From positions 2,294,001 through 2,358,000 of the forward strand of contig NC_014207.1 of assembly GCF_000093025.1 (NCBI RefSeq): a stretch of DNA of 64,000 nucleotides, given 5' to 3'. The translations under genes were made by a program, and so were the position numbers. Origin of the DNA: Methylotenera versatilis 301 (lineage in GTDB: Bacteria > Pseudomonadota > Gammaproteobacteria > Burkholderiales > Methylophilaceae). Shown one piece after another: positions 1 to 64,000 of this stretch (positions within the stretch are counted from its first letter, which is position 1; each line of letters begins with the position of its first letter). The notes under the pieces are model-generated. The model did no database searches and was not told where the DNA came from. It was given only the letters and a program-made list of their open reading frames with translations.

Positions 1-20
1 TGTCAGTGAAGACAGGACAT

Positions 21-164
21 GCACCTGCGGATTACGAATATTCGACCCTAACACTCGATGTTTTCCGCTTTGGCTTCGAGTCCGCAGGTGCGCTTGGGTT
101 TATTAACGAATACTCAGGGCTCGCCGCACAACCGGCTCGCTATATTGGCTTCGCAAAACCCAGC
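21..164 (+). ncRNA. Candidate bridge RNA of the IS110 element
   Basis: Two consecutive large stem-loops lie between the element's left end and the transposase start. The first has a perfect 11-bp stem (21-31 with 81-91) and an inner CTCGA/TCGAG stem (54-58 with 76-80). The second has the stem TGGGTTT/AAACCCA (95-101 with 156-162), extendable by GC/GC across a one-base bulge, plus an inner GCCG/CGGC hairpin (123-126 with 133-136). This two-loop layout matches the target-binding and donor-binding loops known for IS110 bridge RNAs. Loop 112-120 equals the element's right end (1486-1494), as expected for a left-donor guide. Loop 64-72 is complementary to the right flank at 1496-1504, with one G-U pair, as expected for a right-target guide. 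The RNA ends are not determined. Confidence 0.6.
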
Positions 165-206
165 ATGCATGTCCATATTGATAATCTACCACTAGTGGAG
201 ATGATT

Positions 207-1478
207 ATGAAGACGCAATCTACACATTCTTTTACTGCTTTTATTGGCATTGATTGGGCCGACAAGAAGCATGATTTCTGTTTACTAGCTGCTGGTGCAG
301 AACAACGGGAATTCGGAACCTTTGACCATACGCCTGAAGCCATTGCCTTATGGGCAAAGGCCTTGCATGATCGCTTTGATGGACCAATTGCGATCTGCCT
401 TGAGTTATCCAAAGGCCCCTTGGTTTATGCGCTGCAGCGGTGTCCGTTTCTGGAGATATTTCCAGTACACCCGTCTACACTTGCCAAATACCGAGAAGCC
501 TTCGTCCCCAGCCATGCCAAAGACGACCCAACGGATGCTGAAATGGCACTGGAGATATTGCTGCGTCACCCAGACAAGCTGGATCCTATCCAGTTGCAAA
601 GTTCGCCTATGCGCATCTTGTCCAGACTCGTCGAAGAACGACGTACTTTAGTGAATGACGTGATAAGCATCACCAATCGTTTAACCAACGCACTTAAGCA
701 ATACTACCCGCAAGCATTGGACTGGTTCGAGCATAAAGATACCTTGATATTCTGTGACTTTCTGAGCCGCTGGCCAACCCTCAAGCAGGTTAAACAGGCA
801 AGACAATCCACGCTCGAATCATTCTTCCACCAGCACAATGTACGCCGTGCTTATCTCATTGAAAGACGTATTCAGGGGATTCGATCTGCAACTGCGTTGA
901 CAGATGACGAAGCCGTGATTCGGCCCTATCAGATGGTCGTACAAGCGATGGTTGAACAATTACGCGCTCTATTACTAGCCATCGACCATTTCGATACTGA
1001 AATCGATCAGATTGCTAAAAGCCTGCCAGATTATGATTTGTTTGCCGCTTTACCTGGTGCGGGACATATCATGGCGCCTAGACTATTGGTTGCCTTTGGT
1101 GAGGAGCGTGATCGATATACCAATGCAGCGCAGATCCAGCGATATTCTGGTGTCGCGCCAGTGGTCGAGCGCAGCGGTAACAAGTGCTGGGTACATTGGC
1201 GTATCGCCTGTCCAACATTTTTAAGACAGACCTTTGTGGAATGGGCAGGTTCTACCATTCCTAGATCGTTCTGGGCTGGCGCTTACTATCAGCAGCAGCG
1301 TAACAAAGGCTGTTCTCACCGTGTTGCAGTTCGAGCCTTGGCATTTAAGTGGATTAGAATCCTCTATCGTTGCTGGGAATCAAGAATACCTTATGACGAG
1401 TCTATTTATTTAAACTCGCTACGACGCAGAGGTTCACCCTTACTAACAAACCTGTCGGAAAATGCAAAAATAACTTGA
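207..1478 (+). CDS. IS110 family transposase
   Basis: This is a 423-residue recombinase that would act with a bridge RNA to insert or excise the element. The N-terminal RuvC-like DEDD domain begins with FIGIDWADKKHDF. The C-terminal transposase domain carries the LPGAGHIMAPRLL and YSGVAPVVERSGNK segments, the latter a plausible site of the catalytic serine. I chose ATG 207 because a GGAG box at 197-200 sits six bases upstream; ATG 201 is an alternative. The open frame that extends back to position 6 runs through the structured RNA region and is not protein-like. The length is normal and there is no frameshift, so the gene appears intact. Confidence 0.9.
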   Translation: MKTQSTHSFTAFIGIDWADKKHDFCLLAAGAEQREFGTFDHTPEAIALWAKALHDRFDGPIAICLELSKGPLVYALQRCPFLEIFPVHPSTLAKYREAFVPSHAKDDPTDAEMALEILLRHPDKLDPIQLQSSPMRILSRLVEERRTLVNDVISITNRLTNALKQYYPQALDWFEHKDTLIFCDFLSRWPTLKQVKQARQSTLESFFHQHNVRRAYLIERRIQGIRSATALTDDEAVIRPYQMVVQAMVEQLRALLLAIDHFDTEIDQIAKSLPDYDLFAALPGAGHIMAPRLLVAFGEERDRYTNAAQIQRYSGVAPVVERSGNKCWVHWRIACPTFLRQTFVEWAGSTIPRSFWAGAYYQQQRNKGCSHRVAVRALAFKWIRILYRCWESRIPYDESIYLNSLRRRGSPLLTNLSENAKIT

Positions 1479-1600
1479 CGGAGTGACTCAGGGCGCGAAG
1501 CGGACTTACGTAAACCTAACATAGAGGTTATCTTTTTGAGAAACACTTAGTACAAATGTCTGATGAGTCTACTTAAGCTTTTAGGAAAAATCAGCATAAG

Positions 1601-1627
1601 AAAAAGGCCGCAAAAGCGACCTTTTTA
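1601..1627 (-). terminator. Rho-independent terminator of the autotransporter gene
   Basis: AAAAAGG-C-CGC, a loop AAAA and GCG-A-CCTTTTT form a hairpin with A and T runs on the two sides. It lies just past the stop of the minus-strand autotransporter gene and could act in both directions. Confidence 0.7.
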
Positions 1628-1648
1628 TAACTCACTAGAAAGTTAAAG

Positions 1649-3295
1649 TTAGAATTTCCATAACCCAACCACTTGACCAGACACAGCGTTATAACCAGAA
1701 GCTTTTTCGCCATCAAGATTTACACTGAAAGTAAAATTCTTAGTTTTTTGGAAAGCGATAGCGGCTCCAATGTTATAGGAGTTACTAGCAAGCTCCTGAC
1801 CTGGAGTGCTAAATGCTGCACCACCACCTGTAAATGTAGACGTAGTATCAATGCCATTGCTATTAAAATCATGACGCCAATTAGCATGTACTGATGGAAG
1901 TATGGTCAACCCGCTTGCAAGATCTTTTTGAGTCGACAATTTAGCACCGAATACACTACGCACTCGGTTAGCGGTTTCGCCTTGTACGTTCATAGACAAC
2001 GCACCAGCTCCCGTTTCTGTATAACCATCTTGTTTCAGATGATTCCATTCCAAGCCCGCCATTGGGGTTAAAGTAATTGAATTCTTTAGCGCAATTGGCA
2101 AGCCTACATTAATCCGTGCTGCGACTTGGTCACCATCAAAATTACTATTAGCAATACCTGTAAGTGTTGTGTCTCGGCTACCATTAAACTTTTGTTTAGC
2201 ATAAGCTAACATACCGTCTAAATACCACTTTCCAAAATCGTGACTAGTGTAAACAGTCGCTTGGTAGGTTTTAATAGTTGTGTCATCACCACTTCGGAAA
2301 TCATCCATATTGACGCCAGTACGGGCATAAGTAAATGCACCACCAACTAACCAGTTATTTTCTAAGAGCGTATCTACACCGAATGCAGTACCCCAAGTAT
2401 TACTGCTGTAACCAGCATAACCGCTTTTTTGATCTTGGTTGTCGTGCGCACCAAAACCTTTCATCCAGAAGCCGTGTTTATTGTAATTGGTATTTTCCAC
2501 ATCAAGTAAACCCGAAGTATCACCGTTGGTAGCAACCATAATTCTTCCCTGATTTAAATCATCAGCCATCCCAACGACGTAGCCCTGCTCACGAATGTTT
2601 TCAATACGCGATGCCACACTATCTAATGAGCCGCTAACCGTTTGCCTCGAAGCTACAGCTAATGCACGGCTTGAATTTGGCGCTATGTGTTGAAGGGCGT
2701 TAGTTTGCTGTGCAGGTGTGAGTGCTGTTAGCATCGCAATTGGAATGCTTAAACCAAGTGGTGCGGTGTCAAGAACAATTGCTGCGCCTAAACTGTTTGG
2801 GGTAGAAACGGAAACGAAAGTCGATGTGTTTCCGCAAAGATTGCCTGTTCCCTGCAAATAGAAACAGCTCAGGGTCATATCCACGCCACTGAAATCATCT
2901 GTCCTAAGTGTGAAATAAGTAACTCCGACTGGAGCTGGCGCACCGGTTCCAAATAAATTGAAGTCTGTAAGATGAGCTTGACCAACTAGATTCGTTGTAA
3001 AGTTTAAAGCACCATTAGATTGAAAGTAAATGTTATTAAAATTAGCTAACGAGAATGTGCCATTACCAGCTGACGCACCAGCGACAACAACATTTAATGC
3101 AGATAAATTAGCAAAGCTAGCGCTAAATGAACCTGCGAGAGTGCCTGTTGTGGTGTCGGAAGTAGTGAAAGAGCCAGTTGCGGTAGCCCCATTGCCAGTA
3201 AACTGAAAGTTGAAGGTATCTGCCATTGCAGATTGCATACCTAAACAAGCCAAAACTGTAGCAGCTGAAATTGCTTTTAATTTATTATTAATCAT
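1649..3295 (-). CDS. Autotransporter outer-membrane beta-domain protein
   Basis: This 548-residue protein has an N-terminal Sec signal peptide ending near residue 25 (SAMADTFNF). A glycine/serine/asparagine-rich passenger follows up to about residue 200, then a linker (LTPAQQTNALQHIAPNSSRAL). The C-terminal ~270 residues read as a classical autotransporter beta-barrel, with alternating aromatic strands and a terminal LWKF whose last residue is Phe, the usual Bam recognition signature. The passenger is short and contains only two Cys residues; no catalytic domain is recognisable. It may be surface-displayed or released. The gene stands alone between the IS110 element and the buf operon, with its own terminator. 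Confidence 0.85.
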   Translation of the reverse strand: MINNKLKAISAATVLACLGMQSAMADTFNFQFTGNGATATGSFTTSDTTTGTLAGSFSASFANLSALNVVVAGASAGNGTFSLANFNNIYFQSNGALNFTTNLVGQAHLTDFNLFGTGAPAPVGVTYFTLRTDDFSGVDMTLSCFYLQGTGNLCGNTSTFVSVSTPNSLGAAIVLDTAPLGLSIPIAMLTALTPAQQTNALQHIAPNSSRALAVASRQTVSGSLDSVASRIENIREQGYVVGMADDLNQGRIMVATNGDTSGLLDVENTNYNKHGFWMKGFGAHDNQDQKSGYAGYSSNTWGTAFGVDTLLENNWLVGGAFTYARTGVNMDDFRSGDDTTIKTYQATVYTSHDFGKWYLDGMLAYAKQKFNGSRDTTLTGIANSNFDGDQVAARINVGLPIALKNSITLTPMAGLEWNHLKQDGYTETGAGALSMNVQGETANRVRSVFGAKLSTQKDLASGLTILPSVHANWRHDFNSNGIDTTSTFTGGGAAFSTPGQELASNSYNIGAAIAFQKTKNFTFSVNLDGEKASGYNAVSGQVVGLWKF

Positions 3296-3573
3296 AATAA
3301 TTTCCCATTATTGTTTTTTGTGGAATTATTATACTGACTAAACTTAGGGCAGCTAATACAACTTAGTTACAATGTTGTTTTTTTACAACGCAATTAATAC
3401 ACTGCCCATAGCTGAGTGATTTTTTGCAATCTGCTATTGATCTACGCAAGCGGATGCCTCTTGATGGCTGATCTCATTGATTCGTGCTATCTGACTTTTG
3501 ACTTCTCAAAAGCAGACTTTTCATATGAGAGCTCGCGACCCATTTCGGCCATTCAGTTGTTATAAAAATTATG

Positions 3574-4368
3574 TTAATTTATAAAACTAATCAATACCAC
3601 GTTAGAAATCAACCCATTTTCTAACCAGCCAGCTAGATATTGTGCAGCAGTTGCCATGGCTTGCTCATAATCCATCTCGACTTCTAGGCTGGCGCAAATT
3701 TCACCAAAAGTTGCCCCCATCACTGCCATATTTAAGGCGATAACTTCCATTTCTGTTATCTGCCTAAATTGTGAGTTGAAATTTTTTCGCCAGATTAGCC
3801 AAGATTGATAACTGCTTTCTTGCGCTGATTTGGGGGGAATTTCTTCTGCCTCTAACGCTTGCCAAATCCTTATGGTATTCCAACGGGTACGAACTACTTT
3901 AACTGCTGGTTGAAATCTAAAACTTAGCGTGTCCCAGTTTTCTGGCGGAATTGTAGAGAGTTCTTGTAGAGTTAATTCAGGCACGTTTTCCGCATCAAAA
4001 GCAAGTGATAATGCCCACTCAAAGTCTGCCACCTCAGCGGCGATTGGGTGTTGCGCTAGGGTGGTGAGTAAGTGCTCTCGCATCTCACCACCATACCAAC
4101 GTAAGTTTCTGTAAGTAGAAGGGTAGGCCGTAATATATTCACGGGCAATCTTGTTAAACAACAAGTCACCTAACAATGCTTTTAGTTGAGGATAGGCCGT
4201 TGCCAGTGCCTCTACAATGCGAAGCCGATAGGCATCGTGGTAAATACTCAGCCGCTTCTTCGCACTTACTTTTTTGTCGTCAATCACCGCCTTGATAAAG
4301 CTCGAGCTTTTAGCATCATCTAATAAATAGGCTTGAAAATCAGCTTGAAGTTTGGCTAACTGGCTCAT
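3574..4368 (-). CDS. bufC: BufC/HvfC family protein (DUF2063)
   Basis: This 264-residue helical protein begins LAKLQADFQAYLL and carries the YHDAYRLRIVEALATAYPQL segment typical of the DUF2063 N-terminal domain. Family members are partner proteins of the DUF692 enzyme and are thought to help present the precursor peptide. The start overlaps the bufB stop by four bases (ATGA), indicating translational coupling. It is the last gene of the minus-strand bufA-bufB-bufC operon. An AT-rich gap containing a weak GTTGT/ACAAC hairpin follows it. Confidence 0.85.
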   Translation of the reverse strand: MSQLAKLQADFQAYLLDDAKSSSFIKAVIDDKKVSAKKRLSIYHDAYRLRIVEALATAYPQLKALLGDLLFNKIAREYITAYPSTYRNLRWYGGEMREHLLTTLAQHPIAAEVADFEWALSLAFDAENVPELTLQELSTIPPENWDTLSFRFQPAVKVVRTRWNTIRIWQALEAEEIPPKSAQESSYQSWLIWRKNFNSQFRQITEMEVIALNMAVMGATFGEICASLEVEMDYEQAMATAAQYLAGWLENGLISNVVLISFIN

Positions 4369-5201
4369 GCTGCTGCTCTTAGTATGTTGGCTGATAGATT
4401 ACGTGCGATTTGTAGCTCTTGCACTAGCACTTCTAATTCTGGCATGTTGTCATCACGCTCTATCATGGTAGAAACCTCGCCCAGCTTAGAAATTGCATAA
4501 CCGTATAAATCCCACACAGGGTCTATGACGGGTGCATCATGCGTATCAATAATGTAGTCGCCATTATTTTGGTGCCCAGCCAAGTGAATTTGCTGGACTC
4601 TATGTTGAGGAACGCCATCAATAAAGTCTTTGGCATCAAAATTGTGGTTATAGCTGCTGACGTAAATATTGTTGACGTCTAAGAGCAGTAAGCAATCGGT
4701 TTGCTCACAAATCAGCGAGATGAACTCCCACTCAGTCATAGTGGAATCAACGTAACTGGCGTAACTAGAGACGTTCTCTAGCAAAATCTGACGGCCTAAG
4801 TAATCTTGTACAGTGTTCACGCGTTCGGCTACGTGTTTTGCAGTTTCTTCGGTGTAAGGCAATGGCAATAAGTCGTGTATATTTTGACCATGCACGCCTG
4901 TCCAGCATAGGTGATCAGAAATCCAAGCTGGTTGAATTCTATCGGCTAACTTTTTTAAATCTTTTAAATACGTTTTGTCGAATGGCTCTGTAGAACCAAT
5001 TGATAAAGATACTCCATGCATGACTACTGGGTAATCTGCGCGAATACGGTCTAAAAAATTAAGTGGTAAACCACCAGGTATCATATAATTTTCAGATAGC
5101 GCTTCGAACCAATCAATATTTGGCTTGGAATCTAAAATTTCGTTGTAATGCTCAGTTCGTAAACCGAGACCAAAGCCTAATGACGGTAGATTATTACGCA
5201 T
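4365..5201 (-). CDS. bufB: BufB/HvfB peptide-modifying enzyme (DUF692)
   Basis: This 278-residue TIM-barrel protein belongs to the DUF692 family, which includes MbnB and the bufferin and HvfB enzymes. These use iron to convert cysteines of a small peptide into heterocycles. Diagnostic segments are GLGLRTEHYNEIL, WFEALSENYM, VMHGVSLSIGS, ISDHLCWTG, LLENVSSYASY, LDVNNIYVSS and IHLAGHQ, which together supply the conserved His/Asp/Glu metal ligands. It lies between the cysteine-rich bufA precursor and bufC, which it overlaps by four bases. The likely substrate is the product of 5291-5641. The exact modification is inferred from the family. Confidence 0.9.
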   Translation of the reverse strand: MRNNLPSLGFGLGLRTEHYNEILDSKPNIDWFEALSENYMIPGGLPLNFLDRIRADYPVVMHGVSLSIGSTEPFDKTYLKDLKKLADRIQPAWISDHLCWTGVHGQNIHDLLPLPYTEETAKHVAERVNTVQDYLGRQILLENVSSYASYVDSTMTEWEFISLICEQTDCLLLLDVNNIYVSSYNHNFDAKDFIDGVPQHRVQQIHLAGHQNNGDYIIDTHDAPVIDPVWDLYGYAISKLGEVSTMIERDDNMPELEVLVQELQIARNLSANILRAAA

Positions 5202-5290
5202 GTAAATCTCTAATAATGGTGTGAAGTTCTAATAAGCTGCTAAAGTTAGCATGGGCATGTCGCCATACCCATACTCAATTTATCAGACCA

Positions 5291-5641
5291 TCAAACTAAA
5301 TGACCGCCTTTCGCATCACAATCAGCGCCAGTTAATGCTAAGTGACCCTGACCTTTACACTCGTTTTGACCTTTACAAGAATTTGCAGCACTTTTGCAAG
5401 AACCTTGGCCTTTACAAGCATTGGTAGCTGTTTTACAAGCATTTTGACCTTTACATGAATTGCCTGCAGTTTTGCAATCACTCGTGCCCTTACATGAGTT
5501 TACGCCTACACATGCACCGACAGTGCTGTTGGCAGCGGTATTGGTGCCTGCACCAGTTGCTGCACAACCCGCTAAGATAAGTGCTGCGGCGCCAAGCGCT
5601 AACATTGCACCGCGGCGAGCTTTAGATGTTTCAATAGACAT
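5291..5641 (-). CDS. bufA: Bufferin-type cysteine-rich precursor peptide (BufA2-like)
   Basis: This 116-residue protein has an N-terminal signal (ARRGAMLALGAAALILAGC) and then a cysteine-rich tail. The tail is built of repeating CKG/CK(T/S)A units, with cysteines at residues 44, 50, 56, 63, 69, 76, 82, 89, 95 and 108. The roughly 13-residue period CKGQxxCKxAxNS is the pattern of BufA2-type periplasmic copper-binding bufferins. The start is ATG 5641 because a GGAAGG ribosome-binding site lies just upstream; the open frame further upstream is non-coding. The signal ends in LAGC, a good lipobox, so the peptide could be lipid-anchored rather than free. Modification by the neighbouring BufB/BufC pair is inferred. 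Confidence 0.85.
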   Translation of the reverse strand: MSIETSKARRGAMLALGAAALILAGCAATGAGTNTAANSTVGACVGVNSCKGTSDCKTAGNSCKGQNACKTATNACKGQGSCKSAANSCKGQNECKGQGHLALTGADCDAKGGHLV

Positions 5642-5660
5642 GATATTTCCTTCCGAGTTT

Positions 5661-5688
5661 ATTATAAAAATCCACCATCTAAAGTCAA
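5661..5688 (-). promoter_or_regulatory. Sigma-70-like promoter of the bufABC operon
   Basis: On the minus strand TTGACT (5688-5683) is separated by 16 bases from a perfect TATAAT (5666-5661), about 20 bases before the bufA start. The transcript leader would be very short. No start site has been measured. Confidence 0.6.
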
Positions 5689-5905
5689 AATTAACGTTTA
5701 GAAAGGTAGACGATCTAAATACGTGAATTAACACAAAATAGATTCATCATGTGCCACGCAACATTTAGTCGGAATAACTTTTAATCCCTTACAAAAACTT
5801 TCATTTTATTTAGTTAATAGTTTCACGAAATTATTTCTCTACAAGATTTGTAAGGAACCATCTTCATTTGCGACTAATGAGCACATTCAATCATCGGAGT
5901 TCATT

Positions 5906-6289
5906 ATGAAAGCCTTACTTAAATCATTATTGTTAGCATCTAGCCTTATAGTTGCTGTGACAGCATTTGCAGAACCTGCCGCTTTTACTCATTCAGGTTT
6001 TAATCAATTACAAAAAGAAGGTAAATCTATCTTGGTCGAAGTGCATGCACCTTGGTGCCCTACTTGTCGGGCGCAAGCACCCATTGTGGATATGTTGCTC
6101 AAAAAGAAAGAATATCAATCCATTAACGCATTACGTGTGGATTTTGATAGCCAAAAAGACGCGTTAAAAGCATTTAATGTGAGTAAGCAAAGTACGTTAA
6201 TTGTTTATAAAGGGTCGAAAGAGATGGGGCGCAGCACTGGAGACACTTCACCCGCAAGCATAGAAAAGTTAATTCAGAATGCTATCTAA
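5906..6289 (+). CDS. Periplasmic thioredoxin-like protein (CPTC)
   Basis: This 127-residue protein has a signal peptide (to about ATAFAEPA, residue 22) and a thioredoxin fold with active site APWCPTCRAQAP. It would act as an exported thiol-disulfide oxidoreductase. It is transcribed away from the buf operon and followed after 22 bases by a CcdA-like membrane thiol transporter that could keep it reduced. The CPTC dipeptide differs from thioredoxin CGPC and DsbA CPHC. The specific client is unknown; the cysteine-rich bufferin next door is a reasonable guess. Confidence 0.85.
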   Translation: MKALLKSLLLASSLIVAVTAFAEPAAFTHSGFNQLQKEGKSILVEVHAPWCPTCRAQAPIVDMLLKKKEYQSINALRVDFDSQKDALKAFNVSKQSTLIVYKGSKEMGRSTGDTSPASIEKLIQNAI

Positions 6290-6311
6290 ATAAATATAAG
6301 GATTGCTAATC

Positions 6312-7040
6312 ATGATTGCTGATTTTGGTGTTTATGGATTGAGTTTCTTGGCTGGGATACTGTCTATCTTATCCCCATGTGTTTTACCTCTGGTCCCCAT
6401 AATTGTGGGTACTGCACTCAATACGCATAAATATGGTCCCTATGCCCTAGCATTTGGATTGGCGATTTCATTCACCGCAGTAGGGGTCTTTATTGCCACA
6501 ATTGGCGCCTCAATTGGCATAGATCAAGAAGTGTTTAGAACGATTGCGGCCCTACTCTTAATCACATTTGGTGTGGTATTACTTTCAGGGACTTTGCAGG
6601 AGAAATTTGCTAGTGTTACTGCTGGCATTAGCGGGTCTGGAAATAATTTATTAAGCAAAGTATCTACAGACTCATTATCTGGCCAATTTATTCTGGGATT
6701 GTTGTTAGGAATTGTATGGAGTCCATGTGTAGGCCCCGTTTTAGGCGCAACGATCACTTTAGCCAGCCAAGGCGCTAACTTGCTGCACGTTACATTGGTT
6801 ATGGCAATATTTGGCCTAGGCGCAGGCTTACCACTAATTTTACTAGGCTCACTCTCAAGACAAGCCATGATGAAGGTCAGAAGTAAATTATTTACCGCGG
6901 GTAAGGTTGGTAAACGCATCCTTGGAGTCATTTTATTACTTGTAGGACTTTTGATTATTTCTGGATTAGATAAACAATTCGAAGCTTTAATTGTAAAAGC
7001 ATCGCCAGATTGGTTAATTTCTATTACCACACGATATTGA
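6312..7040 (+). CDS. CcdA-type membrane thiol reductant transporter
   Basis: This is a 242-residue protein with about six membrane segments. It carries the two hallmark half-sites SPCVLPLVP (residues ~22-30) and WSPCVGPVLGA (~138-148), whose cysteines shuttle electrons from cytoplasmic thioredoxin to the periplasm. I chose ATG 6312 because an AAGG box lies about nine bases upstream; the in-frame TTG at 6303 is less likely. The close spacing to the CPTC thioredoxin-like gene suggests an operon delivering reductant to that protein. It lacks the N- and C-terminal domains of full DsbD. Confidence 0.9.
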   Translation: MIADFGVYGLSFLAGILSILSPCVLPLVPIIVGTALNTHKYGPYALAFGLAISFTAVGVFIATIGASIGIDQEVFRTIAALLLITFGVVLLSGTLQEKFASVTAGISGSGNNLLSKVSTDSLSGQFILGLLLGIVWSPCVGPVLGATITLASQGANLLHVTLVMAIFGLGAGLPLILLGSLSRQAMMKVRSKLFTAGKVGKRILGVILLLVGLLIISGLDKQFEALIVKASPDWLISITTRY

Positions 7041-7249
7041 ATTTAATGATTTACTCTCATTTAGATACGGGCTTCGTGCTGTAGTTATCTACATATCAAT
7101 ATAAGTAAGTTGTCGAAATGCGAATATTGGCTCGCCTGAGCAGTCACTTATCGTTTGATTGAACCATTGTGCGGTATAAATAGTTGATTTCTCTCGTAAG
7201 TTTTGAGTAACTACAACGACTAACTCTTATTTAACTAGGATGCGAAGTT

Positions 7250-8041
7250 ATGTTTCTAAAACGTAGTAGTAAATCCAAAACCATTTGGAATTTCCTAATT
7301 CCTTTAATTTTATCAATTGTACCAACAGCTCTTGTTGCAGCAGAATGTTCCACTAAAAGTGGTGCCACAAGAGTGCCTTTGCTTGAGCTATATACTTCGG
7401 AGGGCTGCAGTAGTTGTCCTCCGGCTGACAAGTGGCTGAGTAACATGAAGTTAAGTGCTGATAAAGTTGTGCCATTGGCATTTCATGTAGATTATTGGAA
7501 CTATATTGGCTGGAAAGATAAGTTTTCAAAGCCAGAATTTAGTGCCCGTCAAAATAGAAATGTTGCATTTAGCGGTTCAAGTTTTGTTTATACACCGCAG
7601 TTTAGTTTTAATGGGCAAGATTTTAGAGGTTGGAATGATTCACGTTTAAATCAAATTGTTGAAAACAGTTTAAAGCAACCATCGCGTGCGAACTTGACAC
7701 TAGATACGACTAATCAAGTAAACGGTGAAATTTCAATAAAAGCTACTGCACAGGTATTCCAATTAGAAGACTCCAAGCATTCTGAAATTTATATTGCGAT
7801 TTACGAGAATAAACTAATAAGCAACATCAATGCAGGTGAAAATAACGGTCGCGAACTAAAGCATGATTATGTAGTTCGTGATTTATTGGGAGCTTACCAA
7901 TTCAACAATAAAAAAGAATTCTCAAAAAGCATTACCTTAAAGCCTGAATGGAAAGGCCGAAATGCAGGGGCTGTAATATTTGTGCAGAACTCGCAAAATG
8001 GAGAAATCCTTCAAAGTTTACAGTTACCCTTTTGTAGTTAA
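7250..8041 (+). CDS. Secreted DUF1223 family protein
   Basis: This 263-residue protein has an N-terminal signal (hydrophobic stretch IWNFLIPLILSIVPTALVAA). A thioredoxin-like DUF1223 domain then opens with LLELYTSEGCSSCPPADKWL and continues with FHVDYWNYIGWKDKFS and the SSFVYTPQFSFNG segment. The CSSC motif sits where a thioredoxin active site would be. No enzymatic role is firmly established for the family. It follows the CcdA-like gene after about 210 bases, so the three adjacent proteins all carry exported thiol motifs. It ends 70 bases before the IS21 element. Confidence 0.85.
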   Translation: MFLKRSSKSKTIWNFLIPLILSIVPTALVAAECSTKSGATRVPLLELYTSEGCSSCPPADKWLSNMKLSADKVVPLAFHVDYWNYIGWKDKFSKPEFSARQNRNVAFSGSSFVYTPQFSFNGQDFRGWNDSRLNQIVENSLKQPSRANLTLDTTNQVNGEISIKATAQVFQLEDSKHSEIYIAIYENKLISNINAGENNGRELKHDYVVRDLLGAYQFNNKKEFSKSITLKPEWKGRNAGAVIFVQNSQNGEILQSLQLPFCS

Positions 8042-8110
8042 TTATTTAGGCTAACAATAGAAAGTTGAGTTGGTTACTGGCACACCTATCGGATCTTTAT
8101 AACCGTATCT

Positions 8111-8139
8111 TGTTGAATTGCACTCAGAATTGACCCACC
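8111..8139 (+). repeat. IS21 left terminal inverted repeat
   Basis: It begins TGTTGAATTGCA, which is identical to the complement of the right end for 12 bases, and ends TTGACCCACC. A second internal copy of the unit (ATTGCAC...ATTGACCCAC) lies at 8149-8173. Confidence 0.9.
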
Positions 8140-8197
8140 TAACGATATAAATTGCACTAGAAATTGACCCACGTACCGATACTATTCTGCTCAAGCT

Positions 8198-9739
8198 ATG
8201 AGCAGGAGAATGGGAGTGATCACCGTGGAACTATTAAGTGTAATCAGACGCTGGCATTTGCGTGATCAAATGTCGATTCGTGAGATTGCTAAAAGGACTG
8301 GCTTATCTCGCAACACCATCAAGAAATACCTGCGCAATGACATTGTTATCCCTCAATATATGGGGCAAGGACGTGTCAGCAAATTAAGTCCCTATCTAGA
8401 CAAGCTGCAGCAATGGCTTAAAACCGAATCCAATCGCGGGCGTAAAGAACGGCGTAGCGTAAAGCAGCTCTATCATGACTTAGTCAAGCTGGGTTACCTT
8501 GGTTCTTATGACCGCGTGGTCGCCTATGCCAAGCAATGGCGACTGCAGCAACAGCAACTGGCTGGCACCATCGGTCGCGGTGCTTTCATTCCTCTGACAT
8601 TCGCCCCTGGTGAAGCCTTTCAGTTCGATTGGAGCGAGGACTGGGCTATCATCGGCAACGAGCGCACGAAACTACAGGTTGCCCATTTCAAACTTGCTCA
8701 CAGTCGCGCCTTTTACTTGCGGGCTTATCCACTACAAACCCATGAGATGTTGTTCGATGCACATCATCGCGCATTCTTATGCTTAGGTGGCGTTCCTAAG
8801 CGCGGCATCTACGACAACATGCGCACTGCAATTGATAAGGTTGGCCGTGGTAAACAACGCACCGTGAATGCAAGGTTTAAAGCCATGACCAGTCATTACC
8901 TGTTTGAAGCTGAGTTCTGCAATCCAGCCTCTGGTTGGGAGAAAGGCCAAGTTGAGAAGAATGTGCAGGATGCACGACATCGGCTGTGGCATCAAGCGCC
9001 ACCATTTGCCAGTTTGGAAACGCTGAACGATTGGCTGACCGAAAGCTGTATGGCCTTATGGCAGCAAATCACCCATCCGGAAGATAGACAACAAACCATT
9101 GCAGATGTTTGGGAATTGGAGCGCCAGATGCTAATGCCCGTGCCTCAATCCTTTGATGGCTTTGTGGAGTACACCAAGCGTGTCACACCAACTTGCTTAG
9201 TCAACTTTGAACGAAATCGTTACAGTGTGCCAGCCTCTTTTGCTAATCGACATGTGAGTTTACGTGTCTATGCAGATCACTTAACCATGGTGTCAGAAAT
9301 GGCTGTCATTGCTGAACACAAACGCATCATCAATCGTCATCATCGCAGTAGCGTGACGTGTTATGAATGGCAGCACTACTTGAGTGTATTGCAGCGTAAA
9401 CCTGGTGCCTTACGTAATGGCGCACCATTTACGGCATTGCCTGAGGCATTCAAGCAACTGCAAACCAAGTTATTAAAAAGAGCTGGAGGTGACAGAGAGA
9501 TGGTCGAAGTACTGTCGCTGGTATTGCATTATGATCAGGCACAAGTACTCGCTGCGATTGAAGAGTCATTGGCATTAGGCGTAGCGTCTAAACCGAACAT
9601 CCTTAATATATTAAGGCGAATGATCAGTCCTGCGCCGCCGCCATTAGCAGATACGCCGCAACGTTTGTCATTGAATGAAGAGCCTATCGCAAATGTTGAA
9701 CGTTACGATGGCTTAAGGGAGGTGCGTCATGCAGCATGA
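8198..9739 (+). CDS. istA: IS21 transposase IstA
   Basis: This 513-residue transposase has an N-terminal helix-turn-helix ([21 protein letters not shown]). A DDE integrase core follows with [14 protein letters not shown], the GIYDNMRTA region and the [15 protein letters not shown] segment. A C-terminal Mu-type domain includes [14 protein letters not shown]. It is full length and unbroken, so it is probably active together with IstB, which overlaps its last 11 bases. The start could be ATG 8198 or ATG 8210. Confidence 0.93.
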
Positions 9740-10502
9740 GGTGATGATGACCACTTTAAAAGGATTAAAGCTGTATGGCATGGCACAAGCGGCAGATGAG
9801 CTTCATCAACAAGGCGTACCTAGCTACGAATCAGCCCAACTCATATTAGGCAGCCTGTTAAAAGCTGAAATAGCAGAACGAGAGATACGTTCAATTAACT
9901 ATCAAGTCAAGATTGCGAAGTTTCCAGTCTATCGTGACCTGACTGGTTTTGATTTTAGCCAGAGTTCAGCAAACGAACCTTTAATTAAGCAATTGCACCG
10001 GTGTGCCTTTACTGAAGATGCGCAGAATGTGGTACTGATTGGAGGACCTGGTACAGGTAAAACCCACTTAGCTACAGCCATTGGTGTTCAAGCGATTGAG
10101 CATCATCTAAAACGTGTACGTTTCTTCTCTACGATTGAATTGGTCAACACATTAGAGTTAGAGAAGGCTGCTGGCAAACAAGGACAATTGGCGTTTAGGC
10201 TGATGTATGTAGATCTAGTAATTTTAGATGAACTGGGATATTTACCATTCAGCCAAGCAGGTGGTGCTTTGTTGTTTCATCTACTGAGTAAGTTGTATGA
10301 ACATACCAGCGTCATTATCACGACTAATTTAGGCTTTGCTGAATGGGGTAATGTCTTTGGAGATCAAAAGATGACAACGGCATTATTAGATCGCTTAACG
10401 CATCGATGCCATATTGTTGAAACAGGCAATGATAGCTTCCGCTATAAACACAGTACTGCACACAGTCAAAAGGAGAGAGACATCAAGATACCAACCCAAT
10501 AA
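9729..10502 (+). CDS. istB: IS21 helper ATPase IstB
   Basis: This 257-residue AAA+ ATPase related to DnaC carries a Walker A ([11 protein letters not shown], residues ~103-113) and a Walker B ([12 protein letters not shown]). It would load onto target DNA and activate IstA. The start overlaps istA by 11 bases, the usual arrangement in this family. It appears intact. Confidence 0.93.
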
Positions 10503-10550
10503 ATTTATGCTAAATTAACAGCTAAGGGTGGGTCAATTTTAAATGCAATT

Positions 10551-10579
10551 GGTGGGTCAGTTATTAATGCAATTCAACA
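10551..10579 (-). repeat. IS21 right terminal inverted repeat
   Basis: It ends TGCAATTCAACA, complementary to the left end, and begins GGTGGGTCA. A second internal unit (GGTGGGTCAATT...ATGCAATT) lies at about 10526-10550. Confidence 0.9.
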
Positions 10580-11094
10580 ACTTTATCTGGAATAGTCTCA
10601 TTAACGCGGATGCCAGTGATTTGCCCCACTACATCATTGAGGCTTTCAAGATGCTGTACGTTGAGCGTCGTGTATACATCGATGCCCACTGACAATAATT
10701 CTTCTATATCTTGCCACCGTTTAGGATGGCGTGAACCCTCTACATTTGAGTGTGCAAGTTCATCGACTAAAATGAGTCTAGGTTTACGCAAAAGCGCTGC
10801 ATCAAGATCAAATTCACTTAACTCGCGACCACGATACTCAAGCTTTTTGAGTGGCAAGACATCCAAACCAGATATTTGTGACGCTGTCTCATTGCGACCA
10901 TGCGTTTCAACAATACCGACAATGACATCCACACCCTGCAGACGGAGGCTACGTGCAGCAGCCAACATCGCAAATGTTTTACCAACGCCAGCACAAGCGC
11001 CAAAAAATATCTTTAAGCGGCCGTTTTTTTGTTTTTCGGCCTCTTTATTGATTTTGTCCAGCAACTGATCTGGATCGGGACGAGTATCAACCAT
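10580..11094 (-). pseudogene. kdpD: kdpD truncated by IS21 (N-terminal KdpD domain only)
   Basis: The first ~171 residues match the KdpD sensor-kinase N-terminal domain, with PDPDQLLDKINKEA, the Walker-A-like GACAGVGKTFAML, GIVETHGRNET and VDELAHSN. The frame then runs into the IS21 end, gains three foreign residues (ELH) and stops at 10564. The USP-like, membrane, GAF and histidine kinase domains, which are about four fifths of the protein, are missing. No kdpE is present on the other side of the element. The fragment follows kdpC at normal operon distance. It could still be translated as a short ATP-binding protein, but it cannot signal as a kinase. Confidence 0.92.
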
Positions 11095-11173
11095 AGTTAA
11101 GGATTATATGTTAGTTGTAGAAGATGCTGTAAATGCATAAGTGTTGAACCTTTCATTTAGCTACAAAGGTTAT

Positions 11174-11785
11174 TCAGACTGATGATTTATCTGACTTTTT
11201 CGCAGCATTTTTGTCCAGAGCCATATTAAGCTTTAACACATTTACGCGTGGCTCACCTAGAACACCCCATTGGCGTCCTTCTGTATTGTCATCAATCAAT
11301 GCTTGTACACTGGTAACGCTTAACCCTCTCTCTTTTGCGACTCGTGATGCTTGATACGCGGCCGCTGCGGGACTAATGTGCGGATCTAAACCACTCGCAG
11401 AAGCGGTCACTAAATCGACGGGTACTGGAAGAGCATTATTTGGATTAGCTGCTTTCAATGCACTTACTCTACTTTTAACAGCGTCTGCCAATGCTGGATT
11501 TAATGGTCCTTGGTTTGAGCCAGAGGAAGCCGTAGCATTATTAGGATATGGCCCTGTGGCTGAAGGACGTCCCCAAAAATATTTGGCCTCAGTAAAGTTT
11601 TGTCCAATTAATGATGAGCCAATAAGCTTACCTTCACTTTCAATTAATGAGCCATTCGCTTGTTGTGGTAATAGCCATTTTCCTAATACTGTGGTGGCTA
11701 ACGGATAAGCTATGCCAGTAATAATGCTGAGTAAAATGAAAAGCACTACAGCAGGTCTCAATGATTGTTTTAATAGGAGTTTCAT
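11174..11785 (-). CDS. kdpC: Potassium-transporting ATPase subunit KdpC
   Basis: This 203-residue protein has one N-terminal membrane helix ([21 protein letters not shown]) and a periplasmic domain with [16 protein letters not shown] and [15 protein letters not shown], both standard in KdpC. KdpC stabilises the KdpFABC complex and raises its affinity. It lies nine bases after kdpB. The operon order F-A-B-C is conserved. Confidence 0.95.
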
Positions 11786-11794
11786 AATGTATCC

Positions 11795-13879
11795 TTAAGC
11801 AAATCCAACAATTGTAAGTACGACATCAATGATTTTGATGCCAATGAAAGGTACGACCAAGCCGCCTAGGCCATAAATCAACAAGTTTCTGCGTAATAGT
11901 TGCTGAGCGCCAACAGCTCTGTAAGGTACACCTTTTAAAGCAAGAGGAATTAAGAAGATAATGATCAGTGCATTAAAAATAACCGCTGACAGAATCGCTG
12001 AATTTGGACTCGACAAATGCATAATATTCAGCGTATTCAGTTGTGGGTATGTACTGGCAAATGCAGCTGGAATGATGGCAAAATACTTGGCAACATCATT
12101 GGCGATACTAAATGTGGTGAGTGAACCGCGCGTCATCAACATTTGTTTACCGATTTCAACGATTTCAATCAGCTTGGTTGGATTGGAATCTAAATCCACC
12201 ATATTCCCCGCTTCTTTTGCTGCTTGCGTGCCAGTATTCATGGCAACAGCAACGTCTGCCTGCGCAAGTGCTGGCGCGTCGTTTGTGCCATCACCTGTCA
12301 TAGCGACAAGCTTTCCCTCTGCTTGATGATCACGAATTAGTTTCAATTTAGCTTCTGGGGTGGCTTCCGCTAAAAAGTCATCTACACCTGCTTCTGCAGC
12401 AATAGCGGCAGCAGTTAGACGATTATCGCCAGTAATCATAATGGTTTGAATGCCCATATTGCGTAACTCAGCAAAGCGCTCTTTGATACCGCCTTTTACA
12501 ATATCCTTGAGTTCCACTACGCCTAGCACCACATTTCCATCAGACACCACCAATGGAGTGCTACCACGACGCGCAACATCATCTACTTTATGTGAAATGT
12601 CAGCTGAGAATGTCCCACCTAAAGCTTCGACATGTAGTTTGATTGCGCTTGCAGCACCTTTACGTATTTGACGAATTTGATTATCAGCACCTTGTAAATT
12701 GACGCCACTCATTCTGGTTTGTGCTGAAAATTGCACGAACGTAGCACCTAAGGAATGAATATCACGTTCACGAATATTGAAGCGGTTCTTTGCTAATATC
12801 ACGATACTGCGGCCTTCTGGCGTTTCATCCGCCAAAGAAGCAAGCTGAACGGCATCGGCTAATGCATTTTCAGTAATACCCACTGCTGGAATAAAGGCTG
12901 AAGCCTGACGATTACCCAAAGTGATTGTACCTGTTTTGTCGAGCAACAATACGTTAACATCGCCTGCAGCCTCTACTGCACGACCTGAAGTAGCAATTAC
13001 GTTAGCCTGCATCATGCGGCTCATCCCTGCAACGCCAATGGCTGAGAGTAGTCCAGCAATAGTTGTAGGAATTAGACAGACCAATAAAGATACAAGTACG
13101 GTAATACTAGGTGCAGCACCAGCGCCAGCTGCACTAACACTAAATATTGAAAAAGGGAGCAAGCTAACAGTAACCAATAGAAATACAATGGTCAGAGCAA
13201 CCAATAAAATCGTCAGCGCAATTTCATTAGGTGTTTTTTGACGTTTCGCGCCTTCTACCATGGCAATCATGCGGTCCAGAAATGCCTCACCAGGATTGAC
13301 GCTTACCCTGACAACTATCCAATCAGATAATACTTGTGTACCGCCAGTAACGGCGCTGAAATCACCGCCTGACTCGCGGATGACTGGCGCAGACTCTCCT
13401 GTAATTGCAGCTTCGTTAACTGATGCGATACCATCAATGACTTCACCATCGGCTGGAATCATATCCCCAGCCTCTATCAATAGTATGTCGCCTTTGCGTA
13501 AGCTATTGCTGTCTGTAAGTGTCACCGCAGAATCCCGTGCTTCACCCTGCAACTTTTTAGCGACTACATTCTTTTTCGAGCTTCTTAAGCTGGCTGCTTG
13601 AGCTTTACTGCGACCCTCTGCTATGGCTTCTGCGAAATTAGCAAATAACACTGTGAACCATAACCATAAGGTCACTAACGCAATAAATCCAACTGGAGCA
13701 TCTCCCTTGTAGAGTAACGCTTGCAACATTAATAAGGTGGTAAGAATGCTGCCCAGATATACTACAAACATCACTGGGTTGCGCCACTGAGTTTGTGGTG
13801 ATAGTTTTTTAAATGAATCTGCAATGGCTGGCTTAACTAGCGCAGGATCAAACATTGATTGCATACTTAGTTTTGACAT
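11795..13879 (-). CDS. kdpB: Potassium-transporting P-type ATPase subunit KdpB
   Basis: This 694-residue P1a-type ATPase is the energising subunit of the Kdp pump. It has the phosphorylation motif DKTGT (Asp 314), the actuator loop TGES (160-163, whose serine corresponds to the inhibitory phosphoserine studied in E. coli) and the hinge motif [13 protein letters not shown]. Membrane helices lie near 35-80, 220-280 and 600-690. It is full length with no lesions. It is located between kdpA and kdpC on the minus strand. Confidence 0.97.
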
Positions 13880-13913
13880 ATATTTTTCCTAATATTCATA
13901 TTGCACTAAATAC

Positions 13914-15686
13914 TTAATGAGTAGCGGTCATGAGCAACTGCTCAATAACAGGACCAAGTGCTATTGCCGGAACGTAGGTCAGCGCACCCACCAAGATCAC
14001 TGCACCTATAAGCAGCGTTATAAATAGCGGCCCGTGAGTTGGCATAGTGCCTAAGCTTACTGGGATACGTTTTTTAGCGGCCATAGACCCTGCGATGGCT
14101 AATACTGGCAAGATAATGCCAAAGCGACCCAAAAACATGGCAAACGCAAGCAGCGTGTTATAAAACGGCGTATTAGCAGATAACCCTGCGAAAGCACTAC
14201 CGTTGTTATTAGCCGCAGATGAAAGTGCGTACAAGATCTCGCTAAATCCGTGAGCGCCAGGGTTGGCGATACCAGCCTTACCAGGATCAGCAACGACTGC
14301 GATAGCCGTGCCAACAAGTACAATTAATGGTGTGACTAAAATAATGAGTGCCGTCATTTTCATATCGAATATCTCGATTTTTTTACCCAAATACTCAGGC
14401 GTGCGACCAATCATTAACCCTGCAATAAACACTGCAAGTACCGCATAAATCAGCATGGTGTAGAGCCCAGAACCAACGCCACCAAAGATAACTTCACCTA
14501 ACTGCATGAGCCACATAGGCACTAAGCCGCCCAATGGAGTTAGAGAGTCATGCATTGCGTTCACGGCACCACATGACGCTGCAGTAGTAATAGTGGTAAA
14601 TAATGCAGATGAGACGATACCAAAGCGCGTTTCCTTACCTTCCATATTGCCGCCAGATTGCAAGACGCTGACAGTCTGGTCTGCACCACTGGCAGTTAAT
14701 ACTGGATTGCCGGCTTGTTCTGCCCAAATAGCAACGCCAGCCATTAATACAAACACTATCGCCATAGCAGAAAATACTGCCCAGCCCTGCCTTCTATCAC
14801 CTACCATCAAGCCAAAAGTAAAACATAAACCTGCAGGGACAATAAATATGGCAAGCATCTGTAAAAAATTGGAGAGCGGCGTAGGATTTTCATAAGGGTG
14901 AGCCGAATTGGCGTTAAAAAATCCGCCGCCATTGGTACCAATCATCTTAATGGCTTCCTGTGAAGCGACAGGACCCATGGCTAATGTTTGAGTAGAAGTA
15001 ACCTCTGTTGTTTGTTTACCTGCTGAATCAGTCACGGAATAAGTCGTGGGTTGTAGGGTTGTCACTTCTTTATATGCGTCAAAATTTTGAATGACGCCTT
15101 GACCCATGAGTGCAATTGCAAAGATGAACGACAACGGCAAAAGGATATACAAAGTTGAACGGGTAATATCGACCCAAAAATTACCTATAGTCTGCACTGT
15201 GTGACGTGCAAAACCGCGAATCAGGGCAATCACTACGGCAATGCCAGTAGCTGCAGATAGAAAATTCTGAACGGTGAGCGCTAACATCTGTGTGAGGTAA
15301 CTCATTGTTGACTCACCAGAGTAGCCTTGCCAATTGGTATTTGTCACAAAACTAATGGCAGTGTTGAGAGATGAATCCACGCTGACTGCGGGGAAACTCT
15401 GTGGATTAAGGGGTAGCCAAACTTGCAAACGCTGTAAAACATAAACAAAAACGATGCCAATAACATTAAACAACAACAACGCCACTGCATAATGTTTCCA
15501 GCCCATTTCAGTCTCAGGTTTGATACCTAAAGCACGATAAATAATTCGTTCAATTGGCCCACCTAGCTTATTGGCGATTACAGACTCGCCATTCATCACC
15601 TTGGCTATCCATAGCCCCATTGGTTTAGTTAAAAGCAAAAGTACCGTTAGATATAAACCAACTTGTATAAAAGTATTAGAGAGCAT
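13914..15686 (-). CDS. kdpA: Potassium-transporting ATPase subunit KdpA
   Basis: This 590-residue potassium channel-like subunit has about ten membrane segments. Recognisable filter and loop regions include [31 protein letters not shown] and [14 protein letters not shown]. It selects K+ and passes it to KdpB. Its ATG overlaps the kdpF stop (ATGA), so translation is coupled. Confidence 0.97.
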
Positions 15687-15775
15687 CAGAAATTCTCCGG
15701 TTTAATTAATACATAAAATAGATAAACCAAAACTAGTAGCGCCAAGAGGCCGCTTATTAATATCATTACATTCAT
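15686..15775 (-). CDS. kdpF: Potassium-transporting ATPase small subunit KdpF
   Basis: This 29-residue single-helix protein ([20 protein letters not shown] then YVLIKPENF) stabilises the Kdp complex. I chose ATG 15775 because the longer open frame upstream reads an unlikely hydrophilic sequence and overlaps another small ORF in a better frame. The stop overlaps the kdpA start, and its ATG overlaps the stop of the upstream small ORF. Confidence 0.88.
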
Positions 15776-15864
15776 TTCCCACCTTCCCGATTGACTAGGA
15801 CGCAAATCAGCAAATAACATAGCAATAGATAAATACCTATCATGCCAACGCCAAGTAAATCCAT
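15772..15864 (-). CDS. Small membrane protein upstream of kdpF
   Basis: This is a 30-residue ORF (MDLLGVGMIGIYLLLCYLLI then [10 protein letters not shown]) in a different frame from the long shadow ORF here. It has one predicted transmembrane helix, a positive/polar C-terminus and a purine-rich GGTAAGAG box before its ATG. Its TGA overlaps the kdpF ATG, and kdpF overlaps kdpA the same way, so it reads as the first cistron of the operon. I do not recognise a family. It could be a second KdpF-like peptide or a coupling leader. Confidence 0.6.
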   Translation of the reverse strand: MDLLGVGMIGIYLLLCYLLICVLVNREGGK

Positions 15865-16138
15865 AGTCTCTTACCAATCAAATTAACTGAATTTGAATGG
15901 TAGGCTTAAGAAAGTAAAAATGTCGTAATGAAGTTGCCTATGAGTGTAAAGAAAGTGTAAAAATCAAATAGGTAAGCTGTTGTATGGACTGGTAGCTTGA
16001 GTAAAATAGATGTTGAGTAGAAAGATAATGTGAACTTTTGCTTCTGGCTAGGGCTGAAGTTGGGTTGCAAACCTTAGAGTATTCTTAGGACCAATAGCAG
16101 CTAATAATTTCTAGTGCTAGAATTGTCGTTTACTCTTA

Positions 16139-16183
16139 GTGCTTGGACGACCAAGCATCTGATTTTCTCATGGGACGACCCAA
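16139..16183 (+). ncRNA. Guanidine-II (mini-ykkC) riboswitch
   Basis: Two small hairpins with identical ACGA loops precede sugE: TGCTTGG-ACGA-CCAAGCA (16140-16157) and TGGG-ACGA-CCCA (16171-16182), separated by 13 bases. Paired stem-loops with conserved ACGR loops are the defining structure of the mini-ykkC class, which binds guanidine and frees the ribosome-binding site. Here an AAAGG box at 16188-16192 follows the second hairpin directly. The downstream gene, a Gdx/SugE exporter, is the classic target. Confidence 0.9.
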
Positions 16184-16200
16184 TTCGAAAGGTACTTAAG

Positions 16201-16521
16201 ATGAATTGGATTACTCTCGTAATAGCAGGAATGTTAGAAGTTGTTTGGGCGGTTGGTTTGAAGTACACCAATGGTTTCTCTAGGCTTTGGCCAACTGTTG
16301 GTACAGTCTTGGCAATCATGACCAGTATTTGGTTGCTTGCAATAGCTATGAAATCTTTACCAGTTGGCACTGCATACGCAATATGGGTAGGAATAGGTGC
16401 AGTTGGTACTGCAATAGCCGGAATTGTTTTATTTGGTGAGTCCGCCAATATAGGTCGAATCTTAAGTTTGGTACTTATCATTGTCGGAATCGTTGGGCTA
16501 AAACTATCAACTGCTTCCTAG
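16201..16521 (+). CDS. sugE: SMR family guanidinium exporter SugE/Gdx
   Basis: This 106-residue protein has four membrane helices and the SMR signature ([20 protein letters not shown], with the essential Glu in helix 1, then [17 protein letters not shown]). Members of the Gdx subtype export guanidinium with proton exchange. The guanidine-II riboswitch directly upstream strongly supports Gdx function rather than multidrug export. The start is ATG 16201; an in-frame extension upstream runs through the riboswitch. Confidence 0.93.
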
Positions 16522-16898
16522 TTTTTAGCTTAAATGTCCGCTTTGAAGCCAAAAACTCAATCTTTAATTTTCTAATACCCTTAAGCCTGAGATTGCTATT
16601 GGCATGACAAAATAATTGTAGTACTTCAAAGCGGATACTCAAAACCTTCACTAACGACCCATTGCAGTCATTCATTCGAGCTATCACAGGCCTGTGAATT
16701 TATTGCTCAGCGACAGGTGCTAATGGTCTACACTTTAAAGGTCGGGACTCAATTTTAACTTTATCTGACAAAGCCTCTGTGTTGAAATATTCAATGGATT
16801 CAAAAGGTCGTTTCGGTTCTGCTAAGTCGTTAAATTAGAAAAGAGGGCAAACTTATTAGCTTGCCCTTTTTTGCTAACTAAAGTTTACAGATTATTGG
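16522..16898. other. Intergenic region with a long-range 12-bp inverted repeat
   Basis: There is no convincing gene. A perfect 12-base inverted repeat TCCGCTTTGAAG (16537-16548) and CTTCAAAGCGGA (16624-16635) brackets a 75-base AT-rich segment. This may be a decayed small repeat element or a structured 3' end of sugE. Similar AAGCGGA strings occur at 1498-1504, beside the IS110 right end, and at 19216-19222. The degP terminator lies at the far end. Confidence 0.5.
16839..16873 (-). terminator. Terminator of the degP-like gene
   Basis: A stem of AGGGCAA and TTGCCCT with flanking A and T runs lies 25 bases past the stop of the minus-strand protease gene. The T-rich tail on both strands means it could be bidirectional. 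Confidence 0.65.
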
Positions 16899-18368
16899 CT
16901 AACTAATTTTTACTGGGACAAATATCTTTCTATCACCATGCATGATAAGTAAAGCTATCTGTCCATGAGTGTTACTAATTAAATTACTTAATTGATTAGC
17001 GCTATCAATTTTTTCACCTCCAGCAGACAAAATAATGTCACCTTGGCGAATCCCAGCTCTTGCTGCAGAGCCTTCAGAAACATCTTCTACAATCAGGCCG
17101 CTAGAAGTCTTTGCTGCTTTTCTCTCCTCATCAGTGAGTGGTCGAACTATCAGGCCAAGCTTCCCTTTGCTTAATGAACTATGCATAACACTTGTGTCTG
17201 CGGTTTTTAATTCGCCTACATCAACGTTAGTTACTTTGGTCTTTTTGTTATGCCAGACTTCTAATTGCGCTTTAGAACCTGGGGTGGTTTCTGCGACTAA
17301 CGGGGGTAATTCTTCAGAATGCTCTAGAGACCTACCATTGAACTTAAGAATAATATCCCCCACTTCAATACCGGCTTTCTCAGCAGGGCTGTCTTTTTTG
17401 ACTTCGCTGACCAAAGCACCAGTTAGTTTATCTAGACCAAATGAAGCAGCTAACTCTTGTGTAATGGGTTGTATGGTTAAACCCAATTGACCACGACTCA
17501 CTTTACCACTCTCTAGAATCTGCTTTTCTACATGCATCGCTATATCTATAGGAATTGCAAAGGAAAGTCCTTCTGAACCGCCGCTTTTACTATAAATTTG
17601 CGAATTAATACCAATTACCTCACCTTGTAGATTGAATAATGGACCACCTGAATTTCCTGGATTTATAGCTACATCAGTTTGTAAAAATGGCACATACCCT
17701 TCATCAGGTAATGAACGAGACTTAGCTGACACGATGCCAGCTGTTACACTGTTTTCAAAACCAAATGGTGATCCAATTGCAAGTACCCATTCTCCAACAC
17801 GTGCTTTTTGTGGATTACCAATTTTTACAGTAGGCAAATTGTTTGCATCAATCTTCAAAATAGCGACATCGGATGCTTTATCTAAGCCCACGACTTTAGC
17901 CTTAAACTCACGCTTATCTGTTAGCTTCACAGTTACTTCATTAGCTTCTGATACGACATGTGCATTTGTCAGAATCACACCATCAGATTTAACGATAAAG
18001 CCTGAGCCTAAGGCTTTCATCTGACTATCACCTTCTGGAGCATCTGGCTGGAACCGATGAAAAAATTCGTAAAATGGATCATCAGGGTTTATCTCTGGAA
18101 TAACACTTAAATTAGAAAAACCAGTTTTTAATGTCCCGGAAACACTAATATTGACGACAGCCGGACCTTGCTTTGTAACGATTTCAGAAAAGTCAGCTAT
18201 TGATGACAATGCTGTTCTGGGTTGATAAGTGCTATTTGGAATGGGCACTGTCGTTGCATTTGCTTCAGATATTTGTGTTGTGCCATGATAAGCATATCCA
18301 CTGGCAAATACCGATGCAATTAATGCAACAATACCTACTGCTTTTAATGATGATTGAGTCATTTTCAT
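16899..18368 (-). CDS. degP: Do/DegP-like periplasmic serine endoprotease
   Basis: This 489-residue HtrA-family protease has an N-terminal signal anchor (AVGIVALIASVFASGYAY). The trypsin-like domain has the triad His in LTNAHVV, Asp in ASDVAILK and Ser in NPGNSGGPL. Two PDZ domains follow, at about residues 295-385 (RGQLGLTIQPITQEL) and 400-489 (KGKLGLIVRPLTDEE). It degrades or refolds damaged envelope proteins. It could equally be named mucD/degQ. It is divergent from an hsp20 gene, so the 270-base gap between them probably carries stress-responsive promoters. Confidence 0.93.
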   Translation of the reverse strand: MKMTQSSLKAVGIVALIASVFASGYAYHGTTQISEANATTVPIPNSTYQPRTALSSIADFSEIVTKQGPAVVNISVSGTLKTGFSNLSVIPEINPDDPFYEFFHRFQPDAPEGDSQMKALGSGFIVKSDGVILTNAHVVSEANEVTVKLTDKREFKAKVVGLDKASDVAILKIDANNLPTVKIGNPQKARVGEWVLAIGSPFGFENSVTAGIVSAKSRSLPDEGYVPFLQTDVAINPGNSGGPLFNLQGEVIGINSQIYSKSGGSEGLSFAIPIDIAMHVEKQILESGKVSRGQLGLTIQPITQELAASFGLDKLTGALVSEVKKDSPAEKAGIEVGDIILKFNGRSLEHSEELPPLVAETTPGSKAQLEVWHNKKTKVTNVDVGELKTADTSVMHSSLSKGKLGLIVRPLTDEERKAAKTSSGLIVEDVSEGSAARAGIRQGDIILSAGGEKIDSANQLSNLISNTHGQIALLIMHGDRKIFVPVKIS

Positions 18369-18549
18369 TTTTAACCTCTTTAAAAATAATTAATCAAAAG
18401 TTAACTTGAACAGTGAAGCCTAAAGACGCTTTGGTTAATTTATAAATTAAAAAGTTCTATTAAAAATGTAATGAAATTGTAAAAAATACCTTTTACAAAT
18501 TATTCGAGATAACAATTTTTTTGTGTCTAAAAATTCGAATATTTGACCT

Positions 18550-18576
18550 CTTGAATTTAACCAAACAACCACTATT
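18550..18576 (+). promoter_or_regulatory. Possible heat-shock (sigma-32) promoter of hsp20
   Basis: CTTGAA (18550-18555) is followed after 13 bases by CCACTATT (18569-18576), compared with the sigma-32 consensus CTTGAAA-N11-16-CCCCATnT. The -35 match is good and the -10 match is partial. The leader to the start codon would be about 60 bases. Confidence 0.35.
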
Positions 18577-18646
18577 AAAATGCTATTGGCAGACAATTTT
18601 AATGCCATACAAATATTTTTAAATTTTCTTAATAAAAGGAGTGAAT

Positions 18647-19075
18647 ATGTCTCAATTAACCAGATTTAATAACAACCTGTTCAATGACTTTTTTGGAGAT
18701 TTAGGATCGCATGGTTATTTTGTAAGCCCTTTACATGGTGAAAGTCTAAGTAGTAACTTTAAAGTTGACATAAAAGATTCTGACAACTCATATGTATTTC
18801 AAGCGGAGTTACCAGGTATAAGGAAAGAAGACTTGCATGTCACTGTAGATGGAAGCACCGTGACAATAGCTGCAGAAATAAAACAACATGACGAACAAAC
18901 TAAAGATGAAAAAGTTGTAAGGAGTGAACGTTATTTTGGATCTGTAAGTAGAAGCTTCCAGTTACCTGTCGATGTAGATCAAAATACTGCAAATGCTTCA
19001 TACGAGAATGGTGTTCTACAATTAACTTTGCCTAAAAAACTAAATGTTGCAGGTAAACGTATAGAAATTTTGTAA
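18647..19075 (+). CDS. Small heat-shock protein, Hsp20/alpha-crystallin family
   Basis: This 142-residue chaperone has an alpha-crystallin domain from about residue 40 (FKVDIKDSDNSYVFQAELPG) to the NGVLQLTLPKK strand. It carries the conserved A-x-x-x-x-G-V-L element (ASYENGVLQL) and a C-terminal tail. It would bind unfolding proteins without ATP. The start is ATG 18647 with AGGAG five bases upstream; the GTG at 18641 lies inside that box. A strong terminator follows. Confidence 0.93.
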   Translation: MSQLTRFNNNLFNDFFGDLGSHGYFVSPLHGESLSSNFKVDIKDSDNSYVFQAELPGIRKEDLHVTVDGSTVTIAAEIKQHDEQTKDEKVVRSERYFGSVSRSFQLPVDVDQNTANASYENGVLQLTLPKKLNVAGKRIEIL

Positions 19076-19110
19076 TTAGTTAATCTCGATCTCCCATTTT
19101 CCAAATCGAA

Positions 19111-19138
19111 GAGCGTATTTACGAATACGCTCTTTTTT
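19111..19138 (+). terminator. Strong terminator after hsp20
   Basis: A perfect 9-bp stem GAGCGTATT/AATACGCTC with loop TACG is followed by six T residues. Confidence 0.9.
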
Positions 19139-19391
19139 GCAAGACTAGTAATCAGCCGTTACCTAATAATTGCATAACTTTTGAGCTGACACTGAAAATT
19201 TGAACTTGCGTCCAGAAGCGGACACTTTTCTTCATCCAAAAGTGCAAAACAATACAGTAATTTGGAGATTATTCTTGCCTTTACCACAATCTTTTTAGGA
19301 ACATTTTGAATGCTGATAATAACATTTCTCAATTGGCATTCAGTTATTGCTAAACTTTTAAGCTTAAAACTAGGATTAACTTTGTAAGTAA

Positions 19392-19544
19392 CTATTTAAA
19401 AAACAACAGATACAACATCAGCCCAAAATACAAGAAAGCAAAAACAGCAACTATCCAAAACACCTTGAGCATATTTGTATTAATCTCAGATAATTTGGCA
19501 TGGCTTGCCTCAAGAAGGCTTATCAATTGTTCATCATTTTGCAT
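19392..19544 (-). CDS. Small single-pass membrane protein (unknown)
   Basis: This is a 50-residue ORF. A polar N-terminal helix (MQNDEQLISLLEASHAKLSE) precedes one clear transmembrane helix (VFWIVAVFAFLYFGLMLYLL) and ends in Lys. AGGGG lies five bases before the ATG. It follows the small gene at 19554-19727 by nine bases, with that gene's stop codon abutting this ribosome-binding site, so the two look like an operon. No family is recognised. Conservation has not been tested. Confidence 0.55.
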   Translation of the reverse strand: MQNDEQLISLLEASHAKLSEINTNMLKVFWIVAVFAFLYFGLMLYLLFFK

Positions 19545-19553
19545 AGCAGCCCC

Positions 19554-19727
19554 TTAAACTAATCGATCTTCTGTTTTTTTCATCATAAACTCTGCGTAAA
19601 TATTTCTTTTGCGCATGCATTCATTACTATTTTTGTCACAGCAAATAGAGCGTAACTTACAAAAACAAGCATGTGCTACCATTTCATCTAATGTTGTTAC
19701 TTTATGATAATTCTCTTGTTCAATCAT
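19554..19727 (-). CDS. Small cysteine-rich protein (unknown)
   Basis: This is a 57-residue ORF with five cysteines clustered in HACFCKLRSICCDKNSNECM, a pattern that suggests metal binding. It has a basic C-terminal half (RKRNIYAEFMMKKTEDRL) and no signal peptide. An AAGG box sits upstream of its ATG. It is upstream of and closely spaced to the 50-residue membrane protein. I do not recognise it; it might be a zinc- or iron-sulphur-binding regulator. Confidence 0.55.
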   Translation of the reverse strand: MIEQENYHKVTTLDEMVAHACFCKLRSICCDKNSNECMRKRNIYAEFMMKKTEDRLV

Positions 19728-20210
19728 GATTAACCTTATTAAGAATTTTAATACACGTCTTATGAGTGTTCAAACACAATAATGTTCTATTACTTTCAGA
19801 TTGATGTGTTAAAAAAATAGAAAATTAGGTAGGCTTCATGCAGTAGGTATGCTGATAAGTCACTATGAATCTCAATACCATCCAAAAAAACAACAAGACC
19901 CTGATTTTAACTCTCGATAATTCTCTAGATTTGTCGCTCGAAAAAACTACGCCTAAAACAATTACACACTCAAATTTAATAAAATATTATTCAGGGTTTA
20001 TCAGAACTAAACCTACACATTAAATATCAACAATTGTATACAATTCTGTATATAATAATTCAATATGTTACAAATTGTACAAAAGCTAAGATAAGCTAAT
20101 TACAGGGCTTAACTAATCACTAATTCGCATGAAATCAAGAATCTGTAACTTCTTGTTAATTCAACGAATTTAATATTTATAGATTATAAATTTACTAAAG
20201 GATGACTCAA
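19728..20210. promoter_or_regulatory. Upstream region of the PYP gene with operator-like palindromes
   Basis: This very AT-rich stretch contains a perfect 14-base palindrome AATTGTATACAATT (20032-20045), a TATAAT box (20051-20056) five bases later and a second related site TTGTACAA (20075-20082). The spacing suggests regulator sites on a promoter reading toward the photoactive yellow protein gene. An unconvincing 52-codon ORF without a ribosome-binding site lies at 19865-20023. Confidence 0.45.
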
Positions 20211-20591
20211 TTGAATCAAATTACATTCGATATGCTGAGCTTGGGACAAACATTGGATAAGTTGACTAATGACCAATTAAACTCTCTTGATTTTGGTGTC
20301 ATTGGTTTTGATAATGAAGGCATGGTGAAAGTTTATAATGCTTATGAATCAAAAGTTGCGGGACTTTCACTTGAGAGTGTGATTGACTCAGATTTATTTA
20401 ATAGCGTCGCCCCCTGTATGAATAACTTTATGGTGGCCCAAAAATTTGAAGATGCAGTAGATACTTCATCGGAGTTAGATGAAATTATGGATTATGTTCT
20501 AACCCTAAAAATGAAACCTACACGTGTAAAGTTGCGATTATTGAGTAGTCCCCAATTTTCGTATAGCTACGTTGTTATTCTTAGATCTTAG
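20211..20591 (+). CDS. pyp: Photoactive yellow protein (PYP) blue-light receptor
   Basis: This PAS-domain photoreceptor is expected to bind p-coumaric acid through a cysteine thioester. It aligns without gaps to my recollection of Halorhodospira PYP across the first 69 residues, including LDFGVIGFDNEG, VYNAYE and SVAPC. Tyr42, Glu46 and Cys69 are all present, and the MKPTRVK segment matches the Met100 region. I prefer the TTG start at 20211: it reproduces canonical numbering exactly and has AAAGGA eight bases upstream, whereas ATG 20202 abuts that box. Positions equivalent to Thr50 and Arg52 are Ala and Leu, so the photocycle may differ. The PAS-GGDEF gene starts 14 bases downstream. Confidence 0.93.
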   Translation: MNQITFDMLSLGQTLDKLTNDQLNSLDFGVIGFDNEGMVKVYNAYESKVAGLSLESVIDSDLFNSVAPCMNNFMVAQKFEDAVDTSSELDEIMDYVLTLKMKPTRVKLRLLSSPQFSYSYVVILRS

Positions 20592-20605
20592 TTACATTAT
20601 CGAAT

Positions 20606-21916
20606 ATGAGCGATGACTTAAAATCTGAATACGAATCACTGCTGCAATTTTTGTACATGGCACCTGTTGGACTCGTGCAAATGAAAAGTGATGGTGAAAT
20701 TGTGATGATTAACCCACTTTCGGCTCAGTTACTTTTGCCGATTGCACCAGACGGGGATCTATCAAATTTCTTTATCACTTTAGAAAATATAGCGCCTGAA
20801 CTGCAAAACCTCTGCTCTAGTTTCACTAAGAAAAGAGGTCAAATCTGTGATGCATTGCGTGTTCAGTTAACTGCTGGTATTCCGGGAAAAGAGGACCCTA
20901 AAGTACTGGCATTTAGCTTACTAAAACTTGATGCTGATCGCATTATGGCTGTGATTTCTGACGTGAGTTTATTGGCTAAACGAGAAAAGCAACTGCAGCA
21001 TAATGAAGCTTGGTTCAACGCCATTTTTAGTGGTGTTACTGAATATGCTCTTGTTAGCCTTGATAGCGATGGAAATATTGAAAATTGGAACGTCAGCTTA
21101 GAACGCTTGGGGAAATATACAGCGAATGAAGTTGAACACAAACCTTACTCTATATTTTTCCCTAAAGACTCTACCGATGAAGAACGTCTAAAAGATCGGC
21201 TGGCGGAAGCTGATGAAAACGGATGGAGTCTGTTTGAAAGTTGGTGCTTGAGAAGTGATGGTAGCCGATTCTGGGGGAGTAGTATTATTTCACCATTAGA
21301 AAATGCTCTCCATGAGCATTTTAACCCTCCTAGATATTCTTTGATTATTAGAGATATCACTGAAAAACGTAACTCAACTGAAGATCTTATTAAAGCAAGT
21401 TTTAATGATCACCTCACAGGTATTTCTAATCGCCGAGCATTCTTTGAGGTTGCCGGGATTGAATTTGAACGCTGCAAAAAAAGACCTCGTCCACTTTCCT
21501 TACTAGCCATTGATGCTGATCATTTTAAAAAGGTAAACGACACTTTCGGGCACGCAACAGGTGATGAGGTGTTGAAACACTTATCTGCAGTATTACAGGA
21601 TTGCGTGAGGGAAATGGATTTGGTTGCCAGAATAGGGGGCGAAGAGTTCAGTGCACTCTTACCATCAACAGATATGCAAGGTGCAATAAAAATTGCTGAA
21701 AGAATTCGAAGCTCTATTGCTGAATCGCTCTTAGAGGTGAATGGACAGAAGATTCGTTACACAGTAAGTATTGGCGTAAGTACAGTGAATGAAAATGTTA
21801 CAGGTATTGATATGTTGCTAAAAATTGCAGACGAAGCGCTTTATGCATCTAAACATGGTGGAAGAAATCGAGTGACTGCCATTCATCCTCAAGCAGTTAA
21901 AATCATTGATCAGTGA
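20606..21916 (+). CDS. PAS-PAS-GGDEF diguanylate cyclase
   Basis: This 436-residue cytoplasmic protein has two PAS-like domains (about 10-120, MAPVGLVQMKSDGEIVMINP, and 135-255, VSLDSDGNIENWNVSLERLG). A GGDEF domain follows (about 265-430) with active motif ARIGGEEFSAL and an inhibitory RxxD site (REMD) five residues before it. It should make c-di-GMP. It is the second gene of the operon behind PYP, so PYP is likely to control it by protein contact; this is an inference. Its last seven bases overlap the end of the convergent ligase gene. Confidence 0.93.
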   Translation: MSDDLKSEYESLLQFLYMAPVGLVQMKSDGEIVMINPLSAQLLLPIAPDGDLSNFFITLENIAPELQNLCSSFTKKRGQICDALRVQLTAGIPGKEDPKVLAFSLLKLDADRIMAVISDVSLLAKREKQLQHNEAWFNAIFSGVTEYALVSLDSDGNIENWNVSLERLGKYTANEVEHKPYSIFFPKDSTDEERLKDRLAEADENGWSLFESWCLRSDGSRFWGSSIISPLENALHEHFNPPRYSLIIRDITEKRNSTEDLIKASFNDHLTGISNRRAFFEVAGIEFERCKKRPRPLSLLAIDADHFKKVNDTFGHATGDEVLKHLSAVLQDCVREMDLVARIGGEEFSALLPSTDMQGAIKIAERIRSSIAESLLEVNGQKIRYTVSIGVSTVNENVTGIDMLLKIADEALYASKHGGRNRVTAIHPQAVKIIDQ

Positions 21917-23145
21917 GATTCAACATCTATAGACCAATCACATAGCTTACCCATTTTATTGGTAGCCAAACTTGAACCAATTTTTATTGACTTTGGTCTT
22001 TCATGAGGTAGCAAAACTAAATTTATGTGTGCATTCAAGCTCTCTAGTGCCTGAGATTCATCACCATTATCGTTAAAGACAATAAAAGCTTTTAGTCGAT
22101 TACCTTCCACTGGCCTCATCATTCTCACGCTAGCATCTTTTACTGCAGGGTGCGTTTTGAGTATGTCTCGGACATAATGCAACGAAACATTAATCCCTCC
22201 AATTTGGACAATGTCATCTTTACGTCCGATGACATTAAATTTGTTACTAGAAAACCAGTGTAGACGATCATGCAAATGAACGATGAATGATTGTCCATTC
22301 AAACTCACACGTTTAAGTTCGGAATCGAGTAACTGTTTTTCCCAAAATGGAAATAGTTTATAAGAATCTGAGGGGTGGTCTCGCCAACCTATTCCTGCAG
22401 TTTCGGATGCACCATACACTTCAAATAGCTTTGATAACCCACGATTTAATAAACTCAGTCCTATCTGTTCTAGGCAAGGTCCCGCTGAATTTACACCGAT
22501 AACATCCGCTGGTAATAAAACACCAGCTTCTTCAATATATTTCCAAAATTCAGGAAACCCCAACACGAGGTCTCCTGACGCCATAATTGATATTAGTGTA
22601 TTTGATGATAGCGCTCTAACATCAATAATCTCAATATTTGGGTTCAAATAACGTGGTAACAATATGCTGAAGATAAAACCATAAATATGGTGAGAAGGAA
22701 TAGCCAACAAAATGCGTTGGCGTCCTGGCAGTAGTTTAGCAAGAAATTGCGCCTCCTCCTCTAGGTCTTCTAACTGATGAGTACAATACTTTTTCAACCC
22801 TGTACTACCTGATGTTTTAAAAGATATACGCTCAGAAAAGATTTCTAAGCTGTGAAATACAATCGATTGCCAGTCTTTCAATCGGGTTTTATCAAGGAAA
22901 TTGTCTTTCAGATGGCTTTCATGTATGTGTATAGACCTCGCTAATGATGTCGATATACCCATTAACTCAAGTGAATCCATTTCCAAGCCATGATCGCCTA
23001 AAGCAATATTATCTTCGGCATCAATAAAGTTAACCTTTGTTGAAGTTGGTCTTAATGCAGCTAGCTCACCAAATACTAAATCATTAGTGAATCTTTGAAG
23101 AAGTTTCGGGTATTCAAACCATTGTTTATAGGGAAAAGCGTTCAT
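21910..23145 (-). CDS. 4-coumarate ligase, PYP-activation family
   Basis: This ~411-residue AMP-forming ligase carries the P-loop FKTSGSTGLKKYCTH, the YGASETAGIGWR motif, GRKDDIVQIGGINVS and a C-terminal NKMGKLCDW lysine. Proteins of this shortened type activate p-coumarate for attachment to PYP. The N-terminus contains ALGDHGLEMDSLELMGI, which resembles the DSL helix of acyl-carrier proteins. I start at ATG 23145; TTG 23163 is possible and neither has a clear ribosome-binding site. The start lies 27 bases after the ammonia-lyase stop. Together with that gene it would make and activate the chromophore for the convergently encoded PYP. Confidence 0.88.
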   Translation of the reverse strand: MNAFPYKQWFEYPKLLQRFTNDLVFGELAALRPTSTKVNFIDAEDNIALGDHGLEMDSLELMGISTSLARSIHIHESHLKDNFLDKTRLKDWQSIVFHSLEIFSERISFKTSGSTGLKKYCTHQLEDLEEEAQFLAKLLPGRQRILLAIPSHHIYGFIFSILLPRYLNPNIEIIDVRALSSNTLISIMASGDLVLGFPEFWKYIEEAGVLLPADVIGVNSAGPCLEQIGLSLLNRGLSKLFEVYGASETAGIGWRDHPSDSYKLFPFWEKQLLDSELKRVSLNGQSFIVHLHDRLHWFSSNKFNVIGRKDDIVQIGGINVSLHYVRDILKTHPAVKDASVRMMRPVEGNRLKAFIVFNDNGDESQALESLNAHINLVLLPHERPKSIKIGSSLATNKMGKLCDWSIDVESH

Positions 23146-23172
23146 TTGTCTATTGGTAAGCAAAAATTAATA

Positions 23173-24717
23173 TCATTTATGATGCGAATATAACGGCCAG
23201 ATTCGTAACCGAATTGCATTAAGTAAATCTTCCAATTCAGATTGCAGAGCCCTATCTTCAAAAACTAGCACTAGTATTTTTGAAAGGTCATCTATCATCA
23301 TATGTAGACGAGGATGCAGTGGAGCATGTTGAGGCATTTGTAATCTTAAACTCACGCCTTGATAGACCGCAACTAACATGCCCGCAGCAACCTGTTCTGT
23401 CAATTGGAGAATTCTCAGACAATCTCGACTGGCAATAGTGCCCATACTGACTTTATCTTGGTTATGACATTCTGTTGATCTGGAAAATACTGACGCCGGC
23501 ATAGTCAGTTTGAGCGCCTCAGCGGTCCATGCACTGACGCTAATTTGCAGTGCTTTAAGTCCATGACTCACTGCGGCGTCGGGCCCGCTATCTGCAGATA
23601 AATTAGCAGGTAGTCCATTGTTATAGCGTGTGTCGACCAGTAAAGCCATCTGTCTGTCCATCATGTCTGCTAAATTTGCAATCAAGTTTTTAAGACTATC
23701 CATGGCAAATGCAATGTGCCCGCCGTAAAAATGGCCTCCATGCATGACTTTTTGATTTTCGCCATCAATTACTGGATTATCGTTAACGCTATTAATTTCG
23801 TTTTCAATATGGCTTTTTATCCATGGTAAGGCATCTGCAAGCACGCCTATGATATGAGGTGCACAGCGAATCGAGTATCTATCTTGAATCCGGCCACTAT
23901 TTGATTTCTCTGGCAACACTAAATCTTCGCGTATCCAACTTGCGATATTTTCTTGACCTGAGTGTGGCTTCAGCGTGAACAAAAAAGCATCGAAGTGATT
24001 AGCGTTTCCATCTAAGGCATAAGAAGCCATAGAAGTAATACGCGTTGTTAACTCTTTTAGGTAATTAGCACGTGTGTATGCTTCACATGCAAGTGCAGTC
24101 ATTACCGATGTACCATTCATGAGTGCTAAAGCTTCTTTTGGTTGTAACTGTAGAGGCGCTAAACATGACAAACGAAGTGCATATTGTGCATCCATACGTT
24201 GATGTTTATAAATCACTTCACGTTCACCGCATAAAGCAGCTGCAAGATAAGAGAGCGGAGTTAAGTCACCGCTTGCCCCTACTGAACCTTCGGAAGGAAT
24301 TAATGGGGCTATACCTTCATTTAAAAATGCAATAATTTGACGTAATAGTAAAGGTCTGATGCCAGAAAAGCCTTTGCATAATGACGCCAATCGCACGACC
24401 ATGACAGCGCGAACTTGTGAATTGGACAAAAATTGACCCAAACCGCAGCCGTGGTAAGTATATAAATTTCGAGGTAGCTTAAAGACTAGATGTTCAGGAA
24501 TCACGACATTACATGAATCCCCATATCCAGTATTAATCCCATAAACAGGTGTGCCCTCTGACACAATTTGTAAAATGAAATCGGCTCCACGCTGAATAAA
24601 ATTTAAATATTCATCATTTTCGTTAAGATAAGTAACAATATTACTTTCTGATATATTAATAACGTCATCAATACCTACAAAGCCGTTATCAAATCTAAAC
24701 TGTTTATTGTCAATCAT
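23173..24717 (-). CDS. tal: Aromatic amino acid ammonia-lyase, probably tyrosine ammonia-lyase
   Basis: This 514-residue member of the histidine/phenylalanine/tyrosine ammonia-lyase family has the MIO-forming triad in GSVGASGDLTPLSYLA and the catalytic Tyr in PVYGINTGYGD. QDRYSIRCAPHIIG, NDNPVIDGENQ and the CHNQDKVSMG region are also present. In this context it should convert tyrosine to p-coumarate for PYP. The substrate-selectivity position reads Tyr-His (NLYTYHGCG), not the His-Leu pair of Rhodobacter TAL or Phe-Leu of PAL, so tyrosine specificity is inferred from the neighbours. It is not in a hut cluster. An EAL gene precedes it by 77 bases in the same direction. Confidence 0.87.
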   Translation of the reverse strand: MIDNKQFRFDNGFVGIDDVINISESNIVTYLNENDEYLNFIQRGADFILQIVSEGTPVYGINTGYGDSCNVVIPEHLVFKLPRNLYTYHGCGLGQFLSNSQVRAVMVVRLASLCKGFSGIRPLLLRQIIAFLNEGIAPLIPSEGSVGASGDLTPLSYLAAALCGEREVIYKHQRMDAQYALRLSCLAPLQLQPKEALALMNGTSVMTALACEAYTRANYLKELTTRITSMASYALDGNANHFDAFLFTLKPHSGQENIASWIREDLVLPEKSNSGRIQDRYSIRCAPHIIGVLADALPWIKSHIENEINSVNDNPVIDGENQKVMHGGHFYGGHIAFAMDSLKNLIANLADMMDRQMALLVDTRYNNGLPANLSADSGPDAAVSHGLKALQISVSAWTAEALKLTMPASVFSRSTECHNQDKVSMGTIASRDCLRILQLTEQVAAGMLVAVYQGVSLRLQMPQHAPLHPRLHMMIDDLSKILVLVFEDRALQSELEDLLNAIRLRIWPLYSHHK

Positions 24718-24794
24718 TCTTCTTCATTTAAATATGGTTAGGGAGACCAATAAAGTTGATTATCTACAGGGTAAGCTTAGTAAAGTAATATTCA

Positions 24795-25610
24795 CTACCA
24801 ACGGTCTCTTGCCCGACGAGTTTTCACCTGTGGCCATACATCTTCCGGAATTTCGGGTAAAGATTCAAATCCAGGGCGGGCAAATAAGTATCCTTGGAAT
24901 AGTGTTACACCTTCATCAGCCAAAGTTAAGCATTCTTCCCTAGACTCAATACCTTCTGCAATCACACGGATATCTAGTGCTCTACATATTGAAAGTATGC
25001 CAAATACCAGTGCTCGTCTAACTCTGTCGGTATTAACGTTGCGTGTTAATGACATATCTAACTTGATAATATCTGGCTGCCAATCAGCCAGTAAATTCAG
25101 ACCCGCATAGCCCGCACCAAAATCATCAATCGCGGTAGTAAATCGATGTTTTTTGTATTCTACGAAGATGTTTCGTAGGTGATCATTATCTTGTACCTTC
25201 TCACCTTCTGTCACTTCGAACATAATTCTATCAGTGGGGAAATCCATCTCAGCAGCGGCTTCAAGCGTTGCGCGTATGCAAGTTTCAGGCTTGTAAACTG
25301 CATTGGGTAAAAAATTAATGCTTAACATACCTTGCAAACCGAGTTTTTTTGCTAAGTCGATAGATTTCACGCGTATTGCCTGATCAAATGCATATCTATT
25401 ACTGTCATTCAATTGAGAAAGTATTGTTGCAGCTCCCTCATTATTAACACCTCTGACGAGTGCCTCATACCCATAGATAGACTTATTAGATATATCAACA
25501 ATTGGCTGGAAAGCCATTGTAAAATCTATATTAAGCTTGGTTTTGTCTCGACACTCTTTACAGCCGACAGGAACAAAATTAACGAAGTCCATTATTTTTT
25601 TGATCTCCAT
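24795..25610 (-). CDS. Stand-alone EAL-domain c-di-GMP phosphodiesterase
   Basis: This protein of about 271 residues is almost entirely an EAL domain. All catalytic elements are visible: YEALVRG, LSINFLPN, FEVTEGE, AIDDFGAGYAGL, IIKLDMSL, IAEGIES and FQGYLFARP. It should hydrolyse c-di-GMP. Just before the domain is a short VGCKECRD motif with two cysteines spaced CxxC. It is a clear paralogue of the EAL protein at 26812-27609. The start is uncertain: ATG 25610 is given, with 25664 and 25592 as alternatives. It is the likely first gene of the EAL-lyase-ligase operon, downstream of the BLUF gene. Confidence 0.9.
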   Translation of the reverse strand: MEIKKIMDFVNFVPVGCKECRDKTKLNIDFTMAFQPIVDISNKSIYGYEALVRGVNNEGAATILSQLNDSNRYAFDQAIRVKSIDLAKKLGLQGMLSINFLPNAVYKPETCIRATLEAAAEMDFPTDRIMFEVTEGEKVQDNDHLRNIFVEYKKHRFTTAIDDFGAGYAGLNLLADWQPDIIKLDMSLTRNVNTDRVRRALVFGILSICRALDIRVIAEGIESREECLTLADEGVTLFQGYLFARPGFESLPEIPEDVWPQVKTRRARDRW

Positions 25611-25664
25611 ACAAATGTGACTAAAAAGTTGCCCATCTGATTTACATAAAACATTTACAACCAC

Positions 25665-25993
25665 TACTTGTTTATTGCTTAAATTTTAAAGAATTTAATA
25701 TAACACATGTAAATATACAGCTTGGTATACAAAATGTGAACTGTTTGATTTTTTATATTAGTTTTTTGCAGGACTGATAGAGATATTGATCGCATTAAAT
25801 GGAGTTAATAGCATTGGTTAGCATGCTAACAATTTCTATTGTTTATGACTTTAAGGCATTAAAAATCTGTATTAGAGTGATTTGATTAAGTATTAAATCT
25901 AATCTGCCTTTAGTAGATTTAATACTTTTTCTCAATTTACCTGAAACAATTAAAAGGGCCGAAGTTTAAACTTCGACTCATTTACATCTTAAA
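25665..25993. other. Spacer between BLUF and EAL genes with two strong hairpins
   Basis: There is no gene. A perfect 14-bp stem built on AGTATTAAATCTA lies at 25888-25901/25914-25927 with a 12-base loop, followed on the plus strand by TTTT. A perfect 16-base palindrome CGAAGTTTAAACTTCG lies at 25960-25975. On the minus strand both lie downstream of the BLUF stop and may terminate or stabilise its transcript. The AT-rich remainder should hold the promoter of the EAL-lyase-ligase operon. Confidence 0.5.
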
Positions 25994-26407
25994 TTAGTTT
26001 TTAAAAATTTTAAGTAGCGTAACTGCGGGCGATGCTGAGCCAATTTTTCGATCTGTTTTTGCTGCTTCAATCACCTCAACTAGCTCATCATATTTGTCAG
26101 CTTGTCGATCATCTAGATTAGTCATATTCATAGTCCAGCGTGTAAATGTACGGAATTTTGCTGGTTCGTTGTATATGATACGGGAGTTTTTATGACGTGG
26201 ATCTTTCTCAATTTTAATGTACAGTTTGGATAAGGTCTCTATCGGCCCCTCTAGTACTTGCAAAAACCAACCGCCGTTATAAAACAGGCTTCCTGTCACA
26301 TCGATTTTTGCATTATTTTCCTGAGCTGTAGTATGAATTTGAAGCAGCTCAGAGTTGGACATCTTGCGTGTAGCTTGACTGATATAGATTAATTGATTGA
26401 TTGACAT
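25994..26407 (-). CDS. Stand-alone BLUF-domain blue-light photoreceptor
   Basis: This 137-residue flavin photoreceptor consists of a BLUF domain (about 3-95) plus a short helical tail. The residues of the flavin switch are in register with the well-studied PixD protein: Tyr8 (QLIYISQ), Asn31/32, Gln50 (GGWFLQVLEG), Trp91 and Met93 (FTRWTMNM). It should bind FAD and respond to blue light. It lacks an output domain and lies between two paralogous stand-alone EAL genes. That arrangement recalls the PapB (BLUF)-PapA (EAL) pair of Rhodopseudomonas palustris, so direct control of one or both EAL proteins is a good hypothesis. Confidence 0.95.
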   Translation of the reverse strand: MSINQLIYISQATRKMSNSELLQIHTTAQENNAKIDVTGSLFYNGGWFLQVLEGPIETLSKLYIKIEKDPRHKNSRIIYNEPAKFRTFTRWTMNMTNLDDRQADKYDELVEVIEAAKTDRKIGSASPAVTLLKIFKN

Positions 26408-26811
26408 AACTTAGTCCATATAATTAAAAGATGATTAAAGATTTATAGCACTTACAACATAACTAAAAATAAAAAATATAGCCGAAATAGAAATTTAGTG
26501 TGTTAATTAGCTTGATAATTAATTAACATAATTAATACAAAATCAGGCACATTAAGATCAACCCCAGTAGAATTTCTGATTAAGAGTTAGGATGCGTTTG
26601 ATGAATACCATCCGACCGAATCAACAGTTTAATCCAAGAATAATCATAACTATGCCCACAAATTTTCTTAGGATCTTCAACAGACTAAACTAGGCTGAAA
26701 CCGTTCAAGAAATCATTCTCAATTAACATAATAATATTAATATAAAAGAGTATTCTAAGAGGGGCTAATACTCCGTTGATGCAATCAGATATTAGTCTTT
26801 TAGTAGTTTAA
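26408..26811. other. Intergenic region upstream of the BLUF gene
   Basis: No ORF of interest is seen. An 8-base inverted repeat GTTAATTA (26502-26509) and TAATTAAC (26520-26527) lies about 100 bases before the BLUF start and may be an operator. The rest is AT-rich sequence without a recognised signal. Confidence 0.35.
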
Positions 26812-27609
26812 TCACGTATCACACCAAGATTTTGGGTCAACTACTCCTTTTGCCATAAAAGCAGGCTTACAAAAAAGATATCCTTGAAAAAGATTAATAC
26901 CAAAGTCAACTAGCACATCTCTTTCAGCTGTGGTTTCAATTCCTTCGGCAATTACTAGTACATTCAATTCTTCACACATACGTGTCACAGCTTTAGTGAT
27001 AATGCGGCGAGACTTACTTGTATCAAGATCGCGAATTAAATCCATGTCGATCTTGATAATGTCAGGTTGAAAACTAGCTAATAGGTTTAAACCAGCGTAA
27101 CCTGCGCCAAAATCATCCAGTACAGTTTTAAACCCTAATTTCTTATATTCATTCACAATATTTATAAGATGTTTTGTATCTTTAATTATTTCTTGCTCTG
27201 TAAATTCAAAAATAATGTTATTTGCAGGAAAGTTGTATTTTTTTGCAGCTGCTAATGTAGTGCTTATACATAGTTCAGGCCTATATACGGCATTAGGCAT
27301 AAAATTAATTGATAACATTTCCTTAAGCTTCAATTCGGCTGCAGATTTAACAGCCTTGACTCGACATGCTTGATCAAAACGGTATGTGTTGTCGTTATTT
27401 ACTTTACTTAAAATAGTATGTGCGCCTTCGCCATTCGGACCTCTGATTAATGCCTCATGAGCAAATATAGCCTTAGTACTAACGTCCACAATAGGTTGAA
27501 ACGCATATTCAAAGTCAAAATCTAATTCGATAGTATTTTTACAGCCAACACATGAATGTGACACAGCTTTAGATTGTTTATGTATATGGTGCGTTGAGAG
27601 GTGGCTCAT
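26812..27609 (-). CDS. Stand-alone EAL-domain c-di-GMP phosphodiesterase (paralogue)
   Basis: This is a 265-residue EAL protein with a complete catalytic set: HEALIRG, LSINFMPN, FEFTEQE, VLDDFGAGYAGL, IIKIDMDL, IAEGIET and FQGYLFCKP. The N-terminus has SCVGCKNT, a Cys motif parallel to VGCKEC in the paralogue at 24795-25610. The two proteins align along their length and probably arose by local duplication around the BLUF gene. It is transcribed toward the BLUF gene on the same strand with a 400-base gap, so it is probably a separate transcript. Confidence 0.92.
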   Translation of the reverse strand: MSHLSTHHIHKQSKAVSHSCVGCKNTIELDFDFEYAFQPIVDVSTKAIFAHEALIRGPNGEGAHTILSKVNNDNTYRFDQACRVKAVKSAAELKLKEMLSINFMPNAVYRPELCISTTLAAAKKYNFPANNIIFEFTEQEIIKDTKHLINIVNEYKKLGFKTVLDDFGAGYAGLNLLASFQPDIIKIDMDLIRDLDTSKSRRIITKAVTRMCEELNVLVIAEGIETTAERDVLVDFGINLFQGYLFCKPAFMAKGVVDPKSWCDT

Positions 27610-27777
27610 TGTAAGACTCTAAGTATCGAGGTAAATAGGTTATAAAAATTCATATATTTAAGAAAAGTATATGACAAAATACAAGTCTTTTAAACGATAA
27701 TGAAAAGGAGTAATTCAGCTTAATTCCATGAAGACTAACCTAAAATTAACAGCCTAACCGGTTGGATTTTTTGGTAG

Positions 27778-30318
27778 TTAGTGTGTTGAGTCAATAAAAT
27801 TCTTATTTCTTTTCATAAAGTAGTTTTCAAATTCTTTAGGGGCTAAGGGTTTACTAAACCAATAGCCTTGACCATAATCACAACCCGCAGAAATCAATAA
27901 CTCAAGTTGCTCTTCAGTTTCAATTCCTTCAGCAATCACCTTTATTCCTAACTTATGTGCCATTTCTATCATAGTTTCACATAATGTTAAGTCTTCAGAT
28001 CCTGAAGATATATTGCTTATAAATGATCTATCAATCTTAATATAGTCAATATCGTATTTTTTTAAATACGTTAATGACGAATACCCTGTTCCAAAATCAT
28101 CAAGTGAAATTCCAATATTTGCTTCACTATATTTCATTAATAAATTCTTGATGGAGGCGTCTGCGTTTAAAACTAAGCCTTCTGTAATCTCAATCACTAT
28201 ACTTTCGCCTGGAAGATCTAACTCCCTTAAAAAATCAAACCATTCTTTAAAGCCCTGTCTTTTATGGGTAAACTGTACTGGTGATTTATTAATACTAATT
28301 TGAAAATTATGAGCCAAAATATTTCGCCAGCACTTAACTTGATTACAGGCTTCATAAAACACCCAGTCACCAATTTCTACAATTAAACCAGTAATCTCAG
28401 CAATTGGAATAAACTCGATAGGACTTATTGCACCGCGCTTTGGATGTTGCCATCTAATTAAAGCCTCTGCTTTATGAATAAATCCAGTCGATAACTCGAC
28501 AATTGGCTGATATACCAAGCTGAATTGCTTTTCTTCGATCGCAACACGTAACTCATTCGTAAGTTGTAATCGATTTTGGGCAGCTACTTGCATATCGGAT
28601 GTAAAGTAGCTATGACGATTACGTCCTTGAAGTTTTGCCTGATACATGGCTTGATCTGAATTTTTCAACATATCCTCAGATAAGTTAGTATCGTCAGGAT
28701 AAATTGTAAGACCTATGCTGACTGTCAAAAAGATCTTATTTTCTTCCAATTTGAATGGTTCGGATAATGCTTTTAATAGTTTTTGTGCGACTACTTCTGC
28801 GGTATTATTATCCTTTAAATTACTGATAATTATAGTAAATTCATCCCCACCTAATCTAGAAACTGTATCAATATCTCTTACGGAATTTATTAAACGTTGC
28901 GCAACTTGTTTCAGTAATTCATCACCTGCGCTATGACCAAGAGTGTCATTGACCTCTTTAAAATTATCTATATCTAATAAAGCTAAAGCAAATTTTTTAC
29001 CGTTTAGAACTGCGCTTTTAACTTCATGTTCCAGTCTGATGTTGAAATAACGACGATTAGGTAGCTGGGTGAGTGCGTCATAGTTTGCCTGAAATTCGAT
29101 TGTTTGCTCTGCTTTTTTGCGTTCTGTGATATCAGTAAACGTAACTAGGATTCCTATAACACAAGTATCTGTATCCTTTAATGGAACCTTGCTTGTTTGT
29201 AACCACCCAGACTCCCCGTTAACCTTTTTAAAAGGCACTTCATAATTGAGTTTTGAATTACCCGTTCTGATAACTGTATAGTCGTCTTGACTATATAGTT
29301 CATTATACTCAGTGAATAAATCTTCACTCTTTTTACCTACAATTTCATTAATATGACTTAAGCCTACATCTTTTAGAAATAATTTATTTGCTCCTAAAAA
29401 ACGTAATTCTCGATCTTTCCAAAAAACTCGCACTGGTACATTATCTATGACTGATTGCAACATGCTTTCAGAAACTAGAAGCTTTTCTTTGAATGCCTCC
29501 AAACTCTCAAATGGAGCGCGAACACTGCTAATGAAAACCACACGGTAAATTAACAAATAAGCACTAATTTTATATAGGTGGCCTAAAAGTTGAAAAATAT
29601 CTGTAAAGCTATGAAAATTAACAAAAGATAGCTCGCTAAGTATCGTGACGCATGAGGCTCCAAATAGACTATAAATATCATATCGAGGCATCTTTTCCTG
29701 CCTAGTGCTTTTGTAAAACAAAAATGCCGCGATTGATAGTAAGCCTGAAATTATATATTCTGAACCAATCTTGAAGGCTGTTAAACCACTACCTTCTACA
29801 AAAGTTCTTGGCCAAAGATCTTGATGATAAATACCTAGCCAAGCGGTCAAGAATGTTACTGAAAGACTTATTCCAATAAAAATATATGGTGAACTCTTTT
29901 TCTGAAAAGGTTGCCATGGATTCACTGCAACTGTGAGCAAGGTTATTGCTGCTATTAAACGCGCTACAAGCCAAAAGTTAATGGTTTTTTCTGGACCTGA
30001 TGGAGTAATGAAATCTGGCATTCCGGTAAATGAAAGAAGATGTAAAAAGTCTATCAATCCAACGCTTAGCAGACCACATGCTAAGATAATTAAATTACTA
30101 TCCCTTTCAACTTTGTAAGAGTTCCAAGTGACGCCAAACACAAACATGGCAACCATGATTGAAAACATCTCACAAGTAATATGTATCCATAATGGCATAA
30201 ATTTAATTTGCGACATTGATGGCGGTTGAGGCATTAACCATAAGATTATGAATAAAATAGCCATGCTTGCTATACTGGCATTTATCAGTTTTTCGCTGAC
30301 TTTAGATTGTTTAGCCAT
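27778..30318 (-). CDS. MASE3-PAS-GGDEF-EAL membrane protein
   Basis: In this 846-residue protein residues ~10-265 form a multi-helix membrane sensor of MASE3 type (GLLSVGLIDFLHLLSFTGMP, FWLVARLIAA). A PAS domain follows (~285-405, VPVRVFWKDRELRFLGANK). Next is a GGDEF domain (~405-565, RDIDTVSRLGGDEF with the RxxD inhibitory site), then an EAL domain (~585-830). EAL residues include KAEALIRWQHP, SINKSPVQF, IEITEG, LDDFGTGYSSL and VIAEGIET. Both output domains look catalytically competent, so the net direction cannot be predicted. Confidence 0.93.
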   Translation of the reverse strand: MAKQSKVSEKLINASIASMAILFIILWLMPQPPSMSQIKFMPLWIHITCEMFSIMVAMFVFGVTWNSYKVERDSNLIILACGLLSVGLIDFLHLLSFTGMPDFITPSGPEKTINFWLVARLIAAITLLTVAVNPWQPFQKKSSPYIFIGISLSVTFLTAWLGIYHQDLWPRTFVEGSGLTAFKIGSEYIISGLLSIAAFLFYKSTRQEKMPRYDIYSLFGASCVTILSELSFVNFHSFTDIFQLLGHLYKISAYLLIYRVVFISSVRAPFESLEAFKEKLLVSESMLQSVIDNVPVRVFWKDRELRFLGANKLFLKDVGLSHINEIVGKKSEDLFTEYNELYSQDDYTVIRTGNSKLNYEVPFKKVNGESGWLQTSKVPLKDTDTCVIGILVTFTDITERKKAEQTIEFQANYDALTQLPNRRYFNIRLEHEVKSAVLNGKKFALALLDIDNFKEVNDTLGHSAGDELLKQVAQRLINSVRDIDTVSRLGGDEFTIIISNLKDNNTAEVVAQKLLKALSEPFKLEENKIFLTVSIGLTIYPDDTNLSEDMLKNSDQAMYQAKLQGRNRHSYFTSDMQVAAQNRLQLTNELRVAIEEKQFSLVYQPIVELSTGFIHKAEALIRWQHPKRGAISPIEFIPIAEITGLIVEIGDWVFYEACNQVKCWRNILAHNFQISINKSPVQFTHKRQGFKEWFDFLRELDLPGESIVIEITEGLVLNADASIKNLLMKYSEANIGISLDDFGTGYSSLTYLKKYDIDYIKIDRSFISNISSGSEDLTLCETMIEMAHKLGIKVIAEGIETEEQLELLISAGCDYGQGYWFSKPLAPKEFENYFMKRNKNFIDSTH

Positions 30319-30355
30319 GTATTATCAATCTCAATACAAACATATTTTTTAGCCT

Positions 30356-33300
30356 CTAGTCTATCTGCGTAGCAGCAGACTTTAAGATTTGCATTTTAGT
30401 TCTAATCAAATAATCAAATTCATCAATCTGAACTGGTCTACTGAACAGATACCCTTGGTATTGCACACAGCCATTGTCCAACAAGAATTGCTTTTGTTCA
30501 TCAGTTTCTACACCCTCAGCAATGACGTCAATGCCCAAGCTATGTGCCATAGTAATGATAGTGCGCACAATCGCTGCATCACTTTTATCAGTGGCAATAT
30601 CACGTACAAAGGACTGGTCTATCTTCAATTGAGACAATGGGAGCATTTTGAGATATTGTAATGAAGAGTAGCCTGTACCAAAGTCATCTAATGAGAAAAT
30701 AACTCCTATTTTGCTAAGCGCATTCATTTTGGTAATAATGTCATTGATGTTATACACCAACATACTTTCTGTCAGCTCCAGTTTAAGATACGTAGGATTA
30801 ACATCATACTTTTGTAAGGTTGCCTTTACTTGATCGACAAAGTCCACTTGAAAGAACTGCTTGGCACTCACATTGACAGCGAGCAGCAGGTTTTGAGTAA
30901 GTGGGATCTGTTGCCATGTTTTAAGTTGGGCGCAGGCCGTGTCAAGTACCCATTGCCCTATCTGTAAAATCAGCCCGGTTTCTTCGGCTAAGGTAATGAA
31001 GTTATATGGAGGGATCATGCCGCGCTCTGGGTGTTGCCAACGGATTAAGGCTTCTGCTCCAAATGCTTGTCCAGTGCTAGAAACTTGAATTTGATAATGC
31101 AATTGGAATTGTTGTTCTTGAATGGCTTTACGCAGTTCGTTTTCAAGATCAACACGTGCAGCAATAGCTTCTTGCATTTTTGGGTCGAAGAAACATAGCG
31201 TATTCCGACCTTCGTTCTTAGATTGATACATAGCAATATCAGCTTGCTTTAACAGTTCGTCTATCTCCAGCTCATGACCAACGAACAATGTAGCTCCTAT
31301 ACTGGCAGTGTTATGGTAGATATTTGTTTTAAGTTGATAAGGCTGATTGAGTGTAATAATCATTTTTTCAGCGATATCTTTAGTTTGAGCTGCTGCTTCA
31401 AAGGCATGTTCGCTTAAGTCAGCTAGCAGCACAACAAACTCATCTCCACCGAAACGAGCTACAGTATCACCTTCACGAATGCAGCTCGTTAATCTACTGG
31501 CTACTGCTTGCAAGAGTGTATCTCCAACATCATGTCCGAGCGTGTCATTCAGTTTTTTAAAGTGGTCCAAGTCCAGAAACAATAATGCGCCTCGGCGACT
31601 ACTTCGGGCACTGCTAGCTAAAGCCTGTTTAAGTCTATCTAAGAGCAAGCGTCGATTGGCTAAATTAGTGAGCGTGTCATAGAGTGCTAAAATGTTATTT
31701 TTTTCTTCAGCGGCCTTGCGTTGAGTGATATCAGTCCGAATAGAGATGTAACTTTTTGGCTTGCCGTCATCTGCCATAAAAGGAGTAATTGTTGTGTCTA
31801 CCCAGTACAAGTGACCATCTTTAGTGCGATTGCAGATTTCATCATGCCAAGGTTTACCAGTTGCTAATGTCAGGTACATTTCTTTGAAGAACCCTTTTGG
31901 ATGATAGCCAGAACTCAATATATGGTGATCTTGGCCCAATAACTCTTCTTCAGTATAACCACTGATTTTACAGAACTTAGAATTAGCATAGGTAATGATA
32001 CCCTGTACATCTGTCACAGATACGATGGCATGTTCATCGACTGCAGACTTCTGGTATTTAAGTTCGGCTAAAGATTGTTTGGCAGATAGTTCGCTTATAC
32101 TAAGTGCAAGCTCAGCTTGTTTGCGCTCAGTAATGTCTCTAAGCACTGCAAAATTAAACTCTTTACCGTTAAGATTGATATAGTTTGCACTGACCTCGAC
32201 AGGGAATATACGACCGTTTTTTGTACGGTGTCGGGTTTCAAGTGATATTGATCCGCGCCGACTGAGGTCTTCAAAGTGGGGGGTCCATATGCCTGGCTGG
32301 TAATCAGGGTCTAAGTCAAAAATTCTCATCTGCAACATCTCTTTTAGGGAGTATTCGCGCTCCATGCATGCAGCAAGATTCACGTAGAGGATATGACCCT
32401 CTCGGTTAATCCAAAATATGCTGTCATGAGCATTGTCAACGCTGAACCTCATCATCTCTAAGGATTCTTCAGCCTGCTTACGTTCACGATGGCGTAAGTA
32501 AAGTATATATCCCAATATACAGATAAATATCAAAACAATAGGCATGAGGTATTTCAGTAAATCAACCACCCCAATTTCTTTCAACTCATATACACCAAAC
32601 CATTTGTCATATAAGTTGTTATAGACTCCATTGGCTTTGGTAACCGCCAGACCTTCATCAATTTTACCTAATAGTTCTGATTGACCTGTATGAACTGCAA
32701 ATGCAAATCTTTGCGTGAATCCAGCCTTAGCTTTTAACGCTTTAATATTATCCAGCTTAAGTGAATGCAAAGTCTGTAGACCAACGACTTTGTTGATCAA
32801 CATAGCATCGTGGCTACCAGAGGCTAACATTTGCATACCTTCTGCCGCAGCCTCTACAAACACTAACTGATTATTCCATCCTCTTGACGTAGCATAGTTA
32901 GCCTCGACATCGTCTTTCATCATAATGATGGATTTGCCTTTAAGGTCAACCTCGGAGTTGATATTTGATTCGTTATTACGAACAAAGATACCTCCATTAA
33001 AAACAGAATGTGGTACAGAAAAGTCCGCATATACGTGGGCCTCATCGGTGACGTTGAGGTTTATCAGGACATCAATCTTTCCTGATTTAAATTCATCAAG
33101 TAACTGGTGGAAAGGTAAAACACGAATGTGGTAATTTAAACCGGCTTCTGATGCAACTGCTTTCCACAACTCAACGGTAAAGCCACCAGCAGACTCATCA
33201 CTCATGCCTGTAGCAAAAGGCGGGAAGTCCTGCTCGCTTCCAACGATGAGGGTTGCTTTTTGTAATTGATTTACTGGAAGAGGTTTTTGTACTTTAAAAC

Positions 33301-33466
33301 TGGTTGGGAGATTTTGTATGAGCGCATATGCGATGCTATTTACAAATAATGAGAGAATTAATGCCATTAGGAAACGTAGCATTTTTTTGCACATCTGTGC
33401 TTTAGCTGGCCGGCACAATTTTTCAGCAATTCGAGCATCTAATTCTTGAGTATTTATAGTGCTCAT
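30356..33466 (-). CDS. Periplasmic solute-binding-PAS-PAS-GGDEF-EAL receptor
   Basis: This 1036-residue transmembrane receptor has an N-terminal hydrophobic segment (~30-50). A family-3 solute-binding domain (~70-300, FPPFATGMSDESAGGFTVEL) resembles amino acid binding proteins. A second membrane helix (~305-327, MPIVLIFICILGYILYL) precedes two PAS domains (~340-585). GGDEF (~595-750, REGDTVARFGGDEF) and EAL (~770-1025, GAEALIRWQHP, LDDFGTGYSSL, IAEGVET) follow. It probably couples sensing of an extracellular ligand to c-di-GMP turnover. Both catalytic domains retain key residues. The ligand is unknown. Confidence 0.93.
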   Translation of the reverse strand: MSTINTQELDARIAEKLCRPAKAQMCKKMLRFLMALILSLFVNSIAYALIQNLPTSFKVQKPLPVNQLQKATLIVGSEQDFPPFATGMSDESAGGFTVELWKAVASEAGLNYHIRVLPFHQLLDEFKSGKIDVLINLNVTDEAHVYADFSVPHSVFNGGIFVRNNESNINSEVDLKGKSIIMMKDDVEANYATSRGWNNQLVFVEAAAEGMQMLASGSHDAMLINKVVGLQTLHSLKLDNIKALKAKAGFTQRFAFAVHTGQSELLGKIDEGLAVTKANGVYNNLYDKWFGVYELKEIGVVDLLKYLMPIVLIFICILGYILYLRHRERKQAEESLEMMRFSVDNAHDSIFWINREGHILYVNLAACMEREYSLKEMLQMRIFDLDPDYQPGIWTPHFEDLSRRGSISLETRHRTKNGRIFPVEVSANYINLNGKEFNFAVLRDITERKQAELALSISELSAKQSLAELKYQKSAVDEHAIVSVTDVQGIITYANSKFCKISGYTEEELLGQDHHILSSGYHPKGFFKEMYLTLATGKPWHDEICNRTKDGHLYWVDTTITPFMADDGKPKSYISIRTDITQRKAAEEKNNILALYDTLTNLANRRLLLDRLKQALASSARSSRRGALLFLDLDHFKKLNDTLGHDVGDTLLQAVASRLTSCIREGDTVARFGGDEFVVLLADLSEHAFEAAAQTKDIAEKMIITLNQPYQLKTNIYHNTASIGATLFVGHELEIDELLKQADIAMYQSKNEGRNTLCFFDPKMQEAIAARVDLENELRKAIQEQQFQLHYQIQVSSTGQAFGAEALIRWQHPERGMIPPYNFITLAEETGLILQIGQWVLDTACAQLKTWQQIPLTQNLLLAVNVSAKQFFQVDFVDQVKATLQKYDVNPTYLKLELTESMLVYNINDIITKMNALSKIGVIFSLDDFGTGYSSLQYLKMLPLSQLKIDQSFVRDIATDKSDAAIVRTIITMAHSLGIDVIAEGVETDEQKQFLLDNGCVQYQGYLFSRPVQIDEFDYLIRTKMQILKSAATQID

Positions 33467-33672
33467 TTATGAATCATTTCAGATTGTCTAAATTCTTTAA
33501 TAATTAAATGCACTATTGATAATAATTATATCGTAGTGTCCTTACCAAGAAAATAATCAATAAGTAATCAGTGGTTTTATGCGTCAATTCATCAATTTAG
33601 AAGAACTATATGTATTAAGGTTTTTATGCTCAGCTTTTATATCATTTAAAGGTTCTAGTTATCTATTCTAAA

Positions 33673-35130
33673 CTAAGCTAGTAAAGCTCGATTTCTTCCC
33701 TGCTCTTTAGCCTGATATAACGCATCATCAGCCATTTTAACTAAAACATCAGACTTCTGTGAGCCCTGTGGCGTAATGGATGCCACACCTACACTGACTG
33801 TCACATAGCCAAAAGTAGATAATTCGTGAGGTAATGCAAGGCTATGAAGTGCCTCACAGATTTTCCGTGAAATCTCAAGAGCTTGATCACCGCTAATTGC
33901 CGGTGCTATAAATACAAACTCTTCACCACCGTAACGTGCAACCAGATCACCAGTACGACATAAATTAGAAGCAAGAATATTGCTAACTCTTCGCAAACAT
34001 TCATCACCTGCTTGATGTCCATAGTGGTCGTTATATCGCTTGAACCAGTCAATATCTAGCATCGCAAGAGCTAGAGGTTGGTTTGCCCTTTTTGCTCGCA
34101 TCCATTCGATTTCTAACACATCATCAAAGCTGCGGCGATTGGCAATACCAGTTAGTCCATCAGTTTTGCTTAGCCCCTCTAGCTTGTGATTAAGTAATTG
34201 CAACTCATCAGTTCGTTTAGAAACACGATCCTCAAGCTCACGTTCATTATCGCGAATACGAGATAGTAGTGTAGCGAAACCCATACTTGCGATACTGAGT
34301 ATTGCTATAAATTCTTGGGCGTGCAAAATGGTCAAAGATATTGATAAATTACCGAAAGGATTTCGCCCTGCAGTAATTACTAATGCCAAAGCAAAAGAGA
34401 CAATAAACACTGCAATAGCAGTACATTTTAAATCTGTACGAGCGGCTAAGTACAGCATAGAGGGAAGCAAAAGTGTCGGGGTAATTACTACCCCTAAAAA
34501 GAGACCATTTTCGCCAAACGTTAGCATTAATAGCAAAGCAGTACTAATCACAGCAACTATTAAGTCAATCCGAATCAAGGGCTTAATTGGCTGGGATTTG
34601 TAATAAAGAAGGGATAATAATAAAGGTATTCCAATTATCAAACCTAAAGCATCACCGAACCACCAAACTTGAACTATGGATAAATACCCTCCAGTATCGA
34701 CTCCAAAAAATTTGATAATTGCGGCACCAATAAGAGCTCCAATTAGCGACGCAATAAACGGTCCTGCCACAATAAATTTGATGACATCTTCTAGCTTATA
34801 TAGCGAAGGAGACATGCTGACTTTACGCATAATAAGGTAGGCTAATGTTACTTCGATAGTGTTAGTAACACCCAACATTAGCCCTTCATACCAAGGAAAT
34901 GTAGGCACATCAGCAGCAATTTCAGCTGCTATCGCAAAAAGTATGAAAACCCAGTAACGCTGACCACGATAATAGAGTAATGCTGTTAAAGTAAAAGCAT
35001 TAGCTAACCAAATAATCACGGTGCCTTCAGGTGTCATCGCTAAACCTAAACAGAGCTTAACACTGATGAAATAGGCGAGTGGTAAGAATAGGTAACTATA
35101 GAAGCTGGGAGTTGGTATGGACTGTTTCAT
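33673..35130 (-). CDS. MASE1-GGDEF diguanylate cyclase
   Basis: This 485-residue membrane protein has about eight N-terminal helices of MASE1 type (LAMTPEGTVIIWLANAFTLT, GPFIASLIGALIGA). A short coiled region (RIRDNERELEDRVSKRTDEL) leads to a C-terminal GGDEF domain (~320-485) with RTGDLVARYGGEEF. The RxxD inhibitory site is present and the active site is intact. It is the last gene of the c-di-GMP cluster. Confidence 0.93.
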   Translation of the reverse strand: MKQSIPTPSFYSYLFLPLAYFISVKLCLGLAMTPEGTVIIWLANAFTLTALLYYRGQRYWVFILFAIAAEIAADVPTFPWYEGLMLGVTNTIEVTLAYLIMRKVSMSPSLYKLEDVIKFIVAGPFIASLIGALIGAAIIKFFGVDTGGYLSIVQVWWFGDALGLIIGIPLLLSLLYYKSQPIKPLIRIDLIVAVISTALLLMLTFGENGLFLGVVITPTLLLPSMLYLAARTDLKCTAIAVFIVSFALALVITAGRNPFGNLSISLTILHAQEFIAILSIASMGFATLLSRIRDNERELEDRVSKRTDELQLLNHKLEGLSKTDGLTGIANRRSFDDVLEIEWMRAKRANQPLALAMLDIDWFKRYNDHYGHQAGDECLRRVSNILASNLCRTGDLVARYGGEEFVFIAPAISGDQALEISRKICEALHSLALPHELSTFGYVTVSVGVASITPQGSQKSDVLVKMADDALYQAKEQGRNRALLA

Positions 35131-35988
35131 ACATTACTTAATCGCTAGAATTCTAGTGTAATTCTGTAGTTTTAATTTGACTAGTCAATTTAGGGTTCCA
35201 AAGCTGGCAATTCAGTCTATGGAGCCCTAGAAGAAATCGTATTCCATTATCAAATCGGCTCCTTAATGAAGATAATATTTTTTTCATACTTAGTCTACGA
35301 ATTAATAAAGAATTTAATTTATAACAACCGGGGAGAAATCTACAAATATCTATCAAACTCAAGTAAATATTGTAATCATTTTTGAAAATATTCATTTGTT
35401 AATAAGAAGCATCTTATTAAGCCAATTTTATGAATATGCTAAAGTCGAAGAAATGATCTTCACTGTTGCATTTATGAAGTATTCTTAGCTCTCACCCTGG
35501 ATTCGAAAAACTAGATTTATTAGAGTAAGACTAACACATCCTGAAAAGAATACATTAATGGACAAGCTAATTAGGCTGCATGCTCTGGGGCAAGTAATAT
35601 TTTTAGACAAAAAAGTAACTTCAAAAGCCACTTCTTCCAAATAACTTCTAGGAATATCCGCCTCCCCTGATAGTAATTAACTATAACTTTTTTCTAAAAG
35701 TATTAAATTAAACAAATGTCTGTAAAGGGCCCAGACCTGTCGGTGACTTCTTATTTTACTTGCCACAAAGCTGCTGTTCATAACTTATGCATAGACTTTA
35801 ATTAGCACTTTGTTGGTGTTCGCATGATATGCAGTCTTTTGAATGGGTAACTACTAATAAGGCATTGATACAAAATTTCAACATTTAGTATCAATATTTG
35901 TCGAATATACCTATCAAAAAAAATCATATTTAGTAACCAACTTTAATGCCACAAAACATATTTCACTATAAATTGAACCATTTAGCCT
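35131..35988. other. Long non-coding interval upstream of rpoH
   Basis: This is about 860 bases of AT-rich DNA between the divergent MASE1-GGDEF gene and rpoH. Short frames exist, for example an 80-codon frame on the minus strand and a 28-codon frame near 35557, but none has a convincing ribosome-binding site or protein-like composition. Apart from promoters presumed at each end I see no defined element. Confidence 0.4.
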
Positions 35989-36015
35989 CTAGCACTCTAA
36001 TAGCAAGAGTGCTAA
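35989..36015 (+). promoter_or_regulatory. CIRCE operator (HrcA site) upstream of rpoH
   Basis: CTAGCACTC - nine bases - GAGTGCTAA matches the CIRCE consensus TTAGCACTC-N9-GAGTGCTAA in all but the first base. It lies 30 bases before the rpoH start. A TAATAG box lies within the spacer and a TTGAAC box at about 35973 could form a weak promoter under the operator. HrcA binding here would couple the heat-shock sigma factor to HrcA repression. Confidence 0.88.
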
Positions 36016-36044
36016 TATATTAGCTATTGGAGGAAATAAGTTCA

Positions 36045-36902
36045 ATGAGTAACGCATTAACATTACCAGTATTAACAGCATCTGACAGTCTAGAGCATTA
36101 TTCTAGGGTGATTAAGGCATATCCTGTTCTGTCCGCAGAAGAGGAGTATTCACTTGCCGTAAAGTTTAGAGCTGACAATGATTTAGAAGCTGCGCGCCAG
36201 TTAATTGTCTCGCATTTGCGCTTAGTCGCCAGCATCGCGCGTGGCTACAACGGTTACGGCCTACCACAATCAGATTTAATTCAAGAAGGTAATATCGGCC
36301 TGATGAAGGCAGTAAAACGCTTTGACCCAGAGCGCGGTGTACGCTTGGTGTCTTTTGCGATGCACTGGATTAAAGCTGAAATGCACGAATATATTGTGCG
36401 CAATTGGCGTATGGTAAAAATTGCGACAACCAAAGCACAACGTAAACTATTCTTTAATTTACGCAGCATGAAAACTGGCTTAAATAGCTTGCAGCCTGCT
36501 GAAGTCGCGCACATCGCTAAAGAGTTGAATGTCAAACCTGAAGAAGTGTTGGAAATGGAAGCACGCTTAAATGGTCATGAGATTTCGCTTGAAGCAAATA
36601 TTGACGATGATAGCGATGAGCAGTACAGCCCGATTGCATATTTGCCAGATGAAGGTTTAGAGCCGCTAGAAGCTTTGGAATCTAAGCAAATTGAAATAGC
36701 TGAAACGACAGGTTTAGCTAACGCGCTTCAGAACCTGGATGACAGAAGCCGTCGTGTTGTTGAAGCGCGCTGGTTACAAGATCAAGGCGGCAAAACATTA
36801 CATGAGTTAGCAGATGAATTCGGTGTTTCAGCTGAGCGCATTCGCCAAATTGAGCAAAAGGCTATGCAGAAAATGAAGAGCTTAATGTTAGCTAGTCGTT
36901 AA
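36045..36902 (+). CDS. rpoH: RNA polymerase heat-shock sigma factor RpoH (sigma-32)
   Basis: This 285-residue group 3 sigma factor has region 2 (ARQLIVSHLRLVASIARGYN, GLPQSDLIQEGNIGLMKAVK, FDPERGVRLVSFAMHWIKAE). The RpoH box region follows (RKLFFNLRSMKTGL), and region 4 has a helix-turn-helix (TLHELADEFGVSAERIRQIE). It directs transcription of chaperone and protease genes, including probably the hsp20 and degP genes of this window. The start is ATG 36045 with GGAGGA upstream; the TTG at 36027 is in frame but inside the leader. A terminator follows at once. Confidence 0.96.
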   Translation: MSNALTLPVLTASDSLEHYSRVIKAYPVLSAEEEYSLAVKFRADNDLEAARQLIVSHLRLVASIARGYNGYGLPQSDLIQEGNIGLMKAVKRFDPERGVRLVSFAMHWIKAEMHEYIVRNWRMVKIATTKAQRKLFFNLRSMKTGLNSLQPAEVAHIAKELNVKPEEVLEMEARLNGHEISLEANIDDDSDEQYSPIAYLPDEGLEPLEALESKQIEIAETTGLANALQNLDDRSRRVVEARWLQDQGGKTLHELADEFGVSAERIRQIEQKAMQKMKSLMLASR

Positions 36903-36928
36903 TTTTAGTTTTTAGTAAGAGTTAAATA

Positions 36929-36957
36929 AAAAAAGGCTGCAATGCAGCCTTTTTTTA
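36929..36957. terminator. Bidirectional terminator between rpoH and the GTPase gene
   Basis: GGCTGC-AAT-GCAGCC is flanked by A and T runs on opposite sides and lies between convergent genes. Confidence 0.88.
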
Positions 36958-36993
36958 TTTAACTCTTATTTATATCAACGAGAATTTACTAAA

Positions 36994-38964
36994 TTACGCA
37001 GCCATTTCATTTTCCACCGGCTCAAATGCCAGTGCGTTTTTCATGTGCATACGCAATACTTTCAGATCATCTAACTGCGCTTGAATGCTCTTCTCAATGG
37101 CTTCCAACTCTAAAATACGATCTTCTAAAGTATCCGTCGCTTTATAAATGCGTTTAATACTTTCTAAACGACGGCGTAATTGCAATTGATGCTCACGGAC
37201 TTGTGATTCCATTGGCGAAATCACTGCTTTTAGCCAATTTTCAATGTCACGATTTGCCACTTCATACACATGAATCACACGGCTAGCCAACGTTTCAAAG
37301 AACTTGGTGGTGAGCGTCATTTTTTCATTGGCAATCATATTAAATGCAGTGTTAAATTGCTCTTTGTATGCTCGCTCTAATTTAGCCAGTTCTTTTTGAT
37401 AGCGCAATGTTGAGAAAGCTGGCGGGTCGGACTTGCGCAGACCATGCTCTTTAGAGAACTTCTCATACATCACATCCATCATTTTCTTAATTTCATCTAT
37501 TTGAGCATCAGATGAAACTAAACGTGTTTTCAATTCACTGAAGAAATTATCCATCGCATCACGAATAGTTTTAGTGAAACTAGCCCCTTGCATGGTTTCA
37601 CGAGTGGAGTGCACATGCGTTTTAAGTGCTTCCATCCCTAAAAGCGTGAACAATCGATTGGTATGCTGAGAGAAAATACTACGCAGGGCTTGAAAACGTT
37701 GTAAGCCTTTTTCGAAATTCTCTTTATCAACCTTCACCTTGTTCATCATGTGCTCTACAACGTCTTCATTCTTGCCGCGCAAACCGCGCAACTCGAGCAA
37801 CTGATCATTGATGCCTGAGATACGCGCATCTAAAATTAAATGCGAACTGGCAATCAAATCTTCGATTTCATTTTGCGTATTATCACGAACGATTTCTTTT
37901 TTAGAGGGAATCAATTCGTCAGACAAGGCACGTTCCAACTCTAAAATACGACTCTTTTCGAGCAATTCTGGGTCATTGTTAACCTTAGCTAACAAACCCT
38001 TTTGTGCCGAAATAGGGAAGATTTGGTTTGTTTCTAAGCCCAATAAATCTGCACTGGATTTGATTTGCTTAGTCAGTTCTTTTTGAATTTCTTCTTCGTC
38101 TTTTAGCTCATCCCAAAGTCCGTCAATTTTATTAAGTACAGCTAAACGGCCTTTTTGCTTCCAGCGCGTGCCACTAATATACTGGCGCCATACGTCAATT
38201 TCCGACTTAGTAACGCCAGTGTCAGCAGCCAAGATAAACAACACCGCATGGGCATTTGGCAACATATTCAAGGTTAACTCAGGCTCGGTACCTATCGCAT
38301 TCAAACCTGGTGTATCTAAAATAACCAAACCTTGCTCAAGTAGCGGGTGCGGGAAGTTAATCATCGCATAGCGCCAACTTGGCACATCAATAGTGCCATC
38401 TTTATTAACGCTTAGCGCATCATCTGCACTGTTAGGATCAAACAAACCATATTTTTCTGCCTCTAATACTGACACGGCTTTAGTATTGCTCACCTCTTTA
38501 AAAGCGCTGACCATGCTTTCGTTTGACTCAATGTCAAAGGTGACTGTCTTCCACTCTTCTGGATAACGTTTGTATTCTGTGGTGGTGGCATCAGATAAGC
38601 GCGTTTCAATTGGCAACAGCATAATTGAACTTGGTTTGGTTTTATCGTACAGTAGCTCTGTCGGGCACATGGTGGTACGACCTGCGCTTGAAGGCAACAA
38701 CCTTGTACCGTAACCTGCAAAGAAGATTGCATTAATGAGTTCGGATTTACCACGGGAAAATTCCGCCACAAACGCAACGTTCAATTTATCTTCACGAAGT
38801 CTATCTAATAGATGCTGTATACGTTGATCAACTTGTCCGTCATTGAGCTCTTGCTCATTCAACCAACTCCGATAATCAGAGATAGTATCAACCAAGGCCT
38901 TGCGCCACTCGGTATATGCTGCAAATTGATTTGCCAGTTTGCTATTAGATTTTTCTTGAGCCAT
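36994..38964 (-). CDS. Dynamin-like GTPase
   Basis: This 656-residue protein has an N-terminal GTPase domain. The P-loop is FVAEFSRGKSELINAIF (~65-80), switch II is VILDTPGLNAIG and G4 is LNKID, with a G2 threonine in GRTTMCPTEL. Long coiled helical segments follow to the C-terminus (for example LRRRLESIKRIYKATDTLED). Bacterial dynamin-like proteins act at membranes in fission, repair or stress. The first glycine of the GxxxxGKS motif is replaced by Ala (AEFSRGKS). It is convergent with rpoH and has no obvious partner gene. Confidence 0.88.
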   Translation of the reverse strand: MAQEKSNSKLANQFAAYTEWRKALVDTISDYRSWLNEQELNDGQVDQRIQHLLDRLREDKLNVAFVAEFSRGKSELINAIFFAGYGTRLLPSSAGRTTMCPTELLYDKTKPSSIMLLPIETRLSDATTTEYKRYPEEWKTVTFDIESNESMVSAFKEVSNTKAVSVLEAEKYGLFDPNSADDALSVNKDGTIDVPSWRYAMINFPHPLLEQGLVILDTPGLNAIGTEPELTLNMLPNAHAVLFILAADTGVTKSEIDVWRQYISGTRWKQKGRLAVLNKIDGLWDELKDEEEIQKELTKQIKSSADLLGLETNQIFPISAQKGLLAKVNNDPELLEKSRILELERALSDELIPSKKEIVRDNTQNEIEDLIASSHLILDARISGINDQLLELRGLRGKNEDVVEHMMNKVKVDKENFEKGLQRFQALRSIFSQHTNRLFTLLGMEALKTHVHSTRETMQGASFTKTIRDAMDNFFSELKTRLVSSDAQIDEIKKMMDVMYEKFSKEHGLRKSDPPAFSTLRYQKELAKLERAYKEQFNTAFNMIANEKMTLTTKFFETLASRVIHVYEVANRDIENWLKAVISPMESQVREHQLQLRRRLESIKRIYKATDTLEDRILELEAIEKSIQAQLDDLKVLRMHMKNALAFEPVENEMAA

Positions 38965-39160
38965 GTCAATCCTTACCTATTTTTACTTATTAGAACTTTA
39001 TCATTATTTATATAATAATCAACCGAATCAATTAACTATTATTTACATTTAAAATAAAATTTAGATAGACGGGCTAAATTTGATGATGAACGGCGCACTG
39101 ATGCATCGTCATCAAGCCATGCCATTCTGTTATCATCTTATTTTACCTAAAAGAGTCATC

Positions 39161-39538
39161 ATGAGCGGCTTAACCAACAACACTCCTCGTCCAATTGACA
39201 TTCGATTGCACCAAGCTTCGCGTCTGTTAGAAATCAAATTTGATAACAATATGGAATGCCAGTTATCTTGCGAATTTCTACGTGTTTACTCTCCTTCGGC
39301 GGAGGTAAAAGGACATGGTCCTGGGCAAGAAGTATTACAAGTTGGTAAAGAAGATGTGAATATCACAGCTATCGAACCAGTTGGTAATTATGCGGTCAAG
39401 CTTACATTCTCTGACGGTCATAATACAGGTTTATATTCATGGGACTACTTATATGACCTGGGCCGAGACTATGAAGCGCTTTGGCTAGAATATTTAGGCA
39501 GATTAAGCGCTGCTGGTATTAAACGCAAAGAAAGTTAA
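39161..39538 (+). CDS. DUF971 family protein
   Basis: This 125-residue protein resembles the N-terminal domain of gamma-butyrobetaine hydroxylase (IDIRLHQASRLLEIKFDNN, SCEFLRVYSPSAEV, GLYSWDYLYDL). Its function is not established. It precedes ubiE by 15 bases and often does so in betaproteobacteria. The start is ATG 39161 with AAGAG upstream; earlier in-frame ATGs read an unlikely basic sequence. Confidence 0.85.
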   Translation: MSGLTNNTPRPIDIRLHQASRLLEIKFDNNMECQLSCEFLRVYSPSAEVKGHGPGQEVLQVGKEDVNITAIEPVGNYAVKLTFSDGHNTGLYSWDYLYDLGRDYEALWLEYLGRLSAAGIKRKES

Positions 39539-39553
39539 TACGGATAACGTTAA

Positions 39554-40318
39554 ATGACGACTGAACACAACATAAATCAAGACGGCAATCAAAACACACA
39601 CTTTGGCTTTAAAACCGTTGCTGAAAATGAAAAAGCAAAAAAAGTAGGTGAGGTTTTTCATTCTGTGGCGAGCAAATATGACCTGATGAACGATGTCATG
39701 TCAGCAGGCTTGCATAGAGGTTGGAAGCGCTTTGCTATAGAAATAAGTGGTGTAAAAGCAGGTGATAAAGTGTTAGATATTGCGGGTGGCAGCGGCGATT
39801 TATCCAAGTTATTCGCAAAAAAAGTTGGTGCTGACGGCCAAGTCATACTGACCGACATTAACGCCTCCATGTTGGCTGTTGGACGTGACCGCATGCTGGA
39901 TGCCGGTTTAAGCGTGCCAGCGTTACAGTGCGATGCAGAAAAACTGCCCTTCCCCGACAACCACTTTGACTGCGTAATAGTCGCGTTTGGTTTGCGCAAC
40001 ATGACACACAAAGATAAAGCCTTAGCAGAAATGCAGCGCGTGCTTAAAGTGGGCGGTAGATTGCTGGTACTTGAATTTTCAAAAGTGTGGCAGCCGCTTT
40101 CTAAAATATACGATGTATATTCATTCAAGCTATTACCCTTTATGGGCAAAATTCTCGCTAAAGATGCAGAGAGTTATCAATATTTGGCTGAATCTATCCG
40201 CATGCATCCAGACCAAGAAACGCTCAAGCAAATGATGACTGATGCAGGCTTGAGCAAAGTCGATTACTACAATCTTGCCGCAGGGGTAGTTGCTTTGCAT
40301 AAAGGTTATAAAACTTAA
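39554..40318 (+). CDS. ubiE: Ubiquinone/menaquinone C-methyltransferase UbiE
   Basis: This 254-residue SAM-dependent methyltransferase has [20 protein letters not shown], motif [13 protein letters not shown] and the [20 protein letters not shown] segment. It methylates the benzoquinol ring in ubiquinone synthesis. It is the first of three consecutive ubi genes; ubiJ starts one base after its stop codon. Confidence 0.97.
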
Positions 40319-40319
40319 T

Positions 40320-40928
40320 ATGCTCAAAGCACTTTCAACGCGTTTATTGCAACATCTCATCTCGCAAAATAGTTGGGCGAGTAATCTGCTAAAGCCATTT
40401 GCAGGTAGATCTATACAGATTAATGTGAGCTTTATCTCAGCTAGTTTAGTGATATTAGAGAATGGCAATTTAGCCATGGCGGGTGAAACTAACGTTCCCG
40501 ATGCCAAAGTGACGATTCCTCCAAGCTTACTTTTACGGTTGCTAGCTAAAGACGAAACTGCAAACAGACAGATTAACATTGAAGGTGATACTCAGCTAGT
40601 CGCAGAGTTAGCTAAAGTATTCTCAAATATGCGTTGGGATTACGAAGATGATTTAAGCAGTTTGATTGGCGATATTCCTGCAAATAAAATCGGTACATTT
40701 GCACGCGATGCAGCAAACTCAGTAAAAGAAACCAGCATCAATCTGGCAGAAATGTTGAGCGAGTATTGGCAAGAAGAAATGCCACTTATAGCCAAAAAGC
40801 GTCATGTTGAGCAGTTCAATGCGGAAGTTGATATCTTAGGTGCGGATGTCGCACGCTTTGAAAAGAGGCTAGCCAAGCTGACCAAGAGCATCAAGGCAAA
40901 TTTAGACAACGGTCTACTAAAAAACTAA
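40320..40928 (+). CDS. ubiJ: Ubiquinone biosynthesis accessory factor UbiJ (SCP2 domain)
   Basis: This 202-residue protein has an N-terminal SCP2-like lipid-binding domain (~25-110, IPPSLLLRLLAKDE, NIEGDTQLVAELAKVF) and a helical C-terminal tail. UbiJ helps assemble the soluble Ubi complex around hydrophobic intermediates. The start is ATG 40320 directly after the ubiE stop; the longer frame from TTG 40290 overlaps ubiE. It lies between ubiE and ubiB as in many proteobacteria. Confidence 0.93.
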   Translation: MLKALSTRLLQHLISQNSWASNLLKPFAGRSIQINVSFISASLVILENGNLAMAGETNVPDAKVTIPPSLLLRLLAKDETANRQINIEGDTQLVAELAKVFSNMRWDYEDDLSSLIGDIPANKIGTFARDAANSVKETSINLAEMLSEYWQEEMPLIAKKRHVEQFNAEVDILGADVARFEKRLAKLTKSIKANLDNGLLKN

Positions 40929-40967
40929 ACAAAAACAGCAATGCTGTAGATAGCAACGACTAAACAT

Positions 40968-42512
40968 ATGCGCATTTTTCGGCTTTTTTATATTATTTAT
41001 ATTGCACTACGTTTTGGCCTAGATGAATTCATTTTAAGCCATACCAAATTAAAACCACTTCAGAGCATCATCAATGTTTTACTGTTTTGGCGTGACAAAA
41101 GCAAACCTCGCGGCGAACGTCTAAGGTTAGCGCTCGAGGCATTAGGTCCAATTTTTGTCAAATTCGGGCAGATGCTATCCACTCGGCGCGACTTAATTCC
41201 GCTAGATATTGCTGATGAACTTGCCAAACTACAAGACCAAGTACCTCCTGTAGCATTCACCGAAATACAATCAGTTATACATGAAGCGTTCAATCTACCG
41301 CTCAATCAGGTGTTTTCAAGCTTTGAAGAGACAGCGATTGCTAGCGCATCCGTCGCACAAGTGCATTTTGCTTACTTACTCGATGGCACGCCAGTTGCCG
41401 TAAAGGTATTGCGCCCTGGCATTGCAAAAGTTATTAATCATGATTTAGAACTTTTAGATACCGCCGCATGGTTATTGCAAGGCATATCCGCCGAAGTTAA
41501 ACGTTTAAAACCACGTGAAGTCGTTGCAGAGTTTGCAGAACATACCCATAGCGAGTTAGATTTAACGCTAGAAGCCGCCAACTGTACGCGACTATCTAGC
41601 AACTTCCCGGATAAACGGCTGCTAGTTCCACATGTATATTGGGACTGGTGCCGCCAGCAAGTGATGGTGATGGAACGTATGGTTGGCACACCGATTAGTA
41701 AAGTCGACGTGCTACGCGCCAAAGGCATAGACATTCCGAAACTTGCGCACGACGGCGTCGAAATATTTTTCACGCAAGTATTTAGGGATGGCTTTTTTCA
41801 CGCGGACATGCATCCTGGCAACATTCAAGTAGCTGATGATGGCCGTTATATCGCGCTGGATTTCGGCATTATGGGTACGCTGACAGACAATGATAAATAT
41901 TATCTCGCTCGCAATTTTCTAGCGTTTTTTAACGGCGATTATCGCGATGTGGCTGTTGCTCATATAGAATCTGGCTGGGTACCAAAAGATACCAATGTTG
42001 AAGCACTGGAAACCGCTGTGCGTGCAATATGTGAGCCTATATTTGACAAGCCACTTAAAGATATTTCGTTTGGGCGCACCCTATTAAGTCTATTCCAAAT
42101 GTCACGTAAATTCGGTGTGATTATCCAACCGCAGTTAGTCATGCTGCAAAAGACCTTACTGAATATTGAAGGCTTAGGTCGCGATTTAGACCCCGACATC
42201 GACTTATGGCAAACAGCTAAACCGTTTCTAAAACGCTGGATGAGCGAACAAATAGGCTGGCGTAGTATTGTAAAAACCATGAAAAAAGAACTGCCTTATA
42301 TCGCAAAAAATTTGCCACAAATGCCGCGCTTAGTGCATCAATTTTTAACACAACAAACGCGTGCCGAACAAGATGCGCCAATAAGACAGGCCATTGATGC
42401 ATTAATTAAAACTCAAGAGAATCAGGCGCGTTGGCAAAAAAGATTAACACTAGCTGTAAGCCTGCTCGTATTGCTTCAAGTGGCGGGATTATTGATATTT
42501 TGGAGCTTATAG
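40968..42512 (+). CDS. ubiB: Ubiquinone biosynthesis kinase-like protein UbiB
   Basis: This 514-residue atypical kinase of the ABC1/ADCK family has the KxGQ motif ([19 protein letters not shown]), the Ala-rich loop ([12 protein letters not shown]) and the lysine in VAVKVLRPG. The catalytic [11 protein letters not shown] and ALDFGIMG follow, with C-terminal membrane helices ([18 protein letters not shown]). It supports ubiquinone synthesis as an ATPase. It closes the ubiE-ubiJ-ubiB operon and is convergent with mutM. Confidence 0.96.
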
Positions 42513-42550
42513 ATTAAAGCTTAATTCTAGAACTCAGAAATAAACTTAAT

Positions 42551-43366
42551 CTATCGCTTCTGACACTTCTCGCAATAAAATGTAGAGCGTTGACCTAAGC
42601 GTATACATTTAATCGGCTTTGTGCAGACTTTGCATGGTTCATCAGTGCGCGCATAGACAAAGTACTCTTGCTGAAAATAGCCAATATTGCCATCGACGCC
42701 AAAAAAATCTCGCAGACTGCTACCGCCCGCAGACAAAGCATCATTTAAAGTACTTTTGATTTCCACCACTAACTTCTCACACTGCCTTAAAGTCAATTTA
42801 TTGGCGGCCGTTTCAGGATGTATACGCGCTCGAAACAATGATTCAGAGGCATAGATATTACCTACACCCACCACGACATGGCCATCCATAATGGCATTTT
42901 TAATAACTAGCGATTTATTACTCAATGCAGCGTGTAAATATTTCGCGTTAAAGCCCTCTTCTAGTGGCTCTGGGCCTAGGCTGTTCAGCAACACATGGTG
43001 ATTTTCTTTGTTATCTATCCATAATACTGCACCAAAACGACGCGGGTCACGGAGTCGCAGCACTTGCCCATCAGTAAACTCAATATCGAAATGGTCATGT
43101 TTTTCTGCTGGGTAATTTGTATCCAGCAATTGAACACGACCGGACATGCCGAGATGCAATAGCAAAGTGCCAGTGTCATACTCACACAAAATGTACTTTG
43201 CACGACGTGTAAGGCCGCGTAGCACTTGATTGGGTAATATTTGCAGCAGAGACTGGGGGATAGGCCAGCGCAGCGTAGGATGGCGAATGGTAACCGATTT
43301 AACCACCTTGCCAACAAGAGGCAAAAGCCCGCGGCGGGTGGTTTCTACCTCTGGGAGTTCAGGCAT
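42551..43366 (-). CDS. mutM: Formamidopyrimidine-DNA glycosylase
   Basis: This 271-residue DNA repair enzyme excises oxidised purines. It begins MPELPEVETTRRGL, with catalytic Pro2 and Glu3. It has the YILCEYDTGTLLLHLGMSG strand, the helix-two-turn-helix GVGNIYASESLFRARIHP and a C-terminal zinc finger CKVCTKP...CEKC. The start is ATG 43366; the upstream ATG at 43390 would add residues before the essential N-terminal proline. Confidence 0.97.
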   Translation of the reverse strand: MPELPEVETTRRGLLPLVGKVVKSVTIRHPTLRWPIPQSLLQILPNQVLRGLTRRAKYILCEYDTGTLLLHLGMSGRVQLLDTNYPAEKHDHFDIEFTDGQVLRLRDPRRFGAVLWIDNKENHHVLLNSLGPEPLEEGFNAKYLHAALSNKSLVIKNAIMDGHVVVGVGNIYASESLFRARIHPETAANKLTLRQCEKLVVEIKSTLNDALSAGGSSLRDFFGVDGNIGYFQQEYFVYARTDEPCKVCTKPIKCIRLGQRSTFYCEKCQKR

Positions 43367-43395
43367 ATGTTTATTCCAATTCTTTATCAATAATG

Positions 43396-43465
43396 TCTAG
43401 GCGACAAGCCGAAGACAGTGCTATAGCACGGCAAGATGAAGCCAGCAGCGACAGTGATCATAAAG
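43396..43465. repeat. Possible dispersed intergenic repeat with central palindrome
   Basis: A short segment begins CTAGGCGACAAGCC and has a perfect 12-base palindrome GTGCTATAGCAC (43418-43429) and a GCAGCGACAG end. Its ends loosely resemble those of the two repeats at 45879 and 54860 (CTAGGCAAGGCGC...GCAACG...GCGACG). Membership of a repeat family cannot be shown from one copy. Confidence 0.35.
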
Positions 43466-43473
43466 AAATGGAG

Positions 43474-44385
43474 TTACTTACTTGGAATGTTAATCGGTGG
43501 ATTTAACATCGTGAAGCCTGCATCCGATGGAAAGTTGTAAATCAAACCTTCGTCAGGACGCGCTAGCAACAAATCTGGTGATTCTTGAATCTTGTCAAAA
43601 CGTACTTTGCTACCATCAGCTAATTTAACCACCACATAAGGGTAAGTGACTTTACGATCTGGCGTATACATTTCAACAGATTTCGCTGGATTATGCACCC
43701 ATGAAAAATCTAACCACTCGTTCATTTCGTTCTGTTGTGGCTTGGCTGCTGCGATTGAAACACTCCATTTTCCATCAGCCAAATCAACATTCAATCTTGT
43801 ATCGGACCATTGCTCTAGATGACTAAAATCAAAACCGGCAATTTTTTCAGTTGGTTTCAGTGGTGATTTGTCAATCAACTCAATAACCTGTGTAGAAGCT
43901 GCTTCAGCATAGTTATTAGACACTAAATAAACCGCATTTCTATGGGCTACGTACTGCTCATCAGTCACAGGATTATGAGTACCGAATGTGAACTCCTCTA
44001 CATTATCTTTATCTTGGCTGTTCTTATCTCTAACAAGCTTGAGTTTAAGCTCAGGGTTATTTAGGCCGAATTTCTCTAAATCAGGATTGGTGAATTTGTC
44101 TTTTGATCTAGCCGCAATAATAGACAAAATGCGTTGCACTGATGCTTGGTCAGCACGCATATTAACGGGCGCACTCAAACGCCAAAAACCATTCACTTTA
44201 TCTAACTTAACTGCAGCTTTAGCTGGAAACTCTACGCTAATTGCATTGAATTCTGCAAGCTTGTATGCGGAGATATCATAGCTGGCTTCTTGTTCTGTAG
44301 TTTGTTTGGGACGCAAATATAAAAATGCCACCAAACTGCCTACTACACACAACATCACTAAATTAAGTAACCAACGTTTTTTCAT
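43474..44385 (-). CDS. DUF4340 family membrane-anchored protein
   Basis: This 303-residue protein has one N-terminal membrane helix (LNLVMLCVVGSLVAFLYL) and a periplasmic beta-rich domain typical of DUF4340 (FWRLSAPVNMRADQASVQRI, NPELKLKLVRDKNS, TEKIAGFDFSHLEQWS). It is the last gene of an export-type ABC cluster with GldG-like and permease proteins, where DUF4340 proteins regularly occur. Its function is unknown. Confidence 0.85.
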   Translation of the reverse strand: MKKRWLLNLVMLCVVGSLVAFLYLRPKQTTEQEASYDISAYKLAEFNAISVEFPAKAAVKLDKVNGFWRLSAPVNMRADQASVQRILSIIAARSKDKFTNPDLEKFGLNNPELKLKLVRDKNSQDKDNVEEFTFGTHNPVTDEQYVAHRNAVYLVSNNYAEAASTQVIELIDKSPLKPTEKIAGFDFSHLEQWSDTRLNVDLADGKWSVSIAAAKPQQNEMNEWLDFSWVHNPAKSVEMYTPDRKVTYPYVVVKLADGSKVRFDKIQESPDLLLARPDEGLIYNFPSDAGFTMLNPPINIPSK

Positions 44386-44444
44386 GTATGCCTTAATCTA
44401 TCACAATTTAAACTTAAAACTTACTTAGTCAAATGCTTACCAGC

Positions 44445-45830
44445 TTAAGCTTTTCTACGTTTCCACCAGAAATATAAGCCTGCAATCATCACGCCAAACG
44501 GGATAAAATATTGAAAGCCATGGAACACAGTCCAAGCAACAATACGGCCTGTATCTGTATCTGGAATATTCACGTTAATATCTTTAAGTGGCATAGGTTG
44601 TATGGTGATGAGCTTATCATCACCCGCAAGCCAGTTCACCATATTGACGCCTAAGTCTAGGTTTCCGCCATTCGTAATAAAAGTGTTGGATAAGAAGTTA
44701 CCATTACCCATGACAACTACGCGCTGACCTTTTTTACCATAAGTGCGCTCTAAAGCAACGCCGATGTTAATTGGACCACGTTTGTCTTTTTTCTCATTAA
44801 ATGTAGGCTTAGCGTCTTTAGCTAACTTTTCTGATGCTAACCAACCATTTGGTGCTACTTCAATTAGATTACTGACTTTCCAGCCATTTTCGTCTGTGCC
44901 TTGTGCGGTGACTTCATGCGCTTCTGGGAATAAAGTACGCAACATAAAGTTAGTGGTAATCGCATGCTCACCATACAAACTGGCAAAGGAAACACGTGCA
45001 TCCGCGCCATATTGCGCTGAAGCCATATCCAACGCGATGCCAGGCGAAACATGCAAGCCTAGGTAATCGGCAACCTCTTTCATGCCGCGATAATTGTCGT
45101 CATCAAGCAACCAAAATAAATTACCCCCCGCTTCAAGGTAGGCTTTGATTTTCTTCGCTTCAACCTCACTGACATCTACTTGAGGGCTAGCAATCACTAG
45201 CATCGCACCATTGCTTGGTACGCCTTGTGCAATGGTTAAATCTGGGTTGGCAAATTTAAAGCCTTTTTTCTCTAACTGTTTACCAAATTCACCCAAGTCA
45301 AAGTTTTTTACACCTAATAAATTGCGCTCGCCATGGCCATCTAAATACATGACAGCTTGCTGATTAGTACGAGATAAACGCACCAATAAGTTAGTCATTT
45401 CCTGTTCAGCAATTGGCGGAATGATATGTTCGGTACGTTTGTTGTACTCCACAATCACTTCACCATCTTCTTTAACGCCTGCATCTTGCGCCAGTTTTGG
45501 CTCGATTGAAGGATTTACAAAAGTGAGGTTGACGTTCTTCTTTTCACGTTGATAGCGCGCCACAAAATCAATCATTCCTTTACGGAAGTTGTCGCCACCT
45601 GATGCATCATCTTTAGTCGCAAAAACCGTAATATTGATAGGCGCATTCATCTGCTTAAGCACGTTAACACTGCCCTGCGTAAGAATGTTACGGTTAGCTT
45701 GTGTGATGTCTTTTGCAACACGATATTGACTCGCTAAATAGCCAAGCAATATCACCAGTAATAAAAACAGGACAACAAAAAAACTGTTTTGCACTAACAG
45801 TTGAAAACGTAATTTACGATTGATATTCAT
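44445..45830 (-). CDS. GldG-like ABC-type auxiliary substrate-binding protein
   Basis: This 461-residue protein has an N-terminal helix (FFVVLFLLLVILLGYLA) and a C-terminal helix (PFGVMIAGLYFWWKRRKA) flanking a large extracytoplasmic domain. That domain has INITVFATKDDASGG, VNLTFVNPSIEP and the VMYLDGHGERNLLG segment of GldG-like proteins. It partners the ABC-2 permease and ATPase upstream on the same strand. A dispersed repeat separates it from the permease gene. Confidence 0.87.
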   Translation of the reverse strand: MNINRKLRFQLLVQNSFFVVLFLLLVILLGYLASQYRVAKDITQANRNILTQGSVNVLKQMNAPINITVFATKDDASGGDNFRKGMIDFVARYQREKKNVNLTFVNPSIEPKLAQDAGVKEDGEVIVEYNKRTEHIIPPIAEQEMTNLLVRLSRTNQQAVMYLDGHGERNLLGVKNFDLGEFGKQLEKKGFKFANPDLTIAQGVPSNGAMLVIASPQVDVSEVEAKKIKAYLEAGGNLFWLLDDDNYRGMKEVADYLGLHVSPGIALDMASAQYGADARVSFASLYGEHAITTNFMLRTLFPEAHEVTAQGTDENGWKVSNLIEVAPNGWLASEKLAKDAKPTFNEKKDKRGPINIGVALERTYGKKGQRVVVMGNGNFLSNTFITNGGNLDLGVNMVNWLAGDDKLITIQPMPLKDINVNIPDTDTGRIVAWTVFHGFQYFIPFGVMIAGLYFWWKRRKA

Positions 45831-45878
45831 TTTACAAGACCTAATATTTCAAATATTTAAAGGTTTTTAATCATTTAA

Positions 45879-45981
45879 GTTTCTAAGCTAGGCAAGGCGC
45901 GAACAAAAAATTATGACGCCACATATGTTGTATATGTAAGGAGTAATTTTTTGTGAGCAACGTAGCATAGCGACGAAAATT
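45879..45981 (+). repeat. Dispersed ~100-bp intergenic repeat, copy 1
   Basis: This sequence is similar over its whole length to 54860-54964. The shared parts include CAAGGCGCGA, CAAAAAATT, a near-invariant ATATGTAAGGAGTAATTTTT, TGAGCAACG and GCGACGAAAATT. Inverted arms CAAAAAATT (45904-45912) and AATTTTTTG (45945-45953) keep the same 41-base offset in both copies. It lies within the GldG-permease spacer. Confidence 0.8.
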
Positions 45982-45991
45982 CAATGATTAG

Positions 45992-46738
45992 TTAGCCGCG
46001 TAAGCGGTCGGCATCTAAACGACGTACTGTTAACGTTAAAAATGTGATAATAAATAACAAGAAGTAGGCAATATCACCCGTATCGATTAAACCACCTGAG
46101 AACGATTGAAAGTGTCGTGTAAGAGACAAGCTCGCTAGCATATTGCTTGGGTCACCAGCAAAGAAGCGATCTAAAAACATCAATGCGAATAAAGCGATAA
46201 ACGTTAAGATTGCTGCAATCACTGGTTGCTGCGTCATGCTTGAGAAATACAAACCTAGTGCAGAAAAGCTTGCAATCATTAGCAACAAGCCGATCGAGTT
46301 GGCAATGATGAAGCCAAAATCGATGTCAGCCCAAATATTAAGCGTAGATAACATTAGCGCAATGAATACGACCAAGATACTTAAAAATGCTACTAAACCT
46401 AGAAATTTACCCATTACGATTTCTGTGAGTGAAATTGGCGCACTGAATAAGAATGGCAGCGTTTGGCTGCGACGCTCTTCAGAAATCAATCGCATTGACA
46501 GTAATGGCACGGCAAATAACACCATAAAGGACGCAAAGCCATAGACCATTTGTCCGACGAACTGCGTCACCCCTGTGCGCTCTGCAGGGCGCATTGCGCC
46601 TGACATCACGGCAAAGTAATCATTTACCCCATTTAAATAATATGTACCGAATGAAAACATCAGTAGAGATAAAATCACCCAGCCCATAGGCGAGGCAAAC
46701 ATACTTTTAAGTTCTTTTCTTGCTACATTGATAATCAT
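45992..46738 (-). CDS. ABC-2 type transporter permease
   Basis: This 248-residue protein has six membrane helices (MGWVILSLLMFSFGTYYL, FASFMVLFAVPLLSMRLISE). The SEERRSQTLPFLFSAPI loop is characteristic of GldF/NosY-like permeases. It starts 15 bases after the ATPase stop. The substrate is unknown. Confidence 0.9.
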   Translation of the reverse strand: MIINVARKELKSMFASPMGWVILSLLMFSFGTYYLNGVNDYFAVMSGAMRPAERTGVTQFVGQMVYGFASFMVLFAVPLLSMRLISEERRSQTLPFLFSAPISLTEIVMGKFLGLVAFLSILVVFIALMLSTLNIWADIDFGFIIANSIGLLLMIASFSALGLYFSSMTQQPVIAAILTFIALFALMFLDRFFAGDPSNMLASLSLTRHFQSFSGGLIDTGDIAYFLLFIITFLTLTVRRLDADRLRG

Positions 46739-46753
46739 GATGTGACCTTAAAT

Positions 46754-47704
46754 TTACGCGGCAGTCTGTTCAGCGACAGGCTGTTCTTGATAGGTGAGTT
46801 GTACGAATACATCTTCCAGACTAGTTTGATCAGGCGCAATTTGATACAAGCCCCAACCATTTTTAACCGCTGTCTGCACAATAGATTCAGCTGGCGCTGC
46901 ATCATCAGCAAAGCGAACGCGCATTAAACCCGCAGAAACATTTTCAGCTTCAATAACACCAGCAATTTTCAGCATTTCATCTGTATTTGGCGCATTGTGC
47001 ATGCCAATTAACAGCTTATTACCGATGCGATGCTTTTTAAGCACATCGATCGCACCATTAAACACTAATTTACCTTTATCAATAATTTGCACATGGTCAC
47101 ACACCATTTCAACTTCAGGCAAAATATGAGTAGAGATAATCACGCTACGTTCCGCGCCCACTTCACGAATCAAGGCACGAATATCACGAATTTGAATTGG
47201 ATCTAAACCAACCGTTGGCTCATCCAGAATGACTACCATCGGGTTATGAATAATGGCTTGTGCAATACCAACGCGTTGTTGGTAACCATTTGATAGATTT
47301 TCAATCAGACGCTTGCTCATATGACCTAAACCACAGCGCTCTTTAGCCACTTCCACCGCTTTTTTGATGCTGCCAGAACTCACTCTATGCAACCTAGCTG
47401 CGATGGTTAAATACTCATCTACAGTCAACTCTTTATATAGAGGACGCATTTCAGGCAAGTACCCAATAAGCGCTTTGGCTTCCTTTGGGCTCTCCATCAT
47501 ATCAATACCGCATATCTTGACTGAGCCATTACTTGGCGCAAGATTACCTGTCAGCATTTTCATGGTGGTCGATTTACCAGCACCGTTTGGGCCTAAAAAG
47601 CCCAAAACTTGACCTTTGCTTAAAGTAAAACTCACATTGCTGACGGCTTCTCTACCACCGTATAGCCGCGTGAGTTCGGTTGCCTCTACTGTAAAATTAT
47701 TCAT
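46754..47704 (-). CDS. ABC transporter ATP-binding protein
   Basis: This 316-residue ATPase has a Walker A (GFLGPNGAGKSTTMKML, ~35-51), a signature motif ENLSNGYQQRVGIAQA and a Walker B with VVILDEPTVGLDP. The H-loop is in ISTHILPEVE and a C-terminal DUF4162-like extension is present. It is first in the operon ATPase-permease-GldG-DUF4340 on the minus strand. The order matches export systems of the GldA/F/G kind, but no gliding genes are nearby, so motility is not implied. Confidence 0.92.
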   Translation of the reverse strand: MNNFTVEATELTRLYGGREAVSNVSFTLSKGQVLGFLGPNGAGKSTTMKMLTGNLAPSNGSVKICGIDMMESPKEAKALIGYLPEMRPLYKELTVDEYLTIAARLHRVSSGSIKKAVEVAKERCGLGHMSKRLIENLSNGYQQRVGIAQAIIHNPMVVILDEPTVGLDPIQIRDIRALIREVGAERSVIISTHILPEVEMVCDHVQIIDKGKLVFNGAIDVLKKHRIGNKLLIGMHNAPNTDEMLKIAGVIEAENVSAGLMRVRFADDAAPAESIVQTAVKNGWGLYQIAPDQTSLEDVFVQLTYQEQPVAEQTAA

Positions 47705-47837
47705 AGTTACTCTATTTGTTAATACGAAAATACAGGTTATTGTGACTAAAAATCAATACGTTATCTTCAATTGCAACAAGCCAGCCAGCGCTAAAAATTA
47801 CTTCTGCATTTGAGAACCGCAATATAGGAAAGTTCTA

Positions 47838-47865
47838 TTGACATTCATTGCAGTCAATCCATAAT
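47838..47865 (+). promoter_or_regulatory. Sigma-70-like promoter for the TPR-lolB operon
   Basis: TTGACA (47838-47843), 16 bases and CATAAT (47860-47865) lie within the 316-base gap upstream of the TPR lipoprotein gene. The leader would be about 150 bases. Nothing else is recognisable in the gap. Confidence 0.5.
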
Positions 47866-48020
47866 TATGGAGGAACTTGCAGCACCTGTCACGGACTAAG
47901 AAATAGAACAGTACAATACTGTAGTAATGGCTTATTATCTTACACATTAATCTATCGCGACTATTAAACCTTATTTTTAAAGCTTATTTCCATTCATTCT
48001 TAATAATTATAAAATAACTT

Positions 48021-49769
48021 ATGCGCCCAATGCCTCGTCACTCTGAAACTAAACTCCACTCAAACAAAACTTTGTTTAAGGTTAAAAATATCATCGGCAC
48101 AAGCCTAGTAGTAAGTGCCTTGTGCATGAGTGGTTGTGCGACAGTCACTGGAGAGCAAGCCAGCAAGGCAGCTCAAGCCAATCAATTTAATACTGAAACA
48201 GATTTTGTTTTTAAATACTTAGTCGCTGAAGTTGCGGGGCAACGTGGCGACCTGGCAACTTCAAGCAAAGTTTTTTATGAGCTAGCCAAAACTTCCCAAG
48301 ACGCTAGCCTAGCAGAACGTGCTGCCAAAGTTGCGGCTTACGGCAATGTGCCTGGCATGACTGTACCTGCCATAAAACTTTGGTCTGAACTTGCCCCGAC
48401 TTCTAACGAAGCGCAACAAGCCATGACAGAAGTGCTCATCGGGACAGACCAATTAGATGCAGCCAAACCCTATTTAGCGAAACTTTTTGATAAAGAAGAA
48501 ACGCGTGCGGGCGGCTTTTTATACCTCAACAATCTACTTAGCCGCAGCAAAGACAAAGCTGGCGTGCTGAATTTGGTTCAGTCACTTGCCGCACCTTATC
48601 CAGATTTAGCTGAAGCGCAATTCGCAATCGCACAGTCTGCCTATGCAGCAAACCAAAACACTGTAGCACTACAAGCGCTAGATAAAGCCGAAAAACTTAA
48701 ACCAGGCTGGAACGTGGCAGCGCTACTCAAAGGACAAATCTTATTCAATAAAGCACCTCAATCTGGCATAGATTTTTATCAATCATTCTTAGATCAATAT
48801 CCTGAATCAAATGAAGTTCGTGTCAACATGGCTAAAATCATGGTGAATCAAAAGCAATATGATGCAGCAAAAAAACAATATCCAACCATAATGCAATACG
48901 GTAAAAATAGTCCAGAAGTGACAGCTGTTGTTGGGTTACTCTCGTTCCAAGCTGGCGACTTTGCGGGTGCTGAGAGTTATTTTCAGCAATCGCTAACACA
49001 GGATTTTAAAGATACAGACCAACTATATATTTACTTGGCACAAGTCACTGAAAAACAAAATCATGATGCTGACGCATTGGCTTGGTACAACAAAGTGCAG
49101 CCGGGACCGCGCTTTTTAGAAGCTCAGATTGGTTCAGCAAACTTAATTGCACGCACCCAATCGGTGGATAAAGCCATTGAAAAGCTTGATGCCTTGGAAG
49201 ATTTAACGACTGAACAACAAATCGTCGTTATTCAAACAGAAGCTTCATTGTTAGCTAAGGCTAAGCGTGATCAAGATGCATTTGATTTACTGGATAAAGC
49301 CGTTAAAAATCTCCCAAATACTCCAGAGTTGGTTTACGACTATGCGCTAGCCGCTGAACGAGTTCACAAGCTAGATATTATGGAAAGCGAATTACGCAAA
49401 ACCATTGCGGCAAAACCAGATTTTGCTGCGGCCTACAATGCACTAGGCTACTCATTCGCCGACCGTAACATCAAGCTAGATGAAGCCGTCACACTAATAG
49501 AAAAAGCCTTAACCATCAGCCCAAATGACCATTACATGCTAGATAGTCTTGGTTGGGCATATTACAGAAAAGGCAAGCTAGACAAAGCAATTACTTACTT
49601 GGAGCAAGCTTACCAAGTGAATCAAGACCCTGAAATTGCAGCACATTTAGGTGAGGTTTTATGGCAAAAAGGTAAGCATGATGAGGCTAAAAAAATCTGG
49701 ACTGATGCGCTTAGCAGGAATCCAGACAATGAAGTACTGCTGACAACGGCCAGTAAATTCAAGTCGTAA
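48021..49769 (+). CDS. TPR-repeat lipoprotein
   Basis: This 582-residue protein has a signal peptide ending in the lipobox CMSGC (Cys near residue 39). Many tetratricopeptide repeats fill the rest, clearest in KPDFAAAYNALGYSFADRNI, NDHYMLDSLGWAYYRKGKLD and QDPEIAAHLGEVLWQKGKHD. It is probably an outer-membrane or periplasmic scaffold. It precedes lolB by 24 bases, as is common in betaproteobacteria, suggesting a role in envelope biogenesis. Confidence 0.9.
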   Translation: MRPMPRHSETKLHSNKTLFKVKNIIGTSLVVSALCMSGCATVTGEQASKAAQANQFNTETDFVFKYLVAEVAGQRGDLATSSKVFYELAKTSQDASLAERAAKVAAYGNVPGMTVPAIKLWSELAPTSNEAQQAMTEVLIGTDQLDAAKPYLAKLFDKEETRAGGFLYLNNLLSRSKDKAGVLNLVQSLAAPYPDLAEAQFAIAQSAYAANQNTVALQALDKAEKLKPGWNVAALLKGQILFNKAPQSGIDFYQSFLDQYPESNEVRVNMAKIMVNQKQYDAAKKQYPTIMQYGKNSPEVTAVVGLLSFQAGDFAGAESYFQQSLTQDFKDTDQLYIYLAQVTEKQNHDADALAWYNKVQPGPRFLEAQIGSANLIARTQSVDKAIEKLDALEDLTTEQQIVVIQTEASLLAKAKRDQDAFDLLDKAVKNLPNTPELVYDYALAAERVHKLDIMESELRKTIAAKPDFAAAYNALGYSFADRNIKLDEAVTLIEKALTISPNDHYMLDSLGWAYYRKGKLDKAITYLEQAYQVNQDPEIAAHLGEVLWQKGKHDEAKKIWTDALSRNPDNEVLLTTASKFKS

Positions 49770-49793
49770 ATCTTTTCGCTTAAAGATTTACAG

Positions 49794-50456
49794 ATGAAGC
49801 AAGATTTGCAGATAATGTTCGCTCGTTTATTTTTTGCTTTTAGCTTTATTGCTACGATGGCAGGCTGCACCACGCTGCCTAAGCCTGAAGTTAACCCTAA
49901 CTCAGCCTCACAAGCTCGCCATCAAGCACATTTGCAAGAGATTGCTGGTATAGACCAATTCAGCATTAAAGGCCGCATTGGCGTGCAAGCAGAAGGTAAA
50001 GGCTTCTCTGGCAGCCTGACTTGGCAGCACAGCAAAATAAACGATGACATCGCCTTGTACTCACCCCTCGGTGGTCAACTGGCGAGCATTAAAAAAACCT
50101 CTGAGAACGTCACTTTAGAAGATGCTAAAGGCAATAGCATTACCGCCGCAGACGCTGAAACACTCACTCAAAAAACGCTAGGTTGGCAACTACCACTCGC
50201 GGGTCTTGCAGATTGGTCACTAGGACGCCCAAGTAGTAGCACCATTCAAGCCAGCACATGGAATGAACAAGGTTATTTGAGCACCTTAAAGCAAGATGGC
50301 TGGGATATTCAATACGAAAACTATGCCAATCAAAATGGTCACTTTTTACCAAGTAAAATCTTACTCAGAAACGACAAAGTCTATTTGAAGCTATTGGTTG
50401 AAAGTTGGTCTCGTATTACAGACTCCAGTACCGCAAACTCAAACTCTTCTAATTAG
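49794..50456 (+). CDS. lolB: Outer-membrane lipoprotein receptor LolB
   Basis: This 220-residue lipoprotein has a lipobox MAGC at Cys24 and the LolB fold (FSIKGRIGVQAEGKGFSGSL, IALYSPLGGQLASIKKT, LPLAGLADWSLGRP). It receives lipoproteins from LolA and inserts them into the outer membrane. The start could instead be ATG 49815; neither has a strong ribosome-binding site. Confidence 0.92.
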   Translation: MKQDLQIMFARLFFAFSFIATMAGCTTLPKPEVNPNSASQARHQAHLQEIAGIDQFSIKGRIGVQAEGKGFSGSLTWQHSKINDDIALYSPLGGQLASIKKTSENVTLEDAKGNSITAADAETLTQKTLGWQLPLAGLADWSLGRPSSSTIQASTWNEQGYLSTLKQDGWDIQYENYANQNGHFLPSKILLRNDKVYLKLLVESWSRITDSSTANSNSSN

Positions 50457-50611
50457 CTCAAAGCTCACTCTTGCATTGATTCATCAAATTTAAGCCAAAA
50501 TATTCCAAATCTAGGAATTAAGGTCTAAACCCAGCCGTACTTCATCATTAAAAACCATCACTATTTCTGCATAATTTAGGCTGAAATAAATTTGTTGAAG
50601 GCTCCAATAGG

Positions 50612-51883
50612 ATGAACGTAGATACAATGAAAAGATTAATCGCACTATTCATACTCTGTTTTGCTGTATGCAACAACAGCCAAGCGGCGCAATGGGTGAA
50701 ACTCAGCGACAACAATATTGAAAAAATAATGCTGGATAAGCAATCTATATTGCAACAAGATAAGTACAAAAGAGCTTGGGTGAAGGTTGAATACAAAACT
50801 CCGCAAAAAAATCCAGAAACTATCGACAAACAATATAATTTATCAAAATTACTCTGGTTTTTTGATTGTTCAGCACAAAAATCTGCCACTTCTCAAGTTT
50901 TTCAATATTTAAATAGCGAACTGGTTTACTCGGCGGGCATAGATTCTAAAAGTGCGGAGTTTATTGAACCAGTGCCAGAAACAGACATGGACATTGCCAT
51001 GCGCTATGTGTGCCAAGCAGAAAAACCAACAGTTGTTGCCGTAGAATCAAAAGCCACCGTATCTAAAACGACTCCAGAAACACAGAAAGGTACTACAAAG
51101 CCTGAAGCGCCCGCCAAAACTGCGGCAGAGAAACCTACCGACACTAAAACTGCTGCCGTGACAGCCAAATCGGCGACAATAAAACCTGCCAACATTAAAA
51201 AAGGCGACAACAAAACTCACTGGGCATACGAAGGCAAAGAAGGTCCTGAGAATTGGGCAAAACTTAGCCCGGAATTTGCGACCTGTGATGCCGGCCGAAA
51301 TCAATCGCCAATCAATATTGACGATAGTATTCATGCGGCGATTAAGCCTTTAAAAGCGATACAGAAGTTTCCTGCAAAAGATATTCTTAACAATGGCCAT
51401 ACCGTACAAATTAACTTTAAAGAAGGCAATATGTTGGCGCTTGATAACGCTGCATTTCAAATGAAGCACGTACATTTCCATGCCCCTAGCGAAAATACCA
51501 TACACGGCAAGTCCTTTCCATTGGAAGCCCAATTTGTACATGCTGATGCTAAAGGCAATTTGGCCGTGATAGGCGTCATGTTCACTGAAGGCAAAGCCAA
51601 TCCAGCCTTAGCCAAACTTTGGGAGCAACTACCTGAAGTAGAAGGCGAACCAATCGCATTAAAAACTCGCGTCATACCCAGTGAGTTTATGCCCGATAAT
51701 AAAAGCTACTATCGTTTTAGTGGCTCACTGACTACGCCACCTTGCAGCGAAGGTGTACGCTGGCTATTAATGAAAAACCCTATCACAGCCTCTAAAGAAC
51801 AGATTGATGCCTTTAAAAAAGCTGTGCATCACAGCAACAACCGTCCCATACAAGCTTTGAATGGCCGAGTGATTATTGAATAA
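50612..51883 (+). CDS. Secreted alpha-carbonic anhydrase with N-terminal adhesin-E-like domain
   Basis: In this 423-residue protein a signal peptide ends near NSQAAQ (residue ~25). Residues ~26-135 resemble the surface-adhesin E domain (AQWVKLSDNNIEKIMLDKQS, FFDCSAQKSA, MRYVCQAEK). A Thr/Ala/Lys/Pro-rich linker (~140-200) follows. The C-terminal ~220 residues are an alpha-type carbonic anhydrase with HWAYEGKEGPENWAKL, NQSPINI, zinc ligands in HVHFHAPSEN (His 288 and 290) and QFVHAD, and LTTPPCSEGVRW. It would interconvert CO2 and bicarbonate outside the cytoplasm. It is inserted between lolB and ispE, which are often adjacent. Confidence 0.9.
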   Translation: MNVDTMKRLIALFILCFAVCNNSQAAQWVKLSDNNIEKIMLDKQSILQQDKYKRAWVKVEYKTPQKNPETIDKQYNLSKLLWFFDCSAQKSATSQVFQYLNSELVYSAGIDSKSAEFIEPVPETDMDIAMRYVCQAEKPTVVAVESKATVSKTTPETQKGTTKPEAPAKTAAEKPTDTKTAAVTAKSATIKPANIKKGDNKTHWAYEGKEGPENWAKLSPEFATCDAGRNQSPINIDDSIHAAIKPLKAIQKFPAKDILNNGHTVQINFKEGNMLALDNAAFQMKHVHFHAPSENTIHGKSFPLEAQFVHADAKGNLAVIGVMFTEGKANPALAKLWEQLPEVEGEPIALKTRVIPSEFMPDNKSYYRFSGSLTTPPCSEGVRWLLMKNPITASKEQIDAFKKAVHHSNNRPIQALNGRVIIE

Positions 51884-51978
51884 GGCTCGCGCTACAGCAA
51901 CTCACTAAGATTAAAACTGCTAATTAAAATTAATTTAGTCAATCTAACGACAGGCTAGATGCGCTAAAATACTGTCCT

Positions 51979-52851
51979 ATGCAAGATTTTCAATCATTTT
52001 TAGCGCCGGCAAAAATCAATTTATTTCTGCACATCACAGGTCAGCGCGCAGATGGCTACCATTTACTGCAAACCGTTTTTTGTCTACTTGATTTATACGA
52101 CACAGTAAAACTCAAACCCTCCACAGACGGCGTTGTAAAGCGCGTGAATGATGTGGCTGGCGTGCCTGCAGAGCAAGATTTATGTGTTCGTGCGGCTAAA
52201 TTGTTACAGCAACATACAAAATGCCCACTTGGCGTAGACATTTTGGTTGAAAAGCACATCCCTATAGGCGGCGGTCTTGGTGGCGGCAGTTCAGATGCAG
52301 CAACCGTGCTAATAGCTTTAAATAGCTTGTGGCAGCTTAGCTTAAGCCGCAAAGAGCTTATGTCACTGGGATTGAAATTGGGCGCCGATGTACCTTTCTT
52401 TATTTTTGGGAACAACGCCTGGGCAGAAGGCATAGGCGAGCAATTAACAGAGATTAATCTGCACAATTCCTACTATGTTGTGCTGAATCCGAATATACAT
52501 GTATCAACAGCGCAAATATTTGCCAATAAGCAATTGACAAAAAACACGAATCCTAAGACAATGTCGGACTTTTCTGGGACGGCTAAATTAACAGCATGTA
52601 ATTTAAATGCTGAATTTATAAATGACCTAGAAAAAATAGTCTGCAGTGAATATCCCGCAGTTTTAGATTGTTTGAATTGGCTTAGTCAATTTGGCGATGC
52701 AAGAATGAGTGGTTCTGGTGCTTCGGTCTTTTTAGAAGTAGTAGATGAGAAAACTGCAGTAGATATATGCAATCAAAAACCTAAAAGTGTTCAGGGATTT
52801 GTTGCAAAAGGGTTGAATCAGCACCCGCTAATAAATCTTACGGTTAATTAG
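51979..52851 (+). CDS. ispE: 4-diphosphocytidyl-2-C-methyl-D-erythritol kinase
   Basis: This 290-residue GHMP kinase of the MEP isoprenoid pathway has [20 protein letters not shown], the ATP loop [30 protein letters not shown] and [10 protein letters not shown]. It lies upstream of tRNA-Gln and prs in the conserved order. Confidence 0.97.
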
Positions 52852-52869
52852 ATAGACTGATTAAAATAT

Positions 52870-52946
52870 TGGGGAGTCGCCAAGTTGGTTAAGGCACTGG
52901 GTTTTGATCCCAGCATCCGAAGGTTCGAGTCCTTCCTCCTCAGCCA
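52870..52946 (+). tRNA. tRNA-Gln (anticodon TTG)
   Basis: The cloverleaf has a 7-bp acceptor (TGGGGAG/CTCCTCA with one G-T pair), anticodon stem CTGGG/CCCAG with loop TTTTGAT, the T arm GGTTCGAGTCC and an encoded CCA end. Confidence 0.96.
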
Positions 52947-52954
52947 AATTTAGA

Positions 52955-53021
52955 AAGCAGAAATAAAGCTGCTTTTTCTTAGAATACAAAGCGTGTAGAT
53001 TTTTGATTTACGCGCTTTTAT
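52955..53021 (+). terminator. Tandem hairpins between tRNA-Gln and prs
   Basis: The first is AAGCAG-loop-CTGCTT followed by TTTCTT (52955-52980), a terminator for the tRNA. A second stem pairs AAAGCG-T-GTA with TAC-GCGCTTT followed by a T-rich run (about 52988-53027). The second could attenuate prs. Confidence 0.6.
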
Positions 53022-53118
53022 TTTTTGTAAGTTTTTGTGAGCAAAGTTTTCATTGATAGTTTGACGCTGAGGCTTTAAGCACAGTGTTTACAAGCACGGT
53101 TTAATAGGAAATCAACAG

Positions 53119-54069
53119 ATGTCTAACGGCAACTTAATGGTCTTTACTGGCACGGCTAACCCAGTGCTAGCGCAAGAAGTAGCTAACCACTTAGGCATTG
53201 AGCTTGGTCGTGCGCACGTTGGCACATTTAGCGATGGCGAAACCACTGTTGAACTGCTCGAAAACGTACGTGGTAAAGATGTATTCGTGCTGCAATCTAC
53301 CAGCCACCCAACCAATGACAGCTTAATGGAAGTCATGGTCATGGTGGACGCGCTTCGTCGCTCATCTGCTGGTCGCATTACTGCAGCAATCCCATATTTT
53401 GGTTATTCACGTCAAGATCGTCGTCCACGCTCAGCACGTGTAGCAATTACAGCTAAAGTCGTTGCAAACATGCTCACAGGCGTTGGTGTGAATCGTTTGT
53501 TGACGATGGATTTGCACTCAGATCAAATTCAAGGTTTCTTTGATATTCCTGTTGATAATATTTACGCAACACCGATTTTGTTAGCTGATTTATTAAAACA
53601 AAATCATGATAATTTAATGGTGGTTTCACCTGATGTTGGCGGTGTTGTACGTGCGCGCGCAGCCGCTAAACAATTAAATTCAGATTTAGCAATTATCGAT
53701 AAACGTCGCCCAAAACCAAACGTCGCTAAAGTGATGAACATTATTGGTGACGTGACTGGCCGCACCTGTGTGATTATGGATGATATGGTCGATACGGCAA
53801 ATACGCTGTGTGAAGCCGCTGCAGCCCTTAAGAAATTTGGCGCTAAAAAAGTAATCGCATATGCCACTCACCCAGTATTATCTGGCGGCGCAGCTGATCG
53901 TATTATGAGTTCTGAACTAGATGAGCTAGTAGTGACCAACACCATTGCGCTTGGTGCTGAATCAGCCAACTGCAAAAAAATCCGCCAATTAAGCACAGCT
54001 GAACTATTAGCTGAAACGATTCGTAGAATTAGTAGTGAAGATTCCGTAAGCTCATTGTTTATGGATTAA
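53119..54069 (+). CDS. prs: Ribose-phosphate pyrophosphokinase
   Basis: This 316-residue PRPP synthase has [20 protein letters not shown], the flexible loop [20 protein letters not shown], metal site [17 protein letters not shown] and PRPP loop [18 protein letters not shown]. It makes PRPP for nucleotide, His and Trp synthesis. It is followed by rplY in the conserved order. Confidence 0.98.
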
Positions 54070-54169
54070 AAGTTTTTAACCCTGCAGACTGGTCGCGGTA
54101 TGCAGTTTTTGTGTAGTAAGGCCATCAAAAGCCTAGCAGTAAAAGCAGTATCAAATTAGGAGTAGTAAA

Positions 54170-54778
54170 ATGTCTATCGAAATTAATGCAGTAAAGCGTG
54201 ATGTAAAAGGTACGGGTGCGAGCCGCCGTCTTCGTCGCGCAGGCACAGTTCCAGGTGTTGTTTATGGTGCAGGTAAAGAAGCCGTAACGCTTGAAATTAA
54301 CGCTAAAGAATTATTCTTAGAGTTCCGTCACGAAGCTTTCCATGCTTCAGTACTAAGCTTGAACTTAGATGGCAAAAAAGAAAACGTATTGTTACGTGAC
54401 TTCCAAATGCACCCAGTTCGCAACACTATTCAACACATTGATTTTCAACGTGTAAGTGCTACTGAAAAAATCCACGTTAAAGTGCCATTCCACTTTATCA
54501 ATGCTGACATCGCTCCAGGCGTAAAAACAGGCGGCGGTATCGTTGCGCACATTTTGACTGAAGCTGACGTAAGTTGCTTGGCTAAAGACTTGCCTGAGTT
54601 CCTTGAAGTTGACTTAGCTGGTTTAGAAATGGGTCACTCAATTCACTTGTCACAAATCAAATTGGCAAAAGGCGTTGAGTTTGTACAACTAGCTCACGGT
54701 AACGATGCAGCTGTTGCGGCTATTGCTAAAACACGTGGCGGCGTTGCAGACGCTGCTGAAGAAACACCAGCAGCTTAA
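54170..54778 (+). CDS. rplY: 50S ribosomal protein L25/general stress protein Ctc
   Basis: This 202-residue long form of L25 has an N-terminal 5S-rRNA binding domain (GTGASRRLRRAGTVPGVVYG, FQMHPVRNTIQHIDFQRV) and the C-terminal TL5-type domain (FINADIAPGVKTGG, LSQIKLAKGVEFVQL). A GGAG box precedes the ATG and a strong terminator follows. Confidence 0.97.
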   Translation: MSIEINAVKRDVKGTGASRRLRRAGTVPGVVYGAGKEAVTLEINAKELFLEFRHEAFHASVLSLNLDGKKENVLLRDFQMHPVRNTIQHIDFQRVSATEKIHVKVPFHFINADIAPGVKTGGGIVAHILTEADVSCLAKDLPEFLEVDLAGLEMGHSIHLSQIKLAKGVEFVQLAHGNDAAVAAIAKTRGGVADAAEETPAA

Positions 54779-54796
54779 TTTACAAGCATGCTAACT

Positions 54797-54829
54797 AACG
54801 CGCACTTTACTATGAAGTGCGCGTTTTTT
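54797..54829 (+). terminator. Strong terminator after rplY
   Basis: A perfect 11-bp stem AACGCGCACTT/AAGTGCGCGTT is followed by TTTT. Confidence 0.92.
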
Positions 54830-54859
54830 ATTGGTACTATATCAAGAGTATAAATTCAA

Positions 54860-54964
54860 GTTTCTATGCCAAACAAGGCGCGAGCAAAAAATTGCGACGC
54901 CGCATATGTGTGATATGTAAGGAGTAATTTTTTGTGAGCAACGCTGTGTGGCGACGAAAATTGG
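54860..54964 (+). repeat. Dispersed ~100-bp intergenic repeat, copy 2
   Basis: This is the second copy of the element at 45879-45981, in the same orientation, with inverted arms CAAAAAATT (54885-54893) and AATTTTTTG (54926-54934). It ends ten bases before the pth start, so it must form most of the pth leader if pth has its own promoter. Confidence 0.8.
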
Positions 54965-54973
54965 ATTTATAGC

Positions 54974-55552
54974 ATGATGACTGGAATAAAACTACTTGTA
55001 GGCTTAGGCAATCCTGGTGAAAAATATACTACCACACGCCACAATGCGGGCTTTTGGTGGATAGATGAAGTTGCCGCACAAACTAATAGTAAATTGGCCT
55101 TAGATGCCAAGTTTTTCGGTGTGGCGGGCAAGTTAGCATCAAAAGCGGATACATGGCTGCTTAAACCCACTACGTTTATGAACGCTAGTGGCAAATCAGT
55201 GGCCGCCTTAGCAAATTATTACAAAATCACACCCGCTGAAATATTAGTGATTCATGATGAACTGGATTTACCTGCGGGCGGTTTAAAACTAAAAGTGGGT
55301 GGTGGTCACGGTGGTCACAACGGCTTAAAAGATATTGAGACTGCACTTGGTACAAAAGACTTTTGGCGCTTGCGATTAGGCATTGGCCACCCGGGCGATC
55401 GAAATGAAGTAGTTAATTTCGTTCTAAAAGCACCAACAAAAGATGAGCAAGCCGCTATAGACGAAAAAGTGTACGAAAGCACCAAACTGATAGATTTACT
55501 GCTTGCGGGCGAGTTTGAAAGCGCAATGTTAAAATTGCATACTAAAAAATAA
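54974..55552 (+). CDS. pth: Peptidyl-tRNA hydrolase
   Basis: This 192-residue enzyme releases peptidyl-tRNAs. It has LLVGLGNPGEKYTTTRHNAG with catalytic His, KPTTFMNASGKSV, HDELDLPAGGLKLK and GGHGGHNGLKDIE. The start is ATG 54974 or 54977. It is separated from rplY by a terminator and a dispersed repeat. Confidence 0.97.
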   Translation: MMTGIKLLVGLGNPGEKYTTTRHNAGFWWIDEVAAQTNSKLALDAKFFGVAGKLASKADTWLLKPTTFMNASGKSVAALANYYKITPAEILVIHDELDLPAGGLKLKVGGGHGGHNGLKDIETALGTKDFWRLRLGIGHPGDRNEVVNFVLKAPTKDEQAAIDEKVYESTKLIDLLLAGEFESAMLKLHTKK

Positions 55553-55562
55553 ACATACCTGC

Positions 55563-55634
55563 GTCATTCCGACGAAAGTAGGAGTCTAGTGACTTACATA
55601 AAGACGCTAGATTCCATATCAAGCACGGAATGAC
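55563..55634. repeat. Imperfect inverted-repeat element (GTCATTCCG ends)
   Basis: Perfect 9-base ends GTCATTCCG and CGGAATGAC bracket an imperfect hairpin with GGAGTCTAGTGACTT and CTAGATTCC inside. This resembles the widespread proteobacterial GTCATTCC palindromic repeats. It lies between pth and ychF. Confidence 0.65.
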
Positions 55635-55658
55635 AAGGTACAAATGATTGGAATTTAG

Positions 55659-56744
55659 ATGAAATGCGGAATTGTTGGTTTACCAAATGTGGGCAAGTCC
55701 ACGCTATTCAACGCTATTACCAAAGCTGGCATTGCGGCAGAGAATTACCCTTTCTGCACGATTGAGCCAAATGTAGGCATTGTAGAAGTGCCTGATACAC
55801 GCATGCAAGCGCTCATCGATATTGTTAAACCGCAAAAAGTACAACCTGCAATTGTTGAATTTGTAGACATTGCTGGCCTAGTAGCAGGCGCATCAAAAGG
55901 CGAAGGCTTAGGTAACAAGTTCTTAGCAAACATCCGCGAAACAGACGCGATTGCACACGTGGTACGTTGTTTTGAAGACGCAAACGTCATTCACGTTTCA
56001 AACAAAATTGACCCACTTTCAGACATTGAAGTGATTAACACAGAACTTGCACTTGCCGACATGGAAACTGTAGAAAAAACCATGCAGCGCGAAAGCAAGA
56101 AAGCTAAAAGTGGCGATAAAGACGCGATAGCACTTTTAAAAGTGCTAGAAAAAGTGGTGCCATGTTTAGACCAAGCCAAAGCTGTACGCACGCTAAATTT
56201 AGATGCTGAAGAACTACAACTACTTAAACCGCTTTGCCTCATTACCGTAAAACCAGTGATGTACCTAGCCAACGTAGATGAATCAGGCTTTGAGAACAAC
56301 CCCTTATTAGACAAAGTTGTAGCACTAGGCAAAGCAGAAGGCGCGCCAGTGGTGTGTATTTGCGCAAAGATTGAAGGCGAAATTTCTGAGCTAGACGAAG
56401 AAGATAAATTATTATTCTTATCAGAGCTCGGACAAGAGGAACCAGGCCTAAACCGCGTCATTCGGGCTGCTTACGACTTGCTAGGCCTACAAACCTACTT
56501 TACCGCTGGCGTGCAAGAAGTACGTGCTTGGACTGTGAAAAAAGGCGCAACTGCCCCACAAGCCGCAGGCGTGATTCATACAGACTTTGAACGCGGCTTC
56601 ATTCGCGCAGAAGTCATTCAATACGAAGAGTACGTTAAAAACAAAGGCGAACAAGGCAGCAAAGAAGCAGGAAAAATGCGCTTAGAAGGCAAAGAATATA
56701 TTGTGCAAGATGGCGACGTGATGCACTTTAGATTTAATGTTTAG
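55659..56744 (+). CDS. ychF: Redox-regulated ATPase YchF (OBG family)
   Basis: This 361-residue P-loop protein has [15 protein letters not shown] and [19 protein letters not shown]. The non-canonical G4 (NVDE) gives ATP preference, a coiled middle domain follows and a C-terminal TGS domain includes [20 protein letters not shown]. It binds ribosomes and has a role in stress response. It follows pth as in most proteobacteria. Confidence 0.97.
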
Positions 56745-56880
56745 CTGCTCAAGGTTTAAAGTTTAGCTTCCTACACTTCAACATATAAAGTTAAAGGTAA
56801 AATTGCAAACTAGCTTTGACAATTTGCGCCTAAACCACTAGAATTGCGCCCTTGCTAAAGTTTTGGCAACCGATTTATAC

Positions 56881-56957
56881 GGTGATGTAGCTCAGCTGGT
56901 TAGAGCACAGGATTCATAATCCTGGGGTCGAGGGTTCAAGTCCCTCTTTCACCACCA
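56881..56957 (+). tRNA. tRNA-Met (anticodon CAT), integration site
   Basis: This 77-base cloverleaf has anticodon stem CAGGA/TCCTG with loop TTCATAA, T arm GAGGGTTCAAGTCCCTC and an encoded CCA. The acceptor stem contains a T-T mismatch near its base, which is tolerated. It looks like an elongator Met tRNA. The integrase gene just downstream indicates its 3' end is the attachment site of the element that follows. Confidence 0.94.
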
Positions 56958-56990
56958 ATGCGTTGTTTCACAGAGTACCGTGAAGCACTA

Positions 56991-57025
56991 AAAGCCCCGA
57001 GGTCACTAGCTTCGGGGCTTTTTTA
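56991..57025 (+). terminator. Terminator after tRNA-Met
   Basis: AAAGCCCCGA and TTCGGGGCTTT form a stem around GGTCACTAGC, followed by TTTT. Confidence 0.88.
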
Positions 57026-57057
57026 TTGTACCACCTCGTCCCATCAGATAACTTGAC

Positions 57058-57120
57058 ATACCGTCACTTAAGGCGGTACTGTTGACGGTATCGAGCAATT
57101 ATTGCTTAGGGATACCGTCA
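57058..57120. repeat. Three ATACCGTCA motifs upstream of the integrase gene
   Basis: ATACCGTCA occurs at 57058-57066 and 57112-57120 and inverted (TGACGGTAT) at 57083-57091, all before the integrase start. They could be integrase or excisionase arm sites or an operator. Confidence 0.6.
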
Positions 57121-57122
57121 AG

Positions 57123-58358
57123 ATGCTTACAGACATACAAGCGAAAGCCAAACAACACAAAGACAAAGATGGAAAAATAAAGGTCGCACCTTACAAGGTG
57201 ACGGATGAAAAAGCTCTTTATTTATTAGTTCAAGCTAATGGTAGCAGGCTTTGGCGACTAGATTATCGCTTTGACGGCCTCAGAAAAACTTTTGCAATAG
57301 GTTCTTACCCTGATGTATCACTAGCGCAGGCTAGAGAGCAAAGAGACAGCGCTCGCAAGCTTTTATCTAACGACCCACCGATAGACCCGAATGAAAATCG
57401 CAAGGCCATTAAAGCTACTAAAAAATTAGGTGCTGAAAATAGTTTTGAAGTGGTTGCCCGCGAGTGGTGGTTGTCACATATGAAAGGCAAAGCAGACAGT
57501 CATAAAGAAAAAGTAATCAGACGCTTTGAACTTTATTTATTCCCGTGGATAGGTAGAAAGCCTATTGCAGAAATAACGGCACCGCAAGTATTAGAGGCTA
57601 TAAAGCGCATTGAGAAACTAAACATACTGGAAACAGCACATAGAACGTTACAGACGGCTGGTCAAGTATTTAGATATGCAGTCCAGACAGGTCGCGCAAT
57701 TCGTGACGTAACTGCTGACCTTAAAGGCGCTTTGCCAGCCACGACAGTAAAGCACATGGCTTCATTTACCGAACCCAAAGATGTTGCCGAACTATTGAGA
57801 GCCATTGAAGGCTTTGCTGGTACGTTTACAGTGCAATGCGCCCTTAGATTATCGCCGTTGGTATTTGCACGACCTAGCGAACTTAGAATGGCTAAATGGT
57901 CTGATATTGATTTAGATACAGGCATTTGGCAATACTTAGTTAGCAAAACCAAAACAGACCATTTAGTGCCATTATCTACTCAAGCAGTAGCTATTTTACG
58001 AGAACTTCACCCATTGTCAGGGCATGGTAAATACGTTTTTATGGGCGGTCATTCACCACTTAAACCAATGAGCGAAAGTGCGGTAAATGCAGCATTAAAA
58101 CGCATGGGATACGACACTCAAAAAGATATCACCGCGCATGGGTTTAGAGCAATGGCTAGAACAATACTACACGAGAGATTAAATATTGACCCGCATATCA
58201 TTGAACATCAGTTAGCACATCGTGTACCTGATAACTTGGGTGGAGCATACAACCGAACTAGGTTTATTGACCAGCGAAAAGTCATGATGCAACAATGGGC
58301 TGATTATTTAGACGAGCTTAAAGCTGGTGCAAAGGTATTACCTTTTAAACAGGCTTAG
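57123..58358 (+). CDS. P4-type tyrosine site-specific integrase
   Basis: This ~411-residue recombinase has an N-terminal arm-binding domain (KALYLLVQANGSRLWRLDYR, FAIGSYPDVSLAQARE) and a SAM-like core-binding domain (~100-190). The catalytic domain has Arg in ARPSELRMAKW, HGFRAMART, HQLAHR and Tyr in YNRTRF. I start at ATG 57123; the TTG at 57102 lies in the repeat-bearing leader. It presumably integrates the element into tRNA-Met. Confidence 0.93.
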   Translation: MLTDIQAKAKQHKDKDGKIKVAPYKVTDEKALYLLVQANGSRLWRLDYRFDGLRKTFAIGSYPDVSLAQAREQRDSARKLLSNDPPIDPNENRKAIKATKKLGAENSFEVVAREWWLSHMKGKADSHKEKVIRRFELYLFPWIGRKPIAEITAPQVLEAIKRIEKLNILETAHRTLQTAGQVFRYAVQTGRAIRDVTADLKGALPATTVKHMASFTEPKDVAELLRAIEGFAGTFTVQCALRLSPLVFARPSELRMAKWSDIDLDTGIWQYLVSKTKTDHLVPLSTQAVAILRELHPLSGHGKYVFMGGHSPLKPMSESAVNAALKRMGYDTQKDITAHGFRAMARTILHERLNIDPHIIEHQLAHRVPDNLGGAYNRTRFIDQRKVMMQQWADYLDELKAGAKVLPFKQA

Positions 58359-58424
58359 TATAAGGTCTTCATATTGTAGTCCCAGTTGATTAATGGTCTA
58401 CTGTGAAGGTTGGTTTTCTGCAAT

Positions 58425-58443
58425 AAGACTTCGGTCTTTTTTT
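58425..58443 (+). terminator. Terminator after the integrase gene
   Basis: AAGAC-TTCG-GTCTT is a UUCG-tetraloop hairpin followed by five T residues. Confidence 0.85.
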
Positions 58444-58479
58444 GCTAGAGACAAAAATGATAATTTATTTTTAGCTCTA

Positions 58480-58615
58480 TTTGTCACCCCTACAAGAGGG
58501 TGACAAAATGTTTTGGACTGTCACCCTATAAAACTGCCGTTTTTGTCACCCCCTTTAAACCAATGATAGCAAGGCTTCAAAGGGGTGACGATAACAGTTG
58601 GAGTTTCACTCCAAC
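58480..58615. repeat. Iteron-like cluster of GTCACCC motifs and hairpins
   Basis: GTCACCC occurs at 58483-58489, 58520-58526 and 58545-58551, and inverted as GGGTGAC at 58498-58504 and 58583-58589. The first pair forms a perfect 10-bp palindrome TTTGTCACCC/GGGTGACAAA. The last pair forms GTCACCCC/GGGGTGAC flanked by TTT/AAA. A further perfect hairpin GTTGGAGT-TTC-ACTCCAAC lies at 58597-58615. Iterated short motifs beside a candidate replication gene suggest an origin, though transcriptional or recombination roles are possible. Confidence 0.6.
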
Positions 58616-58624
58616 AGCGAGCTT

Positions 58625-59542
58625 CTAATAAGCAATAACTTCATCAACCCGACGTACTTTAGGCAGTTTAGAGAGCTGATTAGCAACTGCCTGACGTGAC
58701 AGCTTTTGACCAGTTAACATCAAATATAGATTAGCTGTTAGTTGGGGCTTCCACTCCGCAAGTTCCGCACATAACCATAAGTTAGAACGATTCTCAATCG
58801 TTGCATCTTGTTCTTTAATTGACCGTTTATCTTTATCGCGAATAGCTAGTGCAATGCGTTCTTTAGCGATTGTCAGACGTTCAAATAGTCTAACTTTCCA
58901 CCGTTTGACATTCAGGCATTGAATCCAAGCACATTCACGTTGCTGGTACTTTGTAAGTGCCATAGCCTTTGCAATCTGACCCGATGTTCTTTGTCCACCC
59001 CAATATAAATACTCAGCAACCTTTCTAAATCGCATCGGGCTAAAGATTGCTTGAGCCCGCTGCCATTCTGTCAAATGGTCTGGATACTTTGCAACAATCC
59101 ACTGCAAGTCTGCGCACAACATTATGTAATCAGCTCCACTAGACAGAGCCACTGACTCACTAATGGTTAGTTCATCATCTCGAATAACGATAGCTCCCTC
59201 GGTTTCAAGTTCTCGTCGCTGACTTGTGTTCAGGACAATCGAACCACCGTTATTCAAAGGATGAACCTGAGATTGCAAATATCGAAAGCAAGGAGCAATG
59301 CTGCGTGCTGTCAATTCAGCAGAAACACGCAATGCGCCTTCGATGTTTAATCGCTCAATTTGATTAGCTAAAGCTGATTTTAAGCTCTCTATACTAACGC
59401 TTTGCAGAACAAGCGTCAGTCTATCAAAACCATCAGTCATCATATCAAGGCTTTTTTGTGCGTTGTTATCCAGAGAAAAAGGAGCGCTTAAAGTTTCGCG
59501 CCCTTTGCCTCTTTGGCTTGCATCAATGAGGATGTTGTCCAT
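58625..59542 (-). CDS. Unknown protein of an integrative element
   Basis: This 305-residue soluble protein is not assigned to a family. I start at ATG 59542, where TGGAAGAAA precedes the codon; longer frames read into the upstream gene. The sequence is helical. Its C-terminal half is rich in Arg/Lys and contains helix-turn-helix-like stretches (TSGQIAKAMALTKYQQRECA and KLSRQAVANQLSKLPKVRRV). Its position beside iteron-like repeats makes a DNA-binding or replication role plausible but unproven. It overlaps the preceding 76-residue gene by 20 bases. Confidence 0.7.
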   Translation of the reverse strand: MDNILIDASQRGKGRETLSAPFSLDNNAQKSLDMMTDGFDRLTLVLQSVSIESLKSALANQIERLNIEGALRVSAELTARSIAPCFRYLQSQVHPLNNGGSIVLNTSQRRELETEGAIVIRDDELTISESVALSSGADYIMLCADLQWIVAKYPDHLTEWQRAQAIFSPMRFRKVAEYLYWGGQRTSGQIAKAMALTKYQQRECAWIQCLNVKRWKVRLFERLTIAKERIALAIRDKDKRSIKEQDATIENRSNLWLCAELAEWKPQLTANLYLMLTGQKLSRQAVANQLSKLPKVRRVDEVIAY

Positions 59543-59753
59543 TTTCTTCCACCCAAACACCATATAGTTTACCGAGAGGGTTATCCATAAGCCAGACGGG
59601 CGAGCCGTTTCTCGTTCCGTAATAAATAGCCACGCCCCCACCCATCTCATATGATTCTTCAATTGTTGACTCTTCAAGAGTTTGCGTAAAAGTCTCAAAG
59701 TTCACAGTATAAAAACCACTTGTATCATTAGCATCAGTATTATTAATTTGCAT
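59523..59753 (-). CDS. Small hypothetical protein
   Basis: This is a 76-residue acidic protein (MQINNTDANDTSGFYTVNFE at the start, VWLMDNPLGKLYGVWVEENG near the end). It has no signal peptide or membrane segment. AAAGGAA lies upstream of its ATG. It is followed with a 20-base overlap by the larger unknown gene, so translation is probably coupled. No family is recognised. Confidence 0.65.
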   Translation of the reverse strand: MQINNTDANDTSGFYTVNFETFTQTLEESTIEESYEMGGGVAIYYGTRNGSPVWLMDNPLGKLYGVWVEENGQHPH

Positions 59754-59801
59754 CTAAATTCCTTTCATTTGTTGGGTTATTAATTTGAATTGTTTTAATC
59801 A

Positions 59802-60014
59802 TTATTTAACACCGGCCATACGGCGCTCAAAAAGCCAAAACTCTACGTCTGCCAATTCCCAACCTACGGCATTGATACCGATTTTAATACTCTTTGGAAA
59901 AAGTCCCTTTGACATCAATCTATGAATTGATGTGCGTGACAAACCGACAGCATCTACAAGTTGACGCATTCTGAGAATTTTCGGAACTCTTTGGACAGCA
60001 TTAGTTGGTAACAT
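59802..60014 (-). CDS. AlpA family phage-type transcriptional regulator
   Basis: This 70-residue protein has a MerR-like winged helix (ILRMRQLVDAVGLSRTSIHR then LMSKGLFPKSIKIG and the VGWELADVEFWLFERR C-terminus) typical of AlpA. Family members activate excision or integrase expression in P4-like elements. It has an AGGAG box before its ATG. It heads a minus-strand set with the two unknown genes downstream. Confidence 0.92.
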   Translation of the reverse strand: MLPTNAVQRVPKILRMRQLVDAVGLSRTSIHRLMSKGLFPKSIKIGINAVGWELADVEFWLFERRMAGVK

Positions 60015-60344
60015 ATATAACTCCTTTGTTTATTTTGATAAAATTTTATGAAAGAAACTATTAAAAAGACTCTTAACAATAACTCTATTCTCAAAGTATA
60101 GTCAGCCAATGACTTAGCTCGCGGGGTATTTGTTTAATAAATATTTCGACAATACTTCTTGCTACCAAATAGCACCGCACGTGACGCAATAAGACGTATT
60201 AAAAGCACAGTCGATTAAAATCACGCGTATAGGGAGAGGGGACGGAACGTACAGCTGACGGTAATAGCAATAATATGACGGGATATTTCAATTAGGGTAA
60301 ACTCAAAGAATAAGAGTGATATTTCAAAAACAATAAGCGTACCC
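60015..60344. other. Divergent promoter region between alpA and the restriction-modification gene
   Basis: This is 330 bases without a supported ORF. The sequence is AT-rich near both genes and less so in the middle. No operator, repeat or RNA stands out. Confidence 0.4.
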
Positions 60345-63300
60345 ATGAACATTCAACAATATATAGGCAATGTAAGTTCACTATTCAATACAGGCAACAG
60401 CACTGAACATAGCTATCGCGGTGACTTGCAGCAGCTACTAACCAGTATATTAAAAGATGTGGCAGTTACCAACGAGCCTAAGCGCATTGAGTGTGGCGCC
60501 CCTGACTACATTCTCACTCGCAAAGATGTGCCTATTGGTTATATTGAAGCTAAAGACGTCGGTGTAAAACTAGGTGACAAAATACACAAAGAACAATTTG
60601 ACCGCTACAAAGCCGCACTAAATAATCTGGTTATTACTGACTACCTAGAATTTCACTTCTTTAAAAACGGCGTGCTAGTGAATAGCGTTTCAATCGCCAC
60701 TATTGAAAATGGCAAAATCTTTGCGAAGCCTGATAGCTTTGACCGCTTCACTGCCTTATTTGAAAACTTCGCCTTACAAATAACCCAAACGATTAAATCA
60801 CCTAGCACCTTAGCGCAAATGATGGCGGCTAAAGCCAAGTTAATGGCACAGGTGATTAAATCCGCATTAGATGAAGATGGCAAAGCTCAACGCAGCACAG
60901 ACTTGCAAGGGCAAATGGCAGCGTTTAAAAGCATTTTAATTCACGATATTGATAACACTAGCTTTGCTGATATATACGCTCAGACTATCGCTTACGGGTT
61001 GTTTGCAGCACGCTATCACGACCCTTCATTAGAAACATTCTCACGCCAAGAAGCTGCAACACTAATACCGCAGAGCAACCCATTTCTGCGCAAGCTATTC
61101 CAGTATATTGCTGGGTACGAATTAGATATTCGCCTTACTTGGCTAGTAGATGAGTTGGTGTCGATATTTTTAGCTACCGATGTGGCTAGTGTGATGCACA
61201 ACTTCGGCAAAAGCACACGGCAGCACGACCCCATTATTCACTTCTATGAAACATTCTTAGCTGAGTACGACCCAAAACTGCGTAAATCTCGAGGTGTATG
61301 GTACACGCCTGAGCCTGTGGTGAGCTTCATAGTGCGAGCGGTTGACGACATACTCAAAACACATTTTAAGCTGCCACTGGGTTTAGCAGATACTAGCAAA
61401 ACCAAAGTGACTATAGAAGCTATCCAAGCTGGTAGCAAAGGCAAGCTTGTTAAAAGCGAGCATGAATTACATAAAGTGCAAATACTAGACCCAGCAACGG
61501 GCACAGGTACGTTTTTAGCACAAACGGTACGACACATTTACAATAGCCAGTTTGCAAAAATGCAGGGCGCATGGTCAGGCTACGTTAAAGAGCATTTGAT
61601 ACCGCGTTTGAATGGTTTTGAGCTGCTGATGACCAGTTACGCAATGGCACATCTTAAGTTAGATATGTTGCTGACTGAGACGGGCTATAAACCAGAGGGC
61701 AATCCCGAGCGACTTCGCATCTACCTTACTAATAGCCTAGAAGAACATCACCCTGATACGGGTACTTTGTTTGCAAGTTGGTTAAGTACAGAGGCGAATG
61801 AGGCGAATCATATCAAGCGTGATGCACCTGTGATGGTAGTAATGGGCAACCCTCCATACAGTGGGCACTCATCCAATAAAGGCGAGTGGATTGAAGCGTT
61901 GCTGGAAAGTTATAAAAAAGAACCTACTGGAGGTAAACTACAAGAGACAAACTCTAAATGGCTAAATGATGATTACGTTAAATTCATTCGTTATGGACAA
62001 CATTTTATTGATAAAAATGGAGAAGGTGTTTTAGCATTTATTACTAATCATAGCTACTTAGATAACCCAACCTTCCGTGGCATGCGCTGGGCGTTAATGC
62101 AGTCTTTTGATGACATTTACATATTAGATTTACATGGTAACGCAAAGAAAAAAGAAACCGCACCTGATGGGGGAAAAGATGAAAACGTATTTGATATACA
62201 GCAAGGAGTCTCAATTGCCTTTATGGTTAAAACTGGGAAAAAAGCAAAAGGCGCATCTGCCAACATTTGGCACAGTGAGATTTTTGGTAAGAGAGAATAT
62301 AAATACAATTATCTTAACCAAAGTGACATAAACCTAATCAACACTAGACTAAAACCTTCAATTCCACATTATGCTTGGGTGGAGCGTGATGAAACTGAAT
62401 TAGTAAACTATAGCTTAGGCTTCAGTATACAAGCATTATTTCCAATTAATTCTGTCGGCATTGTGACAGCAAGAGATAATTTCACAATCCACCATTCAAA
62501 AGAAGCTGTCAAAAAGACCATTCAGAAATTCTTATCTATAAATGATGATATAGCGCGTAATGAATTTTCATTAGGTGCGGACGTACGTGATTGGAAGGTT
62601 GCTTATGCAAGAGCTGATTTGGAGAAATCAGAAGTTAATTTTGATAAGTATTTATCTAAAATTAGCTACCGTCCATTTGATGACCGCTTCACATATTACA
62701 CGGGACATTCAAAGGGGTTTCACTGCATGCCACGCGGAGCCGTGATGAGACAATTGCAAGGTGCTGACAATTTAGGGCTCGTTGCATTGAGACAAGTTAA
62801 AACAGGAGATAGTTACTGTCATTGTTTTATAACTAAGTATATTTTTGAATCATGTTTAGTTTCAAATAGAACTTCTGAAATTGGTTATGGGTTTCCACTA
62901 TACATTTACCCCGATACTAAAGATATGCTTTCAGATGCCAGCCGCACCCCCAACCTAAATATGCAAATTGTTAAAGCAATTGCCACAAGTTTACAACTTA
63001 CATTTACACCAGAAAAAACTGATAACGCCAACGCCTTTTCTCCGATTGATTTACTTGATTACATTTACGCGGTACTGCACAGCCCAACCTATCGTGAGAC
63101 CTATAAGGAGTTTCTTAAAATAGACTTTCCTCGCGTGCCATACCCTAGCGATATAAAACAATTCTGGCTGCTCGTGGCACTAGGTAATGAACTGCGTCAA
63201 TTACACTTACTAGAAGATACGGCAATCAATCAACTTATTACCAGATACCCTGAGGGCGGTAACAACTTAGTTGATAAGCCACGTTATGATGATGGCAAGG

Positions 63301-63512
63301 TTTATATCAATGAAACTCAGTATTTTGAGGGCGTGCCAAAGTTAGCGTGGGAGTTTTATATCGGTGGCTACCAACCTGCGCAAAAATGGCTAAAAGACCG
63401 TAAAGGGCATACATTAGGCTATGAGGATATTGTGCACTATCAAAAAATCATCAAAGCAATGGTTGATACTGATAGGTTAATGCAAGAGATTGACCAATAT
63501 AATGTCATTTAG
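60345..63512 (+). CDS. Single-chain restriction-modification enzyme (type ISP/IIG-like)
   Basis: In this 1055-residue protein the N-terminal nuclease (~1-150) carries a PD-ExK signature (GAPDY at 51-55 and IEAK at 67-70). A helical coupler follows (~150-350, IHFYETFLAEYDPKLRKSRG, VWYTPEPVVSFIVRAVDD). The N6-adenine methyltransferase has motif I LDPATGTGTFLA (~381) and motif IV GNPPYSG (~500). The C-terminal ~450 residues should hold target recognition. No SF2 helicase motifs are visible, unlike classical LlaBIII-type ISP enzymes, so a IIG-like mechanism is possible. As nuclease and methylase are on one chain it could protect the host alone. Confidence 0.9.
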   Translation: MNIQQYIGNVSSLFNTGNSTEHSYRGDLQQLLTSILKDVAVTNEPKRIECGAPDYILTRKDVPIGYIEAKDVGVKLGDKIHKEQFDRYKAALNNLVITDYLEFHFFKNGVLVNSVSIATIENGKIFAKPDSFDRFTALFENFALQITQTIKSPSTLAQMMAAKAKLMAQVIKSALDEDGKAQRSTDLQGQMAAFKSILIHDIDNTSFADIYAQTIAYGLFAARYHDPSLETFSRQEAATLIPQSNPFLRKLFQYIAGYELDIRLTWLVDELVSIFLATDVASVMHNFGKSTRQHDPIIHFYETFLAEYDPKLRKSRGVWYTPEPVVSFIVRAVDDILKTHFKLPLGLADTSKTKVTIEAIQAGSKGKLVKSEHELHKVQILDPATGTGTFLAQTVRHIYNSQFAKMQGAWSGYVKEHLIPRLNGFELLMTSYAMAHLKLDMLLTETGYKPEGNPERLRIYLTNSLEEHHPDTGTLFASWLSTEANEANHIKRDAPVMVVMGNPPYSGHSSNKGEWIEALLESYKKEPTGGKLQETNSKWLNDDYVKFIRYGQHFIDKNGEGVLAFITNHSYLDNPTFRGMRWALMQSFDDIYILDLHGNAKKKETAPDGGKDENVFDIQQGVSIAFMVKTGKKAKGASANIWHSEIFGKREYKYNYLNQSDINLINTRLKPSIPHYAWVERDETELVNYSLGFSIQALFPINSVGIVTARDNFTIHHSKEAVKKTIQKFLSINDDIARNEFSLGADVRDWKVAYARADLEKSEVNFDKYLSKISYRPFDDRFTYYTGHSKGFHCMPRGAVMRQLQGADNLGLVALRQVKTGDSYCHCFITKYIFESCLVSNRTSEIGYGFPLYIYPDTKDMLSDASRTPNLNMQIVKAIATSLQLTFTPEKTDNANAFSPIDLLDYIYAVLHSPTYRETYKEFLKIDFPRVPYPSDIKQFWLLVALGNELRQLHLLEDTAINQLITRYPEGGNNLVDKPRYDDGKVYINETQYFEGVPKLAWEFYIGGYQPAQKWLKDRKGHTLGYEDIVHYQKIIKAMVDTDRLMQEIDQYNVI

Positions 63513-63668
63513 ATTTAGTGTCAGCGCTAGCATTAGAATGCCATGTATACTACAATTAATTTGATGATAGCAATAAATTAGTGGGCTTACATCCTTTATA
63601 CTCACTCTACTGTACTAATTAAAACTATAAAGAGAGGCGCATAAGTCGTTATGTTTCCATTGAAAATA

Positions 63669-63686
63669 TATAACTTATAAGTTATA
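63669..63686. promoter_or_regulatory. 18-base perfect palindrome abutting a start codon
   Basis: TATAACTTATAAGTTATA ends one base before the ATG at 63687. An operator for an autoregulated toxin-antitoxin pair is likely, and there is little room for a ribosome-binding site. Confidence 0.55.
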
Positions 63687-64000
63687 ATGTTTAACCTAAA
63701 TATTTTACCTGATGTCAAAAAAGACATCCTTGCTATAAAAGTTAAGAGCAATACAGCCGCAATCAAGCTTGTGGCTTTTTTTGAACAGTTAAATAACAAC
63801 CAAGAGTTTTTAGGCCACTTACTTGAACATAATCATGGTGAACCTGATAAAGATGCCTTTAATGTAAGTAAATGGCAAGCATATTGGAATCTAGGCTATA
63901 ACTTATGGCGCTTAAAGTTATTTGATTTAGAAAATGTAGGATTAAGATACAGAGTTATTTACGCTTACGCTTTAGAAAAACGCATCCCAACTTTTTATAT
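63687..64000 (+). CDS. RelE-like toxin-type protein, truncated by window end
   Basis: The first 104 residues are visible (MFNLNILPDVKKDILAIKVK at the start). The segment LWRLKLFDLENVGLRYRVIY resembles the core of RelE/HigB-type mRNA interferases, in which a compact Arg/Tyr-rich sheet forms the active site. The reading frame stays open to the window edge. A partner antitoxin gene would be expected just downstream. The family assignment is tentative. Confidence 0.6.
   Translation, partial: MFNLNILPDVKKDILAIKVKSNTAAIKLVAFFEQLNNNQEFLGHLLEHNHGEPDKDAFNVSKWQAYWNLGYNLWRLKLFDLENVGLRYRVIYAYALEKRIPTFY

Follow-up and report, generated by a model that had tools for sequence, protein, structure and literature searches.

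We analyzed a 64,000-nucleotide window of the genome of Methylotenera versatilis 301, which is a single contig of 3,059,871 bases. The window includes a gene for photoactive yellow protein (PYP), and all seven genes from PYP to a second EAL gene are backed by family scans (Table 1). We refer to the first 135 residues of the cyclase as the N-terminal domain (NTD). A first-pass annotation of the window had described four of the genes: the PYP, a PAS-GGDEF cyclase, an aromatic ammonia-lyase, and a coumarate ligase. These four are real (open reading frames and family scans agree, with small shifts in coordinates), but both EAL genes and the BLUF gene had been omitted.

Table 1. Features of the locus, in window coordinates
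Feature	Position	Strand	Length	Evidence
PYP, divergent clade	20202..20591	+	129 aa	ORF list, TIGR02373, predicted structure
Diguanylate cyclase NTD-PAS-GGDEF	20606..21916	+	436 aa	Pfam GGDEF, active-site and I-site motifs
NTD, PAS-like, PYP-linked, candidate PYP receiver	20606..21010	+	cyclase residues 1-135	Comparative scans, model
CoA ligase, PYP-associated 4-coumarate kind	21910..23163	-		TIGR02372, homolog alignment
Aromatic amino acid ammonia-lyase, probable tyrosine ammonia-lyase	23173..24717	-		MIO motif ASGD, Lyase_aromatic
Stand-alone EAL phosphodiesterase, RimA-like (below RimA model cut-off)	24795..25664	-		Pfam, motifs
BLUF blue-light receptor, upstream of the EAL gene at 24795-25664	25994..26407	-		Pfam
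Second RimA-like EAL phosphodiesterase; cassette membership uncertain	26812..27609	-		Pfam, motifs

The annotated pairing of PYP with the cyclase holds up. The two genes are on the same strand, with 14 nucleotides between the stop of one and the start of the other, and the cyclase has an intact GGEEF active site and REMD I-site (REMDLVARIGGEEF). As had also been described, the lyase and ligase genes are convergent to this pair: both are on the - strand, with the lyase gene 9 nucleotides before the ligase gene, and the 3' ends of the ligase and cyclase genes overlap by 7 nucleotides. The first EAL gene lies before the lyase gene, with 77 nucleotides between them. (Judging by eye from its relatives, it probably starts at 25592 or 25610.) Beyond the second EAL gene, three further GGDEF proteins are encoded, up to position 35130; the first of them was scanned with Pfam. 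Scans of the window found 29 promoter-like sites (34.6 expected) and 8 terminator-like sites (5.0 expected), and we base no conclusion on these counts.

We considered a recent transfer of the whole locus in one piece. G+C content per 1000 bases is 0.32-0.41 across positions 15000-37000, without a clear step. PYP and the NTD are nevertheless absent from the sister genomes of the same genus that we sampled, so they might have been gained here or lost elsewhere. Among the best 80 of 119 loci from a species-wide scan (described below), the nearest relative of the PYP-cyclase pair is L066, from a Methylophilales MAG (76% identical for PYP and 77% for the cyclase), which bears out the methylotroph-like host that was proposed from the sequence.

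A divergent clade of PYP

In an alignment with the PYP of Halorhodospira halophila, Y45, E49, and C72 of the window protein correspond to Tyr42, Glu46, and Cys69, and A53 and L55 replace the equivalents of Thr50 and Arg52. Ala and Leu are each present at the latter positions in at least 90% of 20 PYPs from this clade. The Tyr, Glu, and Cys are invariant in those 20 proteins, and the Glu and Cys are present in 14 of the 14 clade rows of another alignment. One clade PYP, L195, has Phe at the Tyr42 position. For the predicted structure of the window protein (mean pLDDT 83.2), the top 40 structural matches are all PYPs or PYP-derived, and the best are solved PYP structures, with TM about 0.85. Compared with the canonical PYPs that we aligned, clade members carry CMNNFMVAQRFED-like letters following the cysteine that binds the chromophore, and TLRMRP-like letters further on. 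These clade-specific stretches suggest a possible docking face.

Such PYPs are easily missed, both for their low scores and for their names. The window protein scores 77.9 bits against TIGR02373, under the curated cut-off of 143.05 (an equivalog cut-off is a threshold for naming, not for mechanism). All 20 of the clade PYPs that we scanned match this model at E ≤ 0.001, and the best match reaches only E = 3e-25. Several clade PYPs carry misleading names in public records; the PYPs of this system often go under the names of phosphonate transporters, hypothetical proteins, or PAS proteins, so the system is partly hidden. A scan of the sister genomes gave 11 other matches to TIGR02373, which we rejected as cross-matches to PAS domains (frames of 504-1520 amino acids, with E values of 6e-7 or worse).

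The N-terminal domain of the partner and its linkage to PYP

The partner is a cyclase, as annotated (Pfam GGDEF, 154.8 bits, E = 2.2e-45), but its more informative part is the NTD, which is common to proteins with differing outputs. We found the NTD fused to PAS-GGDEF, to GGDEF-EAL, and to HisKA-HATPase histidine kinase outputs, and a second NTD stretch is present in 69 of the best 80 of 119 loci, in GGDEF-EAL partners. The NTD has no Pfam family match (the best was PAS_9, with E = 0.21, in 1 of the 18 members scanned), and profile-profile comparisons to the second PAS domain and to PYP gave no convincing match. We predict that it is a divergent PAS domain. A deeper profile weakly matches the PAS-bearing VicK and WalK chains (whole-chain E = 0.014 and 0.14), and the strands and helices of the modeled NTD are ordered as in PAS domains, alongside a long connector helix. 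The models of the cyclase were uneven (mean pLDDT was 83.7 for the best of five and 64.6-69.7 for the other four). A fold search with the cyclase model found PAS-GGDEF-EAL, DosP, and GGDEF structures as the best matches, and did not resolve the NTD alone.

Across 399 genomes from the order, 12 have a match to the window PYP and 11 have the NTD (E ≤ 1e-6), and all 11 are among those 12 (P = 1e-20, hypergeometric test, ignoring relatedness). The twelfth genome, G161, has distant PYPs only (28-31% identical). Counted by copies, 21 of the 22 NTDs in these genomes lie by a PYP. The exception (G200:C41) is just 29% identical, has EDDEF replacing GG(D/E)EF, and has no PYP that we found beside it.

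For a broader view, we scanned a collection of 84,980 species, each represented by one genome, with a single motif, QF[LV]Y[LRM]AP[VI]G. (This sees only NTDs that keep the motif.) We confirmed 119 loci and analyzed the best 80. PYP is directly upstream of the NTD protein in 78 of these 80, and the other two loci start at contig ends. From the PYP stop to the partner's nearest in-frame start, the spacing is -4 to 37 nucleotides in the 78 loci, where choosing the nearest start favors small gaps. The pairing is not due to chance, as 78 loci share this order of a PYP and, directly after it, an NTD protein. Plasmids give a similar picture: 11 of 72,556 records have the NTD (E ≤ 1e-8), and all 11 also hold a PYP, which is found in 13 records. 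The plasmids with both are from beta- and alphaproteobacteria. We read 10 of these 11 records, which gave 11 loci with flanks of 4 to 6 kb, and relied on match tables for the other one (H7). Some plasmid loci are near-copies of each other (L196 and L201; apparently also L199 and L204, and L200 and L203).

The NTD was not found in 40 other genomes from the genus (E ≤ 1e-5), in 368 genomes from the class (E ≤ 1e-5), or in 268 genomes from the phylum (E ≤ 1e-8); these draws overlap, and in candidate-rich genomes 11 or 15 candidates were scored. Of the 369 genomes in the class draw, 6 have other PYPs, 5 of which adjoin a ligase-like gene; no NTD was found within the 3 kb that we read around these 6 PYPs. 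One clade PYP, from Comamonadaceae OTU4NAUVB1, lacks an NTD, both at a distance of up to 4 kb and across its plasmid (E ≤ 1e-8), and a kinase near it has no convincing profile match to the NTD. Since the NTD is near-exclusive to this clade and was not found beside those 6 other PYPs, it goes with this clade and not with PYPs in general. And because it is found beside PYP yet on differing outputs, it is probably a receiver domain for PYP.

The statistics for co-divergence of PYP and the NTD are not decisive. Our first test included 78 of 79 entries with all four parts, of which 64 non-redundant entries were kept. The partial correlation with PYP distances was 0.35 for the NTD (0 of 2000 permutations reached this), 0.21 for the second PAS domain, and 0.04 for GGDEF, but chromosomal nearness could be behind this result. 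A second test, with more controls, had 65 loci with all parts, of which 58 were kept, and gave 0.17 for the NTD, 0.22 for the second NTD, 0.15 for EAL, and 0.12 for GGDEF. As this is not specific to the NTD, we do not rely on co-divergence.

Chromophore, EAL, and BLUF genes

The lyase has a strong match to Lyase_aromatic (518.5 bits, E = 2e-155) and has the Ala-Ser-Gly of the MIO motif, as GASGD. It is 58% identical to two proteins from Glaciimonas and 60% identical to one from Methylibium, and all three have a canonical PYP and a ligase as neighbors. It is also 36% identical to a lyase from Indioceanicola, which has pyp, ligase, lyase, a second PYP, and a cyclase in one run. The selectivity pair of the window lyase is Tyr-His, and the three PYP-linked homologs that we aligned (from Glaciimonas and Methylibium) have the same pair. 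The corresponding residues are His89-Leu90 in the tyrosine lyase of R. sphaeroides and Ser-His in histidine lyase. (In the R. sphaeroides lyase, the substitution His89Phe brings about a switch to phenylalanine; PMC9002059.) Among curated models, histidine ammonia-lyase gives the best scores, below the cut-off. The window protein is a probable tyrosine ammonia-lyase.

The ligase scores 276.8 bits against TIGR02372, under the cut-off of 334.7, and the next model scores 51.2. It is 37-41% identical to the five PYP-linked ligases that we compared. Given the likeness of the lyase and the ligase to PYP-linked homologs, the gene set looks self-contained, and it is plausible that these two enzymes are enough to make the chromophore. 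The earlier suggestion of a complete set for making the chromophore from tyrosine is thus plausible, but the lyase's selectivity pair is Tyr-His instead of His-Leu.

At related loci, the ligase is more common than the lyase. The ligase is present in 31 of the best 80 of 119 genome loci and in 9 of the 11 plasmid loci (for the 49 of those 80 where none was found, some have short flanks), and the lyase is present in just 3 of those 80 and 1 of the 11. In published surveys, the lyase is in 7 of 113 pyp operons (PMC12826048) and lies within five genes of at least 10% of functional PYPs (PMC9664959). L066 has the PYP, the cyclase, and the EAL gene, with no lyase or ligase beside them. The closest relative has a ligase-like gene (L163), which we rejected as a PYP ligase: it is only 28-34% identical and, by eye, adjoins a phosphopantetheinyl transferase-like gene.

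EAL phosphodiesterases have the motifs EALxR and DDFGxG as well as a Lys and a Glu, and both stand-alone EAL proteins in the window match these patterns. The cyclase of L066 adjoins a homolog of the first EAL protein; the two EAL proteins are 86% identical across 224 residues, and the frame of the homolog is interrupted. An EAL-bearing gene is beside the PYP-NTD pair in 10 of the 11 plasmid loci, and 7 of the 11 have a RimA-like stand-alone EAL. Among the best 80 of 119 genome loci, where a GGDEF-EAL partner is usual, only L066 has a stand-alone RimA-like EAL. A BLUF gene adjoins the homolog of the first EAL gene in three sister genomes, and adjoins a more distant EAL gene in G004. Five sister loci have an EAL more like the second EAL protein; BLUF is about 1.2 kb away in one of them and was not found in the stretch read in the other four. 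The window thus unites a PYP-cyclase pair with a BLUF-EAL pair. BLUF is present in 6 of the best 80 of 119 genome loci, and in two published pyp operons, both from Caballeronia sp. SBC2 (PMC12826048).

Interpretation and comparison with known systems

We propose that the locus is a self-contained blue-light input to c-di-GMP, with PYP signaling in trans via a dedicated NTD (we put the probability at about 60%). This builds on the gene order, the catalytic residues, the near-exclusive linkage of the NTD to this PYP clade, the three outputs of the NTD, and the recurrent EAL gene; we infer the PYP-NTD contact, the supply of chromophore, and the sign of the light effect. The lyase would convert tyrosine to p-coumarate, which the ligase would activate for attachment to Cys72 of PYP. 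PYP would signal in trans to the NTD, the divergent PAS domain with which the cyclase from the adjacent gene begins. By binding to the NTD or leaving it, PYP would act via the connector helix and then the second PAS domain on the GGDEF dimer and alter the synthesis of c-di-GMP, and the adjoining EAL phosphodiesterase would be the opposing arm. It is very likely that PYP, the cyclase, and the phosphodiesterase are a functional unit, and it is likely that PYP contacts the NTD directly. As to the sign, we guess that c-di-GMP falls under blue light. The analogy is Idiomarina loihiensis, where biofilm formation is reduced in blue light on account of PYP (as cited in PMC12826048).

More broadly, we lean slightly towards the NTD being a dedicated receiver for stand-alone PYPs, that is, a PAS domain that reads another PAS protein in trans, on cyclases, cyclase-phosphodiesterases, and histidine kinases. 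If this is correct, then beta- and alphaproteobacteria contain a modular trans-signaling system based on PYP. With an NTD of just 135 residues, the question of PYP signaling can be put to two small proteins in a binding assay, and engineered cyclases and kinases gain a light receiver that can be plugged in.

PAS domains often bind ligands of their own, and the NTD might instead be an independent sensor or dimerization domain with its own ligand, with PYP co-transcribed for a shared light response and no contact between them. Co-divergence does not decide the matter, and the G200:C41 copy lacks a PYP beside it. We consider this unlikely, though, as the NTD is nearly absent without PYP in our samples, three outputs reuse it next to PYP, and PYP is directly upstream in both beta- and alphaproteobacteria.

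It is quite improbable that PYPs of this clade no longer sense light and are instead adaptors for the cyclase, with a structural or redox role. The replaced Thr50 and Arg52, the score of the window PYP under the equivalog cut-off, the Phe of L195, and the 49 of the best 80 of 119 loci with no ligase found (some with short flanks) would fit with an adaptor. But an adaptor does not account for Tyr, Glu, and Cys being invariant in 20 clade PYPs (with Glu and Cys in 14 of 14 rows), or for the ligase at 31 of those 80 genome loci and 9 of 11 plasmid loci, along with the lyase at 3 and 1. The least probable alternative is that the lyase and ligase belong to another pathway, such as histidine or phenylpropanoid breakdown, and are here by chance. 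Histidine ammonia-lyase is the best model for the lyase, albeit below its cut-off, and the closest relative, L066, has neither gene beside its pair. On the other hand, lyases that share 58-60% identity with the window's adjoin PYP and ligase genes in Glaciimonas and Methylibium, the best match of the ligase is the 4-coumarate ligase model TIGR02372, and Indioceanicola has all of these genes in one run.

Linkage of PYP to GGDEF is already published: it is reported for 29 of 113 pyp operons (Dohmen et al. 2025, PMC12826048), "clade C" PYPs are often beside GGDEF genes (Xing et al. 2022, PMC9664959), and a role in c-di-GMP was proposed for such pairs in both papers. This corrects the first-pass annotation on GGDEF partners; signal transfer from single-domain PYPs is described as still unknown (PMC9664959). 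A shared NTD partner domain is not described in the available portions of PMC9664959, PMC12826048, PMC6848086, and PMC10468136, or in what our searches of the open literature returned.

Like the published PYP-GGDEF pairs (clade C and the operons of Dohmen et al.), the window has a single-domain PYP that adjoins a GGDEF gene. Those pairs are presented, in the portions of the papers available to us, without mention of a shared N-terminal partner domain. The pyp-pcl-tal operon of H. halophila (PMC12826048) has PYP, ligase, and lyase, as the window does, whereas the window has a PYP from a divergent clade, a cyclase partner, a lyase with Tyr-His, and a convergent order. In I. loihiensis, as in the window, PYP is linked to a GGDEF output: it is tied there to a biofilm response based on GGDEF (as cited in PMC12826048). 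Its PYP is assigned to clade A in the text of PMC9664959 and grouped with clade C homologs in a figure legend. The plasmid cassette of Caballeronia sp. SBC2 (L195 and L196) shares PYP, NTD-PAS-GGDEF, a stand-alone EAL, and the ligase with the window, but it has an extra canonical PYP, and no lyase in the stretch that we read. Finally, in BlrP1, which is a light-controlled phosphodiesterase of the BLUF-EAL type, BLUF and EAL are together, while in the window they are separate genes.

Genes near the cassette in the window

Beyond the cassette, the window encodes another three GGDEF proteins consecutively (see the table), and the one that was assigned by Pfam has the architecture MASE3-PAS-GGDEF-EAL. 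Of the 46 GGDEF places in the genome, 4 fall within about 15 kb, versus 0.23 expected, but this was counted post hoc, after we had noticed the cluster. The integrase and the methyltransferase-like protein listed in the table, both identified by eye, are perhaps part of a mobile island.

Features of the window outside the cassette
Feature	Position in the window	Assigned by
Three consecutive GGDEF proteins	27778-35130	Pfam (one); eye (two)
Tyrosine-type integrase	57102-58358	eye
Large DNA methyltransferase-like protein	60345-63512	eye

Names and partners of related PYPs

In public records, the clade PYPs at six loci (L193, L194, L201, L202, and L195 and L196 from the Caballeronia sp. SBC2 plasmid) are named "phosphonate transporter," so searches by name miss them. 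The PYP at L193 has the clade signature, although the NTD (the candidate receiver domain) was not found within 4 kb of it; a long PAS protein is encoded downstream in convergent orientation.

Arrangements of the cassette

In Massilia/Pseudoduganella, we saw two variants of the partner: either a single frame joins NTD-PAS to NTD-GGDEF-EAL (L127, L137, L141), or else the first partner lacks a GGDEF domain (L123, L142, L143). On the Indioceanicola plasmid (L198), pyp, the ligase, and the lyase form a run on a single strand together with another PYP and the NTD cyclase.
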